The position numbers and the translations under genes were made by a program. Below, piece by piece: positions 1 to 64,000 of a stretch of 64,000 nucleotides of DNA. Source of the DNA: Pseudomonadota bacterium (GTDB lineage Bacteria; Pseudomonadota; Alphaproteobacteria; Rhizobiales; Hyphomicrobiaceae); NCBI GenBank assembly GCA_018242295.1, contig JAFECE010000002.1, forward strand, positions 1-64,000, written 5' to 3'. The notes beneath the pieces were generated by a model. That model ran no database searches, had not been told where the DNA came from, and worked only from the letters and a program-made list of their open reading frames with translations. The number at the start of each line of letters is the position of its first letter. Position 1 is the stretch's first letter.

Positions 1-201
1 AGATCGATACAGTATATAAGGATATAAGGGTGTAACCTGCCTATAGTTATATTTATGTACAGGGGACTAGAAGGTTAGGAAGAAATATAACCATAGGACC
101 GTCTCGTGCGCTTCGCTACACGACACGGCAGAAGCCGCTTAATTCACTAGTGAAGTAGCTCGCTTCGCTCGCGTCGTGCTCTCGGAGTGGATGAAAAGAA
201 T
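1..201. other. Gene-free left edge of the phage module
   Basis: No supportable gene. The first 100 bases are AT-rich compared with what follows, and bases 105-175 contain repeated cttcgct-type words. It may be a phage end or a junction with flanking DNA, but the window edge prevents a decision. Confidence 0.3.
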
Positions 202-411
202 TTAGTAGCCGACTGTTTCCATGATCTCGACTTCGATAGTCAGATTATTCGGACCGCCCGGCTTACCCATCTTCTTCCGAACATGTTCCATAACCAGCGT
301 CTTCGCTTCCTCGGCAGTCTCAGCCTTGATCGTGCAGTTGAATTTGCCGAGAGACTGTGTACCGTAGTTCGTCGTCTCGGTAACGGCGTAGATCGCGTAG
401 TAGAAGTTCAT
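202..411 (-). CDS. Small hypothetical protein (69 aa)
   Basis: I do not recognise the family. The ATG at 411 is preceded by GGAG about eight bases upstream, which favours it over a longer reading from 516. The product is compact and well composed: it begins MNFYYAIYAV, has alternating hydrophobic segments and ends in a beta-like stretch (NNLTIEVEIMETVGY). It is read away from the portal gene and is the only minus-strand gene in the phage module, so it may be a moron or small control gene of the prophage. Function unknown. Confidence 0.5.
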   Translation of the reverse strand: MNFYYAIYAVTETTNYGTQSLGKFNCTIKAETAEEAKTLVMEHVRKKMGKPGGPNNLTIEVEIMETVGY

Positions 412-509
412 TCTTGTCTCCAGTCTGAAGGCCGGACCTTCCGGCTTGCAGGTAGGGCGTATTTTTATTCGGGAGGGTCGTCCAGCGTTGACGCAAGCGA
501 CCATGGGCG

Positions 510-526
510 TTTGCAATTGATTTCAA
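510..526. repeat. Degenerate copy of the phage palindrome
   Basis: TTTGCAATTGATTTCAA matches the reverse complement of the 18-bp palindrome seen at 2208, 6371 and 9004 with one mismatch (the last base is not included). It lies about 115 bases upstream of the portal gene, outside any supported gene. Confidence 0.5.
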
Positions 527-639
527 CGCCGCTTCGAGGGTGGGTCGCCAGCGATACCACTCTGCCCGCAACACGCGATCTCTTGCTGACACGCTGACTC
601 TCGTGTGCAAATTGGTCAGCCACGTAATCAACACGGTTC

Positions 640-1881
640 GTGGCTGTGAGTATTCTCCAACGCATCTTCGGCGCATCAGAACGCCGCTCGATAGACACCA
701 ACGCAGATTGGTCCGACTTGATTGTCGGCACCACAACGTCTGCCGGAGTTTATGTCGGTCCGGCATCCGCTTTGCGTTCAACTGTCGTCAGATCGTGCGT
801 GACGCTGATCTCTGGAGTTCTGGCTACCCTACCACTTGAGCTATTCGAAATCGCCGCCAGTAACGAACGTCGAGTCAGCAAAGACCATCCCGCAACGCCG
901 CTCACATCACGCTTCGCGAACGGATGGACACCAGCGCCAAAGCTCATCGAGCAAGTCACCGTCGATGCGCTGCTCAACGGAGCGGGCTTCATCTTCATCA
1001 ATCGCGTTGGCGGCATCCCGCGTGAACTGATCCGGCTGACGCCGGGCATGGTGCAAGTCAACCAAGACCCGTTCACTCTTGAACCGTTGTACAAAATCAC
1101 TGGCCAAAAACCTCGTGACGTAAACCGCAACGACATCATTCACATCCAAGCGCCGGGCTCGATCAGCGTCAAAGGCGACTCCCCAGTCAATCAGTGCCGC
1201 GAAGCCATCGGCATCGCCCTCACGATTGAAGGGCACGTTGGCCGTCTGTTTGGCAATGGCGGCCGTCCATCAGGCGTATTGAAGTTCCCGACCAAGCTCG
1301 GTGCCGACACGGCGTCTCGCATCAAAACAAGCTGGCAGGCGGCACATGCGGCCGAAAACAGCGGAAATACAGCGGTTCTCGAAGAAGGCGGCGAGTTCCA
1401 ACCGTTGGCGTTTTCATCGACCGATGCGCAGACATTGGAGCTATGGGAACGCTCGGCATATGAGATTTGCCGCATCTTCGGCGTTCCGCCATCACTTGTC
1501 TTCGAATTAGGGAGGGCGACTTGGGGCAATGCGTCAGCGATGGCTGATGCTTTCCTCCGGTTCTGCCTTTCCCGTTGGCTTCAAATTTGGACTTCGGAGC
1601 TTGCTTTGAAGCTCCTAGAGACCTCCGAGCAAGCGAACCACTACTTCGCATTTGACACTGATCAGCTCTTGGCAGCCGACCTTGCGGCCCGTGCAGATGC
1701 TTATCAGAAGCTCATCGCTTCGCGCGTCTTGTCACCGAATGAGTGCCGAGCCCGCGAAGACCTCCCGCCCTACGACGGCGGCAACAGCTACGAAAATCCC
1801 AATACGACATCGGTGACGATCCACGGGGGTCCGACATCTCCCTCGCGTGGAAATTCTACGGGAGGGTCAGATGGCAAGTGA
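640..1881 (+). CDS. Phage portal protein (HK97 family)
   Basis: Forms the dodecameric ring at the capsid vertex through which DNA is packaged and ejected and to which the tail joins. The 413-aa length, the N-terminal alpha/beta domain (residues about 20-280) and the long helical stretch after the GVPPSLVFELGRATWGNA segment (about 285-300) are typical of HK97/GTA portals. The C-terminus is a disordered Gly/Ser tail. The start is a GTG at 640 with a weak ribosome-binding site; a second GTG at 646 is possible. Unusually, no terminase gene precedes it; the large terminase lies 7 kb downstream. The stop overlaps the next gene by 11 bases, implying coupled translation. Confidence 0.92.
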   Translation: MAVSILQRIFGASERRSIDTNADWSDLIVGTTTSAGVYVGPASALRSTVVRSCVTLISGVLATLPLELFEIAASNERRVSKDHPATPLTSRFANGWTPAPKLIEQVTVDALLNGAGFIFINRVGGIPRELIRLTPGMVQVNQDPFTLEPLYKITGQKPRDVNRNDIIHIQAPGSISVKGDSPVNQCREAIGIALTIEGHVGRLFGNGGRPSGVLKFPTKLGADTASRIKTSWQAAHAAENSGNTAVLEEGGEFQPLAFSSTDAQTLELWERSAYEICRIFGVPPSLVFELGRATWGNASAMADAFLRFCLSRWLQIWTSELALKLLETSEQANHYFAFDTDQLLAADLAARADAYQKLIASRVLSPNECRAREDLPPYDGGNSYENPNTTSVTIHGGPTSPSRGNSTGGSDGK

Positions 1882-2206
1882 GGCCACCACCTTCCGCACA
1901 TTCGTCGGCGATCAAGAGCGGGTGATGAAGCTCACGCCGAACCTCATTCTGGAGTTGGAGAGGACGACGGGAACCGGCATCGGCATCCTTTCCAAGCGCG
2001 TGTTTGCGGCTCAATTCCACTACCGTGACTTATCCGAGACCATTCGGCTCGGACTCATTGGCGGCGGCGAGAAGCCAGAACGCGCGGCCGAACTGATCCA
2101 AACTTACTTCACCGACCGGCCTTTGAGCGAAGTGATGCCCATCGCTGTGGGTGTGCTCAGCGCGCTGATGCTCGGTTCTCAACAATCTAACGAGGCCGAT
2201 CAATGA
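1871..2206 (+). CDS. GTA gp10-like tail assembly chaperone
   Basis: A 111-aa protein resembling the gene-transfer-agent family Phage_TAC_11, small chaperones that coat the tape measure during tail assembly. The segment KLTPNLILELERTTGTGIG followed by a helical region rich in G and E (SETIRLGLIGGGEKPERA) is characteristic. The ATG at 1871 has a strong GGGAGGG ribosome-binding site and overlaps the portal stop; the next gene starts inside its stop (ATGA). Its position between portal and protease is odd, because tail chaperones normally sit between the tail tube and tape-measure genes. Confidence 0.75.
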   Translation: MASEATTFRTFVGDQERVMKLTPNLILELERTTGTGIGILSKRVFAAQFHYRDLSETIRLGLIGGGEKPERAAELIQTYFTDRPLSEVMPIAVGVLSALMLGSQQSNEADQ

Positions 2207-2820
2207 TTTTGCAATCAATTGCAAAGTTGGAGAAGCGCGAGTCTCCGACTGCCGCCCGCAAACCTACCGAGCGGCGCGACCTCGAAACACGGTTTCTCGC
2301 GACGACGGACCAGGGCGTCTTCGAAGGACATGCCAGCATTTTCGGCGTTCAAGACAGCTACGGCGACGTGATCAAGCGCGGCGCGTTCAAAGCATCGCTT
2401 AAGGCATTCAAGTCGGCCGGTCGGATGCCGCTGATGCTCTACAGTCATGACCCGGCCAGACCTGTCGGCGTTTGGGAACAGATTGTCGAAGACGAAAAGG
2501 GGCTTCACGTCCAAGGCAGATTGCTCCGAGACATCCCGGACGGCGATGTCGCTTACAAACTTATGATGAGCAAGGCTCTCGACGGCCTCTCAATCGGCTT
2601 CCGCGTCGTCGATGCAAGCCGGGACACCTCCGGCGTCCGCACCATCAGTCAGATCGACCTCATCGAAATCAGCTTGGTCGCGATGCCTGCAATGCCCGGC
2701 GCACGCATTGAGCAAGTCCGTTCATTCACCCGATCAGCATCCGGTCACGCGACTGCCGTGGCCGATTTCGTTTCCGCCTGCAAGGCGGCATCGCAGTCAT
2801 TCAACAAACTGAGGAAGTAA
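2203..2820 (+). CDS. HK97-family prohead protease
   Basis: Capsid maturation serine protease (peptidase U35/S78 type) that cleaves the N-terminal delta domain of the capsid protein. The 205-aa product shows the expected catalytic residues: His82 in LYSHDPARP and Ser130 in LDGLSIGF, plus the usual DSYGDVI and EISLVAMPAMP segments. It starts by ATGA overlap with the chaperone gene and lies directly before its substrate, the capsid gene. Codons 3-8 are encoded by the 18-bp phage palindrome (peptide LQSIAK), which looks inserted because it precedes the conserved part of the protein. Confidence 0.93.
   Translation: MILQSIAKLEKRESPTAARKPTERRDLETRFLATTDQGVFEGHASIFGVQDSYGDVIKRGAFKASLKAFKSAGRMPLMLYSHDPARPVGVWEQIVEDEKGLHVQGRLLRDIPDGDVAYKLMMSKALDGLSIGFRVVDASRDTSGVRTISQIDLIEISLVAMPAMPGARIEQVRSFTRSASGHATAVADFVSACKAASQSFNKLRK
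2208..2225. repeat. Phage palindrome copy 1
   Basis: TTTGCAATCAATTGCAAA, two 8-bp perfect inverted arms around CA, at the very start of the protease gene. Identical copies lie at 6371 and 9004, with a 17-base copy at 13021. Confidence 0.9.
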
Positions 2821-2821
2821 C

Positions 2822-4024
2822 ATGCTTCGCGACTATGAAATCCGGTCAGAGCCGCCGATTGAAACCCGGCAGGACGGCGACGACCCCATTGCACCGCTGA
2901 CGGCGGCCGTTCAGGAAGTTCGGTCAAGTCAGGAACAGTTCCGAACGAACCTTGAAACCGAAATTCGCGGTATCAACGACCGCCTGACGGCCTTCGAGAC
3001 CCGCGCGAACCGTCCATCTGCACAGCAGTCGTCAGCGCAGCAGGCCGAGCAGGTTCGCTCCGCAATCTCGACTTACATGCGGACTGGCAACGATACTGAG
3101 CTTCGTTCGGCGGCCGCAACCGATAACAATCCCGACGGCGGCTGGTTCGTTCTGCCTACGGTCGATACGTCGATCCGTAATCTTCTCGTTGACATCAGCC
3201 CGATGCGCGGCCTTGCCGAAGTCGTCACCATCGACAGCGGGAACGTCTGTGAGCGCTTCTACAGCATCGGCAAGCGCGGCGCTCAGAAAGTCGTCGAACG
3301 TGATGACCGACCGCAGGACACGGAGCGCCCCGGACTCATCAAGCATAGCTACGGCGTTGGAGAATACTACGCCGCTCCGACTGCAACGCGGCAGATGCTG
3401 TCCGATGCTTCGACGGACATCGCTGGTTGGCTGCTCAACAACGCCACGCAGGACTTTGCGCTTTCCGAAGGTGAAGACTTCTGGAACTACGACGGTAGCA
3501 ACGGCTTCCCGAGGGGTCTGCTGACCTACCCTGTGGACGCAGCGAAGGACTTCGCCCGCGAATGGGGCAAGTTCCAGTACATCCCTGTTGGCGCGACGAA
3601 CCCGACCGACGATCAGCTTAACAAGGCCCTTGTCACGCTGATGATGTCGGTGCGCAAGCAGTATCGCGGCAACGCTCGCTGGGTCTTCAATACCAACACG
3701 GCGATCCGCATCCGTCAGCTTCAGGACGCCAACAAGCGCTTCCTGTGGGCACCGACCGGCAACTTGCTCGAAGGTGAGCAGTCTCTCTTGCTGGGCTTCC
3801 CCGTCGAGATCGATGAGACCGCACCCGACCTTGCATCCGGCAATACGCCGATTGCGTTCGGTGACTTCCGGCAGGGTTACGTCATCATTGATCGCGAGGG
3901 CGTCAAGCTCAATCGCGATGAGCTGACACAGAAGGGCCGCGTCGTCTTCGACGTCTACAAGCGGACGGGCGGTGGCGCTGGCGACTTCAACGCCATCAAG
4001 TTCCTCAAAATCAGCAATTCGTAA
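2822..4024 (+). CDS. Major capsid protein (HK97 fold)
   Basis: Main shell protein. The 400-aa product has a predicted coiled-coil delta domain at about residues 15-75 (rich in E, Q and R), which the upstream protease would remove, then an HK97-fold body with the diagnostic region from SIRNLLVDISPMRGLA through EDFWNYDGSNGFPRGLL and a C-terminal DVYKRTGGGAGDFNAIKFLK. The ATG at 2822 follows GAGGAAG and lies two bases after the protease stop. Its closest known type is the phage/GTA major capsid family (phage_cap_HK97). Confidence 0.95.
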   Translation: MLRDYEIRSEPPIETRQDGDDPIAPLTAAVQEVRSSQEQFRTNLETEIRGINDRLTAFETRANRPSAQQSSAQQAEQVRSAISTYMRTGNDTELRSAAATDNNPDGGWFVLPTVDTSIRNLLVDISPMRGLAEVVTIDSGNVCERFYSIGKRGAQKVVERDDRPQDTERPGLIKHSYGVGEYYAAPTATRQMLSDASTDIAGWLLNNATQDFALSEGEDFWNYDGSNGFPRGLLTYPVDAAKDFAREWGKFQYIPVGATNPTDDQLNKALVTLMMSVRKQYRGNARWVFNTNTAIRIRQLQDANKRFLWAPTGNLLEGEQSLLLGFPVEIDETAPDLASGNTPIAFGDFRQGYVIIDREGVKLNRDELTQKGRVVFDVYKRTGGGAGDFNAIKFLKISNS

Positions 4025-4038
4025 CGGGAGGCGGCACA

Positions 4039-4431
4039 ATGCCTAACAAAGACACGTATCATGAGAGCGCAATCGCTGCCTCACTCGCCCCGGCAGTCTA
4101 TGCCGCGACGACGAAAGGCAATGCAGTTGACGTTCGGGGTTTCCATAGCGCCTTGCTGGTCGTCAACACAGGAGCAGTTGCCGGTGACGGCGACTACGCC
4201 CTGAGCGTTCAGGAGTCGGACACCGACGTTGACGCCGACTTCACGAACGTATCGGCATCCGACTTGCTCGGCACGCTTCCCGGCACCCTTGAAGCCAGAG
4301 AGTCTTACCGCGTCGGCTACATCGGCAAGCGCAAGTTTGCTCGCGCCGTCATCACCAAAAATTCGGGCACCTCAATCGCAGCGAACGCTTCGTTCGTCCT
4401 GCAAGGCCCGGCAATCGCGCCGCTCGCGTAA
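4039..4431 (+). CDS. Putative capsid decoration or small structural protein
   Basis: A 130-aa protein that I recognise only by position and style. Many HK97-like phages encode a 110-140-aa beta-rich protein directly after the capsid gene that decorates the shell or trims the vertex. The sequence is rich in A, S, T and V with alternating beta strands and contains LLVVNTGAVAGDGDYALSVQ. A GGGAGG ribosome-binding site stands before the ATG. No enzymatic motif is visible. Confidence 0.55.
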   Translation: MPNKDTYHESAIAASLAPAVYAATTKGNAVDVRGFHSALLVVNTGAVAGDGDYALSVQESDTDVDADFTNVSASDLLGTLPGTLEARESYRVGYIGKRKFARAVITKNSGTSIAANASFVLQGPAIAPLA

Positions 4432-4455
4432 CGCGGCAGGAAGGATCACACTCAA

Positions 4456-5217
4456 ATGTCTGAAAGTTTTCTCCAAACAACGGCCAAGTCGAAGCTCTAC
4501 ATCGGCCCGGCCAACAACCTCATCAAAACTCTCGATGAGTTTGAGGCCATCGCCGAAGCCGATTGGACCGAAGTGACTGGTCTGATCGACCTCGGAAAAT
4601 GGGGCTATGAAGGCAACGAAATCACGCAGGGCTTCATTGATGACGCCTACGTGCATCGCCTAAAGGGCAACCTCGACAACGGAAAGATCGACTTGGTTGT
4701 CGGACGAAACCCGTTCGATGACGGTCAGAATATTCTTCGCGATGCGGTTCAGACCAACTGGAACAAGTATCCGATCAAGGTTGTCTTGAACGATAAGCCG
4801 ACCGAGACGGGCACCGCCTCAGTGTTCTATTTCAAGGGTGTTCCGCTCTCAGCTCAGAACGACTTTGGTGAAGTCAACAACGTCGTGAAGACAACGTTCT
4901 CAATCGGCGTAGACGGTCAGTTGTTCGAAGTCCCTGCCGACGTGACGATTGTCTTCGATCCGGCCGGACCGGCACTTACAGCAGGTGTGCAGGGCACGGC
5001 GTACTCAGAGACCATCGCCGCAACAGGCGGCAGCGGCACTCCGACGTATTCGATCAGCGACGGGCAATTGCCCGCTGGTCTCTCGCTCAATGCCTCGACC
5101 GGCGTCATCGGCGGCACGCCTTCCGCAACGGGTGTTTCGACGTTCACCGTCAAGGTCACTTACAGCGGTTTCGGTGATGACGAGCACGCTTACAGCGTCA
5201 TGGTGAGCGCGTCGTAA
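4456..5217 (+). CDS. Major tail tube protein with C-terminal Ig-like domain
   Basis: Residues 1-160 resemble lambda V / GTA-type tail tube proteins that stack as hexameric rings around the tape measure (KSKLYIGPANN, EADWTEVTGLIDLGKWG). Residues about 165-253 form a putative Ig-fold (He_PIG-type) domain with the signature GGSGTPTYSISDGQLPAGLS and a TGVIGGTPSATG turn; such add-ons usually project from the virion and bind surfaces weakly. The stop overlaps the next start (TAATG). The tube protein implies a long, flexible siphovirus-type tail. Confidence 0.85.
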   Translation: MSESFLQTTAKSKLYIGPANNLIKTLDEFEAIAEADWTEVTGLIDLGKWGYEGNEITQGFIDDAYVHRLKGNLDNGKIDLVVGRNPFDDGQNILRDAVQTNWNKYPIKVVLNDKPTETGTASVFYFKGVPLSAQNDFGEVNNVVKTTFSIGVDGQLFEVPADVTIVFDPAGPALTAGVQGTAYSETIAATGGSGTPTYSISDGQLPAGLSLNASTGVIGGTPSATGVSTFTVKVTYSGFGDDEHAYSVMVSAS

Positions 5218-5798
5218 TGCACAAATTGGCAGAGAGCATCGAAATTGAGCTGGCTGGCGAAGTTCACGCCCTTCGCCCTTCGCTCCGTCATGCTCTCAGC
5301 CTTGAGAGTCGTCCTGGAGGTGGCTTTCCGGGGCTCCTTTCTGACCTTCAGGACGGCTCTCTAACCGCGTACTGCGATATCCTCCGGCCCCACTGTGGCG
5401 AGCGGAAGTTCTTCACTCAACACGTCTTCGACGCGATGAATGAACTTCAGGAGCCATTGTCGAAATACGTCATCGCGCTGACCGGCATCGATGCCGATGC
5501 TAAATCGTCGGAAGGCGGCAAAACCGTCAGCTTCCGCGATCATCTTCTACAACTCTACAAGATCGGCACCGGCTGGTTGGGCTGGACACCCGATGTCACG
5601 TTGGACGCTACGCCGTCCGAAATCATGCTCGCCTACGAAGGCCGCATCGAATTGCTGAAGGCCGTGTTCGGAACAGGGGACCCAGACAAAGCAGAAGCCG
5701 ACGGCATGGACCTCGACAGCAAGCTTAAGGCTGCCTTCGGCACGTTCAAGACGATCAAAGCCAAGCCGAAGCACAAGCGTCGGAGGCCGGTCGCATGA
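5217..5798 (+). CDS. Tail assembly chaperone (fused two-part type)
   Basis: A 193-aa product lying between tail tube and later genes. The N-terminal about 80 residues resemble small GTA-type chaperones. The second half carries YKIGTGWLGWTPDVTLDATP, which resembles the Rcc01693-type chaperone motif (a GW.P....ATP.E element). In many phages these two parts are joined only by ribosomal frameshifting; here they are one continuous frame. A basic tail (KAKPKHKRRR) ends the protein. Translation is coupled at both ends (TAATG at the start, ATGA at the stop). Confidence 0.6.
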   Translation: MHKLAESIEIELAGEVHALRPSLRHALSLESRPGGGFPGLLSDLQDGSLTAYCDILRPHCGERKFFTQHVFDAMNELQEPLSKYVIALTGIDADAKSSEGGKTVSFRDHLLQLYKIGTGWLGWTPDVTLDATPSEIMLAYEGRIELLKAVFGTGDPDKAEADGMDLDSKLKAAFGTFKTIKAKPKHKRRRPVA

Positions 5799-6160
5799 CG
5801 ATCATCGATCCGCACGGCACGCTTCCCAAACCAATCGGCGGCCCGTTCGACAACGCTTTTGCCGTCGATATGGAGGCACTGCGGGAGGGCAAGACGATTG
5901 AGCTTCCATATGTCTCGTCTCAGCTCATCATTGGGGGCCAACGCAATTTGGGCTCTGTAGCTGCATGCAAGGTGAAGGTGGTCGGGGAGTGCAATACCCC
6001 GGATGGCTGCATCTATATCGTAGCCAAAGGCGGTCAGACCGTAGTTGTCCCGGTTCGCGCGACACACATCCTTCCGATCGACCAGGACGATATTGGACAG
6101 GAGAACCCCGACAAGACGGTTTCTCCAGTCTACCCCTCAACGATTACCGCGCTGTGGTGA
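5795..6160 (+). CDS. Hypothetical protein in phage module (121 aa)
   Basis: Not recognised. It starts by ATGA overlap with the chaperone gene, so it belongs to the same operon. The protein has a short N-terminal leader without a signal peptide, a central Gly-rich segment (QLIIGGQRNLGSVAACKVKV) and no clear catalytic motif. Strand-rich composition suggests a small beta protein. Its position between tail chaperone and the HTH gene is not typical of known phage maps. Confidence 0.5.
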   Translation: MTIIDPHGTLPKPIGGPFDNAFAVDMEALREGKTIELPYVSSQLIIGGQRNLGSVAACKVKVVGECNTPDGCIYIVAKGGQTVVVPVRATHILPIDQDDIGQENPDKTVSPVYPSTITALW

Positions 6161-6164
6161 CGCC

Positions 6165-6413
6165 ATGAGCAAGCCAGAGTGGGCATCGATCATCCTGCAG
6201 ATAATGAACGAAGCAGGCATTTCTCAGCGAGAGCTTTCGCGGCGTACAGGTGTTGGCCGCTCTGTTATTCGGCGCTTCATGTCAGGAAAGGTTTCACCAA
6301 CGCTTGCTGATCTTGAAATGATACTCGACGTGTTCGGGTACGACATCGACGCAATTCCGCGCCCGCAAACTTTGCAATCAATTGCAAAATCGGAGGCGAC
6401 GGATGCCGGTTAA
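6165..6413 (+). CDS. Small XRE-type HTH DNA-binding protein
   Basis: An 83-aa protein made of a single Cro/CI-like helix-turn-helix at residues about 10-65 (ISQRELSRRTGVGRSVIRRF then MSGKVSPTLADLEMILDVFG). It starts four bases after the preceding stop. Residues near its C-terminus (LQSIAK) are encoded by a copy of the 18-bp palindrome. A repressor-like gene in the middle of a late structural operon is unusual. I infer, without proof, that it could be the protein that reads the palindromes; it could equally be a host-control moron. Confidence 0.75.
   Translation: MSKPEWASIILQIMNEAGISQRELSRRTGVGRSVIRRFMSGKVSPTLADLEMILDVFGYDIDAIPRPQTLQSIAKSEATDAG
6371..6388. repeat. Phage palindrome copy 2
   Basis: Exact TTTGCAATCAATTGCAAA inside the 3' end of the HTH gene and 14 bases upstream of the HNH gene start. 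Confidence 0.9.
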
Positions 6414-6747
6414 GCCGCCCTATATCGCCACATGCGGCTGCGTCATCCGTGACGGCAAACCCTGTGTGCATCAGCTCAAACGCGCCGCCGAACGCAAATC
6501 GCGTTTCGATGCCAAGAGGCCGTCGGCGGCAGCACGCGGTTACGACAGCAAATGGCAAAAAGCTCGCGCCGCCTACCTAAAGGCACATCGCATCTGTGCC
6601 CGTTGCAATGAACCTGCGACCGTCGTCGATCACATCGTCCCGCACAAAGGCAATCCGTTTCTCTTTTGGCTGCAATCGAACTGGTTGCAGCTCTGCGCTC
6701 ATCATCACAATTCTTGGAAGCAATCTCAGGAGAAGCGCCGTGTCTGA
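6403..6747 (+). CDS. HNH endonuclease
   Basis: A 114-aa HNH-family nuclease of the kind that works with terminase in cos-type packaging. It has a Zn knuckle Cys pair (CARC) and the catalytic core VVDHIVPHKGNPFLFW followed by LCAHHHNSW. The ATG at 6403 has GGAGG seven bases upstream and is preferred over upstream TTG readings. In HK97-like phages such genes sit beside terS/terL; here terL is 2.2 kb downstream. The gene overlaps the HTH gene before it and the next gene after it, both by a few bases. Confidence 0.9.
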   Translation: MPVKPPYIATCGCVIRDGKPCVHQLKRAAERKSRFDAKRPSAAARGYDSKWQKARAAYLKAHRICARCNEPATVVDHIVPHKGNPFLFWLQSNWLQLCAHHHNSWKQSQEKRRV

Positions 6748-7051
6748 GACGCCAACACATATGGCGGCACGACTCGGAGTCAGCATACTCGCCGCTGAGA
6801 ACTACCTAGCTGACAAGGCGCGCATGGAACAGCCGCCAATGCCGATGCCGCCTATACCCCTGAAGAGGAAACGAACAGGGCGACGTGGATCGCTACCCAA
6901 ACTCTATGAATGCAAGGGGGAGAAACGCCCGCTTCACTATTGGGCCAAACAAAAAGGCATCGCGGAAACCACACTCCGTGCACGCCTATCGCGCGGCGAT
7001 ACTCTTGAACAAGCGCTCAGTGTGCCAACGAGGCAGCGTCTCCATGTCTAA
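6740..7051 (+). CDS. Small protein with HTH-like repeat motif
   Basis: A 103-aa protein starting at a GTG with CAGGAG upstream and overlapping the HNH stop. Residues about 58-95 form a motif (CKGEKRPLHYWAKQKGIAET then TLRARLSRGDTLEQAL) of the type often attached to phage HNH nucleases and thought to bind DNA. The N-terminus (THMAARLGVSILAAENYLAD) also looks helix-turn-helix-like. A basic, Pro-rich linker (PPMPMPPIPLKRKRTGRRG) joins the two. It may help HNH/terminase recognise DNA; no catalytic residue is visible. Confidence 0.6.
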   Translation: MSETPTHMAARLGVSILAAENYLADKARMEQPPMPMPPIPLKRKRTGRRGSLPKLYECKGEKRPLHYWAKQKGIAETTLRARLSRGDTLEQALSVPTRQRLHV

Positions 7052-7538
7052 GCTGATCACATTCGGCGGTAAGACGCAGAGCAGAACGGCTTGGGCCAAA
7101 GAGCTTGGCCTACCCATATCGACGTTCGCACACCGGCTGCAAAAATGCCCCGATAAAGCATTTGTCGTAGGTCGGCTTCCTACCGGCGGCGGCAACCACG
7201 GCAAGACCCACACCTATAAAGGTGAAACACACACCATCAGCGAGTGGGCGGCACTCATGGGCTGCCGAACCTGCACCATCAGAGAGCGTATCAAGCGTGG
7301 TGCGCCTCTAGACAAACTTCCATTACTCAAGCCGAAGCCGCTGGAGCACATCAATCGTCCATACTTCAGCTTGTCCAAAGGCGGCTTCCTCAAAGACCCG
7401 CCGACCGCCGTCGCCCTTAAGTCCGTAGGCAGTAACGGCCGGGGGGTAGCTCAGAACTTTTCAAAGCTCTCGATGACCGGCCCCCCCAGTCACGCGCGCG
7501 ATTTTCAACCAGAAAGCAACACTCAGAGTAGCCGATGA
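7044..7538 (+). CDS. Double HTH-like repeat protein; possible small-terminase analogue
   Basis: A 164-aa protein that carries two copies of the motif in the preceding gene: residues about 4-38 (FGGKTQSRTAWAKELGLPIS) and 56-92 (YKGETHTISEWAALMGCRT). The last 50 residues are low in conserved character and are encoded by a region that looks like a cos-type site. The gene lies where small terminase subunits usually lie (after HNH, before connector genes), and no other terS candidate exists, so a terminase-related DNA-recognition role is plausible but unproven. Confidence 0.55.
   Translation: MSKLITFGGKTQSRTAWAKELGLPISTFAHRLQKCPDKAFVVGRLPTGGGNHGKTHTYKGETHTISEWAALMGCRTCTIRERIKRGAPLDKLPLLKPKPLEHINRPYFSLSKGGFLKDPPTAVALKSVGSNGRGVAQNFSKLSMTGPPSHARDFQPESNTQSSR
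7437..7500. other. Candidate packaging (cos-like) site
   Basis: A G6 run after GGCC (7437-7446) is followed 31 bases later by CCGG and a C7 run (7477-7487), then by an alternating CGCGCGCG segment. Comparable G-run/C-run layouts occur beside HNH and terminase genes of cos phages. It overlaps the poorly conserved 3' end of the gene ending at 7538. This is a positional inference only. Confidence 0.35.
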
Positions 7539-7852
7539 GCATCATTTCGCTGGCCGATGTGAAGGCGCACATGAACGTCACCGTCGATGACGATGATGCG
7601 CTCATCCAATCGAAGATCGCTGCGGCGGAAGAATGGGTCGGGAACTACACCGGCAAATCCTTGTCATCGTATGCGAGCGCAACGCCTCCCGCCGAAGTGC
7701 CTGAGAGCTTGAAGGAAGCCGTTCGCCAACTCGTGGCCTGGCTCTATCAGAACCGCGAAGCATCCATCGCAACGCAGAACATCACCGTCGTCTTAGAAAC
7801 ATCTCCCGGCTTGTTCGATCTCATGCGTCCGCATCGAGAATGGGTGTTCTGA
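7535..7852 (+). CDS. Head-tail connector protein (HK97 gp6-like)
   Basis: A 105-aa helical adaptor expected to form a ring under the portal. The N-terminus MSIISLADVKAHMNV then DDDDALIQSKIAAAEEWVG is the classic Phage_connect_1 (gp6/gp15-like) pattern, and the conserved LKEAVRQLVAWLYQNRE helix follows. It begins with an ATGA overlap and ends overlapping the next start. It is normally next to capsid genes; here it is separated from the capsid gene by 3.5 kb of tail and DNA-binding genes. Confidence 0.88.
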   Translation: MSIISLADVKAHMNVTVDDDDALIQSKIAAAEEWVGNYTGKSLSSYASATPPAEVPESLKEAVRQLVAWLYQNREASIATQNITVVLETSPGLFDLMRPHREWVF

Positions 7853-8250
7853 TGGCCGATGACATCAAAAGTCTTCGGAAGAAGCTCGAAGCAATCCCGA
7901 AAGCTGCCCGCGAAGCGGCCATGGCGTCGTTGCAGAAGTCGGCTGATGAGTTGGTCAATGCTCAGAAGGCGCTTGTGCCCGTTCGGTCCGGAGCGCTTCG
8001 TGACTCAATCAGAGCCGAAGCACGCCATGATCAGTTGAAAATTGTTGTGATCGCTGGCGGCCCGACAACAACCAAAGCCGCGCGAGCCGGGCACGGCTCC
8101 TATGATTACAGCCTAGGTGTAGAGCATGGCACGGCAGAAATGGCCGCAGAGCCCTTCTTCTATCCCGCCTATCGCTTGCTCAAGAAACGCCTTCGAAACC
8201 GCACCAAGCGCGCCATCAATAAGGCCGTCAAGCAGGAGTTCAGCAAATGA
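7852..8250 (+). CDS. HK97 gp10-like tail completion protein
   Basis: A 132-aa protein of the HK97 gp10 family that helps close the tail end to the head. Diagnostic features are the N-terminal amphipathic helix, PVRSGALRDSIRAEAR at about residues 43-58, and the C-terminal AEPFFYPAYRLLKKRLRNRT. The ATG at 7852 overlaps the previous TGA. A four-base overlap joins it to the DUF3168 gene. Confidence 0.88.
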   Translation: MADDIKSLRKKLEAIPKAAREAAMASLQKSADELVNAQKALVPVRSGALRDSIRAEARHDQLKIVVIAGGPTTTKAARAGHGSYDYSLGVEHGTAEMAAEPFFYPAYRLLKKRLRNRTKRAINKAVKQEFSK

Positions 8251-8660
8251 TTGAACCCTCGCTCGACCTCCAAACGGCACTGCGGCGGCGGTTGATCGCC
8301 ACTTCGGCAGTTACCGCGCTCGTTCCAGCGACTTCGATCCTCGATACCAACGCCAGACCGGAGCAAATGCCGTGCATCCGCATCGGCGTCGGTCAAGCAT
8401 TGCAAGACGACGGCATCGCTCGCAATCGCTGGCACGTCTATTTGGACCTGCACATCTTTGCCAACGAAGCGGGGCTTGCGACCGCCAAGGAGATTGCACA
8501 GGCCATAAGACAAGCTCTGAGCAATCGATTTTTCGAGCTTGGTAGCCACTACTGCGGCGACGTTTTCGTCTCCGGCGCTCGCTATATGCGCGATCCGGAC
8601 GGGGTACATTCGCACGCCATCGTTACCGTCGAAGCGCATCTCATTGAGGTGGCCGCATGA
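8247..8660 (+). CDS. DUF3168 tail completion protein
   Basis: A 137-aa member of DUF3168, the GTA/HK97-type tail terminator. Typical features are the LQTALRRRLIATSAVTALVP start, PCIRIGVGQ, a HVYLDLHIFANE strand segment, the SNRFFELGSHYCGD loop and the final HAIVTVEAHLIE. It is translationally coupled on both sides (ATGA). It completes the standard connector/closure set with its neighbours. Confidence 0.85.
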   Translation: MIEPSLDLQTALRRRLIATSAVTALVPATSILDTNARPEQMPCIRIGVGQALQDDGIARNRWHVYLDLHIFANEAGLATAKEIAQAIRQALSNRFFELGSHYCGDVFVSGARYMRDPDGVHSHAIVTVEAHLIEVAA

Positions 8661-8977
8661 CCGTGCAGGCTGGCAGGCTCGACCATGTCTTGGAAATTCA
8701 ACGCGCCACTACAACTGTCAGTGACGCCGGGCAGCCGGTAGATGCGTGGGCGACCATTGCAAGCGTTCGTGCTGAGCGGCTTCGCGCCTCATTCGATGAG
8801 CGCTCGAAAGATTGGGGCGACAGCAGCCAAGCGACTGTGACGTGGCGCATCCGTTGGCTCGACGATTTGCGGCTGAGCGACCGCATCGTGCTCAACGGCA
8901 TTCCGCATGACATCAAGGGGATTGAGCCAATCGGACGACGCAAGGAACTGCTCGTGACGACGCTCTACCAGAAGTGA
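8657..8977 (+). CDS. Phage head closure protein (SPP1 gp16-like)
   Basis: A 106-aa head-tail joining protein. The pattern AGRLDHVLEIQRATTT, WATIASVRAERLRAS, then ATVTWRIRWLDDLRLSDRIV and final KELLVTTLYQK matches the head-tail adaptor family. It starts with an ATGA overlap and ends one base before the terminase gene. Together with the three genes before it, it forms the neck module. Confidence 0.88.
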   Translation: MTVQAGRLDHVLEIQRATTTVSDAGQPVDAWATIASVRAERLRASFDERSKDWGDSSQATVTWRIRWLDDLRLSDRIVLNGIPHDIKGIEPIGRRKELLVTTLYQK

Positions 8978-8978
8978 C

Positions 8979-10634
8979 ATGGCGAAGAAGAAGACCAAGA
9001 AACTTTGCAATCAATTGCAAAACCCGTTTCCCGAAATCCCCGATCCATTGGGGCACGGGCAACGGGCGGTCGATTACTTGCGCTCGTTGAAGCATCCGAA
9101 ATCGCTGCTGCCGGGTCACGCTTTCCAGCTCGATCCCTGGCAGGAAGAAATCGTCCGCAAGATTTACGGTCCTCGTGACGCGGATGGCCGACGCATCATC
9201 CGCAACGTCACTATGTTGCTGCCGCGCGGCAATAGAAAGACAAGCTTAGGCGCGGCGCTCACGTTGCTCCACACCGACGGTCCCGAAGCCGTACCGGGCG
9301 GTGAAGTCATCCTCGCTGCCGGAGATCAGAAGCAAGCCAAGATCGCCTTCCGAGAGATTGAAGGCATCATTCGTTCAGGCGACAAAAGCCTGTGGAAAAA
9401 AGGTTACGTCGGCAAGTTGGCCGGTAAAGACGAAGATTTCATCCGCCTTCGCGAGTACAAAAACCAAATCCAATTCCCGAATGAAAGCTTCGTTGAAGCG
9501 ATCAGTTCCGACGCTGGGACGCAGCACGGCCGCACGCCGACGTTCGCGCTCGTCGATGAAATCCACGCTTGGAAGAAGGCCGATCTTTGGGAAGTCATTC
9601 TCACTGGCTTGGTCAAGGTGCCGGGCAGCTTGCGTGTCGTCATCACAACGGCGGGCAGGGGACAGGAGAACGTCGCCTATAAGGTAATCGACTACGCCCG
9701 CAAGGTCGCAAAGGGTGAGATCGACGACCCGCACACCTTGCCGATCTTGTTCGAAACTTCGCCTGACGTCGATTGGCGAGACGAGAAAGTTTGGCACGCC
9801 GTAAATCCAGGTTTGAAGCATGGGTACCCCGATCTTCATGGACTTCGACAGCTTGCCCGCGAAGCCGCTGAAAGACCGGCAGATCGCGAAGCTTTCAGGC
9901 AATTGCACCTCAACATCTGGCTCGGACACTCGTCTGATCCGTTTGTCGAGATGTCGATCTATGATCACGGCAACGCCCCGGTTGATCTTGAAAACCTGAA
10001 AGGCAAGCCGTGTTGGCTGGCGGTCGATCTTTCAAGCACAAGCGATCTGACTGTCATCGTCGCCGTATGGCGCGACGGCGAAGGCTATATCGCGCACCCG
10101 TGGTTTTTCTGCCCGCGCGACAGCATCGAACGCAAAGCCGATATCGACGGGGTTCCTTATCCAATTTGGGCAAATGAAGGGTTCATTCAGCCTACTCCCG
10201 GCAACACCATCGATTTCAATCGCGTAGAAGATACCATCCGGAACGTCTGCGAAGACTTTGACGTGCGCGAGATCGCCTTCGATCCGCACATGGCTCACAA
10301 CATGATGCAGAGCTTGTTGGAAGACGGTTATCCGTGCGTAGCCTTCCGACAGGGTTGGGTCAGCATGGCCCCCGCCGTCAAAGAGCTTGAACGCGCAATT
10401 CTTGCGCGACAGCTTCAGCATGGCGGCCATCCTGTGCTCCGGCATCACATCGATAGCGTTGCCGTCCACACCGACAGTGCCGGAAACCGACTGTTCCACA
10501 AAGGCAAGAGTCGTGACCGCATCGACGGTGCGGTGGCGCTTGCTATGGCCGTTGCTCGCGCCTCAACCGGCAACGACTCCCGTTCAATCTATGACGACGT
10601 ATCCGCAAGGCCGGAAGGCTTGCTTGTATTCTAG
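8979..10634 (+). CDS. terL: Large terminase subunit
   Basis: The DNA-packaging motor and headful/cos nuclease. The 551-aa protein has an N-terminal ATPase with a Walker A-like PRGNRKTS (residues about 82-89) and Walker B LVDEIHAW (Asp193, Glu194), and a C-terminal RNase H-like nuclease beginning WLAVDLSSTSD (Asp350, Asp356), with further acidic positions near EIAFDPHMAH and DRIDGAVALAMA. Its placement after the neck genes instead of before the portal is unusual. Codons 9-14 are encoded by the 18-bp palindrome in a different frame from the other copies. Confidence 0.95.
   Translation: MAKKKTKKLCNQLQNPFPEIPDPLGHGQRAVDYLRSLKHPKSLLPGHAFQLDPWQEEIVRKIYGPRDADGRRIIRNVTMLLPRGNRKTSLGAALTLLHTDGPEAVPGGEVILAAGDQKQAKIAFREIEGIIRSGDKSLWKKGYVGKLAGKDEDFIRLREYKNQIQFPNESFVEAISSDAGTQHGRTPTFALVDEIHAWKKADLWEVILTGLVKVPGSLRVVITTAGRGQENVAYKVIDYARKVAKGEIDDPHTLPILFETSPDVDWRDEKVWHAVNPGLKHGYPDLHGLRQLAREAAERPADREAFRQLHLNIWLGHSSDPFVEMSIYDHGNAPVDLENLKGKPCWLAVDLSSTSDLTVIVAVWRDGEGYIAHPWFFCPRDSIERKADIDGVPYPIWANEGFIQPTPGNTIDFNRVEDTIRNVCEDFDVREIAFDPHMAHNMMQSLLEDGYPCVAFRQGWVSMAPAVKELERAILARQLQHGGHPVLRHHIDSVAVHTDSAGNRLFHKGKSRDRIDGAVALAMAVARASTGNDSRSIYDDVSARPEGLLVF
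9004..9021. repeat. Phage palindrome copy 3
   Basis: Exact TTTGCAATCAATTGCAAA, 25 bases after the terL start codon. Here it encodes CNQLQ instead of LQSIAK, so it is conserved as DNA and not as peptide. Confidence 0.9.
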
Positions 10635-10644
10635 GTGACGACCG

Positions 10645-13600
10645 ATGTCAGACGAAGCACGCCTCTTAGTCTCGCTTGAAGCGCGGCTCAATCAATTTGA
10701 GAAGGCCTTCGACCGGGCGGGCAATGTCGCCGAGCGCGGCTGGCAGCGCGTCGAAAAGCGAACCAAAGAAGCTGGCGACCGGATGTCTGCCTCCATGGGC
10801 GAGTCCGTAGAGAAGATGAACCGAACGCTGGGGCTGATCGGCCTCGGTATCGGACTGCGCGAAGTCGAAGAAATGATCGACGCATATGCACGGTTATCTG
10901 CTCGCGTGAACATCGCAGCAGGGTCCGTAGAAAAAGGTGCGGCCGTTTTAGAGCGGCTGGACGTAGCATCCCGGCAAGCTCGCGTCTCCAACGATGACCT
11001 CGCGAATAGCTATCTTCAAAGCAAGGACCAACTGGACGCGCTCGGCTACAGCACCGAAACTCAGATTGAATACCATCAAGCGCTGGCAACGGCCCTGAAG
11101 TTATCCGGGGCATCGGCCGACAAAGCGGCAACGATCCAAGATGCTTTGGCAAAGTCGCTGGCCGACGGCGGCATTCAAAGCAAGGCGCTCAACAAGATGT
11201 TCGTTGATGGCGGCCGCCTAGCCAAGGTCTTCGCCGATTATCTCGGCGTCCCGGTATCGCAATTGGCGGTGATGGCCGATCAGGGCAAGCTGACCAGCAA
11301 CGTCATGGTGCGCGCGTTGAAGGGGTCACTTGGCCAGCTCAACGACGAGCTGAGCAAGCACCCTATGCAGTTCAGCGAAGCCATAACAGCGCTTCGCGAT
11401 GCTCTAGAAGATTACGTCGGCAAAGCAGCGCTTGCAGCGGGCATCGGCGACTCGCTTGGTGCCAGCGTCAAGTTCGTCACCGAGAACTTCAACTCCCTAG
11501 CTGACGGTGCCGCAGCGGCAGCGGCCGTTCTGTTGTCCAGATACCTGCCGGGTCTCGCGCGTATTGCCGCGACGACGCTGACCAATCCATGGATAGCCCT
11601 CGCAGCAGGAGCGGCGGCTGCGGCTTACGCGATTGACGAATACGACGGCAAGATCAAGCTCGCGGATGGATCGCTCGTCACGCTCAAGGACCTTGCCGGG
11701 TCCGCGTGGGAGGAAATTAAAGCAGGGGGCGAGATTGCGGCTCAAGCCATCGAAGCCGCCTACGTCGAAGCCGTGCAGTTCGTCACGAAGGCACTGAGCG
11801 GCGTTGGCGTCACGCTCAACGATCTTGAGAAGTTCACCATCAACTTCGCGCAAGGCGTCGTCTCGTCAATCGTGTTCGTCTATGATGAGACGATTGCTGT
11901 CTTCAAAGGCCTGCCGCCCGCGCTTGCTGAGTTGTTCATCAACGCTCTTAATTCGATCCGCGCGACGTTCGAAGACCTACTCAACTTCATTGTTGACGGC
12001 CTCAATCAGGTCATCGGCCTTGCCAACATGGCGGGCGACAGGATCGGCGCACACATCCCGACTTTTGATCGCATCGACCTTGGACGCTTCAAGAACGACT
12101 ATGCAGGTGCTGGAAAAGCGCTTGGAAAAGCCCTCGGAGACGGCCTCGACGACGCTTTGAAGCCGCGCGTCCGTCAAACTCTCGATGCCATGCGGTCTGC
12201 GGCGTCTGCCGCGCTCGACAATTTCCAGAAAAAGGCCGCGCAACACGCTCAAATCCGAGAAGCTGGGGCGCGGCAATCGAATGCCAGCGCCGCGATTGAT
12301 ACCCAGGACAACGAGAAACCGGCGGTCAATAAGCAGTGGGAAGCCGATATTCGGAAGTTCCAACAAAACCTTGTTCTAATGCGCGCCGAAACGGCCGCCC
12401 GCGCATCCGCAACCGGCACCATCAATCAGCAGGACGCAGCAATTGAGGCATTCCGAAAAGAACAGGAGCTATTGAACCAAGCCCAAGCGGCGGGCGTCGA
12501 AATCACCGATCAGGTGAAGGAGAAAATCCATTCTCTCGGTGAAGCCTACCGGCAGGTGGCTTTGGCGGCGAAGGAAGTCGCAGACGCTCAACAGGAAGCT
12601 CGGAAGGCCGCCGCTGATTTCGAGAACGCCGAAAAATCGAGCTTCAAGGGCTTCTTTCAAGACCTGGCGAAAGGCAAGAGCGCCACTGAAGCCTTGCGCA
12701 ATGCTCTTTATAATCTCGGCACCAAGCTCATGGACGCCGGGCTCGATCAGATTGCCAACAGTCTGTTCAAGAATACGGGATCATTCCTCGCTCAGCCGAA
12801 CAGCGGGACAGTAGGCAGCGCAAACATTGCCGCCGGTGTCGTCAACGTCGGAGGCAGCGGTAGCATTCCGGGCGTTGGCAGCGTTGCTGGCGGCAGCACG
12901 TTGCCGACACCGTCTAATCCGCTTGGTGGTCTCGGTGCATTGTTCGGCTTGGCTCCGGCCGCAGCACCCGCATTGCTGAAGCCGTCAGCACCGAAATCGA
13001 TCCCGCAAGCCCCGGCTCCGTTGCAATCAATTGCAAAACCCGCGCCGACCCAGGCCATCACCGACACTGCAACCAAAGCCGCAGAAACGGCTCTCCCGAA
13101 CTTCGCGGCATCGCCTGCATTCAAGGCCGCAACAGAAACAGCACTCCCCAATTTTGCGTCGTCGCCTGCATTCAAATCCGCAGCGGAGAAGATGGCCCCG
13201 GCCATCGCCAAACAATCCGACTTCGCGTCTAAGTTTGATCAGTCGAAAATCTTCGGACAGAGTGGACACGGGCAGAGCTTGACAAAAGTCTATGCTCCGG
13301 ACGGCACGACAGCTCTTGTCGATCAGCAGTACGCCGACAGGTTTCAAGGATTGATCGGCGACCTGCATGAGCGCGGTTATAAAAACTTCCGTCTCGATCA
13401 GGGCGGCGGCTTCGTTGATCGCAACATGCGCGGCACCAACAAGCTATCTGAGCACGCAAAGGGCAACGCACTCGACATCAATCCCGCGAACAATCCGTTC
13501 ATGACGCACAAAACGGACCTGCCGTCGGACATCTCGCAGATGGCCCAAGCTCGTGGCTTGAAGTGGGGCGGCGATTGGAAGACTCGCACCGACCCGATGC

Positions 13601-14295
13601 ACTTCCAAGTCGATAAAAACGTCAGCAATGACCAGATCGCGGCGCTACAGCAACAGCAGCAGGCCGAGAGACTGCTTCAGCAGCAGACCGTCCAAGCCAA
13701 CGCGGCACTGAAGACGATGCCGCCTTCGTTGCAAGGCGTCCAAACAGGCTCGCAGGGCCTTGAAGGCGCACTCGGTCAGATGACGACACAGATGGCGGCA
13801 GGCGCACCGGCAGCCAATTCCTTCTCATCATCGCTGCAAAGTCTCATAAGTTCGCTCGCCTCTAAACCAGGAGGTGGCGGCGGGCTCATGTTGGGCGGAT
13901 TATTTGGCTTTGCTGAAGGCGGGCAAGTTTCCGGCCCCGGTTCCGGAACATCTGACTCCGTCCCGGCGATGCTTTCCGATGGAGAGTTCGTGGTGAACGC
14001 CAAGGCTGCATCGAGACACGGCCGATTGTTGGCGATGATCAACGACGGCAAGGTGCCGAAGTTCGCAACGGGCGGTCCTGTGACCGGCTTCTATCACGGC
14101 GGCAACAACAGCGTGACCAACATCAACGTCACGGCGCACGGCAGCGGCAACGGCTTGGCTGATCAGATTGCGGAGAAAGTGGCTAGAGCCAGCAAGGCGA
14201 GCCAACCGCCTCCAGATACCTTCCGCAGAAGCGACACCCAAAGGCTTGCGATGGCGGGAATTGCCACCCGCCAAGCTGCGCAGAGGAACGGCTGA
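10645..14295 (+). CDS. Tail tape measure protein with internal M15 peptidase domain
   Basis: Sets tail length and is ejected with DNA. The 1216-aa protein has an N-terminal helical region, hydrophobic segments at about 280-330, long coiled coils at about 560-680, and a Gly-rich C-terminus with the usual FAEGGQVSGPGSG and LSDGEFVVNAKA motifs. Residues about 870-990 form a VanY/M15-like zinc peptidase with SEHAKGNALDINP (metal His and Asp) and DPMHFQVD (final His), suited to local cell-wall cleavage during DNA entry. A tandem 17-residue repeat (ETALPNFAASPAFKA type) precedes it. The 4th palindrome lies inside. No tail-tip genes follow. Confidence 0.9.
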   Translation: MSDEARLLVSLEARLNQFEKAFDRAGNVAERGWQRVEKRTKEAGDRMSASMGESVEKMNRTLGLIGLGIGLREVEEMIDAYARLSARVNIAAGSVEKGAAVLERLDVASRQARVSNDDLANSYLQSKDQLDALGYSTETQIEYHQALATALKLSGASADKAATIQDALAKSLADGGIQSKALNKMFVDGGRLAKVFADYLGVPVSQLAVMADQGKLTSNVMVRALKGSLGQLNDELSKHPMQFSEAITALRDALEDYVGKAALAAGIGDSLGASVKFVTENFNSLADGAAAAAAVLLSRYLPGLARIAATTLTNPWIALAAGAAAAAYAIDEYDGKIKLADGSLVTLKDLAGSAWEEIKAGGEIAAQAIEAAYVEAVQFVTKALSGVGVTLNDLEKFTINFAQGVVSSIVFVYDETIAVFKGLPPALAELFINALNSIRATFEDLLNFIVDGLNQVIGLANMAGDRIGAHIPTFDRIDLGRFKNDYAGAGKALGKALGDGLDDALKPRVRQTLDAMRSAASAALDNFQKKAAQHAQIREAGARQSNASAAIDTQDNEKPAVNKQWEADIRKFQQNLVLMRAETAARASATGTINQQDAAIEAFRKEQELLNQAQAAGVEITDQVKEKIHSLGEAYRQVALAAKEVADAQQEARKAAADFENAEKSSFKGFFQDLAKGKSATEALRNALYNLGTKLMDAGLDQIANSLFKNTGSFLAQPNSGTVGSANIAAGVVNVGGSGSIPGVGSVAGGSTLPTPSNPLGGLGALFGLAPAAAPALLKPSAPKSIPQAPAPLQSIAKPAPTQAITDTATKAAETALPNFAASPAFKAATETALPNFASSPAFKSAAEKMAPAIAKQSDFASKFDQSKIFGQSGHGQSLTKVYAPDGTTALVDQQYADRFQGLIGDLHERGYKNFRLDQGGGFVDRNMRGTNKLSEHAKGNALDINPANNPFMTHKTDLPSDISQMAQARGLKWGGDWKTRTDPMHFQVDKNVSNDQIAALQQQQQAERLLQQQTVQANAALKTMPPSLQGVQTGSQGLEGALGQMTTQMAAGAPAANSFSSSLQSLISSLASKPGGGGGLMLGGLFGFAEGGQVSGPGSGTSDSVPAMLSDGEFVVNAKAASRHGRLLAMINDGKVPKFATGGPVTGFYHGGNNSVTNINVTAHGSGNGLADQIAEKVARASKASQPPPDTFRRSDTQRLAMAGIATRQAAQRNG
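13021..13037. repeat. Phage palindrome copy 4
   Basis: Seventeen-base copy (first T replaced by G) in the variable linker of the tape-measure gene, again encoding LQSIAK. Confidence 0.85.
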
Positions 14296-14349
14296 CGATG
14301 ACAGTGCACGATCATTGATATAAATGGCTTCTCAGCGGGAGGGGCCAAT

Positions 14350-15180
14350 ATGTGCAAGTGCATCAAAGCGACTTGGAGGTGGATTTGCGGGTATTGGGAG
14401 CGCGTTCTATTCGCACTGGTCGGACTCGCCTGTCTGGGGTTTAGTTTCAGGTATCTGTATTACGACAATATCACCTCTGCTTCGGCCACCTTCGTTGTCG
14501 CGTTCTTCAGTTTCATCTACGCCAATCTTGCTCGGTTTAAGAAATTCAAAGGCATGGGCTTCGAAGCGGAGCTTTGGGAAGACAAGCAAAAGGAGGCGGC
14601 TAACCTCATTGATCGGCTCAAAAATGTCGTTTCAATCTATACTCGGGAAACGATCATCAATCGGGTGATGCTTGGACGGTTCGGAGGAGGCGGAAATAGT
14701 TGGAAGGGACACTGGGCGCTTTACGACAACCTTATGAACCAGCACGGAGTGCTCGGTCAGAAGATCGACTTCTCCGACCTAAAGCAGGACTTAGATGGAA
14801 TTTTCATATTCGACATTTGCTCGCCTCTCTCATCCGCTGTTCGGAACTCAATCGAAGAGGCGAAGAGCAAAGCGGTGGCTGCGATGAATAAGGAGTTCGG
14901 CAGTCCGATCAAGGATGCTGCTGGCTATAACAGGAAATGCGAAAAGCTTAATGCAGTCGAGTATGACATCGACGACATGTTCGAGCGTGCTAAGCACGAA
15001 AACATAGCTCAATTGATTTTGGATCGAGCGGCGACGGCAGAAAAATTGTTGAAACGCGACTTCTCAATTGATCCTGTCTTCGATCCTGTCGTTCTGGAAA
15101 AGCTTCGAAAGATTGCAGAACTCCACAAGCGTCGCCCACTTGAAATTACCAATGACATAATCGCATTAGCAGATCGGTGA
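14350..15180 (+). CDS. Membrane-anchored hypothetical protein (276 aa)
   Basis: Not recognised. Two transmembrane helices are visible at residues about 17-37 (VLFALVGLACLGFSFRYLYY) and 42-60, followed by a soluble, mostly helical domain of about 210 residues rich in charged residues (WEDKQKEAANLIDRLKNV). GGGAGGGG precedes the ATG. It occupies the position where GTA/HK97-type tail-tip genes would be expected after the tape measure. It might be a phage moron, such as superinfection exclusion or a defence effector with a membrane anchor, but there is no direct evidence. Confidence 0.6.
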   Translation: MCKCIKATWRWICGYWERVLFALVGLACLGFSFRYLYYDNITSASATFVVAFFSFIYANLARFKKFKGMGFEAELWEDKQKEAANLIDRLKNVVSIYTRETIINRVMLGRFGGGGNSWKGHWALYDNLMNQHGVLGQKIDFSDLKQDLDGIFIFDICSPLSSAVRNSIEEAKSKAVAAMNKEFGSPIKDAAGYNRKCEKLNAVEYDIDDMFERAKHENIAQLILDRAATAEKLLKRDFSIDPVFDPVVLEKLRKIAELHKRRPLEITNDIIALADR

Positions 15181-15203
15181 ACGCATTAGGTACATGAAGC
15201 TAA

Positions 15204-16019
15204 TCACGAGGTTTCGTCTCGATCCGCTAGGATTTCCTTGTCCAATTCAAGCTTCTTTATAAGAATTTCGATCTCTTTCGGGCCGACGCGACCGGATACG
15301 AGCAATCGGAAGGTCGCATCTCTTGCTAATAGACCAGTCGTTAGCACCCTTTCTCCGGGTGCTAAGGTGATTTGCGGCGCAACAGGAGCTTCTACGCGCG
15401 TTAGTCCACCTCTGCCACGGCCCGAACCGCTTGCAAATTCCGCAGCATCTCCGCTGCTGGTAGCGGCCGCCTCTTCTTCATCATCGTCGTCTCCGACGTC
15501 GTCTTCGACTTCAACCTTATCGGACGAGACTAGGCCCGCATACTTAATCGTTTCGTCGTAGACTTTTAAAAATTGCGGCGCTGACGTTTCAGTGAAGCCT
15601 TCTTTGAGCACCAGACGATCCAGGCAAATTTCGTCAACCGGCCGATCAATACCCCACTCCGGCCAGAACTTTGCGATCTGCTTCGGCTTAAGGGCTGCCG
15701 CTTTCAAGACTTCTTTTTTAATGCTGTCTTGCTGCGCCCGAAGATACGTTCTCGCCGACTCAGAAATGCTTATGGTTCGTTCTTTTCCTGAGCCGCTGTA
15801 GTCGATAAGGCCGAACGACTTCAGTGCCGCCATTATGCGGTTTGCTTGGCTGCTGCCTTCCTCAAGACCCCACGCCAACCCCGACTTTTCGAACGGCGCA
15901 GGATGCCGACCGAATTTTTTTTCGAACTGCACCAGTCGATCAATTGCCGTTCGGAGCGGAATGACCGGGAATGATTTGCTTCGTTCATTCGGCGATTTGC
16001 CGACCATTGTTTCAGCCAT
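15204..16019 (-). CDS. Hypothetical protein with winged-helix-like N-terminus and acidic linker
   Basis: A 271-aa soluble protein I cannot name. Residues about 20-95 look like a winged-helix domain (RIMAALKSFGLIDYSGSGKE then RTISISESARTYLRA). Residues 185-225 are an acidic and Gly/Ala-rich linker (DDVGDDDDEEEAAATSS, SGRGRGGL). The C-terminal 50 residues (LLVSGRVGPKEIEILIKKLE) form another small fold. It converges on the membrane-protein gene with 23 bases between stops. Proteins of this design are scattered in rhizobial accessory DNA. A DNA-binding role is an inference. Confidence 0.6.
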   Translation of the reverse strand: MAETMVGKSPNERSKSFPVIPLRTAIDRLVQFEKKFGRHPAPFEKSGLAWGLEEGSSQANRIMAALKSFGLIDYSGSGKERTISISESARTYLRAQQDSIKKEVLKAAALKPKQIAKFWPEWGIDRPVDEICLDRLVLKEGFTETSAPQFLKVYDETIKYAGLVSSDKVEVEDDVGDDDDEEEAAATSSGDAAEFASGSGRGRGGLTRVEAPVAPQITLAPGERVLTTGLLARDATFRLLVSGRVGPKEIEILIKKLELDKEILADRDETS

Positions 16020-16149
16020 GAGGGACCCCTTTGATCGTCAAACTACACCCTTTGTACCGTTAAGCAACAAAAATCACGCCCTGTCGATATTGCTTGTTGA
16101 CTTGTTGATCAGAATAGGGTTAATGAAAGCGAAGAAAGGAGTGAATGCC

Positions 16150-16245
16150 ATGCTCATGATGGTGAGAGCCCTCGGTGTGTCGCCGACCCGCGACGGGGGC
16201 CAGGACAAACAGGAAAGGCCGCTCGGCAGTCCCCTTGGAAGGTAG
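16150..16245 (+). CDS. Possible 31-aa leader or toxin-like peptide
   Basis: ATG at 16150 with AGGAG about 11 bases upstream, encoding MLMMVRALGVSPTRDGGQ and ending in a stop inside a strong hairpin. The layout resembles a leader peptide or type I toxin transcript with its own terminator, but peptide identity is unknown. It is too short for composition tests to help. Confidence 0.25.
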   Translation: MLMMVRALGVSPTRDGGQDKQERPLGSPLGR

Positions 16246-16257
16246 ACCGAGCGGCCT
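16216..16257 (+). terminator. Strong hairpin, 11-bp perfect stem
   Basis: AGGCCGCTCGG (16216-16226) pairs with CCGAGCGGCCT (16247-16257) across a 20-base loop. No T tract follows directly, so it may be a terminator or an RNA structural element. Confidence 0.5.
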
Positions 16258-16587
16258 CTAATCGGCTTCAATAACAACCATATAGCACGTTCAATTGCTT
16301 TTTTCTAGGCTGTCGAATTCTAGCTTCGACTGACCGTCATTGAAATGCGCTGGTCGCTCATTTGGCTTAAGAACGGCTGAAGTTTCTCCTGATAATCGAC
16401 TGTCAGCACTCTCGGCCGAGAGTGCTAGATTTTGACTGAATGGAGGCAAAGTCTTCGTGACCGGCAGCGACGACTCAATTAGCGTGATCTGCGGGTAAGT
16501 ACGTCCGAAGTGACTCTTTCTGTTCGACCGCTCTGGAGCGGGACACGGCGACGCTAACAGGGCGTCGGTAACAGGAGGACGATCACT

Positions 16588-16722
16588 ATGACGACGTTAC
16601 TGCCTCGGATGAGGGAAAAGTCCGTTCACGTGTGTGCTTATACGCGCTTCAGGCTCGGGCGACATGAAAATGTCTGTTCGCACTGGAGGCGTTGGCCACA
16701 GCAGCTTTCATTGCCGCTGTGA
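16588..16722 (+). CDS. Small basic protein, rhizobial orphan type (44 aa)
   Basis: ATG at 16588 with CAGGAGG nine bases upstream. The product begins MTTLLPRMREKSVHVCAYTR and continues FRLGRHENVCSHWRRWPQQL. The spacing of Cys, His, Arg and Trp (HVCAYTRFRLGRxExVCSHWRRWP) recalls short conserved proteins that recur in Bradyrhizobium-type genomes; this is from memory and no function is known. The Cys/His content could bind a metal. It stands alone in an otherwise gene-poor stretch. Confidence 0.5.
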   Translation: MTTLLPRMREKSVHVCAYTRFRLGRHENVCSHWRRWPQQLSLPL

Positions 16723-17388
16723 CCGGCTTTCTCTCTGAGCACGACTAGGCTGAGACCTAAAATCCTTCGCCTAGGGCGGTCGGTGGTGACACACCGGCCG
16801 CCATTCAAGTTCCCGTCATGCAACATCATCGGCGTACCCAACGGCACTTCCGCTGATCGTTTGCAATCCAATTCTGTCGTTAGGACTTGGAAACGCGCAA
16901 GCTCACAATCGAACCGATTTGCGTTTATGAGCGGTTAACCCGCCGCTATGGCCTGCCATCGCTTCCCCCTAGACGTTGGTCGGTTGTTCCGACTCATGTT
17001 CGCTGTTGCAAAGAATGCTACTGAATACTGCCCGCTACAACCCCTTCAATAGTGCGGCAAGACGCTTACGCAAAACATGCGGCCCACCATTGGCAGGGGA
17101 GCGCTAGCCAATCGCCGAAATCCCCCTTTTGGATCAACGGCGGGCTTATGTACTGCTAGCCAAACTAAGCTATTGAACGGATTATATTGTTAGCGTCCCG
17201 TAGGGAGCGCCAGTCACTTTTTTCCATTTGATTTTGTTGAGTTTTTTCGCCGATTTGTCCCACCGTCGAGAACGTGATGTCGCCTGAAAGCTCTCGTTCG
17301 CATGTGATCCCCTTTGCGGGCGCGGGCACCACCCGCGCGCTCGGGACCACGTCAAAATATTTCATGGTTGAGCCTTTCTCAGAGCGTT
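16723..17388. other. Gene-poor stretch with att-like core
   Basis: No convincing gene. It contains the tRNA-3'-end-like core at 17193-17212. A minus-strand reading frame at 17165-17365 (66 codons, AAAGG upstream of its ATG) is possible but resembles nothing and spans the core. A TTGTCCCACC word at 17254-17263 recalls the end of the repeats at 20949 and 23000. Confidence 0.4.
17193..17212 (+). repeat. tRNA-3'-end-like att core, copy A
   Basis: GCGTCCCGTAGGGAGCGCCA. Shares CCCGTAGGGAGCGCCA exactly with the copy at 23094 and closely with the copy at 34848. The word reads as the T-stem 3' strand, acceptor strand, discriminator and CCA of a tRNA. No integrase follows this copy directly. Confidence 0.6.
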
Positions 17389-17681
17389 TTACGATGCGGC
17401 CGCTCGTTCCCGGCGCTCAATGTCTTCGCGGATCATCCGTGACGCCTGGGCGTATGTTATTGGCTCACAATCGGCGAGCGGGCCGAAGTCATGCCATATG
17501 TCCCGGCGATAGTGAGCCGGCACGACGTCCGTGCAATTCCACAGCATCCCCGTCAATCTCAACAGCCGCTTCGTGAGCTGATCCTAGTCATCGTTCGCGG
17601 TTTCACTTGTGATGAGGTCGACAACTTCGAGAAACTCGAGGCGGACGTTGTCGGGAGCATATCCCGAGCGTTACCGAGCAT
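17389..17681 (-). pseudogene. Decayed small conserved gene (frameshift plus amber codon)
   Basis: Reading from ATG 17681 gives MLGNARDML, then a one-base shift is needed to continue as YAPDNVRLEFLEVVDLITSE. A TAG at about 17583-17585 interrupts this, after which the frame resumes as DQLTKRLLRLTGMLWNCTDV and ends ..ITYAQASRMIREDIERRERA before TAA at 17389. The pieces join into one sensible protein of about 97 aa, so I read this as a pseudogene with two lesions. The last part could still be expressed from ATG 17547. Function unknown. Confidence 0.5.
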
Positions 17682-17711
17682 CGTGCCGTAACTGCACCCC
17701 GCTCCGAACAA

Positions 17712-17742
17712 ATAAAAAAAGGCCCCCTTGATGTGGGGGCTC
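17712..17742 (-). terminator. Rho-independent terminator (minus strand)
   Basis: On the minus strand GCCCCC-ACATCAA-GGGGGC is followed by a run of seven T. It sits upstream of the decayed gene at 17389 and would stop minus-strand transcription arriving from the 18-kb genes. Confidence 0.75.
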
Positions 17743-17871
17743 TTATTTGGGCTGACGCGCGTGAGCCTCAGATAGCATCGTAGCATCGAAAAGCGAGTGA
17801 CGCCGATTGCTCTGTCCACAGATTACCGCTTCCGGCTCCCATGACGCGCGCGCTACGGCGAAAATTTAAGT

Positions 17872-17929
17872 ACCTACAACTTATAGATTGAGGACCTACA
17901 ACTTATAGGTTTATTTAATTGTAGGTAGT
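17872..17929. promoter_or_regulatory. Iterated operator-like repeats
   Basis: ACCTACAACTTATAG occurs at 17872-17886 and 17894-17908, 22 bases apart (about two helical turns), followed by an inverted TGTAGGT near 17921. The AT-rich, evenly phased layout suggests binding of a dimeric regulator or plasmid-type iterons. Confidence 0.55.
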
Positions 17930-17999
17930 TCACGAAATTGCGTACCAGGAGGAGGGGGAGGCGCGACGTATCTGTGAGGGGTCGTCGCACCGAACAACG

Positions 18000-18037
18000 C
18001 ACCGGCCATGGGTTACCCGTCCTCCCCATGGCCGGTG
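18000..18037 (-). terminator. 13-bp perfect inverted repeat downstream of the 18049 gene
   Basis: CACCGGCCATGGG (18000-18012) pairs with CCCATGGCCGGTG (18025-18037). It lies 12 bases past the stop of the minus-strand gene ending at 18049. No T tract follows, so it may act as a 3' stabilising hairpin. Confidence 0.5.
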
Positions 18038-18048
18038 TCGTGCTTCCG

Positions 18049-18303
18049 TTAAATCGGCTTGTTCTTTCCGACGGCGGCCCGTGCCTCTTGCAAATTATTG
18101 ATCAAATGATCCAGTTGCTCGGCGTTGAAGTTGACCCATGCCATATCGACACTGCGAATGAACGTCACCACTGTGACCAAGCCATCCGGCTGGACCCTGG
18201 TGTAGATGCCGTTCACACCCTCGCGTGCTTGTTCAAGCGCCTTCTCGATGAACTGATCAATCGGCTTTGCGGGCTCACTGGGCTTTGGTGGATCATCTGT
18301 CAC
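18049..18303 (-). CDS. Hypothetical protein (84 aa)
   Basis: Start taken at GTG 18303, which has GGAGA eight bases upstream; an ATG at 18351 would extend it into a remnant of another gene. The product VTDDPPKPSEPAKPIDQFIE continues with helices and an EQLDHLINNLQEARAAV segment. It is soluble, acidic to neutral, and has no known motif. A 13-bp hairpin follows the stop. Neighbours are other short minus-strand orphans, so it belongs to the accessory zone. Confidence 0.55.
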   Translation of the reverse strand: MTDDPPKPSEPAKPIDQFIEKALEQAREGVNGIYTRVQPDGLVTVVTFIRSVDMAWVNFNAEQLDHLINNLQEARAAVGKNKPI

Positions 18304-18322
18304 GCTGGTCTCCCCGTCGCAT

Positions 18323-18379
18323 TCAAACCGCGAGCAGATCCATCTTGTCAAATCCGGACTGCACGATCCGCATCCGCGC
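18323..18379 (-). pseudogene. 3'-end remnant of a SRAP (yedK-like) gene
   Basis: Reads MRIVQSGFDKMDLLAV and stop on the minus strand, the usual C-terminus of alphaproteobacterial SOS-associated SRAP proteins. The 17 bases GACTGCACGATCCGCAT are identical to those in the longer remnant at 19266. Nothing upstream of it resembles the rest of the gene. Confidence 0.6.
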
Positions 18380-18396
18380 TGGGGAGGGCCATTTCG

Positions 18397-18627
18397 TTAG
18401 GGACAGCAGGTTCCTCCGCGATTGGTCTCCCCCGCGACCTCGCGAGCCAGCCTATCGAGACGCTTGCGGTCCATCGGCGAGTAGCGTTGGCTGTTTCTGT
18501 TCAAGGTCTGCCAATCGTACGGGATGTCTGCGGCAGACCTTGTGTGCTCGCCTAACGCATATGCGACGTATACTGCGAGAGGAGCGGCTGCAAACACTGC
18601 GACTACGAGCGCTAGTGGCTTCAGCAT
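18397..18627 (-). CDS. Small membrane-anchored hypothetical protein (76 aa)
   Basis: ATG 18627 is preceded by GGAG with good spacing; the GTG at 18639 is less likely. Residues 1-25 (MLKPLALVVAVFAAAPLAVY) form a signal or anchor helix, followed by a hydrophilic tail rich in Arg and Asp ending CCP. It lies in a series of short minus-strand genes. I do not recognise a family. An exported or inner-membrane location is inferred from the helix. Confidence 0.55.
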   Translation of the reverse strand: MLKPLALVVAVFAAAPLAVYVAYALGEHTRSAADIPYDWQTLNRNSQRYSPMDRKRLDRLAREVAGETNRGGTCCP

Positions 18628-18748
18628 GATGATCTCCACTCTTCCGACATCAACGGAAGGCCGATCGAGTCGTCAGCTATGTCCTGATTCGTGGCCTTCT
18701 CTTGTTGAGTGTCCACTCGCGTTCGTGTGGATTGATGGCCTATTCCGC

Positions 18749-19012
18749 TTAACGCTGGCCCGCGTTGAGGTGTCGGAGTGTTTTCGCGACGGCGTAATTG
18801 CTGAGCCTTGTCTCATCGACCTGCCCCGCCCGATAAAGGGAAAGAAGGGCGTCGGCCATGACGTCCGTCAAGGCATCGAGATCGGCGTCGGTAAGTGCGG
18901 CCTCACTTTGCAAGGCATCGCGGGCGCTCTCGTAAGCCGTACGAAGAAGCGCAAGACCGCTCGATCCAAGCCATTCGGTATCGCAAAAAATTCGTGACAC
19001 AAAAAACCTCAT
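18749..19012 (-). CDS. Hypothetical helical protein (87 aa)
   Basis: ATG chosen at 19012; a TTG at 19021 would add three residues. The sequence MRFFVSRIFCDTEWLGSSGL continues with LALLRTAYESARDALQSE and ADALLSLYRAGQVDETRLSN, giving three to four amphipathic helices and no signal peptide. Similar short proteins recur in Bradyrhizobium-like accessory regions as far as I recall, without known function. It reads in the same direction as its two downstream neighbours, but gaps of over 100 bases argue against a tight operon. Confidence 0.55.
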   Translation of the reverse strand: MRFFVSRIFCDTEWLGSSGLALLRTAYESARDALQSEAALTDADLDALTDVMADALLSLYRAGQVDETRLSNYAVAKTLRHLNAGQR

Positions 19013-19265
19013 TGAAGCCAAAAATGTAATGGGAATAGCCGATCAAAACGCGGCTACGGAATAAGAATTCTGCGGACGCATATATCGTTTTTTTTTAAGT
19101 TGTGTGACAGGCGTTAGGTCGCTTAGGCTCCTATCGGCAATTTAAATATTGATCCAATTAGATATAATATTTGGAAAGACAAGGGCACCGGTGTGCCTCT
19201 TCACGGGCTCACGCTGCCGTTCCATATCGCGGGCTGCGGCTCGAGGCGACGGATCGCTTCGCCGC

Positions 19266-19527
19266 TTATGCGGCAAGCAAGTCTTTTTTCTCAAACCCCG
19301 ACTGCACGATCCGCATCGCGGCCGGATCGAAGCTCCGGGCTAACGCGAACGCTTCGGCCGGTGATCCCGAGAGCCAGTTCTCGAAGTCTGCCTCCTCGGA
19401 AAGCAGCACCGGCATCCGTTCGTGGCTGATCGAGTCGGTTAGTGTGTTGGGCGCCGTCGTCATGAAGCTATAGACGTCCAGCTCGACATTCGGCCCGTCT
19501 TTCTTCACCGGACCTTTCCGACGCTGC
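19266..19527 (-). pseudogene. C-terminal half of a SRAP (yedK/HMCES-like) gene
   Basis: From QRRKGPVKKDGPNVELDV through SFMTTAPNTLTDSISHERMP to QSGFEKKDLLAA and stop, this is the last about 85 residues of an SOS response-associated peptidase, a protein that cross-links to abasic sites in single-stranded DNA. The start and catalytic Cys2 are missing. The missing N-terminal half is found in opposite orientation at 27274-27676, and the two meet at a shared GCAGCG. See findings: re-inverting the intervening segment would restore one gene on the minus strand. Confidence 0.8.
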
Positions 19528-19551
19528 AAAGGTGTGGCTGGACAGCTTTGG

Positions 19552-20058
19552 TCACGACACAGGAGGCGGACTGGACTGATCACGTGGCACGCATCGCACG
19601 GTGATCGAATACTCTCCCTCGCCGGCGGCCGTATCAGTGTTGCTGAATAATGCCCAGCCAGCTCCCTCGGGCGGAATGACAAATCTAACCTGCTCTTCCA
19701 TAGCATCGTTCACGTCGGACGGGACTATTCCGTCCAGCGTAAGGACAGGCGCAATTTGCTGCTGATCGAGCTCCGAAAGAATATAGCTCGGAGTAAACAG
19801 GCCAGCGCTCGATTTGCGATCGATCAATAAGGTGTCGCCTTGCTCAAAGCCGCTAACAAGCTTAGAGCCGTGTTCGCCTTCGTCTCTGCCGCGACGGTTG
19901 ACCTTGATGTGCAAATCCAGGGCGCCTTGGTTTGTTGCACTGCAGCCCTTCATGGTTGGCCTGAAGAGATTCCAATGAACCTCAACTAGTGCGGGTTCAG
20001 CAACCGCGCCCACGGAAGCACCGATCGTACACAGAACGAAAAACGCGGAAAAACGCAC
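19552..20058 (-). CDS. Exported hypothetical protein (168 aa)
   Basis: A clear signal peptide (MRFSAFFVLCTIGASVGAVA, cleavage before EPALV) leads a soluble domain of about 148 residues with mixed strands, one Cys pair candidate (KGCSATN and VRCVPRD) and a Pro-rich end. It is therefore likely periplasmic. I do not recognise the family. It starts 25 bases beyond the SRAP breakpoint, inside the segment I infer to be inverted. No partner gene is evident. Confidence 0.6.
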   Translation of the reverse strand: MRFSAFFVLCTIGASVGAVAEPALVEVHWNLFRPTMKGCSATNQGALDLHIKVNRRGRDEGEHGSKLVSGFEQGDTLLIDRKSSAGLFTPSYILSELDQQQIAPVLTLDGIVPSDVNDAMEEQVRFVIPPEGAGWALFSNTDTAAGEGEYSITVRCVPRDQSSPPPVS

Positions 20059-20479
20059 GGCCCCAACTCACTCACTGACTGACTATCGATAAATTGTCGC
20101 CTCACCTCATGTTCGAAGTCTTTCAAGCAGGCGCAAGGGTGCTGCCGGAACAACCACCGTCGCCGTCTTCAGTTCAGCAATGTCAGAAAAAGGCCTGCCT
20201 CTACCCCGACAAGCCAATCGCACTAAAGCATCTGCAAAATTCTAAGAAAGTCCAGATGCTCTGCTGCCCCGCTAAGCCTCCGTCCACAATTAACGGCGTT
20301 AATTAACACCGCTCAACGTGACATCATCAAGACCATTGCGGCGTTGATGAGAATTGCGCGCCATGTGTTTTTTTCATCACATCGTCACGGACATCGCTTG
20401 TGACTTGAACACCCAGCGGCGGCAGTAGCTATCGCGTCGGGAGACTTGGGAACCATCGCACGCCGCGTCAGAGATCAGC
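20059..20479. other. No supportable gene
   Basis: Open frames here (for example 20094-20306 on the plus strand) have no ribosome-binding site and low-complexity products. A T-rich patch lies near 20367-20374. Nothing else is visible. Confidence 0.35.
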
Positions 20480-20743
20480 GTGTCGATTTACAGATACGGC
20501 TCGGAACTCTTGCATGGGACGTATTTTGGCGTCGTGCACTATTGGAGGGGATCTCAATCGGAAGAAATCAGTGTGTCGGGCTTCGAGAAAGTCTGGCTTG
20601 AGCACTTCGTCGGAGTTTTCAGCGCTGCTTTCTTCGGTGCAGCCGGAGTTGTTGAAGCTAGCGCGGCGAAGTTCGATCTTCCCACGCTTAAGAAGGAACA
20701 GCACGCTCTGATCAAACGCACGAAAGCGCTGATTGCTGATTGA
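20480..20743 (+). CDS. Hypothetical protein (87 aa), uncertain
   Basis: GTG start with only a weak upstream signal. The product MSIYRYGSELLHGTYFGVVH contains a hydrophobic Ala/Gly-rich stretch (FVGVFSAAFFGAAGVVEAS) and ends in a basic helix. The opposite strand also has a 116-codon frame (20468-20818), but with poorer composition. I keep the plus-strand reading as the more protein-like one. Function unknown. Confidence 0.35.
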   Translation: MSIYRYGSELLHGTYFGVVHYWRGSQSEEISVSGFEKVWLEHFVGVFSAAFFGAAGVVEASAAKFDLPTLKKEQHALIKRTKALIAD

Positions 20744-20838
20744 TGAAAGCAAGGTAGCGGGCGTGTAATTATTGAGTAACTTTTTCCGAAGTCTTGAAAA
20801 AGGATCGAGTCCTATCAACTCGTTATACCGTCTGTTCG

Positions 20839-20937
20839 GTGGAAGCCCTCGTGATCTTTCCTTCGACGATCATCACTGGCCTCGCTGGGACCGGCGTGTT
20901 GATTTACGTGTTCGTGAAAAAGCTGCTTTCAATCTGA
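20839..20937 (+). CDS. Possible 32-aa single-helix membrane peptide
   Basis: GTG start, product VEALVIFPSTIITGLAGTGV then LIYVFVKKLLSI: one predicted transmembrane helix with a basic end. No good ribosome-binding site. It stands 11 bases before the 56-bp hairpin repeat. Could be a toxin-like peptide or chance. Confidence 0.25.
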   Translation: MEALVIFPSTIITGLAGTGVLIYVFVKKLLSI

Positions 20938-20948
20938 ACACGTGAGAT

Positions 20949-21004
20949 GTGGGACACTCGCCCGAATAACTATTGAAATGCTATGGGAGAAATTATTGTC
21001 CCAC
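20949..21004 (+). repeat. 56-bp repeat with complementary ends, copy 1
   Basis: Begins GTGGGACACTCGCC and ends TGTCCCAC, so the termini can pair. A second copy in the same orientation lies at 23000-23056. Shared internal words include ATGGGAGAAATT. Confidence 0.75.
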
Positions 21005-21575
21005 TCTGCAGTAAGTTATCGAAATCAAGGCATGCGTTCACTCCCGGGCAAGCGGCGCGCGAATTGAACAGCTCACTTCTTTCGGCGGCCAATGGGTGGA
21101 CGGACGACGCCGTCCCAACGGGGAAATCTCACGGACTTGGCGGCCGCTTCTTTTTGCTCCACCGGCCAATCCGCACTTTGCGAAGCGGGACGCGGAGCGG
21201 AATTTCATCCTCAACCTACCGCTTGCACACCTCGAAGCTTGTGGAGTTTCTCCGGCTTCGACGGCGCGGCTGGTCCGTAAGGGACCAGGTGCCCATATGA
21301 TCTCAGGCGGTTTCGGACGGATGGTCGATCAATGTCTACGGCTCGTCGGTGCACCGCGTACAAAGGCGGTGGGGATTGCCAACGAACTCAATCATCGTCT
21401 GCGATTGATGCAGAAACGGTCAGCCGACGATCGTTTGCACAGAATCGGATTTCGGCTTCCGCTTTCGACAACGCGACGGCTATCAAATGGATGATGCTGC
21501 TGGCGCATCAAAAGCGGGTTCAAAGCCAAGCTCTGCGCGGAGGCTTTTGACCGAAGCCGCCATTGGGCACTCTGA
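21005..21575. other. Gene remnants not assignable
   Basis: No intact gene. Just after the repeat, ACTCCCGGGCAAGCGGCGCG (about 21040-21059) looks like a degraded form of the att core that follows the second repeat at 23094. A plus-strand piece reading ANELNHRLRLMQKR near 21378-21420 weakly recalls a histidine-kinase H-box but is too short to call. Confidence 0.3.
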
Positions 21576-21805
21576 TCAGAACCTCACCTTCATGCCTCCG
21601 TAGGCCGCAATCGGCGTCGCCAGAACGACGGTGCGCGGAGCCGTGAAGTCAATCGTTCCGAGAGAGGCTGCGAAGCCGTCATCGTGAAGTAGTTGCCGAA
21701 AGTGCCGTAGTGGTGGTCGAAGATGTTGTTCACGATGGCATAGATCAGCGTGCCTCGCGCTTGGAGGGCCGGCGGCGCGTTGCCACCGGCCGGGGCGCGT
21801 CTCAA
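21576..21805 (-). pseudogene. C-terminal fragment of a TonB-dependent receptor
   Basis: Minus-strand reading gives LIYAIVNNIFDHHYGTFGNY in one frame and, after a one-base shift, FTAPRTVVLATPIAAYGGMK then VRF and stop in the other. The order NNIFDxxYGTFGNYF ... PRTVxLATPIAAYGGMKVxF is the usual last beta-strands and terminal Phe of a TonB-dependent outer-membrane receptor. About 70 of some 700 residues remain and the frame is broken. It lies immediately downstream of the peroxiredoxin gene on the same strand, so the break occurred between them. Confidence 0.65.
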
Positions 21806-22338
21806 TGCGTTTTATTCCTCCAATCCTGGACGGCGGCCAACGTCTTTTCGACGTGGCCAGTGGGATCCATCGCCGAGTATTCGAAAACGACGTCGCCATC
21901 TGGCGCGATGACGTACGACGTCCGGTCGGCGTATGCTAAGATTCCCATCATCGCGGCGTCGTAGGACTTGATGATGCTTCCATCTTCGTCCGCCGCGACG
22001 GGGAACTTGCTGCGGCATTCGCTGGTCGAGAACTTGTCGAGTGTGGCGATGTTGTCGTGGCTGACACCGATCACCGACGCGCCAAGCGCCTGGAATTTGC
22101 CAACCGCCTCCGCGAACTCATGGGCCTCGATGGTGCAGCCCGGCGTGAAAGCGGCGGGATAAAAGTAGAGCACCACCGGACCTTTCTTCAGAGCGTCGGC
22201 GAGCGAAAATGTGAACTCCTTGCCGCCCAGAGAGGCGAGCGCCTTGAAATCCGGGGCTCGGTCCCCGGGCTTCAGCGCCGCATGCGCAGGAGCGGCCGCG
22301 ACAATTGCCATCAAGGCTGCAAGAACGACAGTCTTCAT
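21802..22338 (-). CDS. Periplasmic peroxiredoxin (AhpC/TSA, BCP-like)
   Basis: Thiol peroxidase that reduces hydrogen or organic peroxides. The 178-aa product starts with a Sec signal peptide (MKTVVLAALMAIVAAAPAHA) and then LKPGDRAPDFKALASLGGKE. The peroxidatic Cys is in FYPAAFTPGCTIEAHEF (about residue 68); a second Cys (TSECRSKF) could be the resolving residue. Signal-peptide versions are exported and rely on a periplasmic reductant. The gene is complete and flanked by decayed sequence, so it may have been kept for benefit or arrived with the TonB receptor fragment downstream. Confidence 0.9.
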   Translation of the reverse strand: MKTVVLAALMAIVAAAPAHAALKPGDRAPDFKALASLGGKEFTFSLADALKKGPVVLYFYPAAFTPGCTIEAHEFAEAVGKFQALGASVIGVSHDNIATLDKFSTSECRSKFPVAADEDGSIIKSYDAAMMGILAYADRTSYVIAPDGDVVFEYSAMDPTGHVEKTLAAVQDWRNKTH

Positions 22339-22743
22339 TGGATGCTTTCTCCCAAAGATATAGGCTCACAAGCACAAGTCCCAGACCCTCAGCGCTGGTC
22401 AGATGCTCGTGTTCTTCGTCACCGTCCCGTGAAGGAAGAAATGTTGCGCTGGAAGAACGCGACCAGGATTTGTCCTCGGCGATCCAGCGTAGTTTTGTCT
22501 CGGACCAACCTTTTTCCGTCTAACCTATTACGTGCGACCAAGATTTTACCACCGCTTCGTGAATTCGTGGGTGCACCACCTAACGCACAGGCGTGGGAAT
22601 TATCAATGCGGTGGACCGCCGTCGACGATTTTTGCAGACTTAACCGAGTCGACCTATCTAAACTCCTGCCCGTGGGATTTCGGCTGCGCTATCCCGACCG
22701 TCGTCACTTCGCATCCGAGAAGAGACATTGATGTCGGTTCGAG
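22339..22743. other. No supportable gene
   Basis: Overlapping frames on the plus strand have no ribosome-binding sites and no recognisable products. I see no repeats or structures beyond short ones. Confidence 0.35.
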
Positions 22744-22932
22744 TTAATGATGCATTCCCAAATTCTCGACCACGGCGGGCGGCATCGTCCCCAACACGGC
22801 GACGATGCCTAGGATCGCGAGTCCAAGAGACGCTGCGATCAAGCTATTGCGCACTATTGCCCGAACAGCACCCCCGCCGTGCACTCGGGTCGGTCCACCG
22901 CCAAATGAACTGCCGGCAACTGACCCTTCCAC
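22744..22932 (-). CDS. Small one-helix membrane protein (62 aa), uncertain
   Basis: GTG start without a clear ribosome-binding site. The product has a Gly-rich head (GSSFGGGPTRVHGGGAVRA) and a single transmembrane helix (SLIAASLGLAILGIVAVLGT). Similar tiny membrane proteins are common in rhizobia, and their role is unknown. Composition supports coding more than the overlapping plus-strand frames do. Confidence 0.4.
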   Translation of the reverse strand: MEGSVAGSSFGGGPTRVHGGGAVRAIVRNSLIAASLGLAILGIVAVLGTMPPAVVENLGMHH

Positions 22933-22999
22933 TAATGCATGGCTACCAGCTCGCTGCGTCGCACGGCAGGTGAAGTCTGCATTGGGTCATAAGCAGACG

Positions 23000-23056
23000 G
23001 TGGGACACTCGCCGGCACAACGTACTGAAACACTATGGGAGAAATTTTTGTCCCAC
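23000..23056 (+). repeat. 57-bp repeat with complementary ends, copy 2
   Basis: Starts GTGGGACACTCGCC and ends TGTCCCAC like the copy at 20949. It is followed 34 bases later by the att-like core. Confidence 0.75.
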
Positions 23057-23090
23057 TTACGGATAAACGCTTGAAATTTAAGGACGCGCG

Positions 23091-23110
23091 GACCCCCGTA
23101 GGGAGCGCCA
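23091..23110 (+). repeat. tRNA-3'-end-like att core, copy B
   Basis: GACCCCCGTAGGGAGCGCCA, sharing the 16 bases CCCGTAGGGAGCGCCA with copy A. A truncated tyrosine integrase gene begins 160 bases downstream, the usual attL-int arrangement. Confidence 0.7.
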
Positions 23111-23269
23111 ATTCGACATTCACCGGCATTCAGGTCTGTTGAAATTGGCCCTTTAAAATCAGCTGTTTCCCATTCACGGAAATTCGCGAGCGGTCGCTGA
23201 CATTCGAGAAAAATGCTGGTATTGTTGTTGGTATGTGGCGTCGATACCAACAGCCCTTGAGGGCTGGTG

Positions 23270-23407
23270 ATGCCACTTACCGATACTGCCATCCGCAACG
23301 CGAAACCGAGCGCCAAACCGTTTAAGGTTTCGGACAGTGGCGGCCTGCATTTGCTCGTCCCGCATACGGCGCAATTCGGCGCGAAGTTTACGCTTAAATT
23401 TTATTGA
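23270..23407 (+). pseudogene. int: 5' fragment of a P4-type tyrosine integrase
   Basis: The first 30 residues, MPLTDTAIRNAKPSAKPFKV then SDSGGLHLLV, are the canonical arm-binding N-terminus (DUF4102) of P4-family integrases. After that the reading departs from the family and stops at codon 46, so at least 350 residues, including all catalytic residues, are lost. GAGGG precedes the ATG. The fragment follows the tRNA-like att core by 160 bases, which supports an old tRNA-targeting genomic island whose body has been deleted. Confidence 0.8.
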
Positions 23408-23549
23408 GCGATTGGTTCTAACCGCCAGCTTGCCAATCTGTCAAAGACCAGCTCATTTCCGGTGCAATCGGATGACGACCGCCGCACTCGATAGCGGGAT
23501 TTTCGTATTCTCGCCCGCTTCAGTTTGAATAGGGATGGCGTTCTATTTT

Positions 23550-23730
23550 TTGGACCTAGCTGTTCCGGCGTAACGTTCCTGTGCCCTCGCATCACCGCCG
23601 GCATGTGGCTTTGGCTGGCAAATCCGCTAAGGAGTGCGATCTCGCTGTACGTATGCGTTCGCCGCTCCAGATATAATTCTGCATCCGACGCGGAGGCAAA
23701 CCTGAGCAGCTTCCAACCATCGCCAACGAG
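23550..23730 (-). pseudogene. C-terminal fragment of an AraC/XylS regulator
   Basis: Minus-strand reading contains ERRTHTYSEIALLSGFASQS then HMPAVMRGHRNVTPEQL, the second HTH of the AraC family (EIAxxxGFxSQSHMxxxFRxxxGVTPxxxR). The F/Y in FRR and the N-terminal domain are gone, and the frame runs on into unrelated residues. Boundaries are approximate. It lies just beyond the integrase fragment, in opposite orientation. Confidence 0.6.
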
Positions 23731-23756
23731 GTCGCCAGCGCGAAAGGCCAAGTGAA

Positions 23757-24110
23757 ATGGGAACAACAAATAAGGCGTTGATTTTCGCCGCTGTCGCTGA
23801 AGTCGCCACTGGATTGGCGTTACTGATTGTTCCTTCACTTGTTGGGCGGGCGTTGCTTGGAGAGGAACTTACCGGCGTCACCATACCCATAGCGCGAGTG
23901 ACCGGCATTGCTCTGATCGCCTTGGGGGTCGCTTGCTGGCCGGGCCCGCCGCTTACTGGCATGTTGGCCTACACCTCGGTCGTCACGCTCTATCTTACCT
24001 ACCTTGGCTTTGCAGGCGGTTGGAGCGGCGTCCTGCTGTGGCCGGCAGTTATTCTTCACACGATCCTGGCGGTCCTCTTAGTACGGGCGGCGAGAGCCCG
24101 CGCGACGTAG
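23757..24110 (+). CDS. Four-helix membrane protein (117 aa)
   Basis: A complete small integral membrane protein with four predicted helices at about 7-27, 43-62, 68-87 and 91-110. It contains LIFAAVAEVATGLALLIVPS and PPLTGMLAYTSVVTLYLTYL. Such proteins occur widely in proteobacteria as uncharacterised four-helix families. The ATG at 23757 has a modest AAGTGAA signal. No partner gene is adjacent, and the location among remnants suggests accessory DNA. Confidence 0.6.
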   Translation: MGTTNKALIFAAVAEVATGLALLIVPSLVGRALLGEELTGVTIPIARVTGIALIALGVACWPGPPLTGMLAYTSVVTLYLTYLGFAGGWSGVLLWPAVILHTILAVLLVRAARARAT

Positions 24111-24392
24111 ACGAACAGGGGCGGCCGCTTGGCGTCACCCGAACGAAGCGCGACCTAATCCGCCGCGCTTCGGCACCGCGGGGACCATGGTCTTCGCCAT
24201 AGCAACGGACGTCGACAACAAATGCACCCCGACGCCTTGAGGCGTCGCGAGCGTAAGTCAAGGATGTCTGGCCACAAAAACGGTCTAGAACGACCGGGGA
24301 CGGAGACAACTTAGGGGGAGGAATGAGTTCACAATCAAGTCTGGCCCAGACCCGTTTTCGATTCATTGACGGCGCAATTACGATTTTGTCGT
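24111..24392. other. No gene; short hairpin
   Basis: A 7-bp stem CGACGCC-TTGA-GGCGTCG at 24230-24247 is the only structure seen. It could end transcription of the membrane-protein gene but lacks a T tract. Confidence 0.3.
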
Positions 24393-24617
24393 TCAGCTTG
24401 CGCCGTCTCTGTTGATTGCGGCAAGATCGTCTTCGAAGAGTTTGAGCGTTGTGTTGAACAGTTTCAAAAGCTTGACGGCTTCACCGATGACTGTCTCCAG
24501 GCCCAGTCGGTGCTCCTTCCCTTGGGTTGCCTCACCGCTTCCGCGTCTCAGGTTTATAGAGCGCGTAGAGCCATTTCGAATGTGCCCACGATGCGCAATG
24601 GACGGCGGCACCATCAA
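24393..24617 (-). CDS. Hypothetical small protein (up to 74 aa)
   Basis: The last 40 residues (HRLGLETVIGEAVKLLKLFN then TTLKLFEDDLAAINRDG) are clearly protein-like, helical and acidic. The N-terminal 30 residues are basic and less convincing, so the true start may lie internally. No family recognised. Confidence 0.4.
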   Translation of the reverse strand: MMVPPSIAHRGHIRNGSTRSINLRRGSGEATQGKEHRLGLETVIGEAVKLLKLFNTTLKLFEDDLAAINRDGAS

Positions 24618-24656
24618 CGGCGACGACTGGCCGATCTTTGAAACCGACGCGCCCGC

Positions 24657-24848
24657 TCAGCTGGGTGGGGCCGTGAACCCGAGCCAGGCTAACAGGCCTG
24701 CAACGGCAAACGCGATCCAACTCGCCCACACTGGAATCGATGTGGTGCCAACATTCAAATCGGCACGGAATATCGCGCGGGCCAATTGTAGGACAGCAAC
24801 AATTGAAAAAATTGATGCCGCGAGGATCGAATAATTTGAAGCAGTCAT
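24657..24848 (-). CDS. Two-helix membrane protein (63 aa)
   Basis: ATG 24848 has GGTGGAG at suitable distance. The protein MTASNYSILAASIFSIVAVL continues with a loop containing RADLNVGTTSIPVW and a second helix (ASWIAFAVAGLLAWLGF). Similar small proteins are common in Bradyrhizobium-like genomes as far as I recall. It is probably an inner-membrane hairpin; no role is known. Confidence 0.6.
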   Translation of the reverse strand: MTASNYSILAASIFSIVAVLQLARAIFRADLNVGTTSIPVWASWIAFAVAGLLAWLGFTAPPS

Positions 24849-24999
24849 GGAAGTAAGCTCCACCGGCTAGTTTAAAAGCGCTTGTCCGCCGTCCGCTTCT
24901 GGCCAAAAGCTGACCTCACAGGGCCTTCAGCGGGTCAGCTTGATGCTACATATAGCAAAATATAAGTCCGGCACTCTTCATGAGTGCCGGGAAGCACGG

Positions 25000-25749
25000 T
25001 CAGACCTGGTTCCAGCCGCCGTCGACGCAGAGTTCGCTGCCTGTCAGATAGGACGAGTCATCGGAGGCCAGGAACAGGACGGCTTTCGCGATCTCGTCGA
25101 CGGTGCCGCTGCGGTGCATCGGAATTTGGGCGTGCACTTGGGTCTTGGTCTGCTGGATCATCTCCTCGCTCACACCCGATTTGCGCGCCTGGTCGGTGTC
25201 GATGTAGCCGGGCGCCATGGCGTTCACCCGTATGCCCTTGTCGATGAGTTCCGCGGTGAGCGAGCGTGCTAGCGAGCGAATCGCAGCCTTGCCCGCCGAA
25301 TAGACGCTGACATAGGGCATGCCCTTCGTGGTCAGAGTCGTGGTGTTGAGAACGATCGAGCCGCCGGAAGTCATAAGCGGTAGGAGCTTCTGGACCGTGA
25401 AGTAGGTTCCCTTGAAGGTACAGGCTGTCGTGAAATCGAATTCTTCCTCCGACATGTATTCAAACATGTTCGGTCGCGCCGCGCCGGCGTTCGCGAAGAT
25501 CGTGTCGACACGACCGTGCTTGCTCTCGACAAATTCACGAAGCACCTGGATGTCCGCCATCTTGGAAATATCGCAGCGGATCGCGTCCGCGCCGTTTCCG
25601 ATGGTCTGCGCCGCAGCATCGAGCCTTTCCTGATCGCGCCCGGTGATGACGACCTTGGCGCCTTCGCGTGCGAACAGCTTGGCGGTCGCGAGCCCCATTC
25701 CATCGCTGCCGCCAGTGATGACAGCGATCTTTCCTTCCAATTTACCCAT
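25000..25749 (-). CDS. SDR-family oxidoreductase
   Basis: A 249-aa classical short-chain dehydrogenase/reductase. The cofactor motif is TGGSDGMG (about residues 12-19), and GRDQERL after the second strand, with Arg, suggests NADP(H). The family NAG motif is present (FANAGAARP), as are the YSAGK catalytic Tyr/Lys and DGGWNQV end. The usual catalytic Ser, 13 residues before the Tyr, is Thr here (VLNTTTLT). ATG 25749 has GGAG eight bases upstream. It is divergently arranged with a LysR regulator 173 bases away, a typical regulator-target pair. Substrate unknown. Confidence 0.9.
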   Translation of the reverse strand: MGKLEGKIAVITGGSDGMGLATAKLFAREGAKVVITGRDQERLDAAAQTIGNGADAIRCDISKMADIQVLREFVESKHGRVDTIFANAGAARPNMFEYMSEEEFDFTTACTFKGTYFTVQKLLPLMTSGGSIVLNTTTLTTKGMPYVSVYSAGKAAIRSLARSLTAELIDKGIRVNAMAPGYIDTDQARKSGVSEEMIQQTKTQVHAQIPMHRSGTVDEIAKAVLFLASDDSSYLTGSELCVDGGWNQV

Positions 25750-25922
25750 ATTCGTCTCCTGCATTGAAAGTCCCTCGCCGAAACCGGAGGGACCGAACCC
25801 TTGAAGGGTCGCTAAGTGAACGCAGGCATTTTTGGCGTCGACAAAAAAGAATAACAATTCCATAATTTCCGATGTCGCCATCCATAAATGAATGGTGATC
25901 TGGGTGACTCGTGGGGAGTGAG

Positions 25923-26822
25923 ATGGAACTACAGTGGGATGACGTCCGGATTTTTCTTGCTGTCTGCGATTCCGGAAGTATGAGCGGGGCTGCGCGACGT
26001 CTCAAGGTGAGCCAGCCCACTTTGAGTCGGAAGATTGCGGAGCTGGAGTACGAGCTTGGTGAGGCGCTCTTCATCCGCGGAAATCAGGGTATCTCCCTGA
26101 CGAACACTGGAAGGAGGCTGCTTCCCGCCGCACAAGGGATGGCGCAATGGGCGACAGAAGCCAATCGTTCGCTCGACACGAAGAGTTCGCCTGTAAGCGG
26201 ATCTGTGAGCATCACCGCGGCGCCCTCATTCGCCTTCGATTTACTAGCGCCGTTCGCGGATACGCTTAGGAAGAAGCATCCAGAGATTACTCTTAAAGTT
26301 ATAGCCAGCATGGACCGTCTGAACCTATCGCGTGGCGAGGTGGACATTGCGCTTAGGCTTAGGAAAAGTTCCTTCGACGATCCCGATCTGATCACACTCG
26401 ATGAGGTAAAGATTCCGGCTGGTGTATTTGCAAGGAGGGATTATGCGCGAAGCCTTCCGAAGAATTATGACTTTCACGACGTCAACTGGATTGCATGGGC
26501 GGACGAGTATGAAATGTTGAGCCCCAACCCAGAGCTCGCAGCCAAGATTCCGGAATTCCGCCCCGTTTTTACATCCGACGACTATAGCGTGCAGGTCGCG
26601 GCCTGCCAGGCTGGCGTTGGTGCGATGGTTCTTCTGAAGACTCCCCATCGGCTTGAGCGACCGGGCGAACTCGTGGAACTCAAGCTCGAGGCTCCAGCTG
26701 CGTCTAGCCCACCACTCGCGATCATCTGTCATAAGCGCTTGGTTGATCTACCCAAAGTAAGAATTGTCGTGACTCTGCTCAGGCAAGAGTTCGCAAAATT
26801 GAGGGAAGGGTTATCATTCTGA
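25923..26822 (+). CDS. LysR-family transcriptional regulator
   Basis: A 299-aa LTTR: N-terminal winged HTH (VRIFLAVCDSGSMSGAARRL then KVSQPTLSRKIAELE at residues 8-43) and a C-terminal type 2 periplasmic-binding-like inducer domain from about residue 90 (SVSITAAPSFAFDLLAP). ATG 25923 with GGGGAG upstream is preferred over GTG 25911. It is transcribed divergently from the SDR gene, and the 173-bp gap is the likely operator region. By family habit it would regulate the SDR gene and itself in response to a small ligand. The ligand cannot be read from the sequence. Confidence 0.9.
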   Translation: MELQWDDVRIFLAVCDSGSMSGAARRLKVSQPTLSRKIAELEYELGEALFIRGNQGISLTNTGRRLLPAAQGMAQWATEANRSLDTKSSPVSGSVSITAAPSFAFDLLAPFADTLRKKHPEITLKVIASMDRLNLSRGEVDIALRLRKSSFDDPDLITLDEVKIPAGVFARRDYARSLPKNYDFHDVNWIAWADEYEMLSPNPELAAKIPEFRPVFTSDDYSVQVAACQAGVGAMVLLKTPHRLERPGELVELKLEAPAASSPPLAIICHKRLVDLPKVRIVVTLLRQEFAKLREGLSF

Positions 26823-27273
26823 CTAGTTGAGCGGGGCAATGGATTCGAACCCTCGCCACCGACTTCGGCAATGAGAGAGTGGCGCGCGGGAAAAGATGAA
26901 ACTGCATGCCATCGACAGTCAGCCAATGATAGAGCGGATGCAGTGCGGGCCACTTCGCCATCACGGCTGGCACCGAGGCACGCATCGGCATGGGAGTGGC
27001 GAAGCCTAGGCGTCGTTCGTCAGCGCGCGCCGCTGTCAATGCCCGCGCGATCCTCCGGGCTGCACTATAGCCGTCGATGACGAATGAGCCTTTTGTCACC
27101 ACATCATTGAGGACGATCTCCTCAACAATGCGGGCCGCCACGTCGCGATCTCGGGCATTCGTCGTCGTCCAGAAAAATGCGCAAGAATCCAGCCCCTAAT
27201 CGAAAGCGTGAGGCGAGAACATACCGAGAGCAACTTTTTGTCGGCAACCCGCCAATGCGTTACATCCGCTGGC
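26823..27273. other. Degenerate region with an unassigned minus frame
   Basis: A minus-strand frame (26779-27141, extending upstream as NARDRDVAARIVEEIV without a start) reads RIVEEIVLNDVVTKGSFVID and looks like a fragment of a larger protein I cannot name. A T-loop-like GGTTCGAATCC on the minus strand near 26835 lacks paired stems and is not a tRNA. Confidence 0.35.
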
Positions 27274-27686
27274 ATGTGCAATTTGTATTCGCAGACCCGA
27301 AACGTCGAAGCGATCCGTCGTCTCTTCAACGTCAGCCACAACCGCGCGACATCGATTGAACCGCAGCCCGCGATTTTTCCGGGCTGGAACGGCTCTGTGA
27401 TCCGCAAGGCCGACGACGGCGAGCGCGAGCTGGTGACAATGAGCTGGGACTTCGTGCTCTTGTAGCCAGGCAAGGCACCGCGCCGCGTGACCAACGTCCG
27501 CGATGATAAGATTTTGGCCTCGCGTTTCTGGAAGCCTTCATTCGAGCAACGCCGTTGCCTGTGCCCGCGTCGAGTTATTGCGAACCCGACAGCGGCAAGC
27601 CTGCGAAGTGGCATTGGTTCGCGGTGAATGGCGACGATGACCGGCGCCTGTTCGCCTTCCCGGGGATTTGGCAGCGCTGCCGGTGA
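27274..27686 (+). pseudogene. N-terminal half of a SRAP (yedK/HMCES-like) gene
   Basis: Starts MCNLYSQTRNVEAIRRLFNV with the catalytic Cys2 intact and continues through ILASRFWKPSFEQRRCL and PASSYCEPDSGKPAKWHWFA to LFAFPGIWQRC. Three lesions are visible: a TAG in place of a likely Gln codon at about 27463, a one-base deletion after CGTTGCCTG (about 27560), and loss of everything after GIWQR. The missing C-terminal half is at 19266-19527 in opposite orientation. The product is therefore inactive. See findings for the inversion argument. Confidence 0.8.
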
Positions 27687-29150
27687 CTACGCGGCGACAT
27701 TGAAGGGCTTGCTTTGTACGCGGCGATCTAGGCGGCGACCTATCAAATCAATATGCCCTCGCAGATCGTATAGCTCATCTGCAAACGGTACAGGTACACG
27801 TAATCGACTTACAGCGGCATCGATCCGGTCGAGCTCTAATTTTTTGTCCGCGAGTTGATCAACGCTCAGGCTCTCATCCAGGCTTGCCTCGAGCGTCTTC
27901 AACTGACCATACCAATAATACAACCGCCGCCGCACTGTCCAAGTGTACAATCCTGGCAGAAATCGAATGAGGGGCAAAACGATGCTCAGTAAAGGAATGG
28001 CAACGAGTAATGCGTTGGTGCCGTGGTCGTAGACAAACGCTGTCACCCAGAATGGTATACCGAGGCGTTGGTTGAGCGGGGCGAGGGTTCGCAGTACGAA
28101 CGGCAATTCCCCGCTCTTATAGAGACTAGCCACCTCGGGAGTGACGGCAAACTCCGGATCATTGTCATTGGGGAATTCGCCCGCCCGGTAGAAAAGAATG
28201 GGCTCGCCGCTCTCATCGAACCCAGATTTCGGATTATGAATTACAGCGTAAGCGAGAAGTTCCGCGATTGCCGGATGAACATTATTGCGCACGACGAGCG
28301 CGGGCGTAGTGCCCAGGAGCGTAACGTTGCCCGACGGGATGTCGGGAGCGAATTCGATCGAACCCTGTTTCAGAACGCGTGAGGAGAGTGCAGGAATGCG
28401 CTCAACGTATGCGTCGGCTTCGGCGACAAAGTCGAGAAGGCGGATCGTAGGGTTACGAAGCAATTGCTGGATGGTTCGCGCCTCCGTTGGAAGCACCAAA
28501 AAAGCCGCATCTGCTTTTCCCGAAGCCAATGGCGCGGCATCAATTGATAGATCTTCTTCGATGAGCGTCGAGTTCGCGGCATCAATACCGTTAGAGCGCA
28601 GCATGTAGAGCGCTATTCGGCGCGCTCCGCTCTGTTTGGTTCCCACGAGAATTCGTTTGCCCTTCAGCTCCTTCAAACTTCGGAGGTTCTGCGAGCCGGC
28701 GGAAAAAATCCAGACCGGTTCGTAAAACAGACGGCCGACCGACCGGAGCACCTCGACCTGCCGATCATGCCACTTGCGCTCTTCAGCCGTTGCAAATCGC
28801 CCCTGCAAGCTTGCGGCAATCCCGCCCTTTATGAAGCCGACCTGGACGTCAGAATTCGCGTCAACGAAAAGAGCTCGGAGTGTGTCGCGGCCCTCCATTT
28901 GTGGACGAAGTTCAACATCAACCCCAAACCGTGCGAGTTCCCGCTGATATGCAAGCGCCAATTGATAATAGGCACCCTCAGATCCCCCGCTTGCGATCAC
29001 GACCTTGCCCTGTGGCCCGGGCTTAAGGATGACAATAGCCGCCGAAGCAGCCAGGGCCAACACCCCCAATCCCAATACCGCGATAGCCAGAAAACGATGG
29101 AGACGCATGTGCATACTATCGATGCCAATGAAGGGCCGAATGGAAATCAT
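27687..29150 (-). CDS. TAXI-family TRAP-type solute-binding protein with C-terminal membrane segment
   Basis: A 487-aa member of the TAXI (TRAP-associated extracytoplasmic immunogenic) family, which binds substrates for TRAP importers. An N-terminal membrane anchor (residues about 16-42) precedes the binding domain with KVVIASGGSEGAYYQLALAY and KGKRILVGTKQSGARR. After about residue 375 come hydrophobic helices (LLVAIPLLSIVLPLIRFLPG) and a charged coil, an arrangement also seen in long TAXI proteins without a partner. No TRAP permease is nearby. Starts at 29150, 29114 or 29108 are possible; none has a good ribosome-binding site. Confidence 0.85.
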   Translation of the reverse strand: MISIRPFIGIDSMHMRLHRFLAIAVLGLGVLALAASAAIVILKPGPQGKVVIASGGSEGAYYQLALAYQRELARFGVDVELRPQMEGRDTLRALFVDANSDVQVGFIKGGIAASLQGRFATAEERKWHDRQVEVLRSVGRLFYEPVWIFSAGSQNLRSLKELKGKRILVGTKQSGARRIALYMLRSNGIDAANSTLIEEDLSIDAAPLASGKADAAFLVLPTEARTIQQLLRNPTIRLLDFVAEADAYVERIPALSSRVLKQGSIEFAPDIPSGNVTLLGTTPALVVRNNVHPAIAELLAYAVIHNPKSGFDESGEPILFYRAGEFPNDNDPEFAVTPEVASLYKSGELPFVLRTLAPLNQRLGIPFWVTAFVYDHGTNALLVAIPLLSIVLPLIRFLPGLYTWTVRRRLYYWYGQLKTLEASLDESLSVDQLADKKLELDRIDAAVSRLRVPVPFADELYDLRGHIDLIGRRLDRRVQSKPFNVAA

Positions 29151-29228
29151 CCATCACACATCGGTGGCCGTTCAAGGGCGCACGCGGGCATTCAGTGTTC
29201 TGACTGATCAAGAGTTTATCTCACGTCT

Positions 29229-29801
29229 TCAATCGTCGGCCATCAACAAACATCGAAAGCAATGCGCAGTGCATTGCATAAACTTCGGGAAACCTAGGCC
29301 TGTTGGCCTATCTCCAAGAACTGTCGCCAAAGTCCAGCACACTAGCTGAAAGGCCGGGACCAGCGCATGGAGTATGCCGGGCGGCGCGATGGATGACCGG
29401 TACTCATGCTCTTCAGCCGGCTCACCCGGCCGAGCGTGGCGCGTGGTGTACCAGAGTGTATGCTCGTCCTTCCAGGATGCCGTCTCGAACTTCTGGCAAG
29501 GGGGAATGTCGAAGCGCATCTCGCCGATGCCGTGCAGAGCGGTGATTTGTTCAAGGTTGCACGCGGTCAGGAGGCTGAGGGCCGCCGATCCGACGATGAT
29601 GATGAGTAGGGTACAGACTGGAACTCTTCGAGCTGGTCGATACAGACGGCCGAAGCGAACGAGCGTGAAGTTTTGCTGATGCTTTGGGACTTTGCGACCA
29701 CGCCTGCGTGCGCACTCATTGCGAAAAGCCTGCGATCCTTCAGCCATAGGATTGGGCGACGTTGTTAGTCGAAACGGCCCATGTGTCGACACAGCAACCA
29801 T
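29229..29801 (-). CDS. Putative small lipoprotein-like protein, start uncertain
   Basis: The coherent part begins around VCTLLIIIVGSAALSLLTAC, a signal-like helix ending in a lipobox-like LTAC, followed by RFDIPPCQKFETASWKDEHT and PGILHALVPAFQL. The upstream 60 residues are basic and may not be translated; no start codon lies close to the helix. A lipoprotein or membrane-anchored protein is the best guess. The C-terminal 30 residues may also be beyond the conserved part. Confidence 0.45.
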   Translation of the reverse strand: MVAVSTHGPFRLTTSPNPMAEGSQAFRNECARRRGRKVPKHQQNFTLVRFGRLYRPARRVPVCTLLIIIVGSAALSLLTACNLEQITALHGIGEMRFDIPPCQKFETASWKDEHTLWYTTRHARPGEPAEEHEYRSSIAPPGILHALVPAFQLVCWTLATVLGDRPTGLGFPKFMQCTAHCFRCLLMADD

Positions 29802-29906
29802 TGCTTTAAAAACGAGACTGACCGTCCGGATTTTGGATTGTGTGCAGATTAATTCCGGCGCATCCGATACGGCATATGTACTGTGGCGTAGAGTAGGATT
29901 TGTATA

Positions 29907-30641
29907 ATGTCGAAGCTCGTTGGAGTTGCGGCGGTTGCGTTAGTTTGCAGTGCCGGAGCAGCGGTCGCTGAGCCCGGAAACTTTGGTGGTTTTTATATCG
30001 GCGGGATTGTTGGCGAAGCCTTCGAAAGTCCAAGCTCCACCCTTTTTGACGACCACGTCGGTGCGGGACCTGCTGACGTCCTTCATTCAGGCTCCAGAAA
30101 CAGTACGACCTACGGCGTTCAAGGCGGCTACAATTTCCAATTCGACAGATACGTTCTCGGTATCGAAGGCGACTGGTCCTGGGGCAACGGCAAATCGGAA
30201 ACAGCCGTATTAGACGATGGCATTCCCGGCACAGTTGATAGCGCCAGCGCCAAGCTCGAAAGTCTCGGATCGGTGCGTGGCCGCGCCGGCATCGTGGTTC
30301 TCAACAATTTGCTGGTCTTCGGCACGGCTGGCTTCGGCTGGGGCAACGCCGAATTTGGCTTCAGAGACGCCGACGCAATTCCTGGAAGGACAGCGAATTA
30401 TCACTCTAATGCTACTGGCGCGGTGTTCGGGGGCGGCTTCGACATGCTGCTGGGTTACAATATCGTATTGAGCGCCGAGTATCTTCGCTACGATTTCGAC
30501 GACAATGTCTTCATTGCCAATGCTTCGAAGCTGAATGGCGGGTCGGATGTCGGAACGCACTTTGGCCCGATCGACACATTCCGCGTTGCTGTGAGTTATA
30601 AGTTTGGCGGCGAACGCGAGGAACCTGTGCCACTGAAATAA
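29907..30641 (+). CDS. Outer-membrane beta-barrel protein (Omp25/31-like)
   Basis: A 244-aa exported protein with a Sec signal peptide (MSKLVGVAAVALVCSAGAAV, cut after AVA) and an eight-strand barrel pattern: NFGGFYIGGIVG, TTYGVQGGYNFQFDRYVLGI, SLGSVRGRAGIVVLNNLLVF and TFRVAVSYKFGG. These features match rhizobial/Brucella Omp25-31 type surface proteins. It lies alone, ends with a strong hairpin downstream, and is probably expressed from the 105-bp gap before it. Role: outer-membrane structure or surface contact. Confidence 0.85.
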   Translation: MSKLVGVAAVALVCSAGAAVAEPGNFGGFYIGGIVGEAFESPSSTLFDDHVGAGPADVLHSGSRNSTTYGVQGGYNFQFDRYVLGIEGDWSWGNGKSETAVLDDGIPGTVDSASAKLESLGSVRGRAGIVVLNNLLVFGTAGFGWGNAEFGFRDADAIPGRTANYHSNATGAVFGGGFDMLLGYNIVLSAEYLRYDFDDNVFIANASKLNGGSDVGTHFGPIDTFRVAVSYKFGGEREEPVPLK

Positions 30642-30682
30642 GCGGTCTATGTTCGAAATGTGAAGTGCCGCCCTCTCAGATA

Positions 30683-30714
30683 TCTTCCGGCTGCAAACAA
30701 TTGCAGTCGGAAGA
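30683..30714 (+). terminator. 14-bp stem hairpin after the barrel gene
   Basis: TCTTCCGGCTGCAA pairs with TTGCAGTCGGAAGA (one G-T) across ACAA, 42 bases past the stop. No T tract, so termination may need Rho. Confidence 0.65.
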
Positions 30715-30911
30715 CTATTCCAATGCTAGTTATTAAAAGTCATATTTTCAGATTTTGGCTGACTCTCAAATCACGCTCTTACTCTTCGCGTTGACGCTTT
30801 AACTGTGAAATCCGCTGCCGCTCCTCCAAAAGAAAAAGCGAACGTCGGCGTCAAGGAAAAACGCCGAGCGATCCCGCCCGGCGCTCTTAAATGTTGATGG
30901 CTTTCGCCGCT

Positions 30912-31214
30912 TCAGTGGTGAGCGAACCCCGGAGCCAATGCGGAATCCGCTGGCGCTGGCGTTCCGCCCGACGCTTGGCCATCCGGAGAATTGGTTTTCC
31001 AGTCAGCCTTTCCTTGATCCCAGCCTCTCGGAGACGAGGACGGCGTGCTGCCCGTCGAGTTACTGTCAAAGCCCGTGTGGTTGCCACCGCTGCTAAATCC
31101 GGGTGGGACCGATGGAGCCCCACCGCCACCGGCGCTCGAACTATGAGCATTCGCAGCGCCGCTCAGCGCCAGCAACGCACTCGCTGCACCGATGGCCAAA
31201 TAGGAAAATTTCAT
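30912..31214 (-). CDS. Small exported Gly/Ser-rich protein (100 aa)
   Basis: ATG 31214 has GAGGAGAAGG eight bases upstream. A signal peptide (MKFSYLAIGAASALLALSGA, cut after ANA) is followed by a low-complexity mature chain rich in Gly, Ser, Pro and Asn (HSSSAGGGGAPSVPPGFSSG). Such proteins are conserved in rhizobia and are thought to be periplasmic or surface-exposed, of unknown role. It is probably disordered. Confidence 0.6.
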   Translation of the reverse strand: MKFSYLAIGAASALLALSGAANAHSSSAGGGGAPSVPPGFSSGGNHTGFDSNSTGSTPSSSPRGWDQGKADWKTNSPDGQASGGTPAPADSALAPGFAHH

Positions 31215-31679
31215 TGCCTTCTCCTCAATCACTCCTCGCCAACTTCCGTTCGATCGGACTCTGGGTGGCTCTTCAGAGTTCCACGAACGGGGTCGGCGGA
31301 AAATTCGCTAATGAGCATTGAGGCAGCGATTGCGGTCTAAGCATTACACTCTTGTATGTGTTCGAGGTCGTCTCGCCGCTGTTTCCCTAACGCAACGACA
31401 ATTGACAGACTGAGTGTAAGTCCGTTTTCGCACGCCTAGTGAAGTGCTCAGCATGCCGAACGATGGAGAGCCCGTCGCGATTGCTGTGATCTGCGAAAAG
31501 TGGACGATCTCGCCAGTGATGCCTAATAAACGGGTCCGGCCAGCACTTGGGCGCACTACAAACCATCGGTCTATGCCACTTGGATGAAGACCTAGGCTGA
31601 TTAGCATTAAAATTGTTTAGATTTTGAACCGACCATTTTAACGCCGGCCGACGCATACCGGAGTGGCTGCGCGCTTAGC
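31215..31679. other. Gap before the pilus cluster; no gene
   Basis: No supported gene. The region presumably holds the promoter of the tad-type cluster. I see no repeats or clear promoter boxes. Confidence 0.3.
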
Positions 31680-31692
31680 TTGGGGGTTCAAC

Positions 31693-31865
31693 ATGATCCG
31701 TGGGCGTTTTTCATCAAGGACGAGTCGGGCGCCACCGCCATCGTGTACGGCCTCATCGCCGACATCGTCGGCGTCGGAATCATCGTGACGCTGCGGAACG
31801 TCAGTGGCGGACTGCGGAACACTTTTAATGCCGTTAACACACGACTCAGCACCGCCAGCGAATAG
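31693..31865 (+). pseudogene. Broken Flp/Fap pilin gene
   Basis: The reading FFIKDESGATAIVYGLIADI is the hallmark N-terminus of Flp-type IVb prepilins, but the natural ATG at 31693 (ATGATCCGT) is in a different frame, so one base has been gained or lost just after it. The only in-frame start is a poor TTG at 31680. In addition the Glu that follows the cleavage site in functional pilins (normally IEYGLIA) is Val. Both facts argue for loss of function. It directly precedes the TadG/TadE triplet, as a pilin gene should. Confidence 0.7.
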
Positions 31866-31911
31866 ACCATCACAGCGCATTGCCATTGCGCGTCGGCGCG
31901 GACACCGCAAA

Positions 31912-33243
31912 ATGAGCAGCGTAAGACAACTACACGCATGGACGGCAAGCTTTGCCAACGACTTCCGCTCGTTCGCTCGTAACGAGCGCGGCGCGACGAT
32001 TGTCGTGGTTGCCCTGGTCATTCCGGTCGTGGTCGGCGCCATGGCGCTCGCCGTCGAGATTTCCTATTGGCACTGGCGGCAACGCGCCATGCAGAACGCC
32101 GCCGACGCGGCGGCGATAGCTGCCGCGACCAACGGCGGACCGACTTATGACGGCGAAGCAAACGCCGTCACGGCGCAGTATGGCTTCCGAAACGGCGTCG
32201 GCAACATCACGGTGTCCGCAACCAATCCAGCCACCGCGCCGGGATGCTCATCGAATTGTTACAGCGTTCAAGTCTCCGACAAGGTGCCATTATTCCTATC
32301 ACCGGTCATCGGCTACCAGGGGAACGCGACGGCAGCGAACGGCAAACGAGTGGAATTAATTAGCTCCACGGCCGTCGCAACGAGCGGTCCCGCCTATCCC
32401 TATTGCATCTTGGCGCTCGCGAGCAGCGGTGCGCAGGGGATCACCTCCAATGGCGCCCCGAACGCCAACCTCAATGACTGCAACACGATGTCGAATACCG
32501 GCTCGACCTGCAACGGCGGGAATTTGAACGCCGCTATGGGCGATGCGGCCGGTACCAACAAGGGCTGCGGTAATATTCAGAATTCCAATGTGCCAATAGT
32601 TACAGATCCTTATTCCGGCCTTGCCTCGAACATTCCAGCTAACCCCTGTCATACGTATCCGACCGAGCCAACAAAGCCGCACGATCCGCCGCTTTCATCC
32701 TCCAACAAATGGTCCGGAAGCTTTTCCTATGGTGGCGGAAATCACATTGTTTGCGGTGACCAGCAGCTGACCGGCAACACGACGATCAATGACGCCGTGT
32801 TGGTCATCGAAAACGGCCAGTTGGATACCAACGGCTATACGTTGTCGGGCTCCAATCTAACGATTGTGTTCACAGGCACCAATGGTGCTTCCTACCAGCA
32901 CTTTCCGAGCGGCGGCGGCACGCTCGACATTCAGGCGCCGGCCTCCGGCGACTGGAGCGGGGTTGCCATCTACCAGGACCCAAGCCTCACGAAGAACGTT
33001 GACGTTTCGGCTGCGGGCAATAGCCCAGCTTGGGATATCAGTGGCCTCGTCTATCTACCCCATTCGAGCGTGACCCTCAGCGGCGTCGTCAATAAGTCGG
33101 CGAACGGCGCCCTGTGTTTCGCAATGGTCGTCGACAACATCACGATCAACGGCACCGGCTCGATCTATAAAAACGATAACCAGTGCGGTTCAGCCGGACT
33201 TACACCGCCGGAAGGTGGACATCGCGGCGCGCTGGTCAACTGA
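31912..33243 (+). CDS. tadG: TadG-like pilus assembly protein, copy 1
   Basis: A 443-aa protein with one N-terminal membrane helix in a pilin-like RGATIVVVALVIPVVVGAMA and then YWHWRQRAMQNAADAAAIAA, the signature of TadG-related proteins. The long exported part has a Cys-containing, Asn/Gly/Thr-rich region and a right-handed beta-helix-like stretch (NTTINDAVLVIENGQLDTNG). ATG 31912 is chosen because upstream sequence is coding only for the pilin remnant. The stop overlaps the next start (TGATG). It is closely similar to the gene at 46255. Confidence 0.85.
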   Translation: MSSVRQLHAWTASFANDFRSFARNERGATIVVVALVIPVVVGAMALAVEISYWHWRQRAMQNAADAAAIAAATNGGPTYDGEANAVTAQYGFRNGVGNITVSATNPATAPGCSSNCYSVQVSDKVPLFLSPVIGYQGNATAANGKRVELISSTAVATSGPAYPYCILALASSGAQGITSNGAPNANLNDCNTMSNTGSTCNGGNLNAAMGDAAGTNKGCGNIQNSNVPIVTDPYSGLASNIPANPCHTYPTEPTKPHDPPLSSSNKWSGSFSYGGGNHIVCGDQQLTGNTTINDAVLVIENGQLDTNGYTLSGSNLTIVFTGTNGASYQHFPSGGGTLDIQAPASGDWSGVAIYQDPSLTKNVDVSAAGNSPAWDISGLVYLPHSSVTLSGVVNKSANGALCFAMVVDNITINGTGSIYKNDNQCGSAGLTPPEGGHRGALVN

Positions 33244-33776
33244 TGGCACCCTCATCAAAATGGCAAGTGTTTCCGCGCGATACGCGAGGAACCGCCGCGA
33301 TTGAGTTTGCCGGGGCAGCCATGCTGCTCCTCATCGGTCTCCTCAACGCCGTCGACCTGAGCTTCTACGCGCTGAAGCGAATGGACGTTGAGAACGCTGC
33401 CGAGATCGGTGCACAGGCGGCCTGGAAGGCGTGCTCCGACAGCGCCAAGTTACCCGCGACGCTAAATTGCTCAGGTCTGAACGCTGCGATCACCACGGCA
33501 ATTCAGGCCACGTCCCTTGGAACCTCCGTATCGTTAGCTTCTGGTTATCCGAGCGAGAGCTATTATTGCGTCGACTCTTCAAATGCTCTTCAGCCGGTCG
33601 GCAGCCTCTCAAGCAAGCCTGCCGATTGCTCGTCGGTGGGCAACGCCAGCACGTCGCCCGGCGACTACGTCCAGGTGCAAGTCACCTATCCCTATAAACC
33701 CTTATTTGGGCTCACCGTACTTGGAGCTTCCGGACTGACTTCGATATCGATGACGAGCTGGATGCGGCTGGGCTAA
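33243..33776 (+). CDS. TadE-like pseudopilin, copy 1a
   Basis: A 177-aa TadE-family minor pseudopilin: basic leader, then RGTAAIEFAGAAMLLLIGLL and the helix continuing to NAVDLSFYALKRMDVENAA, with the conserved Glu in AIEFA. The exported domain contains two Cys pairs (KACSDS, LNCSG, YYCVD, PADCSS), suggesting disulphides. It overlaps tadG by one codon and stops two bases before the next gene. Confidence 0.85.
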   Translation: MAPSSKWQVFPRDTRGTAAIEFAGAAMLLLIGLLNAVDLSFYALKRMDVENAAEIGAQAAWKACSDSAKLPATLNCSGLNAAITTAIQATSLGTSVSLASGYPSESYYCVDSSNALQPVGSLSSKPADCSSVGNASTSPGDYVQVQVTYPYKPLFGLTVLGASGLTSISMTSWMRLG

Positions 33777-33777
33777 C

Positions 33778-34155
33778 ATGGGTGCCTTACAGCGATCATC
33801 GTTCAAAGGCTGCGACGAGGGAAGTGTTGCCGTCGAGTTCGGCCTGACCTTCCCGCTACTGATCATGCTATTCATCGGGACGCTTTACATCGGGATCGTG
33901 ATGTATTCGCTCTCCGGATTGCACAACGCGGTTGAGGCGGCGGCGCGCTGCTATTCGGTCGATGCGACCCGGTGCGCCACGGCGACGGCAACCCAGGCTT
34001 ACGCGAAGGCACATTACTACGGAAGTAGCACGCCAACTTTCGTCGCGACGGCGACCTCGTGCGGCCATCGAGTGAGCGCCACGACAAGCGTCGTGCTCAG
34101 CGCCGGATTGACGAGCTGGAGTATTCCCCTCACCGCGAGCGCGTGCTTCCCCTGA
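33778..34155 (+). CDS. TadE-like pseudopilin, copy 1b
   Basis: A 125-aa TadE/TadF-type protein: EGSVAVEFGLTFPLLIMLFI starts the membrane helix with its Glu, followed by HNAVEAAARCYSVDATRCAT and a small Cys-stabilised domain (ATSCGHRVSA, ASACFP). It completes a three-gene set with the two genes before it. No TadA ATPase or TadB/C genes are in the window, so the machine must be encoded elsewhere or be absent. Confidence 0.85.
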   Translation: MGALQRSSFKGCDEGSVAVEFGLTFPLLIMLFIGTLYIGIVMYSLSGLHNAVEAAARCYSVDATRCATATATQAYAKAHYYGSSTPTFVATATSCGHRVSATTSVVLSAGLTSWSIPLTASACFP

Positions 34156-34185
34156 ACGCGTTTTCTGTACCTGACACAAAAGTCT

Positions 34186-34605
34186 GTGTGGTCTCAGTTT
34201 GCGCACAAGTCTTGCCGCACAGAGATCAAGCGAGAATACCAGGCAGCGATCGACGAATATTTTCGCGCTCCAAAAGGTTGGGAAGCTGCCGAAGAATTGA
34301 ACCTTCCCGCAGATTTCGCACCTCAGCAAGGAATCATTGCTACGAAGAGTGTCTTGAGCACGAGAATGCTGTGGTCCGCGAAGTTCCTGACGGTGACGGC
34401 CTTCAAAACTGCTGCATGCAATCCTCGTTGTGAGACGCACTGCGAGATCCATGCGGACTGGAAGCTCATGATTGATCCGTACGCCGTAACTTCCGTTACG
34501 ATGTCGCGCCAGCAATCGCTCAATACGCAAGAAAGGTCCGCCGCGTACCCTGTATCAGCGTCTATTAGGTCGATGAATTCTTCGTTATCGGGATTGCGTC
34601 AGTAG
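34186..34605 (+). CDS. Hypothetical protein (139 aa), uncertain
   Basis: GTG start with no clear ribosome-binding site. The first 100 residues are protein-like (EIKREYQAAIDEYFRAPKGW, PADFAPQQGIIATKSVLSTR) and include a Cys/His cluster (AACNPRCETHCEIHADWK) that could bind a metal. The last 35 residues look like read-through. It follows the TadE gene by 30 bases but is unlike pilus proteins. It may be a remnant. Confidence 0.35.
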   Translation: MWSQFAHKSCRTEIKREYQAAIDEYFRAPKGWEAAEELNLPADFAPQQGIIATKSVLSTRMLWSAKFLTVTAFKTAACNPRCETHCEIHADWKLMIDPYAVTSVTMSRQQSLNTQERSAAYPVSASIRSMNSSLSGLRQ

Positions 34606-34847
34606 TTGGGGACACAGCCCGTAACTTAATCGCTCCCCCCGGGGGGTGAGCGGCGATGTTCTCACTCGGCCTCTGCGGGCAGGTCGCCCGACTAAAGCCG
34701 GGATTCGAAAAGAAGGACTCTCTTGTCGCGTAACGTTCCGAACTGTCGCAATCCAACGTGAAGGCGAGTGTTGGTAGATCTGTTGGCATCGGCCAATCTC
34801 CAGAACACCTAGAAATTTGTTTTTTAACAAGTTTAACGCTCTGGTGT
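34606..34847. other. Remnant region before att copy C
   Basis: No intact gene. Bases 34695-34733 read PGFEKKDSLVA and stop on the plus strand, recalling the C-terminus of SRAP proteins (SGFEKKDLLAA) but too short to be sure. A G/C-only palindromic patch CCCCCCGGGGGG lies at about 34636-34647. Confidence 0.35.
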
Positions 34848-34866
34848 GACTCCCGTAGGGGCGCCA
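34848..34866 (+). repeat. tRNA-3'-end-like att core, copy C
   Basis: GACTCCCGTAGGGGCGCCA. Differs from copies A and B by loss of one A in the acceptor part and keeps the expected T-loop end (GACT). A truncated integrase gene starts 106 bases downstream. Confidence 0.65.
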
Positions 34867-34971
34867 AATCCGCCATTGCGCCCAGGTTTTTCGACACTTT
34901 GCGAGCTGTGGTCGGCATCACGCCTGCTCGTACCGCTGTCAATCCGGCACGAAACCCGAGGATTAATTGCC

Positions 34972-35184
34972 ATGGCACGACCACGTCAGCAGCCCCAGCC
35001 AGTGAAGAAAGACGGCTTCTGGTATTTCGTCCAGCTTGTCCCTCCTGAGTACGCCAGCGTCGAGCCCTGGAGGCGGATCGTTAACAGCACCAAAATCTGG
35101 ATTACCGATGACCCGCGAGGCGTGACCGCCCAAGCCATCGTCGATCGCATGTATCCCACAAGCGGAAGTTGGCTGCCGTATTGA
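34972..35184 (+). pseudogene. int: 5' fragment of a second, different tyrosine integrase
   Basis: Seventy residues beginning MARPRQQPQPVKKDGFWYFV then QLVPPEYASVEPWRRIVNST and ending WITDDPRGVTAQAIVDRMYP. This N-terminus (VKKDGFWYxVxxVPxEYAxxDPRxxVxxSTxI) belongs to a DUF6538-like integrase group common in rhizobia and unrelated to the P4-type fragment at 23270. About 400 residues, including the catalytic domain, are missing. Its place just after att core C repeats the arrangement at 23091-23407. Confidence 0.75.
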
Positions 35185-35345
35185 CCGCAAACCAGATGCT
35201 GTCGCGGCTACGTCTGCTAGGTAAGGGAGTCACTGGAAGGTTCCACCCGCGCTTATAACCGAAAGTCACCATTCGTCGTTGAGCAACGTTATCGTCGGCA
35301 GATTTCTGCTTTGCCGAGAAAGCGGACGCAAACTGCGAAAAGAAG

Positions 35346-35670
35346 TCAGTACAAACCACACCTTGAATCGCATCTGCTGTAGTTCCGATAACTGTCGGCC
35401 GCCATAAGTTTTCTTTTCGGGCAAAGGTTCTGCTCGCCGCCGAGGCATGGCTGACAATGCATGCAACTCGCGGATGCCCAACCGACGCCAACGCGCTCTC
35501 CTATCTGAGGCCCGTTAGCGTTTGAGCCAAGAGCTGTGACGCGTCCGATTACCTCGTGCGCCTGTACGAGTGGGAAGGTGGTACCGCCCCACTCATTCTG
35601 CATCATCGAAACCTCGGAGTGGCAAATGCCACAGGTTATGGACGCAGTCGCAACTGCTTTTGCGGTCGGC
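35346..35670 (-). pseudogene. N-terminal fragment of a zinc alcohol dehydrogenase
   Basis: Minus-strand reading gives [20 protein letters not shown] then [19 protein letters not shown] and [20 protein letters not shown]. These are the catalytic-zinc (GxCHSE, HE) and structural-zinc Cys motifs of CAD/YahK-type dehydrogenases. One expected Cys spacing and the upstream start are lost, and the frame leaves the family after LCPKRK. About 100 of some 350 residues remain. The gene was probably cut when neighbouring integrative elements rearranged. Confidence 0.7.
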
Positions 35671-35896
35671 GACGAAAGCCCTTATCAGTTCAGCCAAGAG
35701 TATCGAAGGCTTTTTTGGAGTTCCGCCGGTCCAGGACGACCGACGCTTGCGCAGCAAGACTGAAATTTTAGAAGATGTTCGGTGAAGCGCCGGAAGTAAA
35801 TTGCTTCCACTTCCCGCGCTGCGCGATCGGTTCCTGGGCAGTTGCATCTCCGCAGCCTGACCAGCGAACCTAATAGAAATAGAGTTCTGGAAGCCC

Positions 35897-36493
35897 TCAG
35901 GCCGGCTGCAGCTCCCGCATGGGCGTCCACCTGGAGAGCCAATAGTCTACGCTCACATAACGTCCGCCACCGTAGAAAAAGAGAACAGCCAGCATAATCA
36001 CATACGTGGCCGAGAATTCGATTCCGTTGTTCAGGATGACCGGATCGCCAAGCTCAGTGATGTAATTGAAGCGTCCAGGAAAGTTCTGCGCAAGCCAGTC
36101 CATAAAGCCCTGCATTCGAATTGCCGATTCCGCAGTCTTCCCGGCGATTGCCGCCCAGCCATGCGACCAGTGAACGGTCAGGGAGGCGACAATCATCGTA
36201 AACATCAACGGTACTGAGATTAGCCGTGTGAGTAGCCCAATTGCCAAGCAAACAAGGCCGGCCGCCTCCGTCGCTGTCGCGAGAAACGCCATCAGAACTG
36301 GCGCTGGCATTCCGAGGCCGCCTTGTGCGACCGGCGTCGCAAACCATTCGACGGTTCCTTGAAAGCCGGTGATCTTGGCGTGCGCTCCCACATAAAAGAT
36401 TGGCAGGAGATACAGACGTATCGCCAGCAGCGCCAAGAAGTCGAAATTTTTCGACTTTTCCAGAAAGGTATTTGCTAATTGGACCAGCTTCAT
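35897..36493 (-). CDS. DoxX-family membrane protein of the MNIO/RiPP operon
   Basis: A 198-aa DoxX-type protein with four membrane helices (about 20-40, 65-90, 95-115 and 160-185) and typical segments FLALLAIRLYLLPIFYVGAH, WFATPVAQGGLGMPAP and GLLTRLISVPLMFTMIVASL. ATG 36493 has AAGGAG eight bases upstream and starts ten bases after the previous stop. In bufferin and Hvf loci a DoxX gene (HvfD-like) is a regular partner of the precursor, MNIO and DUF2063 genes. It is thought to serve the membrane side of the system, but its exact job is unknown. Confidence 0.9.
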   Translation of the reverse strand: MKLVQLANTFLEKSKNFDFLALLAIRLYLLPIFYVGAHAKITGFQGTVEWFATPVAQGGLGMPAPVLMAFLATATEAAGLVCLAIGLLTRLISVPLMFTMIVASLTVHWSHGWAAIAGKTAESAIRMQGFMDWLAQNFPGRFNYITELGDPVILNNGIEFSATYVIMLAVLFFYGGGRYVSVDYWLSRWTPMRELQPA

Positions 36494-36503
36494 GGCTTCT
36501 CCT

Positions 36504-37217
36504 TCAACATTCGGTTCCACAAATTACCAAGCCGTTTTGTGATTGTTCGATGACCCACTGTCTGATTGCATCCGTGGTCAGCTGGACTGGCGGCGCAGAA
36601 ACGAGAGCATTGAATGCCACTTCGCCCTCGCGCCGAATAAGATCGATCAGGCAATAGTCCACATAAGAAAGTGACCGAGTCACAACGGTATGCTTTACCG
36701 TGCGATATACGGCATAGACATAGTTCTGCTCCGTTCCGTCGAGTTCAACCGGAATGTCTACCAGAGTAATATCAAAAGGCGTGGCGACGATTTCAGCGGT
36801 AGGATTCAAGGAAATTTTCGACGTATCCCAATTCGTATTACCGCTCAATTGGGGAGCTTGGATTCGTGCGGAGTCGATTTCAGTCGACAGTAGAATCCAT
36901 TCGTATTCCAGCAGGCAAATAAGCGGCTTTGAAAGCTCATGGCCGCGATGAGCAAACTCGACGATTTCCGTCGCGATATGATGGAACTGCGGTCGCTTAG
37001 CGCCATGCCTGGACAGGAAATGACTCGCAATCTCATCGAGCTTGCCTGGAGCAAGTGCTGTGCCAAATCTTGGAAAGCTGCATTTCAAAACTTCGAGAAT
37101 GTTTTCGCGAAGCAGCTCGCTGTAAATTGACGGCTTACGCCGCCGGATTTTTTGACAGAGTTCGTCTGTCTCCGACACCATACGAGAAGGCGCATGAGCT
37201 TCAGATTGAGCACGCAT
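36504..37217 (-). CDS. DUF2063-like partner protein (BufC/HvfC-type)
   Basis: A 237-aa protein expected to pair with the MNIO and present the precursor to it. The N-terminal region YSELLRENILEVLKCSFPRF, GKLDEIASHFLSRHG and KPLICLLEYEWILLSTEID fits the helical DUF2063 domain, although diverged. A second, strand-rich domain follows (ATPFDITLVDIPVELDGTEQ), ending in a winged-helix-like region. ATG 37217 overlaps the MNIO stop by 17 bases; ATG 37250 is an alternative. Divergence from the family means the call rests partly on position. Confidence 0.75.
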   Translation of the reverse strand: MRAQSEAHAPSRMVSETDELCQKIRRRKPSIYSELLRENILEVLKCSFPRFGTALAPGKLDEIASHFLSRHGAKRPQFHHIATEIVEFAHRGHELSKPLICLLEYEWILLSTEIDSARIQAPQLSGNTNWDTSKISLNPTAEIVATPFDITLVDIPVELDGTEQNYVYAVYRTVKHTVVTRSLSYVDYCLIDLIRREGEVAFNALVSAPPVQLTTDAIRQWVIEQSQNGLVICGTEC

Positions 37218-38046
37218 ACCTATCGCCCGCCGCGATTGATTTCTGAACATCTCCGACTTCGCGGATCAGTTCATCAAGAGAGGGTACCTGATTATCGCGT
37301 TCAAGAAGCAAAGGCCGTGGGCCGTGCCAACCCCAGACCTCGTGGCCTAGTCGAACAACTTCCTCGCCGACCTTGGTGCCGTGCGTGTCCAATAGCGATC
37401 CATCCTCAAGCTCCAGATGGCCCGCGACGTGATAGTAAACGATTGCGTTTGACGGCAAGCACCGCACCATGGCCACGGCATCTTCCAAGTGATTGCGAGA
37501 GTTTACGTAGACATTATTTATATCGAGCAGGAGGCCGCATCCAGACTGCTCGGCAATAGCGGCTAGGAATTCCGCCTCGGGCATTTGATCTTCATAACGA
37601 TGATAGTAGGAGATATTCTCCAGAACGAGCTGGCGACCAACGATGTCTTGAACCTGGCAAATTCGCCCGGTTAGGTATTCGATATTCTCTTTACGACGCG
37701 GCACTGGAAGGAGATCGTAGAGATATCCCGATGAATCCCGGCACATGCTCAAATGATCGCTGTATATCGAGATACCGTAGTCGTTTAGGAAGCTGCAAAC
37801 GTCGCGAATAAACCCCACGTTGAGCGGTACAGTATCTGCGATCGACAGGCTCAATCCATGGGCAATCAGTGGATATTTATCGGCCAGAATGTCCAGTTGG
37901 TCGCGCTTCCTGCCGCCGATCCCCATCCAGTTTTCCGGCGCGATCTCCAGGAAATCTATATCCTCTCGCGCCGGTTGGATACAGAGCGCTTCAAGCAACT
38001 CTGAGCGCAAACCGATGCCGAGAGCATTTTCTTTCACTTGCCGCAT
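37201..38046 (-). CDS. bufB: MNIO-family (DUF692) multinuclear iron oxidase
   Basis: A 281-aa TIM-barrel enzyme of the multinuclear non-haem iron-dependent oxidase family, which modifies Cys residues of partner peptides (as in methanobactin, bufferin and Hvf pathways). Conserved ligand positions are visible: His63 (AHGLSLS), His98 (SDHLS), Glu143-Asn144 (LVLENIS), Asp175/Asn178 (LLDINNVYV), His206 and His210 (YHVAGH), Asp220/His222 (LLDTHG) and Glu249. It starts inside the precursor gene (13-base overlap) and runs into the DUF2063 gene, so expression of all three is coupled. Cytoplasmic by sequence. Confidence 0.92.
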   Translation of the reverse strand: MRQVKENALGIGLRSELLEALCIQPAREDIDFLEIAPENWMGIGGRKRDQLDILADKYPLIAHGLSLSIADTVPLNVGFIRDVCSFLNDYGISIYSDHLSMCRDSSGYLYDLLPVPRRKENIEYLTGRICQVQDIVGRQLVLENISYYHRYEDQMPEAEFLAAIAEQSGCGLLLDINNVYVNSRNHLEDAVAMVRCLPSNAIVYYHVAGHLELEDGSLLDTHGTKVGEEVVRLGHEVWGWHGPRPLLLERDNQVPSLDELIREVGDVQKSIAAGDRYACSI

Positions 38047-38336
38047 ACCCCTTGCGCCAATCTATCGATAGTGCTTTCGGTGACGTCGTGCCCTTTACCT
38101 GTCATTCCGCACTTACCATCCCGAGCACGCACGAGCACGCCATTGGGATCACTATCTAGCTTTCTTGCGCTGTAGAACTTTTCCGTTCCGCATTTTCCAC
38201 TGGCACACTTTCCGCCTCCGTGTGGCTTGGCGGCCGGAGCGGCTGCGGTTGCGCCGTTGGTGCTTGGCGATTCCGCAAAAGCACTGGTCAGCATCAAGGA
38301 CGTAACAGCTATGCTAAGGGCGATTTCCTTTTTCAT
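38034..38336 (-). CDS. Exported Cys-containing precursor peptide (bufferin/HvfA-like)
   Basis: A 100-aa small protein with a Sec signal peptide (MKKEIALSIAVTSLMLTSAF, cut after AFA), an Ala/Pro linker, and four Cys at 44, 49, 76 and 98 in GGKCASGKCG, DGKCGMTG and QGVCGK. The GKCxxGKCG pattern is like HvfA-type substrates of MNIO enzymes, but a compact domain (about residues 53-100) takes the place of simple repeats. ATG 38336 has GGAGA eight bases upstream and overlaps the preceding gene's stop (ATGA). It is the likely substrate of the MNIO encoded next; modified Cys would bind metal such as copper. Confidence 0.85.
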   Translation of the reverse strand: MKKEIALSIAVTSLMLTSAFAESPSTNGATAAAPAAKPHGGGKCASGKCGTEKFYSARKLDSDPNGVLVRARDGKCGMTGKGHDVTESTIDRLAQGVCGK

Positions 38337-39298
38337 TTCTTGTCTCCGGGTACATTGCCGAGTGGAAAGCACGAGAGATCACGGCCCGCATAGACTGGGC
38401 CATGGTAGGATTGTTTGATAACCTCGATGTTTTTGTCTTTGTCGATTATCGACCGTCCCATGAAGTGATCGAGGACAAGCATTTTCGGGTTTGCGGTAGC
38501 CGCAATTTGCCCGATCGTGGTCGGAGGGGCATGGAGGAAGCGGGATTGCTCATCCGCATCATCGTCGATTGCAGCAGGCATCATTAGAATGTCGGCGCCA
38601 CGCGCAAAGTCGACGAACTCTTTCCGGCTGCCGTTCTGGTCGGCCGAAAGCACAAGCACGCCCTCCGGGGTTTCGATGCGATACGCAAGGCACGGCACGT
38701 CGCCGTGCGGGATTCCGAACGCGTAGATTGTGACCCCATCCCCTTTGTACACTAGCGTTTGCGTAGGGCTGGTTACATCCACGTCGTTGGGATGAACTTC
38801 CAATTGAAGGCCATCGCTCGCGTTGCGCAGTCCGGAGAGGTACTGAAAGGATCCGCCCCCGCCATTAGCGCTGCCGAAGGTGCGATCAAAAAACTGCGTC
38901 ATACTCGGAAAATTGCTGTTGCCGGTCGGCCCGACTAGCGTGACGGAGTGCTTCGTAGAAACGAAGAATGCGCCCTTCAGAATCGCTGGCAAATCCGTCA
39001 CGTGGTCCGTGTGGAAATGCGATATGCCGATAAAATCTAGATCTTCCAGGCGGGCACCCGATTCTCCGTACCGCAGGAACGTTCCGCCGCCAGCATCAAT
39101 CAGGAGGCGTGCTTTTCCATCGATCCACACGATCGCACCGGAAGAGGCACGTGCATCGTCCGAGATTGGACCGCCGGAGCCCAAAAGCTGGAGGGCAATC
39201 TTACTTCGAGAGCACGCAAATTGCTCGGCTCGGATTGGAGAACTTAAGGAAAGGGTAAGCGCAATCGCAATCAGACAACGAGCCTTCATTTTTTCCAT
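38333..39298 (-). CDS. Secreted metallo-beta-lactamase-fold hydrolase leading the RiPP operon
   Basis: A 321-aa MBL-fold enzyme with a signal peptide (MKARCLIAIALTLSLSSPIR, cut after RA) and the zinc motif HFHTDH (His94, His96, Asp98, His99), further GIPHGDVPC and DHFMGR elements, resembling periplasmic ribonuclease Z/arylsulfatase-like MBL proteins. The stop overlaps the precursor start (ATGA), so it is the first gene of the five-gene operon. This enzyme is not part of the bufferin/Hvf core set I know. A role in periplasmic release or detoxification is inference. ATG 39289 is an alternative start. Confidence 0.88.
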   Translation of the reverse strand: MEKMKARCLIAIALTLSLSSPIRAEQFACSRSKIALQLLGSGGPISDDARASSGAIVWIDGKARLLIDAGGGTFLRYGESGARLEDLDFIGISHFHTDHVTDLPAILKGAFFVSTKHSVTLVGPTGNSNFPSMTQFFDRTFGSANGGGGSFQYLSGLRNASDGLQLEVHPNDVDVTSPTQTLVYKGDGVTIYAFGIPHGDVPCLAYRIETPEGVLVLSADQNGSRKEFVDFARGADILMMPAAIDDDADEQSRFLHAPPTTIGQIAATANPKMLVLDHFMGRSIIDKDKNIEVIKQSYHGPVYAGRDLSCFPLGNVPGDKK

Positions 39299-39375
39299 GC
39301 CTTGCTAGAGATGGGTCAGACGGCACAGGCGCCGATCCATGCTGAAACGTTTCGCGTGCTGCTCGGAAAATATAC

Positions 39376-39393
39376 AAAGCCTATGGAGGCTTT
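39376..39393 (-). terminator. Terminator between small-protein genes and the RiPP operon
   Basis: AAAGCCT-CCAT-AGGCTTT on the minus strand followed by GTATATTTT, 25 bases past the stop of the 39418 gene. The promoter of the five-gene operon would then lie in 39299-39375. Confidence 0.6.
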
Positions 39394-39417
39394 AGTAATC
39401 CAATTGATTATCGCTAT

Positions 39418-39633
39418 TTATTCAGTCGATTGACCTAATGGATCGGCAAGTTCGTGTTCTCCAAGTTTGAACGCCGACCCGGCACGCTCCCACGGCTGGG
39501 GAGTGCCCATTGCGACCGATATCGCCTTCGCCGTGATGTCTTGGTTGGAACCGTAATCGACTTTGTATCTGGTCGCGCCGATGAGCAGCGTTGCGACAAG
39601 CGCGCATAAAATAGATTGCGCGAGCGCCTTCAT
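39418..39633 (-). CDS. Small exported hypothetical protein (71 aa)
   Basis: ATG 39633 overlaps the preceding stop (ATGA), implying coupled translation with the gene at 39630. Residues 1-23 ([20 protein letters not shown]) form a signal or anchor helix; the rest is short, soluble and without Cys. No family recognised. A terminator-like hairpin follows, so this and the preceding gene form a two-gene unit separate from the RiPP operon. Confidence 0.5.
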
Positions 39634-39877
39634 CGGCGCGCGCAATCTTCTGCCTCGATGACCCCAACAAATGCGTTCACAACATCGGTCAGGGGTTCAT
39701 CCGTTGGCGGAACATAGACAAGCCCCTCAGACACATTGGTAGCCGCACGCAGCCGCCACCCAGATCGGTTTCGATGGTCGAGAAAGGATAGATGAGGATA
39801 TAGTTGGCGGAAGAACTTTTCACCGCCGCGTAGCAACTCATTGCCGACAAGGCGAACAGCAACACGGGCACGAACAT
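39630..39877 (-). pseudogene. Small exported protein gene with frameshift
   Basis: From ATG 39877, MFVPVLLFALSAMSCYAAVK gives a signal peptide with a lipobox-like Cys, then NYILIYPFSTIETDLGGGCV. After a one-base shift near 39750 the other frame continues NVSEGLVYVPPTDEPLTDVV to EAEDCARR and stop at 39630. Both parts make sense only when joined, so I read one gene with a frameshift. A programmed shift or sequencing error cannot be excluded. Confidence 0.45.
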
Positions 39878-40179
39878 CTTCACGCCGAGATAATCCACGG
39901 GCAAAACGTATACTTCAAGCCCGGATGCCTAGCGCAGCATGAACGCCAATAGGTCGCAAGGACAGACCGCCAATCAAAAACACTCGCCAATTACGTGGCG
40001 CGAATTGATGTGGCGCCAGCGCGATGGGCGAGAAAAGGCCCGGCGCCGAAATTGGCTCAGCACTCCGTCACTGTTTAAACATGCGAATTGAGCCGTTGCA
40101 GCCAAACCGCGCCGCTTCAATTATCTCTACAGGGATCGTTTCTTTGGATTGACACGGATATCCTCATTTGCGAGCGTTC
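39878..40179. other. Intergenic region
   Basis: Divergent gap between the minus-strand pair and the plus-strand 40180 gene. No repeat or clear promoter seen; presumably promoters for both sides. Confidence 0.3.
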
Positions 40180-41016
40180 ATGGGCTGTAAGGCGATTTGG
40201 GGGATTGCCTTGTTTTTAGTGCGTGGCGTTTATTTTGTGTTGTTTGCCTCGGCTGCCGGCGCGTGCGCCGTGGTACCGGATATTCCGCCCGACTTTGCCC
40301 TTCCCGTACGCGCCATCATCGCCCAAACGGCGTGTGAGCTGAAAGACGCGCTCACCGTGCTTGATCGAACGCCGGAATACCAAGGCTTTAAAGCAAGGAA
40401 ATGGCTTGTCACCATCTCGCTACTTCCAAAGGCGACCGCAGACTTGAACGGTTCCGGAGGGTTTACGCGGAAGTCGCTCAACAATCCCCTTCGCATCACA
40501 ACCTGGAGCATGACCGGACCCGGGGCGCAGCTCGACGACAAAGGCATCCGCAGCAGCGGCATAAATTACAACGTTAAATCTGGTGACTTGATCTTAGATA
40601 AAACATTGCAATGTCCGCCGGATGATCCGTCTGTGCACGTTTTGGCCCAACACCTGGGTGTCGGGGAGTGGCTGTACCGCTCGGCTGACGCAAAGAGGGT
40701 GGCGTCGTCGCTCACAGTCGATAAACCCACCTACAATTCGGAGATTACGATCACATTCTCCGCGAATGGATCTTACTCGTTCGCGTTTCCCCCTGGAACT
40801 AATTTGGCCGCCTTCGGCGGGAGCTACAGTCTCGACGAACAATTAAATATCAGCATGGCTCCCATTACCGATACGCCACCGCTAAAGGTTACCACGCTTC
40901 CGAGTTCCTCCAACTACCCTCAAGCGGTTGTTTCGGTCGTCGAGACGGAACCGGCCCAATTGCGCTTGGATCTTCAGGGTATTGAGACGGCGCTACGAAA
41001 GCTGCAATCGCAATGA
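40180..41016 (+). CDS. Exported hypothetical protein (278 aa)
   Basis: ATG 40180 (a TTG at 40168 is possible) gives a signal-like helix (GIALFLVRGVYFVLFASAAG) followed by ACAVVPDIPPDFALPVRAII. The mature part is strand-rich with segments KWLVTISLLPKATADLNGSG, YNSEITITFSANGSYSFAFP and ends in a short helix. It is likely periplasmic or lipid-anchored. I do not recognise the family. The next gene starts 18 bases after its stop and is also exported, so the two form an operon and may act together. Confidence 0.6.
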   Translation: MGCKAIWGIALFLVRGVYFVLFASAAGACAVVPDIPPDFALPVRAIIAQTACELKDALTVLDRTPEYQGFKARKWLVTISLLPKATADLNGSGGFTRKSLNNPLRITTWSMTGPGAQLDDKGIRSSGINYNVKSGDLILDKTLQCPPDDPSVHVLAQHLGVGEWLYRSADAKRVASSLTVDKPTYNSEITITFSANGSYSFAFPPGTNLAAFGGSYSLDEQLNISMAPITDTPPLKVTTLPSSSNYPQAVVSVVETEPAQLRLDLQGIETALRKLQSQ

Positions 41017-41034
41017 CGCTAGGCGAGGCCGCAT

Positions 41035-41490
41035 ATGAAATGGACGCTCTACCTCATGCTGTTCACCGCCCCTGCTGCGAATGTCACAGATCCGGCAGAA
41101 CAACAGTGCCTCAGCTACCAGACCGTCCGAAATATCGACGATATTTTCAAATGCCGTCCGGATTTTGAAAGCAAACGCATATGGTCCCTTCAAAGCACGT
41201 CTCAGTTTGATGTTTCGACACTTGAAGCCTGCGTCGAACGTCAAGACCAGCTCATAGCCAGCTCAAACATCGCCTCCACGATGACGTTGCGGTCATGGTG
41301 TTTTTGCGATGCCGAGAAGGATGAGTGTCCGAAAGACGAGAACTCTATTCATAAAAAAGTCGATGACATCAGGTCGTGCGAAAAGAACCCCGACCAGAAG
41401 GATTGTAAATCTGGGCAGAAGAAATTGTTCTCATTAGACCTCGGTACTCAAGGCGCGAAGTCATTCTCCCTTCGTCTCTATCCGCCGTGA
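41035..41490 (+). CDS. Exported Cys-rich hypothetical protein (151 aa)
   Basis: Has a short signal-like N-terminus (MKWTLYLMLFTAPAANVTDP). The chain has eight or more Cys in CLSYQT, FKCRPDF, EACVERQ, WCFCDAEKDECP, RSCEKN and KDCKSG, spaced like a disulphide-bonded periplasmic domain. No known family. GCGAGG lies ten bases before the ATG. Operon partner of the exported protein before it; both look like one functional unit of unknown role. Confidence 0.6.
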   Translation: MKWTLYLMLFTAPAANVTDPAEQQCLSYQTVRNIDDIFKCRPDFESKRIWSLQSTSQFDVSTLEACVERQDQLIASSNIASTMTLRSWCFCDAEKDECPKDENSIHKKVDDIRSCEKNPDQKDCKSGQKKLFSLDLGTQGAKSFSLRLYPP

Positions 41491-41827
41491 TCCTTGCTCT
41501 GAGCAAAGATGAGGTCTGCGGATCCGTAGGACGGCGCGCCAAGGTCGATAGGGCCGTCGGTGCCAAAAGTGACGGCGCTGTCCGAGTTGTTGCGGAGAAT
41601 ATCGCGCTTGCGTGCCACGCCGCGCTTTTCGTGGCCCCCGGAGGCGGAGGCAAAGCTTGCCAAGATCATGCGCCCCAACTGCACCCTCTCCACCAGCTAC
41701 AAAACAGCCCTCGGCTGGTTTGCCCAATCCGGTCATACACGCGCTTGCAACCGTAATACTTCGCGGAGGCAGAGAGGTTGTCTTGCACTACGTTGCTCTG
41801 GCGCAGAGAAAAAGGAACGCGTCATCC
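41491..41827. other. No supportable gene
   Basis: Minus- and plus-strand frames overlap here with no ribosome-binding sites. A minus frame (41478-41693) reads MERVQLGRMILASFASASGG and is not recognisable. No repeats seen. Confidence 0.3.
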
Positions 41828-42046
41828 ATGGCCGACACTCATCCCTCGGGGATCCGCAAGATCAAGGACGCCATCTACGATGCCGAGATCGGAGAGGCAG
41901 AAATCATGCGATCGCAGAAGGACCCTAACGACTACGTGGTCCGGTTTGACACTCGCACCAAGAACGTGGGCGCTGTCCTCCTCAATACCGACATGAACTA
42001 TCAGGACATGGTGAACAGCCTTAGGAAGGCGCATGACGATCGGTAG
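41828..42046 (+). CDS. Hypothetical small protein (72 aa)
   Basis: ATG 41828 has AAAGGAA about eleven bases upstream. The product MADTHPSGIRKIKDAIYDAE continues through EIMRSQKDPNDYVVRFDTRT and ends with LNTDMNYQDMVNSLRKAHDD. It is soluble, with mixed helix and strand, and has no motif I know. Composition is more regular than on the opposite strand. It stands alone between gene-free stretches. Confidence 0.5.
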   Translation: MADTHPSGIRKIKDAIYDAEIGEAEIMRSQKDPNDYVVRFDTRTKNVGAVLLNTDMNYQDMVNSLRKAHDDR

Positions 42047-42428
42047 CATCCTCGCTTTCCAGGAAGGCGCGTGCAAGCGATGATCCCGATAAATATGCAC
42101 CGCAGACCAGACACCAATTGATCACGGATAGACCCGATGTTTGAATGGAGAAGCAAGGGCTCAAACTTGGCCTCAATCTGAGCGACGAAGGCGGTCGCGT
42201 TCTTCTCGGAATTGTCGGCGATATATGCCTATATTTCCGAGGTCACACTCGGCTACCGGCGTGATGCGCAAGGCCAGTCTTCACCTTGACCGCAAGCTTG
42301 TCGAGTTCGACTCCAATGGACCCTGACCTTGGCCGAAGCTTCTTCTGCAAGCGTGGGGACAGAGACGGCAAAACGGTTGAGTCATCAGTCCAAGGTGATA
42401 GGCGGCCGGAGCTCCGTCCACGTGCAAC
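42047..42428. other. No supportable gene
   Basis: Only weak overlapping frames. A minus-strand piece ELDKLAVKVKTGLAHHAG near 42250-42310 is protein-like but interrupted. Probably decayed sequence. Confidence 0.3.
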
Positions 42429-42947
42429 TCATGAGTGGCTCTTGGGCTCGGCGCTCAGGCATTTTGTCATGACGATGGTACGTTCGCTGTCGCAAAATCT
42501 TTCCTCAACCACGGAATATCCGAGCTTTGCGAAAAAAGTTTCGGCGGTTACGGAAGAAGGAATCGTCAACTGGTCTATGTTTTGCGAGCGGGCTTCAAAC
42601 TCTACGACCGTCATCAACTGCTTTCCGATTCCTGACCCTTGGTAGTCCGAGATCACGTAAACGCATCGAACGATGCATTTATCTAGGCTGCCGGTGCCGA
42701 CAAGCTTGTTCGCCGCGACGGCAACAAAAACACTGCGTTTGTCAAATAGCTCACGAATAGCTGCTGGTGTGAAATTGCTCTCCGCGCGCAGTATTGTTTT
42801 GGGTGCGTAGCCTTTGGCATTGGACGCTCGCAACGTCGAGACAATTACTTGGCTAATGGCTTCAGCGTCTTCGAAGTTTGCTCTTCGTATTTCGACGTTC
42901 GAGCCCATTTGTTCACCGGCATATGCCGTCCCGAATGAGTTGGCCAT
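42429..42947 (-). CDS. GNAT-family N-acetyltransferase
   Basis: A 172-aa GCN5-related acetyltransferase. The acetyl-CoA pocket motif is DYQGSGIGKQLMTVVEFEAR (about residues 100-119), preceded by KLVGTGSLDKCIVRCVYVIS and followed by FFAKLGYSVVEERF. Strand and helix order fit the complete GNAT fold. Start may be ATG 42947 or 42908 (MGSNVEIRRA); neither has a strong ribosome-binding site. Substrate unknown: GNATs of this size acetylate small amines, antibiotics or protein N-termini. Confidence 0.88.
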   Translation of the reverse strand: MANSFGTAYAGEQMGSNVEIRRANFEDAEAISQVIVSTLRASNAKGYAPKTILRAESNFTPAAIRELFDKRSVFVAVAANKLVGTGSLDKCIVRCVYVISDYQGSGIGKQLMTVVEFEARSQNIDQLTIPSSVTAETFFAKLGYSVVEERFCDSERTIVMTKCLSAEPKSHS

Positions 42948-42995
42948 CGAGGTGAAATGGACGGCTGCGGCCCAGATAATCCCGGGTCAGGCAAT

Positions 42996-43286
42996 TTAAG
43001 AAACGACGGACTCGAGAAGTCGACCTAAAGTGAATGCACACGTACATAAAATCGCGCCGGTCGCAATTGACGCGCTCATCGTCATGACGAAGGCGATCTG
43101 GTGGCGGACCGAGCAGACTTTGGCTCTTTCCCAGAACGGCTCCCATCGCGGCCAACTGAACGCAACAATGAGAATTGTACTTCCAAGTACGCTCCACCAC
43201 GGTCCGCCAGCAAGGCCGAACATCGCTGTGATTGTAAACACGATGAAATTCAGACGCTCTAACGGCGGGTCCGGGAGCTGCGGCAT
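42996..43286 (-). CDS. Membrane hypothetical protein (96 aa)
   Basis: ATG 43286 has AAGGAG eight bases upstream. The start MPQLPDPPLERLNFIVFTIT leads to three predicted helices (about 10-30, 32-45 and 58-85), with a basic WPRWEPFWERAKV loop between the second and third. No known family. It lies 48 bases upstream of the GNAT gene on the same strand and could be co-transcribed with it. Confidence 0.6.
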   Translation of the reverse strand: MPQLPDPPLERLNFIVFTITAMFGLAGGPWWSVLGSTILIVAFSWPRWEPFWERAKVCSVRHQIAFVMTMSASIATGAILCTCAFTLGRLLESVVS

Positions 43287-43885
43287 GGATTCTCCTTTTT
43301 CTCGCGGAATGGACCTTTCATTTGGAACGCACACGGTTTCGCCAGTGGCTATGTGCCTTTCTTAAGCTCCGATCCTCAGTTCTTGAGGACCTCAATGCCT
43401 CTCCAATTAGGTGCACGCATGATTGTTAGGCACCACCTAGTATGGTCAAGGGCCGTCATCTACCTGAGGGCTCTACGTAGAAACGCGGGTCAGATACACG
43501 CCGCCTCGGCGCATAGGCCACTCGAACTACGCACCCATTCCATATGGCCCGATGGAATGAAATCCTGCAGAGACTCAGCATTCCAGAATTTCGCAACTTC
43601 TTTCACGGGGGCACGCATTGCTCGCTGAGCTGACTATTAAGCCAGTGATGAGAACTACAATCTCTGTAGCGCTGTTGGATTCCTGCAAGGCTTTTCAGCA
43701 CTCTTTTGAGGCTGTCCGTTTCCCCGCTTTCGCGCTGTCCCATATGCCTGCGACTCTAGACGTGATCGTCGATGTCGTTGGCGTCTCTGACTGCCAGTCA
43801 GCCGGTGGCAGCTTGCGGGATAAAGCGACCTCACCGTTCCCAATCGTGGGCGTGAGTTGCGGAGCGCGACACCGCTTTGTGTCCG
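43287..43885. other. No supportable gene (about 600 bases)
   Basis: All frames are short, basic and without ribosome-binding sites. A short inverted repeat TCCTCAG-TTCT-TGAGGA at 43373-43388 is visible. Probably decayed sequence. Confidence 0.35.
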
Positions 43886-44374
43886 TCAGCGACCGAACTT
43901 TCGTAACGCGATGTCCCGAACGATCAACGAGGTCCCATCTGCATCGAGGCCAAGCTCTTTCGCGAGTCGCACAAGACCACGCATGAAGCGTGTGCGACTT
44001 AGGATGCTTCGGTTCCTTTTTGCGCACCATTCCCTGTAGGTCTCGAATGCTGTGCCGAGTTGAAGTTGGTGGCCCGGCTTCAAATGCAGGCACTCGGCGG
44101 CGAACGCTTCCAACGGCGGCCCGTCGAACATTAGCGTCGGAAGGGAAGGGGACGAGACTTCAGGTCCAGCTGCGGTCGACCCGACCCGCCATGGCGTCGT
44201 CGCGATATACAATCCGAGTCCGCTGCCAAGTTCGATGAATATGGCCATCAGCAGGGCGAGGCCATCGCCCATGTGGTTCGCCGTGCCCTTGTCGGCTGCC
44301 GCGCCCCCCTCTGACGCCTGATCAACGGTCCAGCGGCCGAAGCCCACCGGCGTGGCCAGTTGATTGGCGATCAC
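43886..44374 (-). CDS. Hypothetical protein, possibly a truncated mobile-element gene
   Basis: A 162-aa reading with one hydrophobic helix (GLALLMAIFIELGSGLGLYI) and a C-terminal part FETYREWCAKRNRSILSRTR then FMRGLVRLAKELGLDADGTS that recalls the winged-helix end of phage or plasmid primase/replication proteins. The upstream part looks cut off from a longer protein: it begins without a good start signal. I therefore suspect a remnant of a larger element gene. Confidence 0.45.
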   Translation of the reverse strand: MIANQLATPVGFGRWTVDQASEGGAAADKGTANHMGDGLALLMAIFIELGSGLGLYIATTPWRVGSTAAGPEVSSPSLPTLMFDGPPLEAFAAECLHLKPGHQLQLGTAFETYREWCAKRNRSILSRTRFMRGLVRLAKELGLDADGTSLIVRDIALRKFGR

Positions 44375-44514
44375 TCAACGAGTTGCCCGCGGCCACGTTT
44401 TCACGCGCCAGCCACATCTGGATGGCCGTTTTGCGGGGTTTATCTGGTAATAGCCGGGGACTCGTGCTTATACGCATCGTTCAATTGACGGTCACAGGTC
44501 AGGGCTGAAAGCGA

Positions 44515-45228
44515 ATGGAACCCAACTCGGTCGGCGCTCTCGAGCCGTTCCTTCGGCTCGGTCTTGCTCTCCTCCTTGGCTCGGCCATAGGTTTTGAGCG
44601 CCAATGGCACCAGAAGATGGCCGGGCTCAGAACGAACGCACTCGTGGCGCTAGGCGCCGCCGGCTTTGTCGTCTTCTCTGCGATGGTGGGGCAGGGAGAT
44701 CCGACGCGGGTCGCCGCTCAGGTGGTTTCCGGCATCGGATTCCTCGGCGCCGGTGTCATCCTGCGTGAGGGCATCAACGTCCATGGACTGAATACTGCGG
44801 CGACCCTCTGGTGCTCGGCCATGGTTGGCACATTTGCCGGGGGCGGTTTCTGGATCCCAAGCTTGGCGGCTGCTTTCCTCGTCGTCACGACAAACCTCAT
44901 ACTGCGACCGCTGGTTCAACGTCTCAATACGCGAGCTTTGATGTCAACCGACGTCGAAACGCATTACACGGTCGAGGTCACGTGCAAGGGCGCGGAAGAG
45001 GCGCACATGCGATCACTCCTGCTGCATGCACTTTCCCAAGCTGGGCTCGGTCTCCGGCGCATCAACAGTGAAGATATTCCTGAGACCTTGAAGGTGACCG
45101 TCACAGCGCAGGCAGTAGCGGAGAAACGCAACGATGCGTCTCTTGAACAGATCGTCGGACGGCTAAGCCTCGAGCCGCACGTGACGGCAGCCAGTTGGCA
45201 AGTCGACCGCACCATTTCGGAAGAATAG
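44515..45228 (+). CDS. MgtC/SapB-family membrane protein
   Basis: A 237-aa protein with the MgtC fold: GSAIGFERQWHQKMAGLRTN, ALVALGAAGFVVFSAMVGQG, RVAAQVVSGIGFLGAGVILR and a C-terminal ACT-like soluble domain from about residue 150. The family is linked to survival in low magnesium or inside hosts, and regulates rather than transports Mg2+. Four to five membrane helices are predicted. ATG 44515 lacks an obvious leader sensor. The gene is isolated, with the second tad triplet convergent to it 119 bases away. Confidence 0.92.
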   Translation: MEPNSVGALEPFLRLGLALLLGSAIGFERQWHQKMAGLRTNALVALGAAGFVVFSAMVGQGDPTRVAAQVVSGIGFLGAGVILREGINVHGLNTAATLWCSAMVGTFAGGGFWIPSLAAAFLVVTTNLILRPLVQRLNTRALMSTDVETHYTVEVTCKGAEEAHMRSLLLHALSQAGLGLRRINSEDIPETLKVTVTAQAVAEKRNDASLEQIVGRLSLEPHVTAASWQVDRTISEE

Positions 45229-45347
45229 ACCGGCACCATCGACGTGCGCGACCCGGAAGTCCCCGCGTTGCTCGATTCTAGTTCGGGCGTCGTCAACTTT
45301 AATATGAGTTCCATAGCGCGAAGTATCAGCCGTTGCAGCTAGCGTGC

Positions 45348-45713
45348 TTATGGAAAACACGCTGTGGCACTTAAGGGTATGCTCCAGGTTTTGATGCCGG
45401 CGCTGAGCACGAAGTTCGACGTGGCGCTGACTTGGTGGCCGCACGCAGCGATAGAGGCGATGAAGGTCGGAGTTCCGGTGCCGTAATAGTAGTTGAGGGC
45501 ATAGGTCTGCGTCGCGGCGGCAGTCCCACACCGGCTGCTATTGACCGAATAGCATCGAGCGGCGGCCTCAGCGGCGTTATGCAAGCCGGTCGCCGCATAC
45601 ATCGCTAGTCCAACGTAAAGAGTGCCGACGATAAGCATGATCAGAGCAGGAGAGATCAGTGCGAACTCCACTGCCACGCCGCCTTTGTCGCACCTTCCGA
45701 TGGCCCGCATCAT
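45348..45713 (-). CDS. TadE-like pseudopilin, copy 2b
   Basis: A 121-aa protein closely matching the one at 33778: KGGVAVEFALISPALIMLIV starts the helix, then HNAAEAAARCYSVNSSRCGT and a final SIPLSATACFP. The conserved Glu and all Cys are kept. Third gene of the inverted duplicate triplet. It starts two bases after the previous stop, the same spacing as in copy 1. Confidence 0.85.
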   Translation of the reverse strand: MMRAIGRCDKGGVAVEFALISPALIMLIVGTLYVGLAMYAATGLHNAAEAAARCYSVNSSRCGTAAATQTYALNYYYGTGTPTFIASIAACGHQVSATSNFVLSAGIKTWSIPLSATACFP

Positions 45714-45715
45714 GA

Positions 45716-46258
45716 CTACCCCAGACGCATCCAGGTCATCATGCTGATCGATTTGACGCCAGAAGCGCCCATGACGCTGATTGCGAATAACGGCCTATAA
45801 CTGTAGGTCACCTGGACGTGGATATAGTCACCTGGGGATGTGTTGGCGCTGCCAACTGCCGAGCAATCAGCGGGTTTGTTGGCAAGGCTGCCGACGGATT
45901 GCAAAGTCCCCAAGGAGTTGACGCAATAATAGCCCTCAGTCGGATAACCCGAGGCTAATGAGACCGAGCTTCCTAGCGACGTGCTCTGAATGGCCGACGT
46001 GATTGCTGCGTTCAGCCCCGAGCAATTTTGCGTTGCAGGCAACATGGAACTGTCCGAACAGATTTTCCAGGCCGCCTGCGCCCCGATCTGGGCGGCATTC
46101 TCAACGTCCATTCGCTTCAAGGCATAATTACTCAAGTCAGCGGCGTTTAGAACGCCGAGGACGAGCAGCATGGCTGACCCTGCGAACTCGATTGCGGCGG
46201 TCCCGCGAACATCGTGCCGGAATAAGCGCAGCACTGATTTTGGCGAGCGTGCCATCAA
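45716..46258 (-). CDS. TadE-like pseudopilin, copy 2a
   Basis: A 180-aa protein closely similar to the one at 33243: RGTAAIEFAGSAMLLVLGVL, NAADLSNYALKRMDVENAAQ and the same Cys pattern (KICSDS, QNCSG, YYCVN, PADCSA). Overlaps the TadG-like gene by four bases. Second gene of the duplicate triplet. Confidence 0.85.
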   Translation of the reverse strand: MMARSPKSVLRLFRHDVRGTAAIEFAGSAMLLVLGVLNAADLSNYALKRMDVENAAQIGAQAAWKICSDSSMLPATQNCSGLNAAITSAIQSTSLGSSVSLASGYPTEGYYCVNSLGTLQSVGSLANKPADCSAVGSANTSPGDYIHVQVTYSYRPLFAISVMGASGVKSISMMTWMRLG

Positions 46259-47616
46259 TTCACCAGCGTGCCGCGCGACCCGCCTTGCGGTAAGTTAAGC
46301 CCGGCGGATTTGCACTGAGTGTCGTTTGCGAAGATCGAGCCGGTGCCGTTGATCGTTATGTTGTCCACGACCATGCCGAAGCAAGTCGCCCCGCTGGCAG
46401 ATTTGTTGACTGCACCGCTCAAGGTAACGCTCGAATGCGGTAAATAGACCATGCCGCTCAGATTCCAGGTTGGACTGTTACCGGCAGCGGAAATGTTGAC
46501 GTTGGTCGTTAGGTTCGGGTCCTGGAAGATGGCCATTCCACTCCACGGACCAGAGGTCGGTGCGGAAATATCCAAGGTGCCGCCCCCTGTTGGGATGTGC
46601 TGATAGGACGAGCCGTTGGTGCCCGTGAAGACGATGGTCAGATTGGTGCCAGAGAGCGTATGGCCGTTGGTATCCAACTGACCGTTCTCGATGATCAGGA
46701 CTGCGTTGTTAATGGTCGTGTTGCCCGCCAATTGCATGTCGCCACATACCACTTGGTTGCCGCCTCCATAGGAATGACTACCTGACCATTGATTCGCGGA
46801 CGGCAGCGGGGGGTCCTTCTTCTTGGCCGGTTCCAGCGGATACGAGCTACAGGGGTTGGAGGGAATATTAGTGGCGAGATTGGAATAGGGATCAGCAACG
46901 ACCGGCCTGTTGGAATTTTGAGTAACCCCGCAACCGTTGTTGGTGCCGTGCGCGTCGCCTATAGCGGCATTCAAATTGTGACCGTTGCACGTGGCGCCGG
47001 TGTTGGACATCGCATTGCATCCCTGAAGGTTCGCTTTCGGGGCTCCATTGGAGGTGATGCCCTGGGCTCCGCTGCTGGCTAGAGCCAAAATGCAGTATGA
47101 CGTATCGGCACCGCTCGTTGCGACTGCGGCCGCAAAGAGGGAAGTCGCGCCTTTCCCGTTGACCGTGGTGCTTCCCTTGTAGCCCACGACTTGAGAAAGA
47201 AAGAGCGGCACCTTGTCGGAGACCTGAACCGTGTAGCAATTCGATGTGCAGCCTGCCGCGGTGCTTGGGTTGCTCACCGACACCGCGATGTTACCACTTC
47301 CATCCTGAAACCCATAAAGCGCGGCGACTGCCTTTCCTTCGGCGATGTAGTTGGAGCCATCATTTGTGGCAGCGGCGATTGCAGCCGCGTCAGCCGCATT
47401 TTGCATGGCACGATGGCGCCAATGCCAATAGGAAAGCTCGACCGCGAGTGCCATCCCTCCGACGAGCACTGGCATGAGCAAAGCGATAACGATGATCGTT
47501 CCGCCGACCTGATTGTCGACGAAATCGCGAAAGATCTTAGGCATTGCGATGTGCATGGCCGAAGTTCGATCACGCTGCGTTGTTTGCGCCGCCAGCAATA
47601 GCTTTCGCGTTTCCAT
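46255..47616 (-). CDS. tadG: TadG-like pilus assembly protein, copy 2
   Basis: A 453-aa paralogue of the gene at 31912. Membrane helix TIIVIALLMPVLVGGMALAV then YWHWRHRAMQNAADAAAIAA, with the exported region matching copy 1 over long stretches (NGQLDTNGHTLSGTNLTIVF, VYLPHSSVTLSGAVNKSAS). By eye about three quarters of the last 170 residues are identical. No Flp pilin precedes this copy. Starts at 47616, 47556 or 47544 are all possible. Intact, so this may be the functional copy, although the pilin gene would have to be elsewhere. Confidence 0.85.
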   Translation of the reverse strand: METRKLLLAAQTTQRDRTSAMHIAMPKIFRDFVDNQVGGTIIVIALLMPVLVGGMALAVELSYWHWRHRAMQNAADAAAIAAATNDGSNYIAEGKAVAALYGFQDGSGNIAVSVSNPSTAAGCTSNCYTVQVSDKVPLFLSQVVGYKGSTTVNGKGATSLFAAAVATSGADTSYCILALASSGAQGITSNGAPKANLQGCNAMSNTGATCNGHNLNAAIGDAHGTNNGCGVTQNSNRPVVADPYSNLATNIPSNPCSSYPLEPAKKKDPPLPSANQWSGSHSYGGGNQVVCGDMQLAGNTTINNAVLIIENGQLDTNGHTLSGTNLTIVFTGTNGSSYQHIPTGGGTLDISAPTSGPWSGMAIFQDPNLTTNVNISAAGNSPTWNLSGMVYLPHSSVTLSGAVNKSASGATCFGMVVDNITINGTGSIFANDTQCKSAGLNLPQGGSRGTLVN

Positions 47617-47695
47617 TTAAACGAATCCGCGTTGGAAAGATCGAGTTCAACAAATTCCACGCGGTTATTAAAAAGCAATTGATTAGATCGCTTCA

Positions 47696-47788
47696 CTCGG
47701 CGGCCTAATTCCTTTGCTCTATAGGGTATAGGCGCTCGTTTTTAGTGGTCATAAGATTTTGGCTAGGCTCGGCGGCCTAATTCCTTTG
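47696..47788. repeat. Pair of 21-bp direct repeats upstream of tadG copy 2
   Basis: A 21-base unit beginning CTCGGCGGCC and ending TTCCTTTG occurs at 47696-47716 and 47768-47788, 72 bases apart, 80-170 bases upstream of the minus-strand triplet. Possibly binding sites for its regulator. Confidence 0.6.
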
Positions 47789-48415
47789 ATCTAAGGAATC
47801 CCCATTTTTTCGCGTTTCAATTGACGAGTCAGACGTCGCGGCCATGGCCTAATCGCCGCGTTCGGTGACATCGGCGTCATCGCGGCGCTTCAGAGCGTCG
47901 GCTCGAATCATCAGAGCACGTTCAATTCGGTTAGCTCGAGTCTCACCGCGCAATCGAAATAACCCCGGCACAATGGGCTGGCGCCGAGCCAGCCGCCGAC
48001 TCTGAGTGGCGACAGAGTGCTCATCCAAATACGAATGTCGATATCCGGAAAATTCCGAATATCAAAAATTAGAACGCCCTGACCGACTCGATCAACCACG
48101 AGCGCATGCCGGTACTGCTTCCTGAGGACGCTGACTTCTAGACGTGGCTCTTGGGGTCGACCTATCTGGACAATCTCAGCCCTGGACAACGCCGCGCAGC
48201 CGAGCACGGTGGGTGATTGCCGGGGCCAGTTCGCCGCCTATCTTAGGGTCCAACTCAGACATCGTTGCTCGCTGTCTCTCTTGTTCGGCGTTGCGCGTTT
48301 CCCTTCGATGGCTGTAAACGAAAGGCCGGTCGATGCGAGTACGAACACGATGAATGATCCTACGGTAGCGCCATCTTTTTGGGCGAGCCCATTCTGCCGG
48401 GCAGACGATTTTGAA
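47789..48415. other. Intergenic region before cobC
   Basis: A minus-strand frame at 47911-48207 (98 codons) reads LVVDRVGQGVLIFDIRNFPD and is protein-like, but I see no ribosome-binding site and no family; it could be real. I looked for a cobalamin riboswitch B12 box before cobC and found none. Confidence 0.35.
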
Positions 48416-49405
48416 ATGCATGGCGGCGATACTGATCACGTCCGCGAAAGGTATCCGCACGCACCCGAACCGTGGATCGACTTGTCGACCGGTATCAATC
48501 CATTTCCCTATCCGATCCCGCCGCTTCCTCCGGACACCTGGTCGAGGCTTCCTCTTCGGGAAGAGGAGGCCAAGCTGCGCCTTAACGCAGCCCACTGCTA
48601 CGGAGCTGACGATCCGGATCGCATTGTGTCGGCGCCAGGAACCCAGGCCCTCATCCAGGTTATACCGCGTCTGATAGAGCCGACGACCGTTGCAATCCTC
48701 GGCCCCACCTATCGTGAGCACGTGCGGTGTTGGAAAAGGATGGGACATACCGTTCGCGAGATTGGAGAAGTGAACGAGATCGCCGATGCGAAGATTGTCG
48801 TTCTCGTGAACCCAAATAATCCTACGGGGCGGCATTACACTCCCCACCGATTGCTCAGCCTCGCGGAGGACATAGCCCGCAGGCAAGGCCTTCTACTGGT
48901 CGACGAGGCATTCGCCGATTTTCTTGGAACCGAGCAAAGCCTCGTTCCTTTGAGGCCGCCTTCGACCATCGTTCTGAGGTCATTTGGAAAGACCTATGGT
49001 CTGGCGGGCGTGCGCCTGGGATTTGCGATTGCAGAGCCGCACGTGGTGTCGCTGCTACGTGCGTGGCTTGGTCCCTGGGCGGTTTCAGGGCCGGCACTTA
49101 CTATCGGTTGCCAGGCACTGGAAGACGCGGGCTGGCTCACCGACGCACGGGCTCGTCTTACTACCGCTGCCCAGCAGCTGGACAAACTGCTCGTGGGCGC
49201 GGGATGCAAGATTGTCGGAAGAACTAATCTGTTTCGTCTCGCCGAACATCCACGAGCACAAAGCCTCGCTGATGCACTTGCACGCAACGGGATTCACGTG
49301 CGCCAATTTTCCGACCAGAAGACATGGCTGCGCTTCGGCATTCCCGCCACAAAAGCATTGTGCCGTATCGAAGCCGCGTTTGCATCCTTGCCTCCAGCTG
49401 CATGA
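48416..49405 (+). CDS. cobC: L-threonine-phosphate decarboxylase of cobalamin synthesis
   Basis: PLP enzyme that makes aminopropanol phosphate for the lower loop of vitamin B12. The 329-aa product has the family start MHGGDTDHVRERYPHAPEPW then IDLSTGINPFPYP, the NPNNPTGRH segment, LLVDEAFADF, and the PLP lysine in RSFGKTYGLAGVRLGF. Alternative starts are ATG 48308 or 48350; I chose 48416 because family members normally begin there. No other cob genes adjoin it, which is unusual. Confidence 0.88.
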   Translation: MHGGDTDHVRERYPHAPEPWIDLSTGINPFPYPIPPLPPDTWSRLPLREEEAKLRLNAAHCYGADDPDRIVSAPGTQALIQVIPRLIEPTTVAILGPTYREHVRCWKRMGHTVREIGEVNEIADAKIVVLVNPNNPTGRHYTPHRLLSLAEDIARRQGLLLVDEAFADFLGTEQSLVPLRPPSTIVLRSFGKTYGLAGVRLGFAIAEPHVVSLLRAWLGPWAVSGPALTIGCQALEDAGWLTDARARLTTAAQQLDKLLVGAGCKIVGRTNLFRLAEHPRAQSLADALARNGIHVRQFSDQKTWLRFGIPATKALCRIEAAFASLPPAA

Positions 49406-49512
49406 GTGCAATGGATGGCATGGCCTACCGCCCACCTCGGCGCCAAGATCCGAATTGAAAACCGACTATCATTAGTCAGGACACGGCCGGTTCGTGCGCA
49501 GTGTATTCCGCC

Positions 49513-50088
49513 TTACCAACCAACAATTCCTGCAAAAACGAACACCATCGCCATTCCGCCGAATCCAAATGCGCCTCCAACCAGAAACGGCATGCCCGTA
49601 ATGATGGACGCAGAGGCAAGAACGATTCCGATGTGCAGGAGCGCGCTGGCCAATTCGTAGCGATGATGTTTCCTCTTGGCGATATCCCGGTTGACCTCGG
49701 CCTCCCTGGCTCGTTTGAACAGTTGAATTGTGCCGCTATTTTTCTGCGGATCATCGTGCAACCGCTCAGCAGACTGTTGCCATTTTGTAATAGCGTCTCT
49801 TAGCGCTCCTTTGGTTTCAGCGCTTTCCTTGTCGCCAAGAGCTTGGAGTGCGTCGATGGCGACGGCATAGGTTGTTTCACGCTCAGCTCGCGCTTGGAAA
49901 AATGCCCATTGGCTGGCAGCCTCGATATTATTTTCGACGGCAGTGGCTTGAGCATTTTGACCGAGAATCTCAGTCATAGCGAGAAACACAGCGAAGACAC
50001 TTATGATCAACGCCACGCGCTTGTCGCGGGGCGGGTTTTTGCCATCGGTGTGCTCAATCGCTTCGTGCGACAAGTCGATATCGCTCAT
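49513..50088 (-). CDS. DUF4337 membrane protein
   Basis: A 191-aa protein with one membrane helix near the N-terminus (VALIISVFAVFLAMTEILGQ), a long coiled periplasmic or cytoplasmic helix region (WAFFQARAERETTYAVAIDA) and two helices at the end (LHIGIVLASASIITGMPFLV). Order and motifs fit DUF4337, common in alphaproteobacteria and uncharacterised. ATG 50088 has GGAAA at a good distance. Isolated gene. Confidence 0.8.
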   Translation of the reverse strand: MSDIDLSHEAIEHTDGKNPPRDKRVALIISVFAVFLAMTEILGQNAQATAVENNIEAASQWAFFQARAERETTYAVAIDALQALGDKESAETKGALRDAITKWQQSAERLHDDPQKNSGTIQLFKRAREAEVNRDIAKRKHHRYELASALLHIGIVLASASIITGMPFLVGGAFGFGGMAMVFVFAGIVGW

Positions 50089-50184
50089 GGAAAGTTTCCG
50101 GGCGAAAGGTGGACGATGCAAATGCTGTCCTACCCTGTCCCGCCTTATTTTGCTGACTGCTCGATCATGCCTTAGAATGTGGAA

Positions 50185-51177
50185 TTATCGTCCCAGACGA
50201 AGGCCACCACCACCGAGCCCGATGCCTCCACCAACGCCGCCACTCATTGTGCCCCCGATCGGTCTTCCGGATCCGCTTCCTACCGACGTGTCGAGATCAA
50301 TTCCTGCGTTGGATCCGCCAGTTGGCCGACCGACGTCGACGCTTGTCCTGGCATCAATGTCGGAATCTTCCCGAGGAGAAGCCACGTCCTTTACGTCGAG
50401 GTCGAGCTTCGATCTGGCTGTGACCCCAGGCCGGAAGATTGGCACATAACCGGCATTGCGAATGCGCGTCTGTTCGGCCATGGATGCAGCCGTTCCGACG
50501 TGTGCGGTCGAAACGTGGATCCGAGTCCTTGCCGAAAGACGAGAGGGATCAATGCTGCGATTGACAATTCGGTCGTCGACAGCCGCATAGCTCGTGACGC
50601 GTGCGCTAGCTGCAATCAGCGTGCGATTACGATCGGACGGAACGCGGCGCCCGTGCACGTCACCATTCGCGAAATCGCGCTCGGATACGAAGATCCAACG
50701 GGATGAGTACCGAGGCATGCTCAAATCTGCACCGACAGTCACAAACGCGCTGCCGCTCCAGCGATATTCAGATGGCATTGGCGCCCACCCGACGTATCCA
50801 TTATCGTCGTAGCGCCAATCAACCCAAGCTGGGCCCCATACATCGTCGGGAACCCAAACCCAGCCAAGGTCGGAAGTCAGTACCCAGCGGCCATAATGGT
50901 AGGTTGCCCAACCGAATTCTTCATAGCTGTCCCAGTACCAACCGTATTCGGCAGTCCAAACCCATCGGCCATCGTAATAGGGAGCCCAGCCGGGTTCATG
51001 CGTGGCAGGAACCCAGACAGTGCCATAAACAGGGTGTTCGAACCACCGGCCATAAGGTTCTAGTTCGGCATAAAAAATTGCGACGCTCGTGGACTTATGG
51101 GCCGCGGCGTGCTCGCCCCCAGCTATCGCGCTGATAGAGAGAGCCAACAGGAAAAAGAAGAATTTGATCAAGCGCAT
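50185..51177 (-). CDS. Exported DUF6600/YXWGXW-type protein
   Basis: A 330-aa secreted protein: signal peptide (MRLIKFFFFLLALSISAIAG), then tandem Trp/Tyr-rich units such as YGRWFEHPVYGTVWVPATHE, YYDGRWVWTAEYGWYWDSYE and YHYGRWVLTSDLGWVWVPDD. These repeats are the mark of DUF6600 cell-envelope proteins of unknown function. The C-terminus is low-complexity Gly/Asp/Ser (GGVGGGIGLGGGGLRLGR). Probably a periplasmic or surface protein. Confidence 0.85.
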   Translation of the reverse strand: MRLIKFFFFLLALSISAIAGGEHAAAHKSTSVAIFYAELEPYGRWFEHPVYGTVWVPATHEPGWAPYYDGRWVWTAEYGWYWDSYEEFGWATYHYGRWVLTSDLGWVWVPDDVWGPAWVDWRYDDNGYVGWAPMPSEYRWSGSAFVTVGADLSMPRYSSRWIFVSERDFANGDVHGRRVPSDRNRTLIAASARVTSYAAVDDRIVNRSIDPSRLSARTRIHVSTAHVGTAASMAEQTRIRNAGYVPIFRPGVTARSKLDLDVKDVASPREDSDIDARTSVDVGRPTGGSNAGIDLDTSVGSGSGRPIGGTMSGGVGGGIGLGGGGLRLGR

Positions 51178-51278
51178 TTAAATATCCCCCGACGTTACTC
51201 GCTAACGGGTAAAGAAAGGTGGCACGCCTAAGGCAGAACGATATCCTGTTTGTAAGGTTGCTGACTGGTCTGGCGGCG

Positions 51279-51670
51279 CTAACCCACAAGGCGGGAGCAT
51301 TTTTTCGGTTGGAAAGGCACGACTTTGGCTGACTGTCGCTCCTCTACCGGCCACAGGTTCGGGCGGTAGCGATGTTCAAAAACCGCGTAGTGTTCGCGGT
51401 GAAATAGCGCCCCCTTGTTATCAGTCGGAATTGCAATCACCTCACGGGCCGCTGCCACCGCGACGACTCCGTCGACCTCAGGGCACAACTGGCCTTCCAG
51501 GACGTCAGCGAAACATTGAAGCTGTGCTGCGCTGGCGTTGACACGTACCTCAGAATGGTCTCGCTCAACGCGATCCCATTTCCCGCAAAGGTATCTGGCG
51601 GCACCACGTTGCGGCGAAAGAGATCCCGCGCCGCGTCATCCTTGATTATCGGAAACAGCAATCCGCCCAT
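51279..51670 (-). pseudogene. Frameshifted hypothetical gene
   Basis: From ATG 51670, MGGLLFPIIKDDAARDLFRR and PPDTFAGNGIALSE read well; then the sense moves to another frame (RDHSEVRVNASAAQLQCFAD, VVAVAAAREVIAIPTDNKG) to the stop at 51279. One gene of about 130 aa with a frameshift near 51555 is the simplest reading. Unknown function. Confidence 0.5.
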
Positions 51671-51853
51671 TGCAACTCTACTGTGAAAGTCCCTTGACAA
51701 CGACGCAATAACATATTGTATGAACGTACAGCAAAATTGATTGTGCCCAATTCACGCGGGTTTTTGAGTGTTCAGCAATCCTGAAGGAGCGCCGAAACGC
51801 TGCGGGACGCGCTTGGAAAAAAAATAAGAAGATCTGATCTTAGGGAGAAGCCC

Positions 51854-52945
51854 ATGACCGCGTCTCTGGCGGCGCTTTCGCCAGTTGGGCACCGAGTTGC
51901 TCCGACGCTTTCCGCGTCGGTGTCGGCAAGCGAGACAGCAAGCCGCGAGCTCGTTGGTGTCCGGGGTGTCACGAAAACATTCGGGGCAGGGGTTTCGAGT
52001 TTCAATGCGTTGGAAGGCGTTTCCGTCTCGATCAAGCGCAACGAGTTCTTCACCCTGTTGGGGCCGTCTGGCTGCGGCAAGACCACATTGCTTCGCTTGC
52101 TGGCCGGATTCGATCAGCCGACCTCAGGCCAGATCTTGCTTGATGGTGACGATATCGCCGGCCTTCCCCCGAACAAGCGTCCGGTGAACACGGTCTTCCA
52201 GTCCTACGCGCTGTTTCCACACCTGACAGTCGAACAAAACGTTGAGTTCGGCCTTGTACAACAGGGCGTCCAACGCGAAGCGAGACAGCGAACCGTTGAG
52301 CGCATGCTGCAGCTTGTTCGGCTCGACCACATCGCCAAGCGAAAGCCCAATCAACTCTCAGGCGGCCAACAACAGCGCGTCGCGCTTGCTCGCGCCCTGG
52401 CGCCTCAGCCGAGGATTCTGCTTCTCGACGAACCTTTGTCAGCGCTCGATTTCAAGCTTAGGCGCGGCATGCAGGTTGAACTCGAGCGCATTCAGCGGGA
52501 AACCGGCATTAGCTTCGTGCTAGTCACGCATGACCAAGAGGAAGCCTTATCGATGTCTGACCGCATCGCGGTCATGGACGCCGGGCGCATCCTTCAGGTC
52601 GGAAATTCGACGGAAATCTACGAACGGCCAAACTGCCGATTTGTTGCGGATTTCATTGGTGAAGCGAACCTTTTCCCTGGAAGTGCCGTCGGCTGGGTAT
52701 CGCCCTACGTCGCGGTGCGTCCAGAGCGGGTTGTTTTGGCCATCCACAAACAATCCATGCCGATCAGTCTTCCTGGAACTGTAAAAGAGATCTCGTATCT
52801 CGGAGCCACCACGGCATTCACGATCGAGCTCACCGACGGCTCAGTGGTCAAAAGCCAGCGCAACGATGCGCCTCAGGGCTTGGATAGCGGCAGCACCGTT
52901 TGGTGCTCAGTCCATCCCGAACATATCATCGAGCTTGAGGGGTAA
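51854..52945 (+). CDS. Polyamine-type ABC transporter ATPase (PotA-like)
   Basis: Drives import through the two permeases encoded next. The 363-aa protein has Walker A GPSGCGKTT (residues 70-78), Q-loop FQSYALFPH, signature LSGGQQQR, Walker B LLLDEPLSALD and the switch His in VTHDQEEA, plus a C-terminal TOBE-like regulatory domain (VAVRPERVVLA). A 35-residue N-terminal extension is unusual. GGGAG precedes the ATG. The gene overlaps the permease start (TAATG). Confidence 0.93.
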   Translation: MTASLAALSPVGHRVAPTLSASVSASETASRELVGVRGVTKTFGAGVSSFNALEGVSVSIKRNEFFTLLGPSGCGKTTLLRLLAGFDQPTSGQILLDGDDIAGLPPNKRPVNTVFQSYALFPHLTVEQNVEFGLVQQGVQREARQRTVERMLQLVRLDHIAKRKPNQLSGGQQQRVALARALAPQPRILLLDEPLSALDFKLRRGMQVELERIQRETGISFVLVTHDQEEALSMSDRIAVMDAGRILQVGNSTEIYERPNCRFVADFIGEANLFPGSAVGWVSPYVAVRPERVVLAIHKQSMPISLPGTVKEISYLGATTAFTIELTDGSVVKSQRNDAPQGLDSGSTVWCSVHPEHIIELEG

Positions 52946-53856
52946 TGATGATGCTGGCGCCGGCCCAGAACCTTTCGCAACGTCAACGGCGCCGAGCCTT
53001 GGCGCTTGTCGCCCCTGCGTTGCTCATGATCGGCGTGTTCATGTTGGTGCCCATGGGTATCGCTATGGTTTACTCCTTCCTCACACCGGATTCTTTTGGT
53101 GGCGTGGCTCCGCCGGTCACGGTCGAGTCCTATATCCGCTTCTTCTTCGATCGCGACCTCGACGATACCTTGCGATTTGATCCGACCTATCTCCAGATTT
53201 TTTGGCGATCGATCTTTCAAGCGGTTCTCACCACGCTTGCTTGCATCGTGATCGCTGTACCGTTTGCCTGGTATATGGCCACGCGCGGAGAGACGACGCG
53301 TAAGATCCTTGTGCTCCTAGTGTCGATTCCCTTTTGGACCAACATGCTGGTCCGGACCTATTGCTGGGTCCTTCTCCTCAGGGACGAGGGCCTCATCAAC
53401 ATGGGCCTGCAGGCCGTAGGCATCACACAACAACCCATCACGTTTCTCTATTCTGATGCTGCGATCTTGATCGGTCTGATCTACGCCAGCCTGCCTTTCA
53501 TGATCCTGCCGGTCTACGGGACGCTTGAAAAAGTCGACTTCCGCGTCGTCGAGGCGGCGTTCGACTTGTACGCTTCCCGGATTAGCATCCTGCGCAAGGT
53601 AATCTTCCCATTGGCAATGCCGGGAATAGCCGCCGGCACGTTGCTGGTATTCATCCCCACGCTCGGCGCCTTCCTTCAGCCTGACATCTTGGGCGGGGGC
53701 AAGAAGCTGATGATCGGCAGCCTCATCCAGCAGCAATTCACGTCCTCCCGCGACTGGGCATTCGGCTCGGCGTTGGCGGTGATTTTAATGGCGGCGGTCC
53801 TTGCTTCACTGATTTGGGCGGCCTTGAAGCGCGAGCGGATGGAGCAGCTGGGATGA
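52945..53856 (+). CDS. Polyamine-type ABC permease (PotB-like)
   Basis: A 303-aa inner-membrane permease with six helices. It has LALVAPALLMIGVFMLVPMG near the N-terminus, WTNMLVRTYCWVLLLRDEG, and the coupling-loop EAA motif region VVEAAFDLYASRISILRKVI FP. This is the first of two permeases that form the channel. Coupled to the ATPase gene before it and the second permease after it (ATGA). Confidence 0.92.
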   Translation: MMMLAPAQNLSQRQRRRALALVAPALLMIGVFMLVPMGIAMVYSFLTPDSFGGVAPPVTVESYIRFFFDRDLDDTLRFDPTYLQIFWRSIFQAVLTTLACIVIAVPFAWYMATRGETTRKILVLLVSIPFWTNMLVRTYCWVLLLRDEGLINMGLQAVGITQQPITFLYSDAAILIGLIYASLPFMILPVYGTLEKVDFRVVEAAFDLYASRISILRKVIFPLAMPGIAAGTLLVFIPTLGAFLQPDILGGGKKLMIGSLIQQQFTSSRDWAFGSALAVILMAAVLASLIWAALKRERMEQLG

Positions 53857-54647
53857 TCCGCAAAGGATTCTCGCTCAAAAGCGTGCCCGAAAGCGCATTC
53901 GTCACGCTGCTGGCAATGATTTTCCTGTACCTGCCGCTCATCGTTCTTGTCGTCTACGCCTTCAATCAGAACCGCGTGTCGACGATCTGGACGGGCTTTT
54001 CGACAATTTGGTTCGAACGTGTTTTTGCTGACGACAATCTGCGCCGCGCGGCGTGGAACAGTCTCATCGTGGCTTTGGTAGCGACGCCCGTCTCGACGCT
54101 TCTCGCCATTCCAGCAGCAATGGGCTTCGAGCGCGAACTCCGCTTCAGAGGCAAAGCCGCGGGCGAAGCGCTGGTCGCGCTCCCATTGGTGGCCCCAGAA
54201 ATCGTCACAGCTATCGCAACCCTTATCTTCTTTCGTCTGATAGGCCTTCAGGCGGGCCTTCTGAACGTCATCATCGCGCACATTGTTTTTTGTATCCCGT
54301 TCGCGCTCCTTCCGATTAGGGCGCAGCTTCGCGTCATACCGCGCGACATCGAGGACGCCGCCTTCGATCTCTATGGAACGCGCTGGGGCATCTTCCGCAA
54401 GATCACGTTGCCATTGCTGATGCCGGCGATCGCCGCGGGAGCAAGCCTGGCGTTCGTCGTGTCGCTCGATGACTTCTTGATTACCTTCATGGTTGCTCCA
54501 GCCGGCGCAACGACGCTGCCCGTCTATCTCTACGGCATGCTCCGGGTTGGAGTGACCCCCGAGGCCAACGCCGCTGCAACTCTCCTTCTCGTCGTCTCAA
54601 TCGCCGTCGTCGCGCTCTCCATGGCGCTAACGAGCCGGCGAACCTAA
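53853..54647 (+). CDS. Polyamine-type ABC permease (PotC-like)
   Basis: A 264-aa second permease with six helices: FVTLLAMIFLYLPLIVLVVY, the typical FNQNRVSTIWTGFSTIWFER segment and the EAA-like loop DIEDAAFDLYGTRWGIFRKI TLP. The ATG overlaps the PotB-like stop. It completes the membrane channel for the polyamine-like substrate. Confidence 0.92.
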   Translation: MIRKGFSLKSVPESAFVTLLAMIFLYLPLIVLVVYAFNQNRVSTIWTGFSTIWFERVFADDNLRRAAWNSLIVALVATPVSTLLAIPAAMGFERELRFRGKAAGEALVALPLVAPEIVTAIATLIFFRLIGLQAGLLNVIIAHIVFCIPFALLPIRAQLRVIPRDIEDAAFDLYGTRWGIFRKITLPLLMPAIAAGASLAFVVSLDDFLITFMVAPAGATTLPVYLYGMLRVGVTPEANAAATLLLVVSIAVVALSMALTSRRT

Positions 54648-54677
54648 GCACGGCTGTCATTATCAACGGAGTTCGAC

Positions 54678-55715
54678 ATGAAATGCGTTCGACGGTTTCT
54701 CTTCGGCTGCCTCACTACGCTTGCCTTCGGTTCCGGCGGACCAGCGTTCGCGGGCGGAGAACTCTTTATTTACAATTGGTCAGACTACACGCCGACTGAC
54801 TTGATCCAAAAATTCGAGAAGGAAACCGGTGTCAAGGTCACCGTCGATACCTATGACTCGATGGAGACGCTGCTCGCGAAACTCAAGTCGGGAGCAAAGG
54901 GCTACGACATCACCATCGTCACCTCGGATTTCGTGCCGATCTTTCGCGACCAGGGCCTCATTCAGAAGCTCAATATCTCGCAAATCCCAGAGGCGGTGAA
55001 CATTGAGGAGCGGTTTACAAAACTTCCTTTCGATCCGGGCAACGAGTACACGATCCCCTATGACTGGGGTTCTACCGCGTTCATGATCAATACCAAGAAC
55101 GTCACCGAAACGGCAGACTCCTTGAAGCTTCTCTTTGATCCGCCTCAGTCCGCAAAGGGCAAGGTTGGAATGTTCAGCTCACCGGGCGATGTGGTTGCCC
55201 TCGCTGAACTCTATCTCGGGCTGCCGTTCTGCCAAACGGATACGGCGAACATGAAGCGCGTGTCTGAACTGCTTGAGAAGCAGGCGCCGTTCGTCAAAAC
55301 GTACGCGTCGGATGGAATCATTGACCGACTGGCCTCTGGTGAGACTTGGATCCAGCAGGTTTGGGATGGTGATGCCGCGCGCGCTCGCCTAAACAACAAG
55401 GACCTGAAGTTCATCTTCCCGAAGGAAGGGGCTCTCGGCTGGACCGATAACGTCGCGATCCCGAGTGGCGCCGCGCATCTCGACAACGCGCGCTTGTTTA
55501 TTGCGTTCCTGCTCAGACCCGAGAACAGCGCGCTGGTGTCCAACTTCACCCATTACAAGAGCGCGATCAAAGGCGCCGACAAGTTCTACAGCGACGAGCT
55601 CAAAAACGCGCCTGAGCTCGCGCTACCCGAGAACACCGAGATTAAATTCACACCGACCTGCAGTGGCGACGCTATCAAGCTCACTGATCGGGTGTGGACT
55701 AGGCTGCGGAAGTAA
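54678..55715 (+). CDS. Polyamine-type substrate-binding protein (PotD/PotF-like)
   Basis: A 345-aa periplasmic receptor with a signal peptide (cut after GGPAFA) and the family start ELFIYNWSDYTPTDLIQKFE then KETGVKVTVDTYDSMETLLA. Trp and Asp/Tyr ligands for amines are conserved in family positions (NWSDYTP, PYDWGSTAF, WIQQVWDGDA). The exact substrate (putrescine, spermidine or another amine) cannot be told from sequence. The gene ends the transporter operon. Confidence 0.93.
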   Translation: MKCVRRFLFGCLTTLAFGSGGPAFAGGELFIYNWSDYTPTDLIQKFEKETGVKVTVDTYDSMETLLAKLKSGAKGYDITIVTSDFVPIFRDQGLIQKLNISQIPEAVNIEERFTKLPFDPGNEYTIPYDWGSTAFMINTKNVTETADSLKLLFDPPQSAKGKVGMFSSPGDVVALAELYLGLPFCQTDTANMKRVSELLEKQAPFVKTYASDGIIDRLASGETWIQQVWDGDAARARLNNKDLKFIFPKEGALGWTDNVAIPSGAAHLDNARLFIAFLLRPENSALVSNFTHYKSAIKGADKFYSDELKNAPELALPENTEIKFTPTCSGDAIKLTDRVWTRLRK

Positions 55716-55740
55716 CCCGCAAAAGCAAATCCAGCGTCAA

Positions 55741-55773
55741 CGATGTCCGGCTGCGTTTTGACGTCGGACATCG
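55741..55773. other. Inverted repeat between binding-protein and cupin genes
   Basis: CGATGTCCG (55741-55749) pairs with CGGACATCG (55765-55773). It could attenuate transcription into the cupin gene or be an operator. Confidence 0.45.
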
Positions 55774-55791
55774 TGCCCGAGCACAGGCAGG

Positions 55792-56175
55792 ATGTTTCAC
55801 ATGTTCCACTTCAAATTAAACGAGCAGATCTTTGCGCTCGACGATTGGGGAAGCCCGTCGGACGGCGGCGCGGAAATTATCGAGGGACCTATTAGACAGT
55901 GGGGTAAGATTGTCTTCGGAAATCTGGAAGGCGATTTGCACGCCGGCCTCTACGCTGCCGGCAAGGGTCAGTTCCGCTTCGAGTATCCCTACAGCGAGCA
56001 TTCAACGGTGCTCGAAGGATCGGTCACGCTCACAGATCTCAAGACCAATGAGAGAACGACATATCAAAAAGGCGACAGCTGGATCATCAGCAAGGGCTCC
56101 AACATCCGGTGGCACGTCCTCAGCGAGCGCGTTGTTGTAAGCTATTTGGGTTCTGCCGTTGCGGTGGGCAGCTAA
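55792..56175 (+). CDS. Cupin-domain protein
   Basis: A 127-aa single-domain cupin: GKIVFGNLEGDLHAGLYAAG, the EYPYSEHSTVLEGSVTLTDL motif 1 region and GDSWIISKGSNIRWHV motif 2. Metal-binding His are fewer than in canonical cupins, so a binding role is possible instead of enzymatic activity. It follows the transporter operon by 76 bases on the same strand, suggesting joint control. ATG 55792 or 55801. Confidence 0.8.
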   Translation: MFHMFHFKLNEQIFALDDWGSPSDGGAEIIEGPIRQWGKIVFGNLEGDLHAGLYAAGKGQFRFEYPYSEHSTVLEGSVTLTDLKTNERTTYQKGDSWIISKGSNIRWHVLSERVVVSYLGSAVAVGS

Positions 56176-56427
56176 AGGTGCAGCTTGCTGCGGGCTCGGC
56201 ATTCATCCGGAACTCGCAGCAGCTCTGCCGTCGACCTGGACTGGACGGGTAGAAACCGTCGATGCCAAGTCTTCCCATATCCGGGGCACGTCGAAGACTT
56301 CTGCACGACCTCGCAATCTCTGGAAGCAGTTCGGCCGGACGCGCTCAAACGCGAATACGTTCGGACGTGCGCCGCGCTGGCTGCGTAACGTCGCGAGATT
56401 GGCCGTCAACGCGGCCAATCCCAATTA

Positions 56428-57051
56428 TCACTTCGACTTCCGCTTGTAAGACGTGACCGCTTCCAAGAGCGTCAATGCCGCTTCACGGGCGGACGCCAGA
56501 TCGAATTCATCCGGATCGAGATGATAGTCGAGCCAAATTCCGAACAGGAACGCATTGATGATAAGGGCTCGTTTGCGCGCTTCCTTACGGTCGCCAACGA
56601 TCTTCTCAATGCATGATGCGATGTCGTCTCGGAAAGCCCGGTCGGAGGGAAGGACGCTCTGCCTGTAATGCGCGACACCCTTGGATTCTCCCCAAACCGC
56701 GCACCACAGCGAAAGCAGTTCGGGATGCTTTTTGCTGAAATTCACGTCGTGAAGCAGAATAGCCTCGAGCTGCTTTTTCGGATTGGGCCCCGCTGCGTCA
56801 AGCGCTTCCTTCAAACTCACTTCATAGGTCGCCAGAGAGTCCTCGAGCGCCTCTGTCAGAAGCTGATCCTTGGATTTGAAGTGAAAGCCGACGAGCGCGC
56901 GCGAAACGCCCGCCAGTCCGGCGACCGTAGTGATGGTCGTGTTGGCAAGCCCATACTGCGCAACGGAATTTATCGTCGCCTGAACGAGCATGCGCCGCGA
57001 AACATCTCCGCGCACGCGCCGTAGGTCCTGAACGATTCGGGTGGTGGTCAT
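56428..57051 (-). CDS. TetR-family regulator (BetI-like)
   Basis: A 207-aa repressor with an N-terminal HTH (ATINSVAQYGLANTTITTVA then GLAGVSRALVGFHFKSKDQL) and a BetI/RutR-like C-terminal domain (SLWCAVWGESKGVAHYRQSV). It is transcribed divergently from the FAD oxidoreductase gene, with inverted repeats in the 109-bp gap that fit operators. It probably controls this catabolic set. ATG 57051 is favoured over 57087. Confidence 0.9.
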   Translation of the reverse strand: MTTTRIVQDLRRVRGDVSRRMLVQATINSVAQYGLANTTITTVAGLAGVSRALVGFHFKSKDQLLTEALEDSLATYEVSLKEALDAAGPNPKKQLEAILLHDVNFSKKHPELLSLWCAVWGESKGVAHYRQSVLPSDRAFRDDIASCIEKIVGDRKEARKRALIINAFLFGIWLDYHLDPDEFDLASAREAALTLLEAVTSYKRKSK

Positions 57052-57076
57052 AGGGTCTCTTATCATAAGGCAGTTG

Positions 57077-57135
57077 ACGGACGCCAAGATTTATCCCATG
57101 ACTAGCTGTACGGACAGCCAGAAAGTAGCGTCCGT
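57077..57135. promoter_or_regulatory. Candidate TetR operators
   Basis: ACGGACGC (57077-57084) is matched inverted by GCGTCCGT (57128-57135), and GCTGT-ACGG-ACAGC (57105-57118) is a second inverted pair between them. All lie between the divergent regulator and oxidoreductase genes. Confidence 0.45.
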
Positions 57136-57160
57136 TTGCCACTTTCTTCATGGATCAACA

Positions 57161-58777
57161 ATGCCAAAAGACCTGGACGTCGCCGTCATTGGTGGAGGGC
57201 ACAACAGCCTCGTCACAGCGGCCTACCTTGCGAAGAAGGGACTTGCAGTCACCGTTTTCGAGGCGAAACCAATTATTGGTGGCGCGGCCGTCACTGAGGA
57301 ATTTCTCCCAGGTTATCGCAATTCGACTTGCTCTTATCTTGTGGGTCTGCTCAGTCCGCTGGTCGTTAAGGAACTCGGCCTAACTCAGGCAGGCCTGCGC
57401 GTCGTGCAGCGCCCCGCCAACGACTTTGTGCCGTTGCCCAACAATCGGTATCTGCTCAACACTGGCAACTACGCAGATTTCAACAAGCAGCTCGAGTCAT
57501 TGTCGGCCGGTGATGCCAAGGGGTATGCGGCGCTCGACGCGGATCTTTCGAGCGTGGTTGGCGCAATCAAGTCGTTGATGGACTGCACGCCGCCGAACCT
57601 TGGCGGCAAGTTTTCCAGTTTCAAAAGCGCTGCAAGCGCCGCATGGCAGATGAAGTCCCTGTCGGCACATTCGCAGACGGTCCTCGCTCGCTTGATGACC
57701 CAGTCCGCCGCTGAGTTCCTCTCCTATTACCTCAAGGGCGAGGGCATCAAGGGTGGCTATGGGTGGCTGTCCGCCGTCGGCAACTTTCAGCCGCCGTCGA
57801 TGCCGGGATCGGCCTACGTTTTGCTGCACCATTGCTTTGCTGCGTCGAACGACGAGGCGGGCACCTGGGGCCACGCCATAGGTGGCATGGGTGCGGTGAG
57901 CGACACGATTGCGAAGGTTGCCAGAGCCGCCGGAGTCAAGATCGAGGTCAATGCCCCGGTTCAGAAAGTGCTGACCAAAAACGGCGTGGCGACGGGCGTT
58001 GTCTTGAAGGATGGCCGCGAGATCAAAGCAAAGCGCGTCGCCGCCGGCTGCAATCCGCAGATTCTCTATCAGAAGCTCATCGATCAGGGACTTCTGAATG
58101 ACGACGTCCGCACGAGCATGGAGCACTACAAGAATCATTCCGGCACGCTTCGGATGAACGTCGCGCTATCCGAACTCCCGAACTTCACGTGCATTCCTGG
58201 GACCAACCAGCAGACCCATCACGCGAGCTCGGTCGTCATTTCTCCGAGCCTCGACTACCTCGAGGATGCCTACGACGACGCCAAGCGGGGAGGCTGGGCC
58301 AAGAAGCCAGCGCTGGAAATGTGGATCTCATCGACCATCGACGACACCTTGGCGCCCAAAGGTAAGCACGTCGCCAGTCTCTTCTGCCAACACTTTCACA
58401 AAACCCTGTCGGGCGGTCGAAGCTGGGACGACCACAAGGAGGAGGCGGCCGACGCGGCTATCGCCGCCGTCACCGAATATGCGCCGAATTTCAAACAGTC
58501 GATTATTGGGCGGAAGGTGCTGTCTCCGACCGATCTCGAGCGGGATTACAACCTCACCGGCGGCGACATCTTCCACGGCTCGCTGCATCTCGATCAGATC
58601 TATTCGATGCGGCCGGTGCCGCGATATGCCGATTACCGGACCCCAGTTCCGAACCTCTATCTCTGCGGATCCGGAGCGCATCCGGGTGGTGGCGTCACGG
58701 GCATGCCGGGCCGCAACGCGGCCAGGGAAATTCTGCGCGACGTCAAGTCGTGGAGACCACGCCGCCCGGCGGTTTAA
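57161..58777 (+). CDS. Phytoene-desaturase-like FAD-dependent oxidoreductase
   Basis: A 538-aa flavoprotein of the PYROXD2/CrtI-like group. The FAD motif is AVIGGGHNSLVTAAYLAKKG (residues about 7-26), followed by KPIIGGAAVTEEFLPGYR and, at the C-terminus, the family segment YLCGSGAHPGGGVTGMPGRN. ATG 57161 sits before the FAD motif as expected. It is divergent from the TetR gene and next to transporter, cupin and Fae-like genes, so it probably oxidises an imported amine-type compound. Confidence 0.9.
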   Translation: MPKDLDVAVIGGGHNSLVTAAYLAKKGLAVTVFEAKPIIGGAAVTEEFLPGYRNSTCSYLVGLLSPLVVKELGLTQAGLRVVQRPANDFVPLPNNRYLLNTGNYADFNKQLESLSAGDAKGYAALDADLSSVVGAIKSLMDCTPPNLGGKFSSFKSAASAAWQMKSLSAHSQTVLARLMTQSAAEFLSYYLKGEGIKGGYGWLSAVGNFQPPSMPGSAYVLLHHCFAASNDEAGTWGHAIGGMGAVSDTIAKVARAAGVKIEVNAPVQKVLTKNGVATGVVLKDGREIKAKRVAAGCNPQILYQKLIDQGLLNDDVRTSMEHYKNHSGTLRMNVALSELPNFTCIPGTNQQTHHASSVVISPSLDYLEDAYDDAKRGGWAKKPALEMWISSTIDDTLAPKGKHVASLFCQHFHKTLSGGRSWDDHKEEAADAAIAAVTEYAPNFKQSIIGRKVLSPTDLERDYNLTGGDIFHGSLHLDQIYSMRPVPRYADYRTPVPNLYLCGSGAHPGGGVTGMPGRNAAREILRDVKSWRPRRPAV

Positions 58778-58830
58778 GTATCAACGCCACTCACGTTTAC
58801 ACGTAACGCAAATCAACTCGGAGACACGAG

Positions 58831-59370
58831 ATGACGGACATTATATTCAAAGCCGGCGAAGCCACGGTCCTCGCCGCACCTGGCCAGTATACCGATGCCA
58901 TGCCGGAGGTGTTGATCGGTTCGGTCAACGGACCCGTCGGTCAGGCCTTCGCGAACATGATGGGGCAGTCGGTCGGTCACACCCGCTTCTTCGCCATTCG
59001 TGATCTCAACCAGCTCGCACGGCCGGTCACGATGATGACCACCAAAGTGACGATTGCCTCGGGCGAATATGTCGAACTCTTGGGCGGTGTCGTGCAGGCC
59101 GCGATCGCCGACGCCGTCGTCGATTGCGTTTCGGAAGGCATCATCCCGAAGGCCATCGTCGACGAGATTTGCATGATCGTAACGATCTGGCTGGACCCAC
59201 GTTGCGCCGATCACGCTGAACTCGACAAGAAGGATCTGTACAATACGAACTACAAGGCGATGAAGCTGGCGATCGAGCGCGCTCTCAAGAGCGAGCCGTC
59301 TATCGATGAGCTCATCAAGAATCGCAAGACCATCAAGCACTACGCGCTTGAAGGCGTTATCGACTACTGA
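58831..59370 (+). CDS. Formaldehyde-activating enzyme homologue (Fae-like), active site altered
   Basis: A 179-aa protein aligned to Fae, which joins formaldehyde to tetrahydromethanopterin. Shared parts are VLIGSVNGPVGQAFANMM, VTMMTTKVTIASGEYVELLG, VVDCVSEGIIPKAIVDEI and NYKAMKLAIERALKSEPSID. In the family's AHIDLIIG segment, where I remember the catalytic His to lie, this protein has DAMPEVLIG, so His is replaced by Met24. It may bind or sense a one-carbon unit instead of catalysing. ATG 58831 follows a GGAG. Confidence 0.8.
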   Translation: MTDIIFKAGEATVLAAPGQYTDAMPEVLIGSVNGPVGQAFANMMGQSVGHTRFFAIRDLNQLARPVTMMTTKVTIASGEYVELLGGVVQAAIADAVVDCVSEGIIPKAIVDEICMIVTIWLDPRCADHAELDKKDLYNTNYKAMKLAIERALKSEPSIDELIKNRKTIKHYALEGVIDY

Positions 59371-59514
59371 CGGTGCGGGATGCGGGGCCTGGGTTCCACC
59401 TCCTGGCATCCCTCTCCGTTCAACTCCGTCGGACCGTCTGCCCTTTCCCGGGGCGGTCCGGCGGCCCTTCGTTATTCTTTTCAAAATTTTCCGCGCAAGT
59501 CCCAAGCGCATACT
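59371..59514. other. Gap after the Fae-like gene
   Basis: No gene seen. Frames through this stretch have no start signals. It leads into a strong terminator. Confidence 0.3.
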
Positions 59515-59545
59515 GCCGCCCCCTCGGGGGCGGCCTTTTCTTTCT
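59515..59545 (+). terminator. Rho-independent terminator
   Basis: GCCGCCCC..GGGGGCGGC (59515-59534) followed by CTTTTCTTTCTCC ends the oxidoreductase-Fae unit. The next cupin gene probably has its own promoter or depends on read-through. Confidence 0.8.
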
Positions 59546-59576
59546 CCGCTCTCCAACAATAAGAACGAGGTACGCC

Positions 59577-59936
59577 ATGGAGCCGGTCAAGATCGCCAAG
59601 GAGAAGCTTGAGGGAGTGGACGAGCCAAGGGGACGGTGGATCACGAAGCCGACGGAAGGCGGATGGAACGACCCCATTCTTATGGAATGGGAGCTCCGCA
59701 ACGAGACGTTCATCGATGAACATCCTCACACGGAATATGCATACGTTCTCGAGGGGAAGCTGTTCGTCGAGGTCGATAACGTCATCGTCGAGGCCGAAGC
59801 TGGTGATACCGTGGTGGTGCCAGCAGGCGCAATTGGGAGATACTTCGCACCGGCGTATGCGCGAATTCTTGGCGTTTATGGCGCCAATCCCAAGGGTAAA
59901 GAATCAAAGGTTTTGCACTTCGGCAAATGTGACTAG
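59577..59936 (+). CDS. Second cupin-domain protein
   Basis: A 119-aa cupin with the metal-binding pattern HPHTEYAYVLEGKLFVEVDN (motif 1) and GDTVVVPAGAIGRYFAPAYA (motif 2). ATG 59577 has GAGG eight bases upstream. It belongs to a different cupin type from the one at 55792. Role unknown; its location suggests a link to the amine catabolic set. Confidence 0.82.
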   Translation: MEPVKIAKEKLEGVDEPRGRWITKPTEGGWNDPILMEWELRNETFIDEHPHTEYAYVLEGKLFVEVDNVIVEAEAGDTVVVPAGAIGRYFAPAYARILGVYGANPKGKESKVLHFGKCD

Positions 59937-60085
59937 CGCTCTCGCGAAGTTCCCGCACCTTTCCGCCCTTTGGCGCGTTGTTCGATTTGCAGATAAAGCA
60001 CGCAGGGCAATCAGTTGCGTTGAGATTGCCACCCGAACGCGTCCGTTTTCCGTATCCGCGTTTGCCTTCAGAAGCGGTTTCTCGC

Positions 60086-60559
60086 CTACTTACGTCTCTT
60101 CTTAGTTCGCGGCCGCGTTGCTAGGACATTCCGGATCGAGAAGCTCGAATGAATGCGCGCCACCCCCGGCAGCATCGACAGAATCTCGGTATGAATACGC
60201 TCGAACTCTGCCGAGTTTTCTACTTCGACACGAAGCAGATAATCCGAACCGCCAGTCATTAGATAGCACTCTTGTATCTCAGGATGGTTGCGGACGGCGG
60301 TCTCGAAATCGTTGAAGACGTCTTCCGTCTGCCTTTCCAGGGTGATGTTGATGATCACCGCCATTGTACCCTCGCGCTCGGAAGAACCGACGATGGCCGA
60401 GTAACCGCGGATCACGCCGTTGCGCTCCAACGCGCGAACGCGCCGCAGACATGCAGACGGAGAGAGCCCAACTTCTTCAGCGAGGGTCGCATTGCTGATC
60501 CGCGCATTGAGTCGAAGGCGTCGGACGATGTTGCGATCGATGTCGTCGAAACCGTGCAT
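60086..60559 (-). CDS. Lrp/AsnC-family regulator of the D-alanine genes
   Basis: A 157-aa Lrp-type protein: HTH at residues about 8-50 (IDRNIVRRLRLNARISNATL then AEEVGLSPSACLRRVRALER) and a RAM ligand domain with GTMAVIINITLERQTEDVFN and YLMTGGSDYLLRVEVENS. It is divergent from alr and dadA, the usual arrangement for the Lrp-like activator (DadR) that responds to alanine. Repeats in the gap are likely its binding sites. Confidence 0.92.
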   Translation of the reverse strand: MHGFDDIDRNIVRRLRLNARISNATLAEEVGLSPSACLRRVRALERNGVIRGYSAIVGSSEREGTMAVIINITLERQTEDVFNDFETAVRNHPEIQECYLMTGGSDYLLRVEVENSAEFERIHTEILSMLPGVARIHSSFSIRNVLATRPRTKKRRK

Positions 60560-60587
60560 GGCATATTATTCTAATTGTTAGATGTTT

Positions 60588-60647
60588 ATTGCGCAAACTA
60601 GGAGTAAACGCCTCATTATCGCAATGATAGATCAATCATTGCGCAAA
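60588..60647. promoter_or_regulatory. Candidate Lrp-type binding sites
   Basis: ATTGCGCAAA occurs at 60588-60597 and 60638-60647, 50 bases (about five turns) apart, and CGCAATGAT / ATCATTGCG (60620-60643) form an inverted pair around the second. They lie between the divergent regulator and racemase genes. Confidence 0.6.
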
Positions 60648-60688
60648 TATTGCTCTATGTTCAAGCTGTCTTATTCGGGGCGGGGGCA

Positions 60689-61822
60689 ATGGACGGCGCA
60701 TTCTATGATAATCTGGCAAGTCAGCCGACGGCAGATGATGTTGCCGCTGGGGCGCTGACCATCGATCTTGGTGCGTTGCGCCAGAATTACTTAGTGCTCA
60801 AGGCGCATCTTCCCCAAACAAACATCGCTGCGGTCGTAAAGGCAGACGCCTATGGTCTCGGCATGGCGCAGGTTGCCCCCTCGCTGTTCGATGCGGGATG
60901 CCGGGACTTTTTCGTGGCCCAACTTGGCGAGGCGTTGGCGCTCAGGTGGCTCCTTCCTAAGACGGCGCGAATATTCGCGCTCAATGGACTGCAACCAGGC
61001 ACCGAGCTGAGCTGTGCATCGGCCGAGATCATTCCGGTGCTGAACTCCCTTGACCAAGCGAAGAGATGGTCGACTGTCGCACAAGAATTAGGAGCAAAGC
61101 TACCGGCTGCTCTGCAGTTCGACACCGGCATGGCGAGGTTAGGCCTATCCGAAAGTGAAACAGAGCAGCTCATCGGCAACCCGTCGCTGCTAGATGATGT
61201 TGATGTCCTTTTCCTCTTGAGCCATCTGGCGTCGGCCGACGAGCCGGAAAATGGGCAGAACTCCTATCAGGTTCGCGCCGTGCAGAACCTCGCATTGCGC
61301 TTTCCGGGATTGGGAGTCTGTCTCGCTAACTCCGCCGGTATCTTCCTTGATCTCGGCCACAAAGATATCATGGCCCGCCCTGGTCTCGCTCTTTACGGTG
61401 GAGCGCCGATAACTGATAGCCCTAACCCCATGCGACCGGTCGTTCGCCTGGACGTCGGCGTCATCCAAACGCGCGATGTTCCAGCTGGCACACGCGTCGG
61501 TTATGGCGGAAGTTACGTTACAGGTAAGAGCACAAGTATAGCCACGATAGCGGCCGGATATGCCGATGGGCTTCCGCATCAATTGAGCAATCGCGGCGCA
61601 GTCTTTTTTGACGATACAAGATTGCCGATCGTCGGACGTGTGTCGATGGACACGATCACCATTGACGTTTCGGCGCTTCCCCCCGGCACGCTGCAACCCG
61701 GCAGCATGGTCGAGATTATCGGCCCCCATCAGACGCTTGAAGACGTCGCCGCGAACGCTGGCACCATTTCCTATGAGATCCTGACGAGGCTCGGCCGTCG
61801 CTATCGCCGTCACTACTGCTGA
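60689..61822 (+). CDS. Alanine racemase, catabolic type (DadX-like)
   Basis: PLP enzyme interconverting L- and D-alanine. The 377-aa protein has the PLP lysine in VVKADAYGLG (Lys51), the SHLASADEP segment and the catalytic Tyr in RVGYGGSYV. ATG 60689 has a GGGGCGGGGG purine run upstream. It is followed after 33 bases by dadA, so alanine is racemised and then oxidised in one pathway. Confidence 0.92.
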   Translation: MDGAFYDNLASQPTADDVAAGALTIDLGALRQNYLVLKAHLPQTNIAAVVKADAYGLGMAQVAPSLFDAGCRDFFVAQLGEALALRWLLPKTARIFALNGLQPGTELSCASAEIIPVLNSLDQAKRWSTVAQELGAKLPAALQFDTGMARLGLSESETEQLIGNPSLLDDVDVLFLLSHLASADEPENGQNSYQVRAVQNLALRFPGLGVCLANSAGIFLDLGHKDIMARPGLALYGGAPITDSPNPMRPVVRLDVGVIQTRDVPAGTRVGYGGSYVTGKSTSIATIAAGYADGLPHQLSNRGAVFFDDTRLPIVGRVSMDTITIDVSALPPGTLQPGSMVEIIGPHQTLEDVAANAGTISYEILTRLGRRYRRHYC

Positions 61823-61855
61823 GGACGCCACCAGCTAAGCCAATCAGAGGCACAC

Positions 61856-63109
61856 ATGAAGATCACCATTCTTGGCGCAGGCGTTATTGGCGTGACGTCT
61901 GCTTACTATCTCGCGAAGGAAGGACACTCCGTCACCGTTGTCGACCGGCGACAAGGGCCGGCACTCGAGACGAGCTTTGCCAACGCCGGCGAAATCTCGC
62001 CCGGCTATGCGTCCCCTTGGGCAGCGCCCGGAATTCCATTGAAGGCCCTCAAATGGCTGTTCATGCGGCATGCACCGCTCATTATACAACCGACAGCGGC
62101 TCCCCATGCGTGGCGCTGGATGGCTAGTATGTTGCGCAACTGCACGGCTGCTCGCTATGCCCTCAACAAAGGCAGAATGGTGCGTATTGCCGAATACAGT
62201 CGGGATTGCCTGATCGCGCTTAGGACCGAAACAGGCATCTCCTACGATGACAGGACATTGGGCACTTTACAGCTCTTCCGCACACAAAAGCAGCTCGACG
62301 GAATCGCGAAAGACGTCGATGTCTTGCGCCGCGATGGCGTGCGGTTCGAAGTACTCGATCCCGCCGGTTGCGTCGGGGCCGAGCCTGGACTTGCACCGGT
62401 ACAACACACAATAACTGGTGGATTGCGCTTGCCGAACGATGAAACCGGTGACTGTTTCACGTTCACGAACGAGCTTCGGACCATCTGCGAGAAGCTTGGT
62501 GTCCAATTCCGTTTCGAAACCGACATTCGAAGGTTGCGCGTGGAGCGCGATCGCGTTGTCGCCGTCGAAACGACGTCCGATATCCTCGAGGCCGACGTCT
62601 TTGTCGCAGCGCTCGGAAGCTATGCGCCTGCACTTCTGCGCCCCCTCGGCCTTAAACTGCCCGTGTATCCTGTGAAAGGATACTCGCTCACTCTTCCCAT
62701 CGTCGATGAAACGCGCGCCCCGGTCTCGACGGTCATGGACGAGACCTACAAAGTGGCGATCACGCGTCTGGGCGACCGCATCCGGGTCGGCGGTATGGCT
62801 GAAATCTCCGGGTTCAATCTCGACTTGCCTTCGGCGCGACGTGGAACGCTCGAACACTCTGTCGAAAGCCTATTCGGCGGCGCAGGCGATCATGAGCAGA
62901 GTAAGTTCTGGACCGGACTGCGTCCCATGACTCCAGACGGCACTCCAGTGATCGGCGGCACGCGTTACAAGAATCTGTTCCTGAACACCGGCCACGGCAC
63001 GCTCGGTTGGACCATGGCATGCGGCTCCGGCCGGATATTGGTCGATCTCGTGATGGGCACGAAGCCCGAGATCGAGACCGCCGACCTCGCCCTGGCCCGC
63101 TATAGTTGA
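61856..63109 (+). CDS. dadA: D-amino acid dehydrogenase (DadA)
   Basis: Membrane-associated flavoprotein that oxidises D-alanine to pyruvate and ammonia, feeding electrons to quinones. The 417-aa protein shows the FAD motif [40 protein letters not shown] and a C-terminal [14 protein letters not shown]. It completes the Lrp-racemase-dehydrogenase set. Confidence 0.94.
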
Positions 63110-63457
63110 TCGTATTGCGCAGTACGAGGTCGTCCCAACCATCACGGTGTTTGTTCGTGGCCTCGAGTTTGCACCACTTCGGCGTGGTCGGCCTGGGCTC
63201 CTGGCGATGCTTCGTGGCAAAGGCACGAGGCGCCTCCTCACATCAGACTTTCTTGCTGGGCTTGTAGACCGTCCTCACAGGCGGTTGCAAACCACTCGCA
63301 TGCTACCGCGCCGTGTCTCAAGCGACCTAAGCTGTAGAAGGATCCGAGACTGTTTAGAGCAAGTCTAGATCATTGTGATTGCGGACTTTTTTTGACTGAG
63401 CTACGGAGTCATCTGGAGTGGCGTCACCATTTTGCAGCGTACAAGGCATTCGATCCG
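63110..63457. other. Gap before the sigma factor gene
   Basis: No supported gene. A TTTTTTT run at 63383-63389 precedes the possible upstream TTG start of the next gene. No terminator with a clear stem was seen. Confidence 0.3.
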
Positions 63458-63976
63458 ATGGCCGATCATTTGCATCGCTGGCTTGGAGATCTTTTCCATC
63501 GTTATCATAGGGAGGTCGTCCGATACGCCTCTCGGCTTGTCGGCGACAGGGACAGCGGTGAGGAGATCGTGCAGGATACATACGCGCGGCTTGCCGCGCG
63601 ATCCGCTCAGGCCGCGGCGATAGAGCATCCTAAAACGTATCTCTTTACGGCCACCCGCAACGCCGCAGTCGATTTCACGGCCAAACGAGCTGTAGAATGG
63701 TCATACCGTGTAGACGTTGATGATCTATCATCACTCGCGCTGACTGAAGACCCGACCTCCGATTTTTATCGTCGCCAGCGCATCGCCCGCTTGGCTGTTG
63801 TTCTGAACGAACTGCCATCCTCTTGTCAGGCGGCGTTCGTGATGAACAAGATCGAGGGCAGAACTCACAGCGAGATCGCGCGATCCCTCGGGATTTCCGT
63901 CAGCATGGTCGAGAAGCACGTTATGCGGGCCCTAATGCACTGCCGTGATCTGATGCGCGACGACGACGCCCGCTAG
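63458..63976 (+). CDS. FecI-like ECF sigma factor
   Basis: A 172-aa sigma-70 family member: region 2 with FHRYHREVVRYASRLVGDRD then SGEEIVQDTYARL, and region 4 with FVMNKIEGRTHSEIARSLGI. Such factors usually sit before a FecR-like anti-sigma gene and a TonB-dependent receptor. ATG 63458 is favoured; a TTG at 63392 is less likely. The next gene would lie beyond the window. Confidence 0.88.
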   Translation: MADHLHRWLGDLFHRYHREVVRYASRLVGDRDSGEEIVQDTYARLAARSAQAAAIEHPKTYLFTATRNAAVDFTAKRAVEWSYRVDVDDLSSLALTEDPTSDFYRRQRIARLAVVLNELPSSCQAAFVMNKIEGRTHSEIARSLGISVSMVEKHVMRALMHCRDLMRDDDAR

Positions 63977-64000
63977 AAATCCATTCACGCCGTTGAGGAT

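What the first reader, a model, noticed from the sequence alone, without database searches (positions are those of the whole stretch)
35897..39298. Five-gene MNIO/RiPP operon led by a secreted MBL-fold hydrolase
Seen: MBL-fold hydrolase, 100-aa exported Cys peptide, DUF692/MNIO oxidase, DUF2063-like protein and DoxX protein read in one direction, joined by overlaps (ATGA, 13 and about 17 bases) or a ten-base gap. Known: bufferin and Hvf loci contain precursor, MNIO, DUF2063-like and DoxX genes and make metal-binding modified peptides. Inference: this is such a locus with an added exported hydrolase translationally tied to the precursor, a combination I do not recall as described.
Basis: partly seen in the sequence, partly recalled or inferred. 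Interest (0 to 1): 0.88.

Follow-up and report, generated by a model that had tools for sequence, protein, structure and literature searches.

The report
Exported-peptide operon with companion hydrolase
A five-gene bacterial operon that probably makes an exported, chemically modified, copper-binding peptide together with an exported zinc-type hydrolase; the combination was already noted in one sentence of a 2025 survey, but in related bacteria it repeatedly sits beside inhibitor-resistant oxidase or sulfite-handling genes, which suggests a role in protecting respiration.

Summary
The five genes are there, on the minus strand, 39298 to 35897: exported MBL-fold hydrolase, 100-aa exported Cys peptide, MNIO, DUF2063/HvfC-like partner, DoxX/HvfX. 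The operon is conserved: complete and in order in 31 of 32 related loci (one cut by a contig end) and on 4 of 5 plasmids opened. The 54% may reflect the survey's 10-bp rule: 20 of my 37 loci pass it, yet the MBL gene adjoined every strong precursor hit (9 of 9 genomes, 16 of 16 plasmids). New here: outside the window the operon sits near cytochrome bd genes (24 of 37 loci, remnants in 3 more) or, in alphaproteobacteria, sulfite exporter/dehydrogenase-like genes. In a control, 0 of 87 other MNIO genes lay within 10 kb of a cydA, against 2 of 2 of this type (8 of 8 in a larger draw). Most likely: a thiooxazole, copper-binding periplasmic peptide with a partner hydrolase, serving tolerance of respiratory poisons or sulfur stress. 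The window copy itself has no such neighbour.

The parts
38333..39298 (-). Exported RNase Z/arylsulfatase-type MBL-fold hydrolase, 321 aa, with N-terminal signal sequence (by eye); H94 H96 D98 H99 H198 D220 H278 and H256 invariant in 13 aligned sequences
38034..38336 (-). RiPP precursor, 100 aa: signal peptide (about 1-21, by eye), four invariant Cys (44, 49, 76, 98) in contexts KCA, KCG, KCG, VCG; CxxxxC motif CASGKC
37201..38046 (-). [not shown]
36504..37217 (-). DUF2063/HvfC-like MNIO partner protein; longest ORF starts at 37250
35897..36493 (-). DoxX/HvfX membrane protein (longest ORF starts at GTG 36520)
   Evidence: NF050144 203.7 bits, cut-off 80
39375..39394 (-). Inverted repeat AAAGCCT-N4-AGGCTTT with TATATT just downstream, upstream of MBL: possible operator or terminator; not seen upstream of MBL in relatives
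   Evidence: weak

Best explanation
The operon makes a secreted, post-translationally modified copper-binding peptide. Precursor and MNIO genes overlap and are probably translated together; the MNIO and its DUF2063 partner oxidise Cys residues in [K/V]-C-[G/A] sites to 5-thiooxazoles (inferred from the closest characterised systems; up to four, -4.03 Da each); the peptide is exported, loses its signal and binds copper in the periplasm. DoxX acts in the membrane. The MBL-fold enzyme, exported to the same compartment (apparently as a lipoprotein in some relatives), is a two-metal hydrolase of the RNase Z/arylsulfatase group that works on a periplasmic small molecule in the same stress response. 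The genomic company outside the window (cytochrome bd; sulfite exporters and sulfite dehydrogenase) points to protection of respiration against inhibitors or sulfur oxyanions. Shown: anatomy, conservation, co-inheritance, linkage in relatives. Inferred: modification chemistry, copper binding, substrate of the MBL, the stressor.
For: Five-gene order in 31 of 32 loci and 4 of 5 opened plasmids. All four Cys invariant; in 30 distinct precursors 124 of 127 Cys (taken from residue 23 on) are followed by Gly or Ala, the only residues that FonBC accepted there among the variants tested (PMC13097082 section 12). MNIO near HvfB in family and fold: PF05114 286.6 bits, NF003818 311.4 bits, seven top structural matches all MNIO, ligand motifs conserved. 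Partner HvfC-like 88.8 bits; HvfX 203.7 bits. Pairwise-distance correlation MBL-precursor 0.956, MBL-MNIO 0.933. Precursor-first searches: MBL adjacent in 9 of 9 strong genome hits and present in 16 of 16 plasmids. Seven MBL metal ligands invariant.
Against: No modification, copper binding or hydrolase activity is shown for any member. The MNIO and partner fall below the NCBIfam HvfB and HvfC cut-offs and the precursor below that of HvfA. The conserved terminal Cys-Gly overlaps the MNIO start codon, so Cys98 may be kept partly for that reason. The window copy has neither cyd nor sulfite genes within 12.7 kb upstream and 8.9 kb downstream. DoxX tracks the others poorly within alphaproteobacteria (r 0.40 with MBL). 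Relatedness of the loci inflates all counts and correlations.
Confidence: 0.62

Rival explanations
1. The MBL enzyme is a tailoring or trimming enzyme of the peptide itself, in the manner of PqqB, an MBL-fold enzyme of a RiPP pathway (recalled): it cleaves or hydrolyses the modified peptide in the periplasm.
Against: Divergent relatives of the same MBL (34-42% identity) occur without this operon in 6 of 8 positive genomes of a 398-genome sample (one of the six lies near a different MNIO), and on two Bradyrhizobium plasmids (one opened: directly behind genes annotated as sulfite oxidoreductase, no MNIO annotated within 9 kb), so the family has a use of its own.
Confidence: 0.22
2. A plain copper-buffering bufferin-like locus; cytochrome bd and sulfite genes are passengers on shared stress islands and plasmids.
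For: Characterised MNIO peptides with such partners bind copper (PMC13097082, PMC12452194, passages). The operon sits on plasmids and its distribution is patchy: 0 of 21 congeners, 0 of 14 genomes of other genera of the family.
Against: Linkage to bd genes recurs on both sides of the operon, with different bd types, in Photobacterium, Vibrio/Aliivibrio, Aeromonas, Chromobacterium, Sphingomonas and enterobacterial plasmids, and other MNIO genes lack it (0 of 87).
Confidence: 0.3
3. The window copy is a decaying acquisition that is no longer functional.
For: Only carrier among 22 genomes of its genus examined; broken alcohol-dehydrogenase-like frames lie just downstream (by eye); no sigma-70-like promoter found.
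Against: All five frames are open and the residues invariant in relatives are kept in precursor, MBL and MNIO.
Confidence: 0.06

Closest known systems
'CxxxxC' MNIO precursor family and its loci (PMC12452194, passages read)
   Same: Signal peptide, CxxxxC motif, MNIO, DUF2063 and DoxX genes, Lactamase_B_2 (PF12706) gene in 54% of loci
   Different: Probably nothing: the window is a member as far as the passages allow. Their profile and Fig. S3 could not be seen. The passages I saw give no function for the MBL and count unrelated genes only within 10 bp.
Oxazolin, hvfABCX of nontypeable Haemophilus influenzae (PMC13419390: abstract, introduction, section 23 read)
   Same: Exported precursor, MNIO, RRE partner, DoxX-like HvfX in one operon; MNIO fold and ligand motifs
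   Different: HvfA has repeated EGKCG motifs; no MBL gene is named in the operon; window MNIO and partner score below the HvfB/HvfC cut-offs.
Bufferins Buf1 (DUF2282) and Buf2 (PMC12452194, passages)
   Same: Exported Cys peptides with MNIO, DUF2063 partner, often DoxX; thiooxazoles, copper
   Different: Precursor has no DUF2282 match; MNIO scores 242.7 against the BufB cut-off of 310.
MBL-type arylsulfatase of Pseudoalteromonas atlantica (8gyg) and RNase Z / PNGM-1
   Different: 16-24% identity; below the RNase Z model cut-off (84 against 292.95 bits); exported and operon-bound.

Membership tests
CxxxxC MNIO RiPP family (PMC12452194) | Cys-x4-Cys motif in a signal-peptide precursor | tested here: met
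   CASGKC at 44-49, both Cys invariant in relatives; signal peptide by eye only
CxxxxC MNIO RiPP family (PMC12452194) | Match to the authors' CxxxxC profile | not testable with these tools
   Profile and supplement not available
CxxxxC MNIO RiPP family (PMC12452194) | MNIO, DUF2063 and DoxX genes, often PF12706 | tested here: met
   All above Pfam cut-offs
MNIO (PF05114) | Family score and fold | tested here: met
   [not shown]
MNIO (PF05114) | Conserved iron ligands, including the site-3 Asn, Asp and His of HvfB | tested here: met
   H63, H98, E143, D175, N177/N178, H206, H210, D220, H222, E249 invariant in 15 MNIOs; aligned to 3BWW; which residues are ligands is partly recalled
HvfA/oxazolin | KCGExKCG precursor model NF050137 | tested here: not met
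   12.9 bits, cut-off 19.5
HvfB equivalog NF003818 | Cut-off 360 bits | tested here: not met
   311.4 bits
HvfC equivalog NF050145 | Cut-off 142 bits | tested here: not met
   88.8 bits
HvfX NF050144 | Cut-off 80 bits | tested here: met
   203.7 bits
Buf1 bufferin | DUF2282 precursor | tested here: not met
   No Pfam match at E 0.1
5-thiooxazole metallophore made by MNIO and partner | 5-thiooxazole on Cys and copper binding | not testable with these tools
   Needs mass spectrometry and metal assays; site context fits
RNase Z TIGR02651 | Cut-off 292.95 bits | tested here: not met
   84 bits
MBL superfamily, two-metal site | HxHxDH plus distal His, Asp, His (recalled) | tested here: met
   Invariant in 13 sequences

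The most novel reading that the evidence does not exclude
The MBL-CxxxxC-MNIO operon is a mobile respiratory-protection module: a thiooxazole peptide and an exported hydrolase that keep respiration going when heme-copper oxidases are poisoned (sulfide, cyanide, NO) or when sulfite accumulates, working with cytochrome bd in gammaproteobacteria and with sulfite exporters or sulfite dehydrogenase in alphaproteobacteria. This would be an MNIO peptide tied to respiratory-inhibitor or sulfur stress rather than to copper overload alone.
Probability: 0.35. Interest if true: 0.75.

Novelty: new member of a known kind. Interest (0 to 1): 0.55.

Why it matters
MNIO peptides are a large and mostly unexplored group, and the characterised exported ones are read as copper buffers. 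A branch that is paired with an exported hydrolase and repeatedly placed beside cytochrome bd or sulfite-resistance genes gives a concrete, testable function beyond copper overload, and an entry to the unknown role of the MBL partner. The correction to the published 54% figure, if it holds on the authors' own set, would make the MBL gene a defining part of the system rather than an optional one.

Tried and rejected
Isothiocyanate hydrolase (SaxA) idea: raised because the Pectobacterium plasmid Drgb3 carries the operon; the 49-kb stretch opened around it names no such gene and the literature listing (listing only) was not followed further; no direct comparison was run, so this is dropped as a lead rather than excluded. 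Anti-Pycsar (13.7 bits, cut-off 50) and cyclic-nucleotide phosphodiesterase (75.3, cut-off 400) are below cut-off. A shared operator upstream of the operon: the window's dyad is not seen upstream of MBL in relatives. FNR-like box (consensus TTGAT-N4-ATCAA, recalled; 9-10 of 10 positions) upstream of MBL in 9 of 37 loci (Photobacterium, Aliivibrio, Chromobacterium; 1-9 of 200 shuffles as good, no correction for 37 tests); in L016 and L017 the listed site is TTAATAACAATCAA, but an equally good TTGAC-type site is visible. It is absent (8 of 10 at best) in the window, the other alphaproteobacteria, Aeromonas, L021 and the plasmids: a lead only. Special constraint on the precursor's signal peptide: 0.468 mean identity against 0.36 for the MBL signal region, suggestive at best. 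Two weak precursor hits: L037 lies among frames of what look like efflux-pump genes and has no MNIO or MBL match; L038 is an EGKCG-type precursor beside another MNIO with no MBL; both left out of the 9 of 9 count, which keeps only hits above 130 bits. E. coli genomes hold no near match to the E. albertii operon (near mode only). No paper in the library holds both 'MNIO' and 'cytochrome bd' or 'DUF692' and 'cytochrome bd'. A PqqB literature search returned nothing. The YeiE label of the LysR gene is weak: another LysR model scores higher.
Full report
WHAT IS THERE. Five ORFs run on the minus strand from 39298 to 35897. Pfam names four of them Lactamase_B_2 (44.3 bits), MbnB_TglH_ChrH/MNIO (286.6), DUF2063 (31.6) and DoxX (59), each above its cut-off; the 100-aa peptide has no Pfam family at E 0.1. 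NCBIfam places the MNIO nearest HvfB (311.4 bits, cut-off 360), the partner nearest HvfC (88.8, cut-off 142) and DoxX inside HvfX (203.7, cut-off 80); the peptide reaches only 12.9 bits with the HvfA model (cut-off 19.5). So the locus is Hvf-like but mostly outside the curated Hvf equivalogs.

CONSERVED OPERON. A scan of genome contigs with the MBL alone returned 32 loci. In 31 of 32 the order MBL, precursor, MNIO, partner, DoxX is complete; L004 is cut by its contig end. They span Sphingomonadales, Nitrospirillum, a record labelled Acetobacter, Chromobacterium, Photobacterium, Vibrio, Aliivibrio and Aeromonas. A plasmid search gave 18 records, 13 of them Escherichia albertii. I opened 5 of the 18: four (Sphingomonas LK11, Klebsiella pneumoniae, Pectobacterium Drgb3, E. 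albertii) hold all five genes; Bradyrhizobium betae has only a 43% MBL relative, directly after genes annotated as a molybdopterin oxidoreductase and sulfite:cytochrome c oxidoreductase subunit B, with no MNIO annotated within 9 kb. Pairwise distance matrices agree closely (MBL-precursor 0.956, MBL-MNIO 0.933, MBL-partner 0.899, MBL-DoxX 0.789; 34 distinct loci; within 12 alphaproteobacterial loci 0.88, 0.94, 0.96 and only 0.40).

DISTRIBUTION. The precursor profile found strong matches in 2 of 398 genomes of the phylum, the own genome being one (plus two weak ones set aside), in 1 of 60 relatives (the own genome; 0 of 21 congeners, 0 of 14 genomes of other genera of the family, 0 of 24 others of the order), in 8 of 345 genomes of the order of G252 (G252 itself included) and in 1 of 385 of the class (the own genome). 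It is rare and patchy, and sits on plasmids: consistent with horizontal transfer.

THE PEPTIDE. Window residues G42, C44, A45, G47, K48, C49, G50, T51, K53, P64, L68, V69, R70, A71, R72, D73, G74, C76, G77, G82, G96, C98 and G99 are invariant in ten aligned precursors, as are L7 and I9 of the signal region. In 30 distinct precursors, 124 of 127 Cys (taken from residue 23 on) are followed by Gly or Ala, and 89 of 127 are preceded by Lys (KCG 56, KCA 32, VCG 23). FonBC, a characterised thiooxazole-forming MNIO pair, tolerated only Gly or Ala after the Cys among the variants tested (PMC13097082 section 12, read). The precursor and MNIO genes overlap by exactly 13 nt in 35 of 36 loci; in the 36th (L021) my script chose a later start, and the longer ORF again gives 13 nt. 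The last codons, Cys-Gly-[K/Q/R]-stop, overlap the MNIO's start. This is a conserved coupling, and it also means that the last Cys may be conserved partly for the start codon.

THE MBL ENZYME. Seven two-metal ligands (H94, H96, D98, H99, H198, D220, H278) and H256, which resembles the extra catalytic His of RNase Z (recalled), are invariant in 13 sequences. The model is middling (pLDDT 71.3), but the fold is clear: arylsulfatase 8gyg ranks first by sequence and Foldseek; RNase Z and PNGM-1 lead by Z (24.2-24.9), with 8gyg at 23.6. Six of 37 MBL proteins carry a lipobox-like motif by a simple pattern. Divergent relatives without this operon account for 6 of 8 positive genomes (E at most 1e-30) of the 398; one of those six (L061) lies near a different MNIO.

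THE LITERATURE. PMC12452194 (passages read) built a profile 'CxxxxC' for the fourth largest group of exported MNIO precursors, 76 proteins, and states that besides MNIO, DUF2063 and DoxX genes 54% of these loci contain a Lactamase_B_2 gene. Our peptide's CASGKC fits. The survey counted unrelated genes only within 10 bp of a known gene. In my 37 loci the MBL-precursor gap is 10 bp or less in 20 (54%), and 16-32 bp in the other 17; that the two percentages are equal is partly luck, as my set is not theirs. Searching by the precursor instead of the MBL (although the profile was built from MBL-linked loci), the MBL is adjacent in 9 of 9 strong genome hits and on the same plasmid in 16 of 16. I conclude that 54% is probably a lower bound; the authors' set itself was not available.

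THE COMPANY IT KEEPS. In 37 loci (32 scan loci, 4 plasmids, the window), cydA and/or cydB lies in the held flank of 24, a short cydA remnant in 3 (L009, L010, L046), a YeiH-family exporter without cyd just upstream in 7 (8 with YeiH in all), and none of these in 3: L003 (which has a TDT/SLAC1 transporter and a catalase-like gene), L019 and the window. Among the 24, cydA is reduced to its first 80 codons in L012, and L008 and L024 are cut by the end of the held DNA. The bd genes lie upstream in Photobacterium and Aeromonas, downstream in Vibrio/Aliivibrio, downstream as a shorter CioA-like type in Chromobacterium (2 of 3 loci), downstream as cydABX in Pectobacterium and E. albertii, upstream as the shorter type in Sphingomonas MA1305 and the Klebsiella plasmid, downstream on the other strand in L008 (type judged by length and similarity). 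Ten of 15 alphaproteobacterial loci have a LysR gene (best NCBIfam model NF040786, selenium-associated, 199.6 bits, cut-off 250; second YeiE, 188.7, cut-off 480; one representative scanned; presence). YeiH (PF03601 213.1 bits, cut-off 24.5; TIGR00698 113.2, cut-off 232.6), TDT transporters (SLAC1 309.6 bits, cut-off 27.9; tdt 177.1, cut-off 237.25) and SorA/SorB sulfite dehydrogenase in LK11 (533.3 and 80 bits, cut-offs 600 and 93) were scanned as single representatives; a SorA relative (77% identity) also lies in L005. So the family names are near matches, mostly below the strict NCBIfam cut-offs. YeiE and YeiH give sulfite resistance in Salmonella (PMC12880088: title, start of abstract and one passage seen).

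CONTROL. In 99 genomes of the order of G252, 63 carry 89 MNIO genes and 81 carry a cydA. Only 2 of the 89 MNIO genes lie within 10 kb of a cydA on the same contig, and both are of this operon; 0 of the other 87 do, the nearest being 17 kb away. Many genomes are in pieces, so some links could be missed on either side. In the larger draw, 8 of 8 operon-bearing genomes have a cydA within 3 kb of the precursor, while the 6 other MNIO genes of those genomes have none near. These 8 genomes are two genera, so the independent events are few; the variety of arrangements is the stronger argument. The own genome has its single cydA on another contig. No paper in the library holds both MNIO or DUF692 and cytochrome bd. 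In Chromobacterium violaceum cytochrome bd protects against metals, NO, sulfide and cyanide (PMC11837568, passages including the abstract).

HOW IT PROBABLY WORKS. Precursor and MNIO are made together; the MNIO with its partner converts Cys to thiooxazoles; the peptide is exported and binds copper; the MBL enzyme hydrolyses an unknown periplasmic molecule. The neighbours suggest that the trigger is a poison of respiration or a sulfur oxyanion rather than copper overload alone. One view that unites both neighbourhoods is that sulfide or cyanide stress needs a resistant oxidase and also yields sulfite; this is inference.

LIMITS. Nothing here shows chemistry. The window copy lacks the telling neighbours (none in 12.7 kb upstream and 8.9 kb downstream), so its own role is argued from relatives. 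Signal peptides were judged by eye. Some loci are near-duplicates (L009 and L010; L012 and L013), which I kept in the counts of 37.

Plasmids are now 4 of 5 opened, not 4 of 4; the longer MBL-precursor gaps are 16-32 bp, not 11-32; scores below cut-off for the sulfite-linked neighbours and the better-scoring rival LysR model are now told.

Noticed in passing
window 31962-34167 and 45336-47533: Two sets of TadE/TadG-like pilus-assembly genes (named by eye) flank the operon region as inverted copies, 70-74% complementary, about 11-15 kb apart.
   Followed up: partly
window 35102-35606, minus strand: Broken zinc alcohol-dehydrogenase-like frames just downstream of DoxX (judged by eye).
   Followed up: no
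window 1-14300: Run of tailed-phage-like genes (portal, protease/capsid, terminase and tape-measure-like ORFs), probably a prophage (judged by eye).
   Followed up: no
L071 (own genome, contig C6, about 105 kb): A second MNIO locus in the same genome (371 bits with PF05114), with a small Cys-containing exported-looking peptide and a DoxX-like ORF nearby (the neighbours judged by eye).
   Followed up: partly
L012 4444-5657, L009/L010 5441-5635, L046 8408-8602, L047 3815-4036: Relics around the operon: cydA cut to 80 codons, 65-residue cydA remnants, and a TDT transporter N-terminus beside cydA on the Klebsiella plasmid; an IS1634 copy separates its cydB from MBL.
   Followed up: yes
L061 4750-7912: A solo-type MBL relative near a different MNIO and an NrsF-like membrane protein (by eye): perhaps an independent MBL-MNIO pairing.
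   Followed up: no
L016-L018, L020, L022, L023, L019, L033, L034, 74-142 bases upstream of MBL: FNR-like boxes before the operon in three genera, hinting at low-oxygen control.
   Followed up: partly
L049 17093-18861: On the E. albertii plasmid the operon and cydABX are followed by a gene annotated as TcdA/TcdB-type glycosyltransferase domain protein; not examined.
   Followed up: no
L009/L010 and L012/L013: Identical or near-identical loci under different names (S. aquatilis and S. sanguinis; a record labelled Acetobacter sicerae and Sphingomonas MA1305): a shared plasmid or a mislabelled contig.
   Followed up: no
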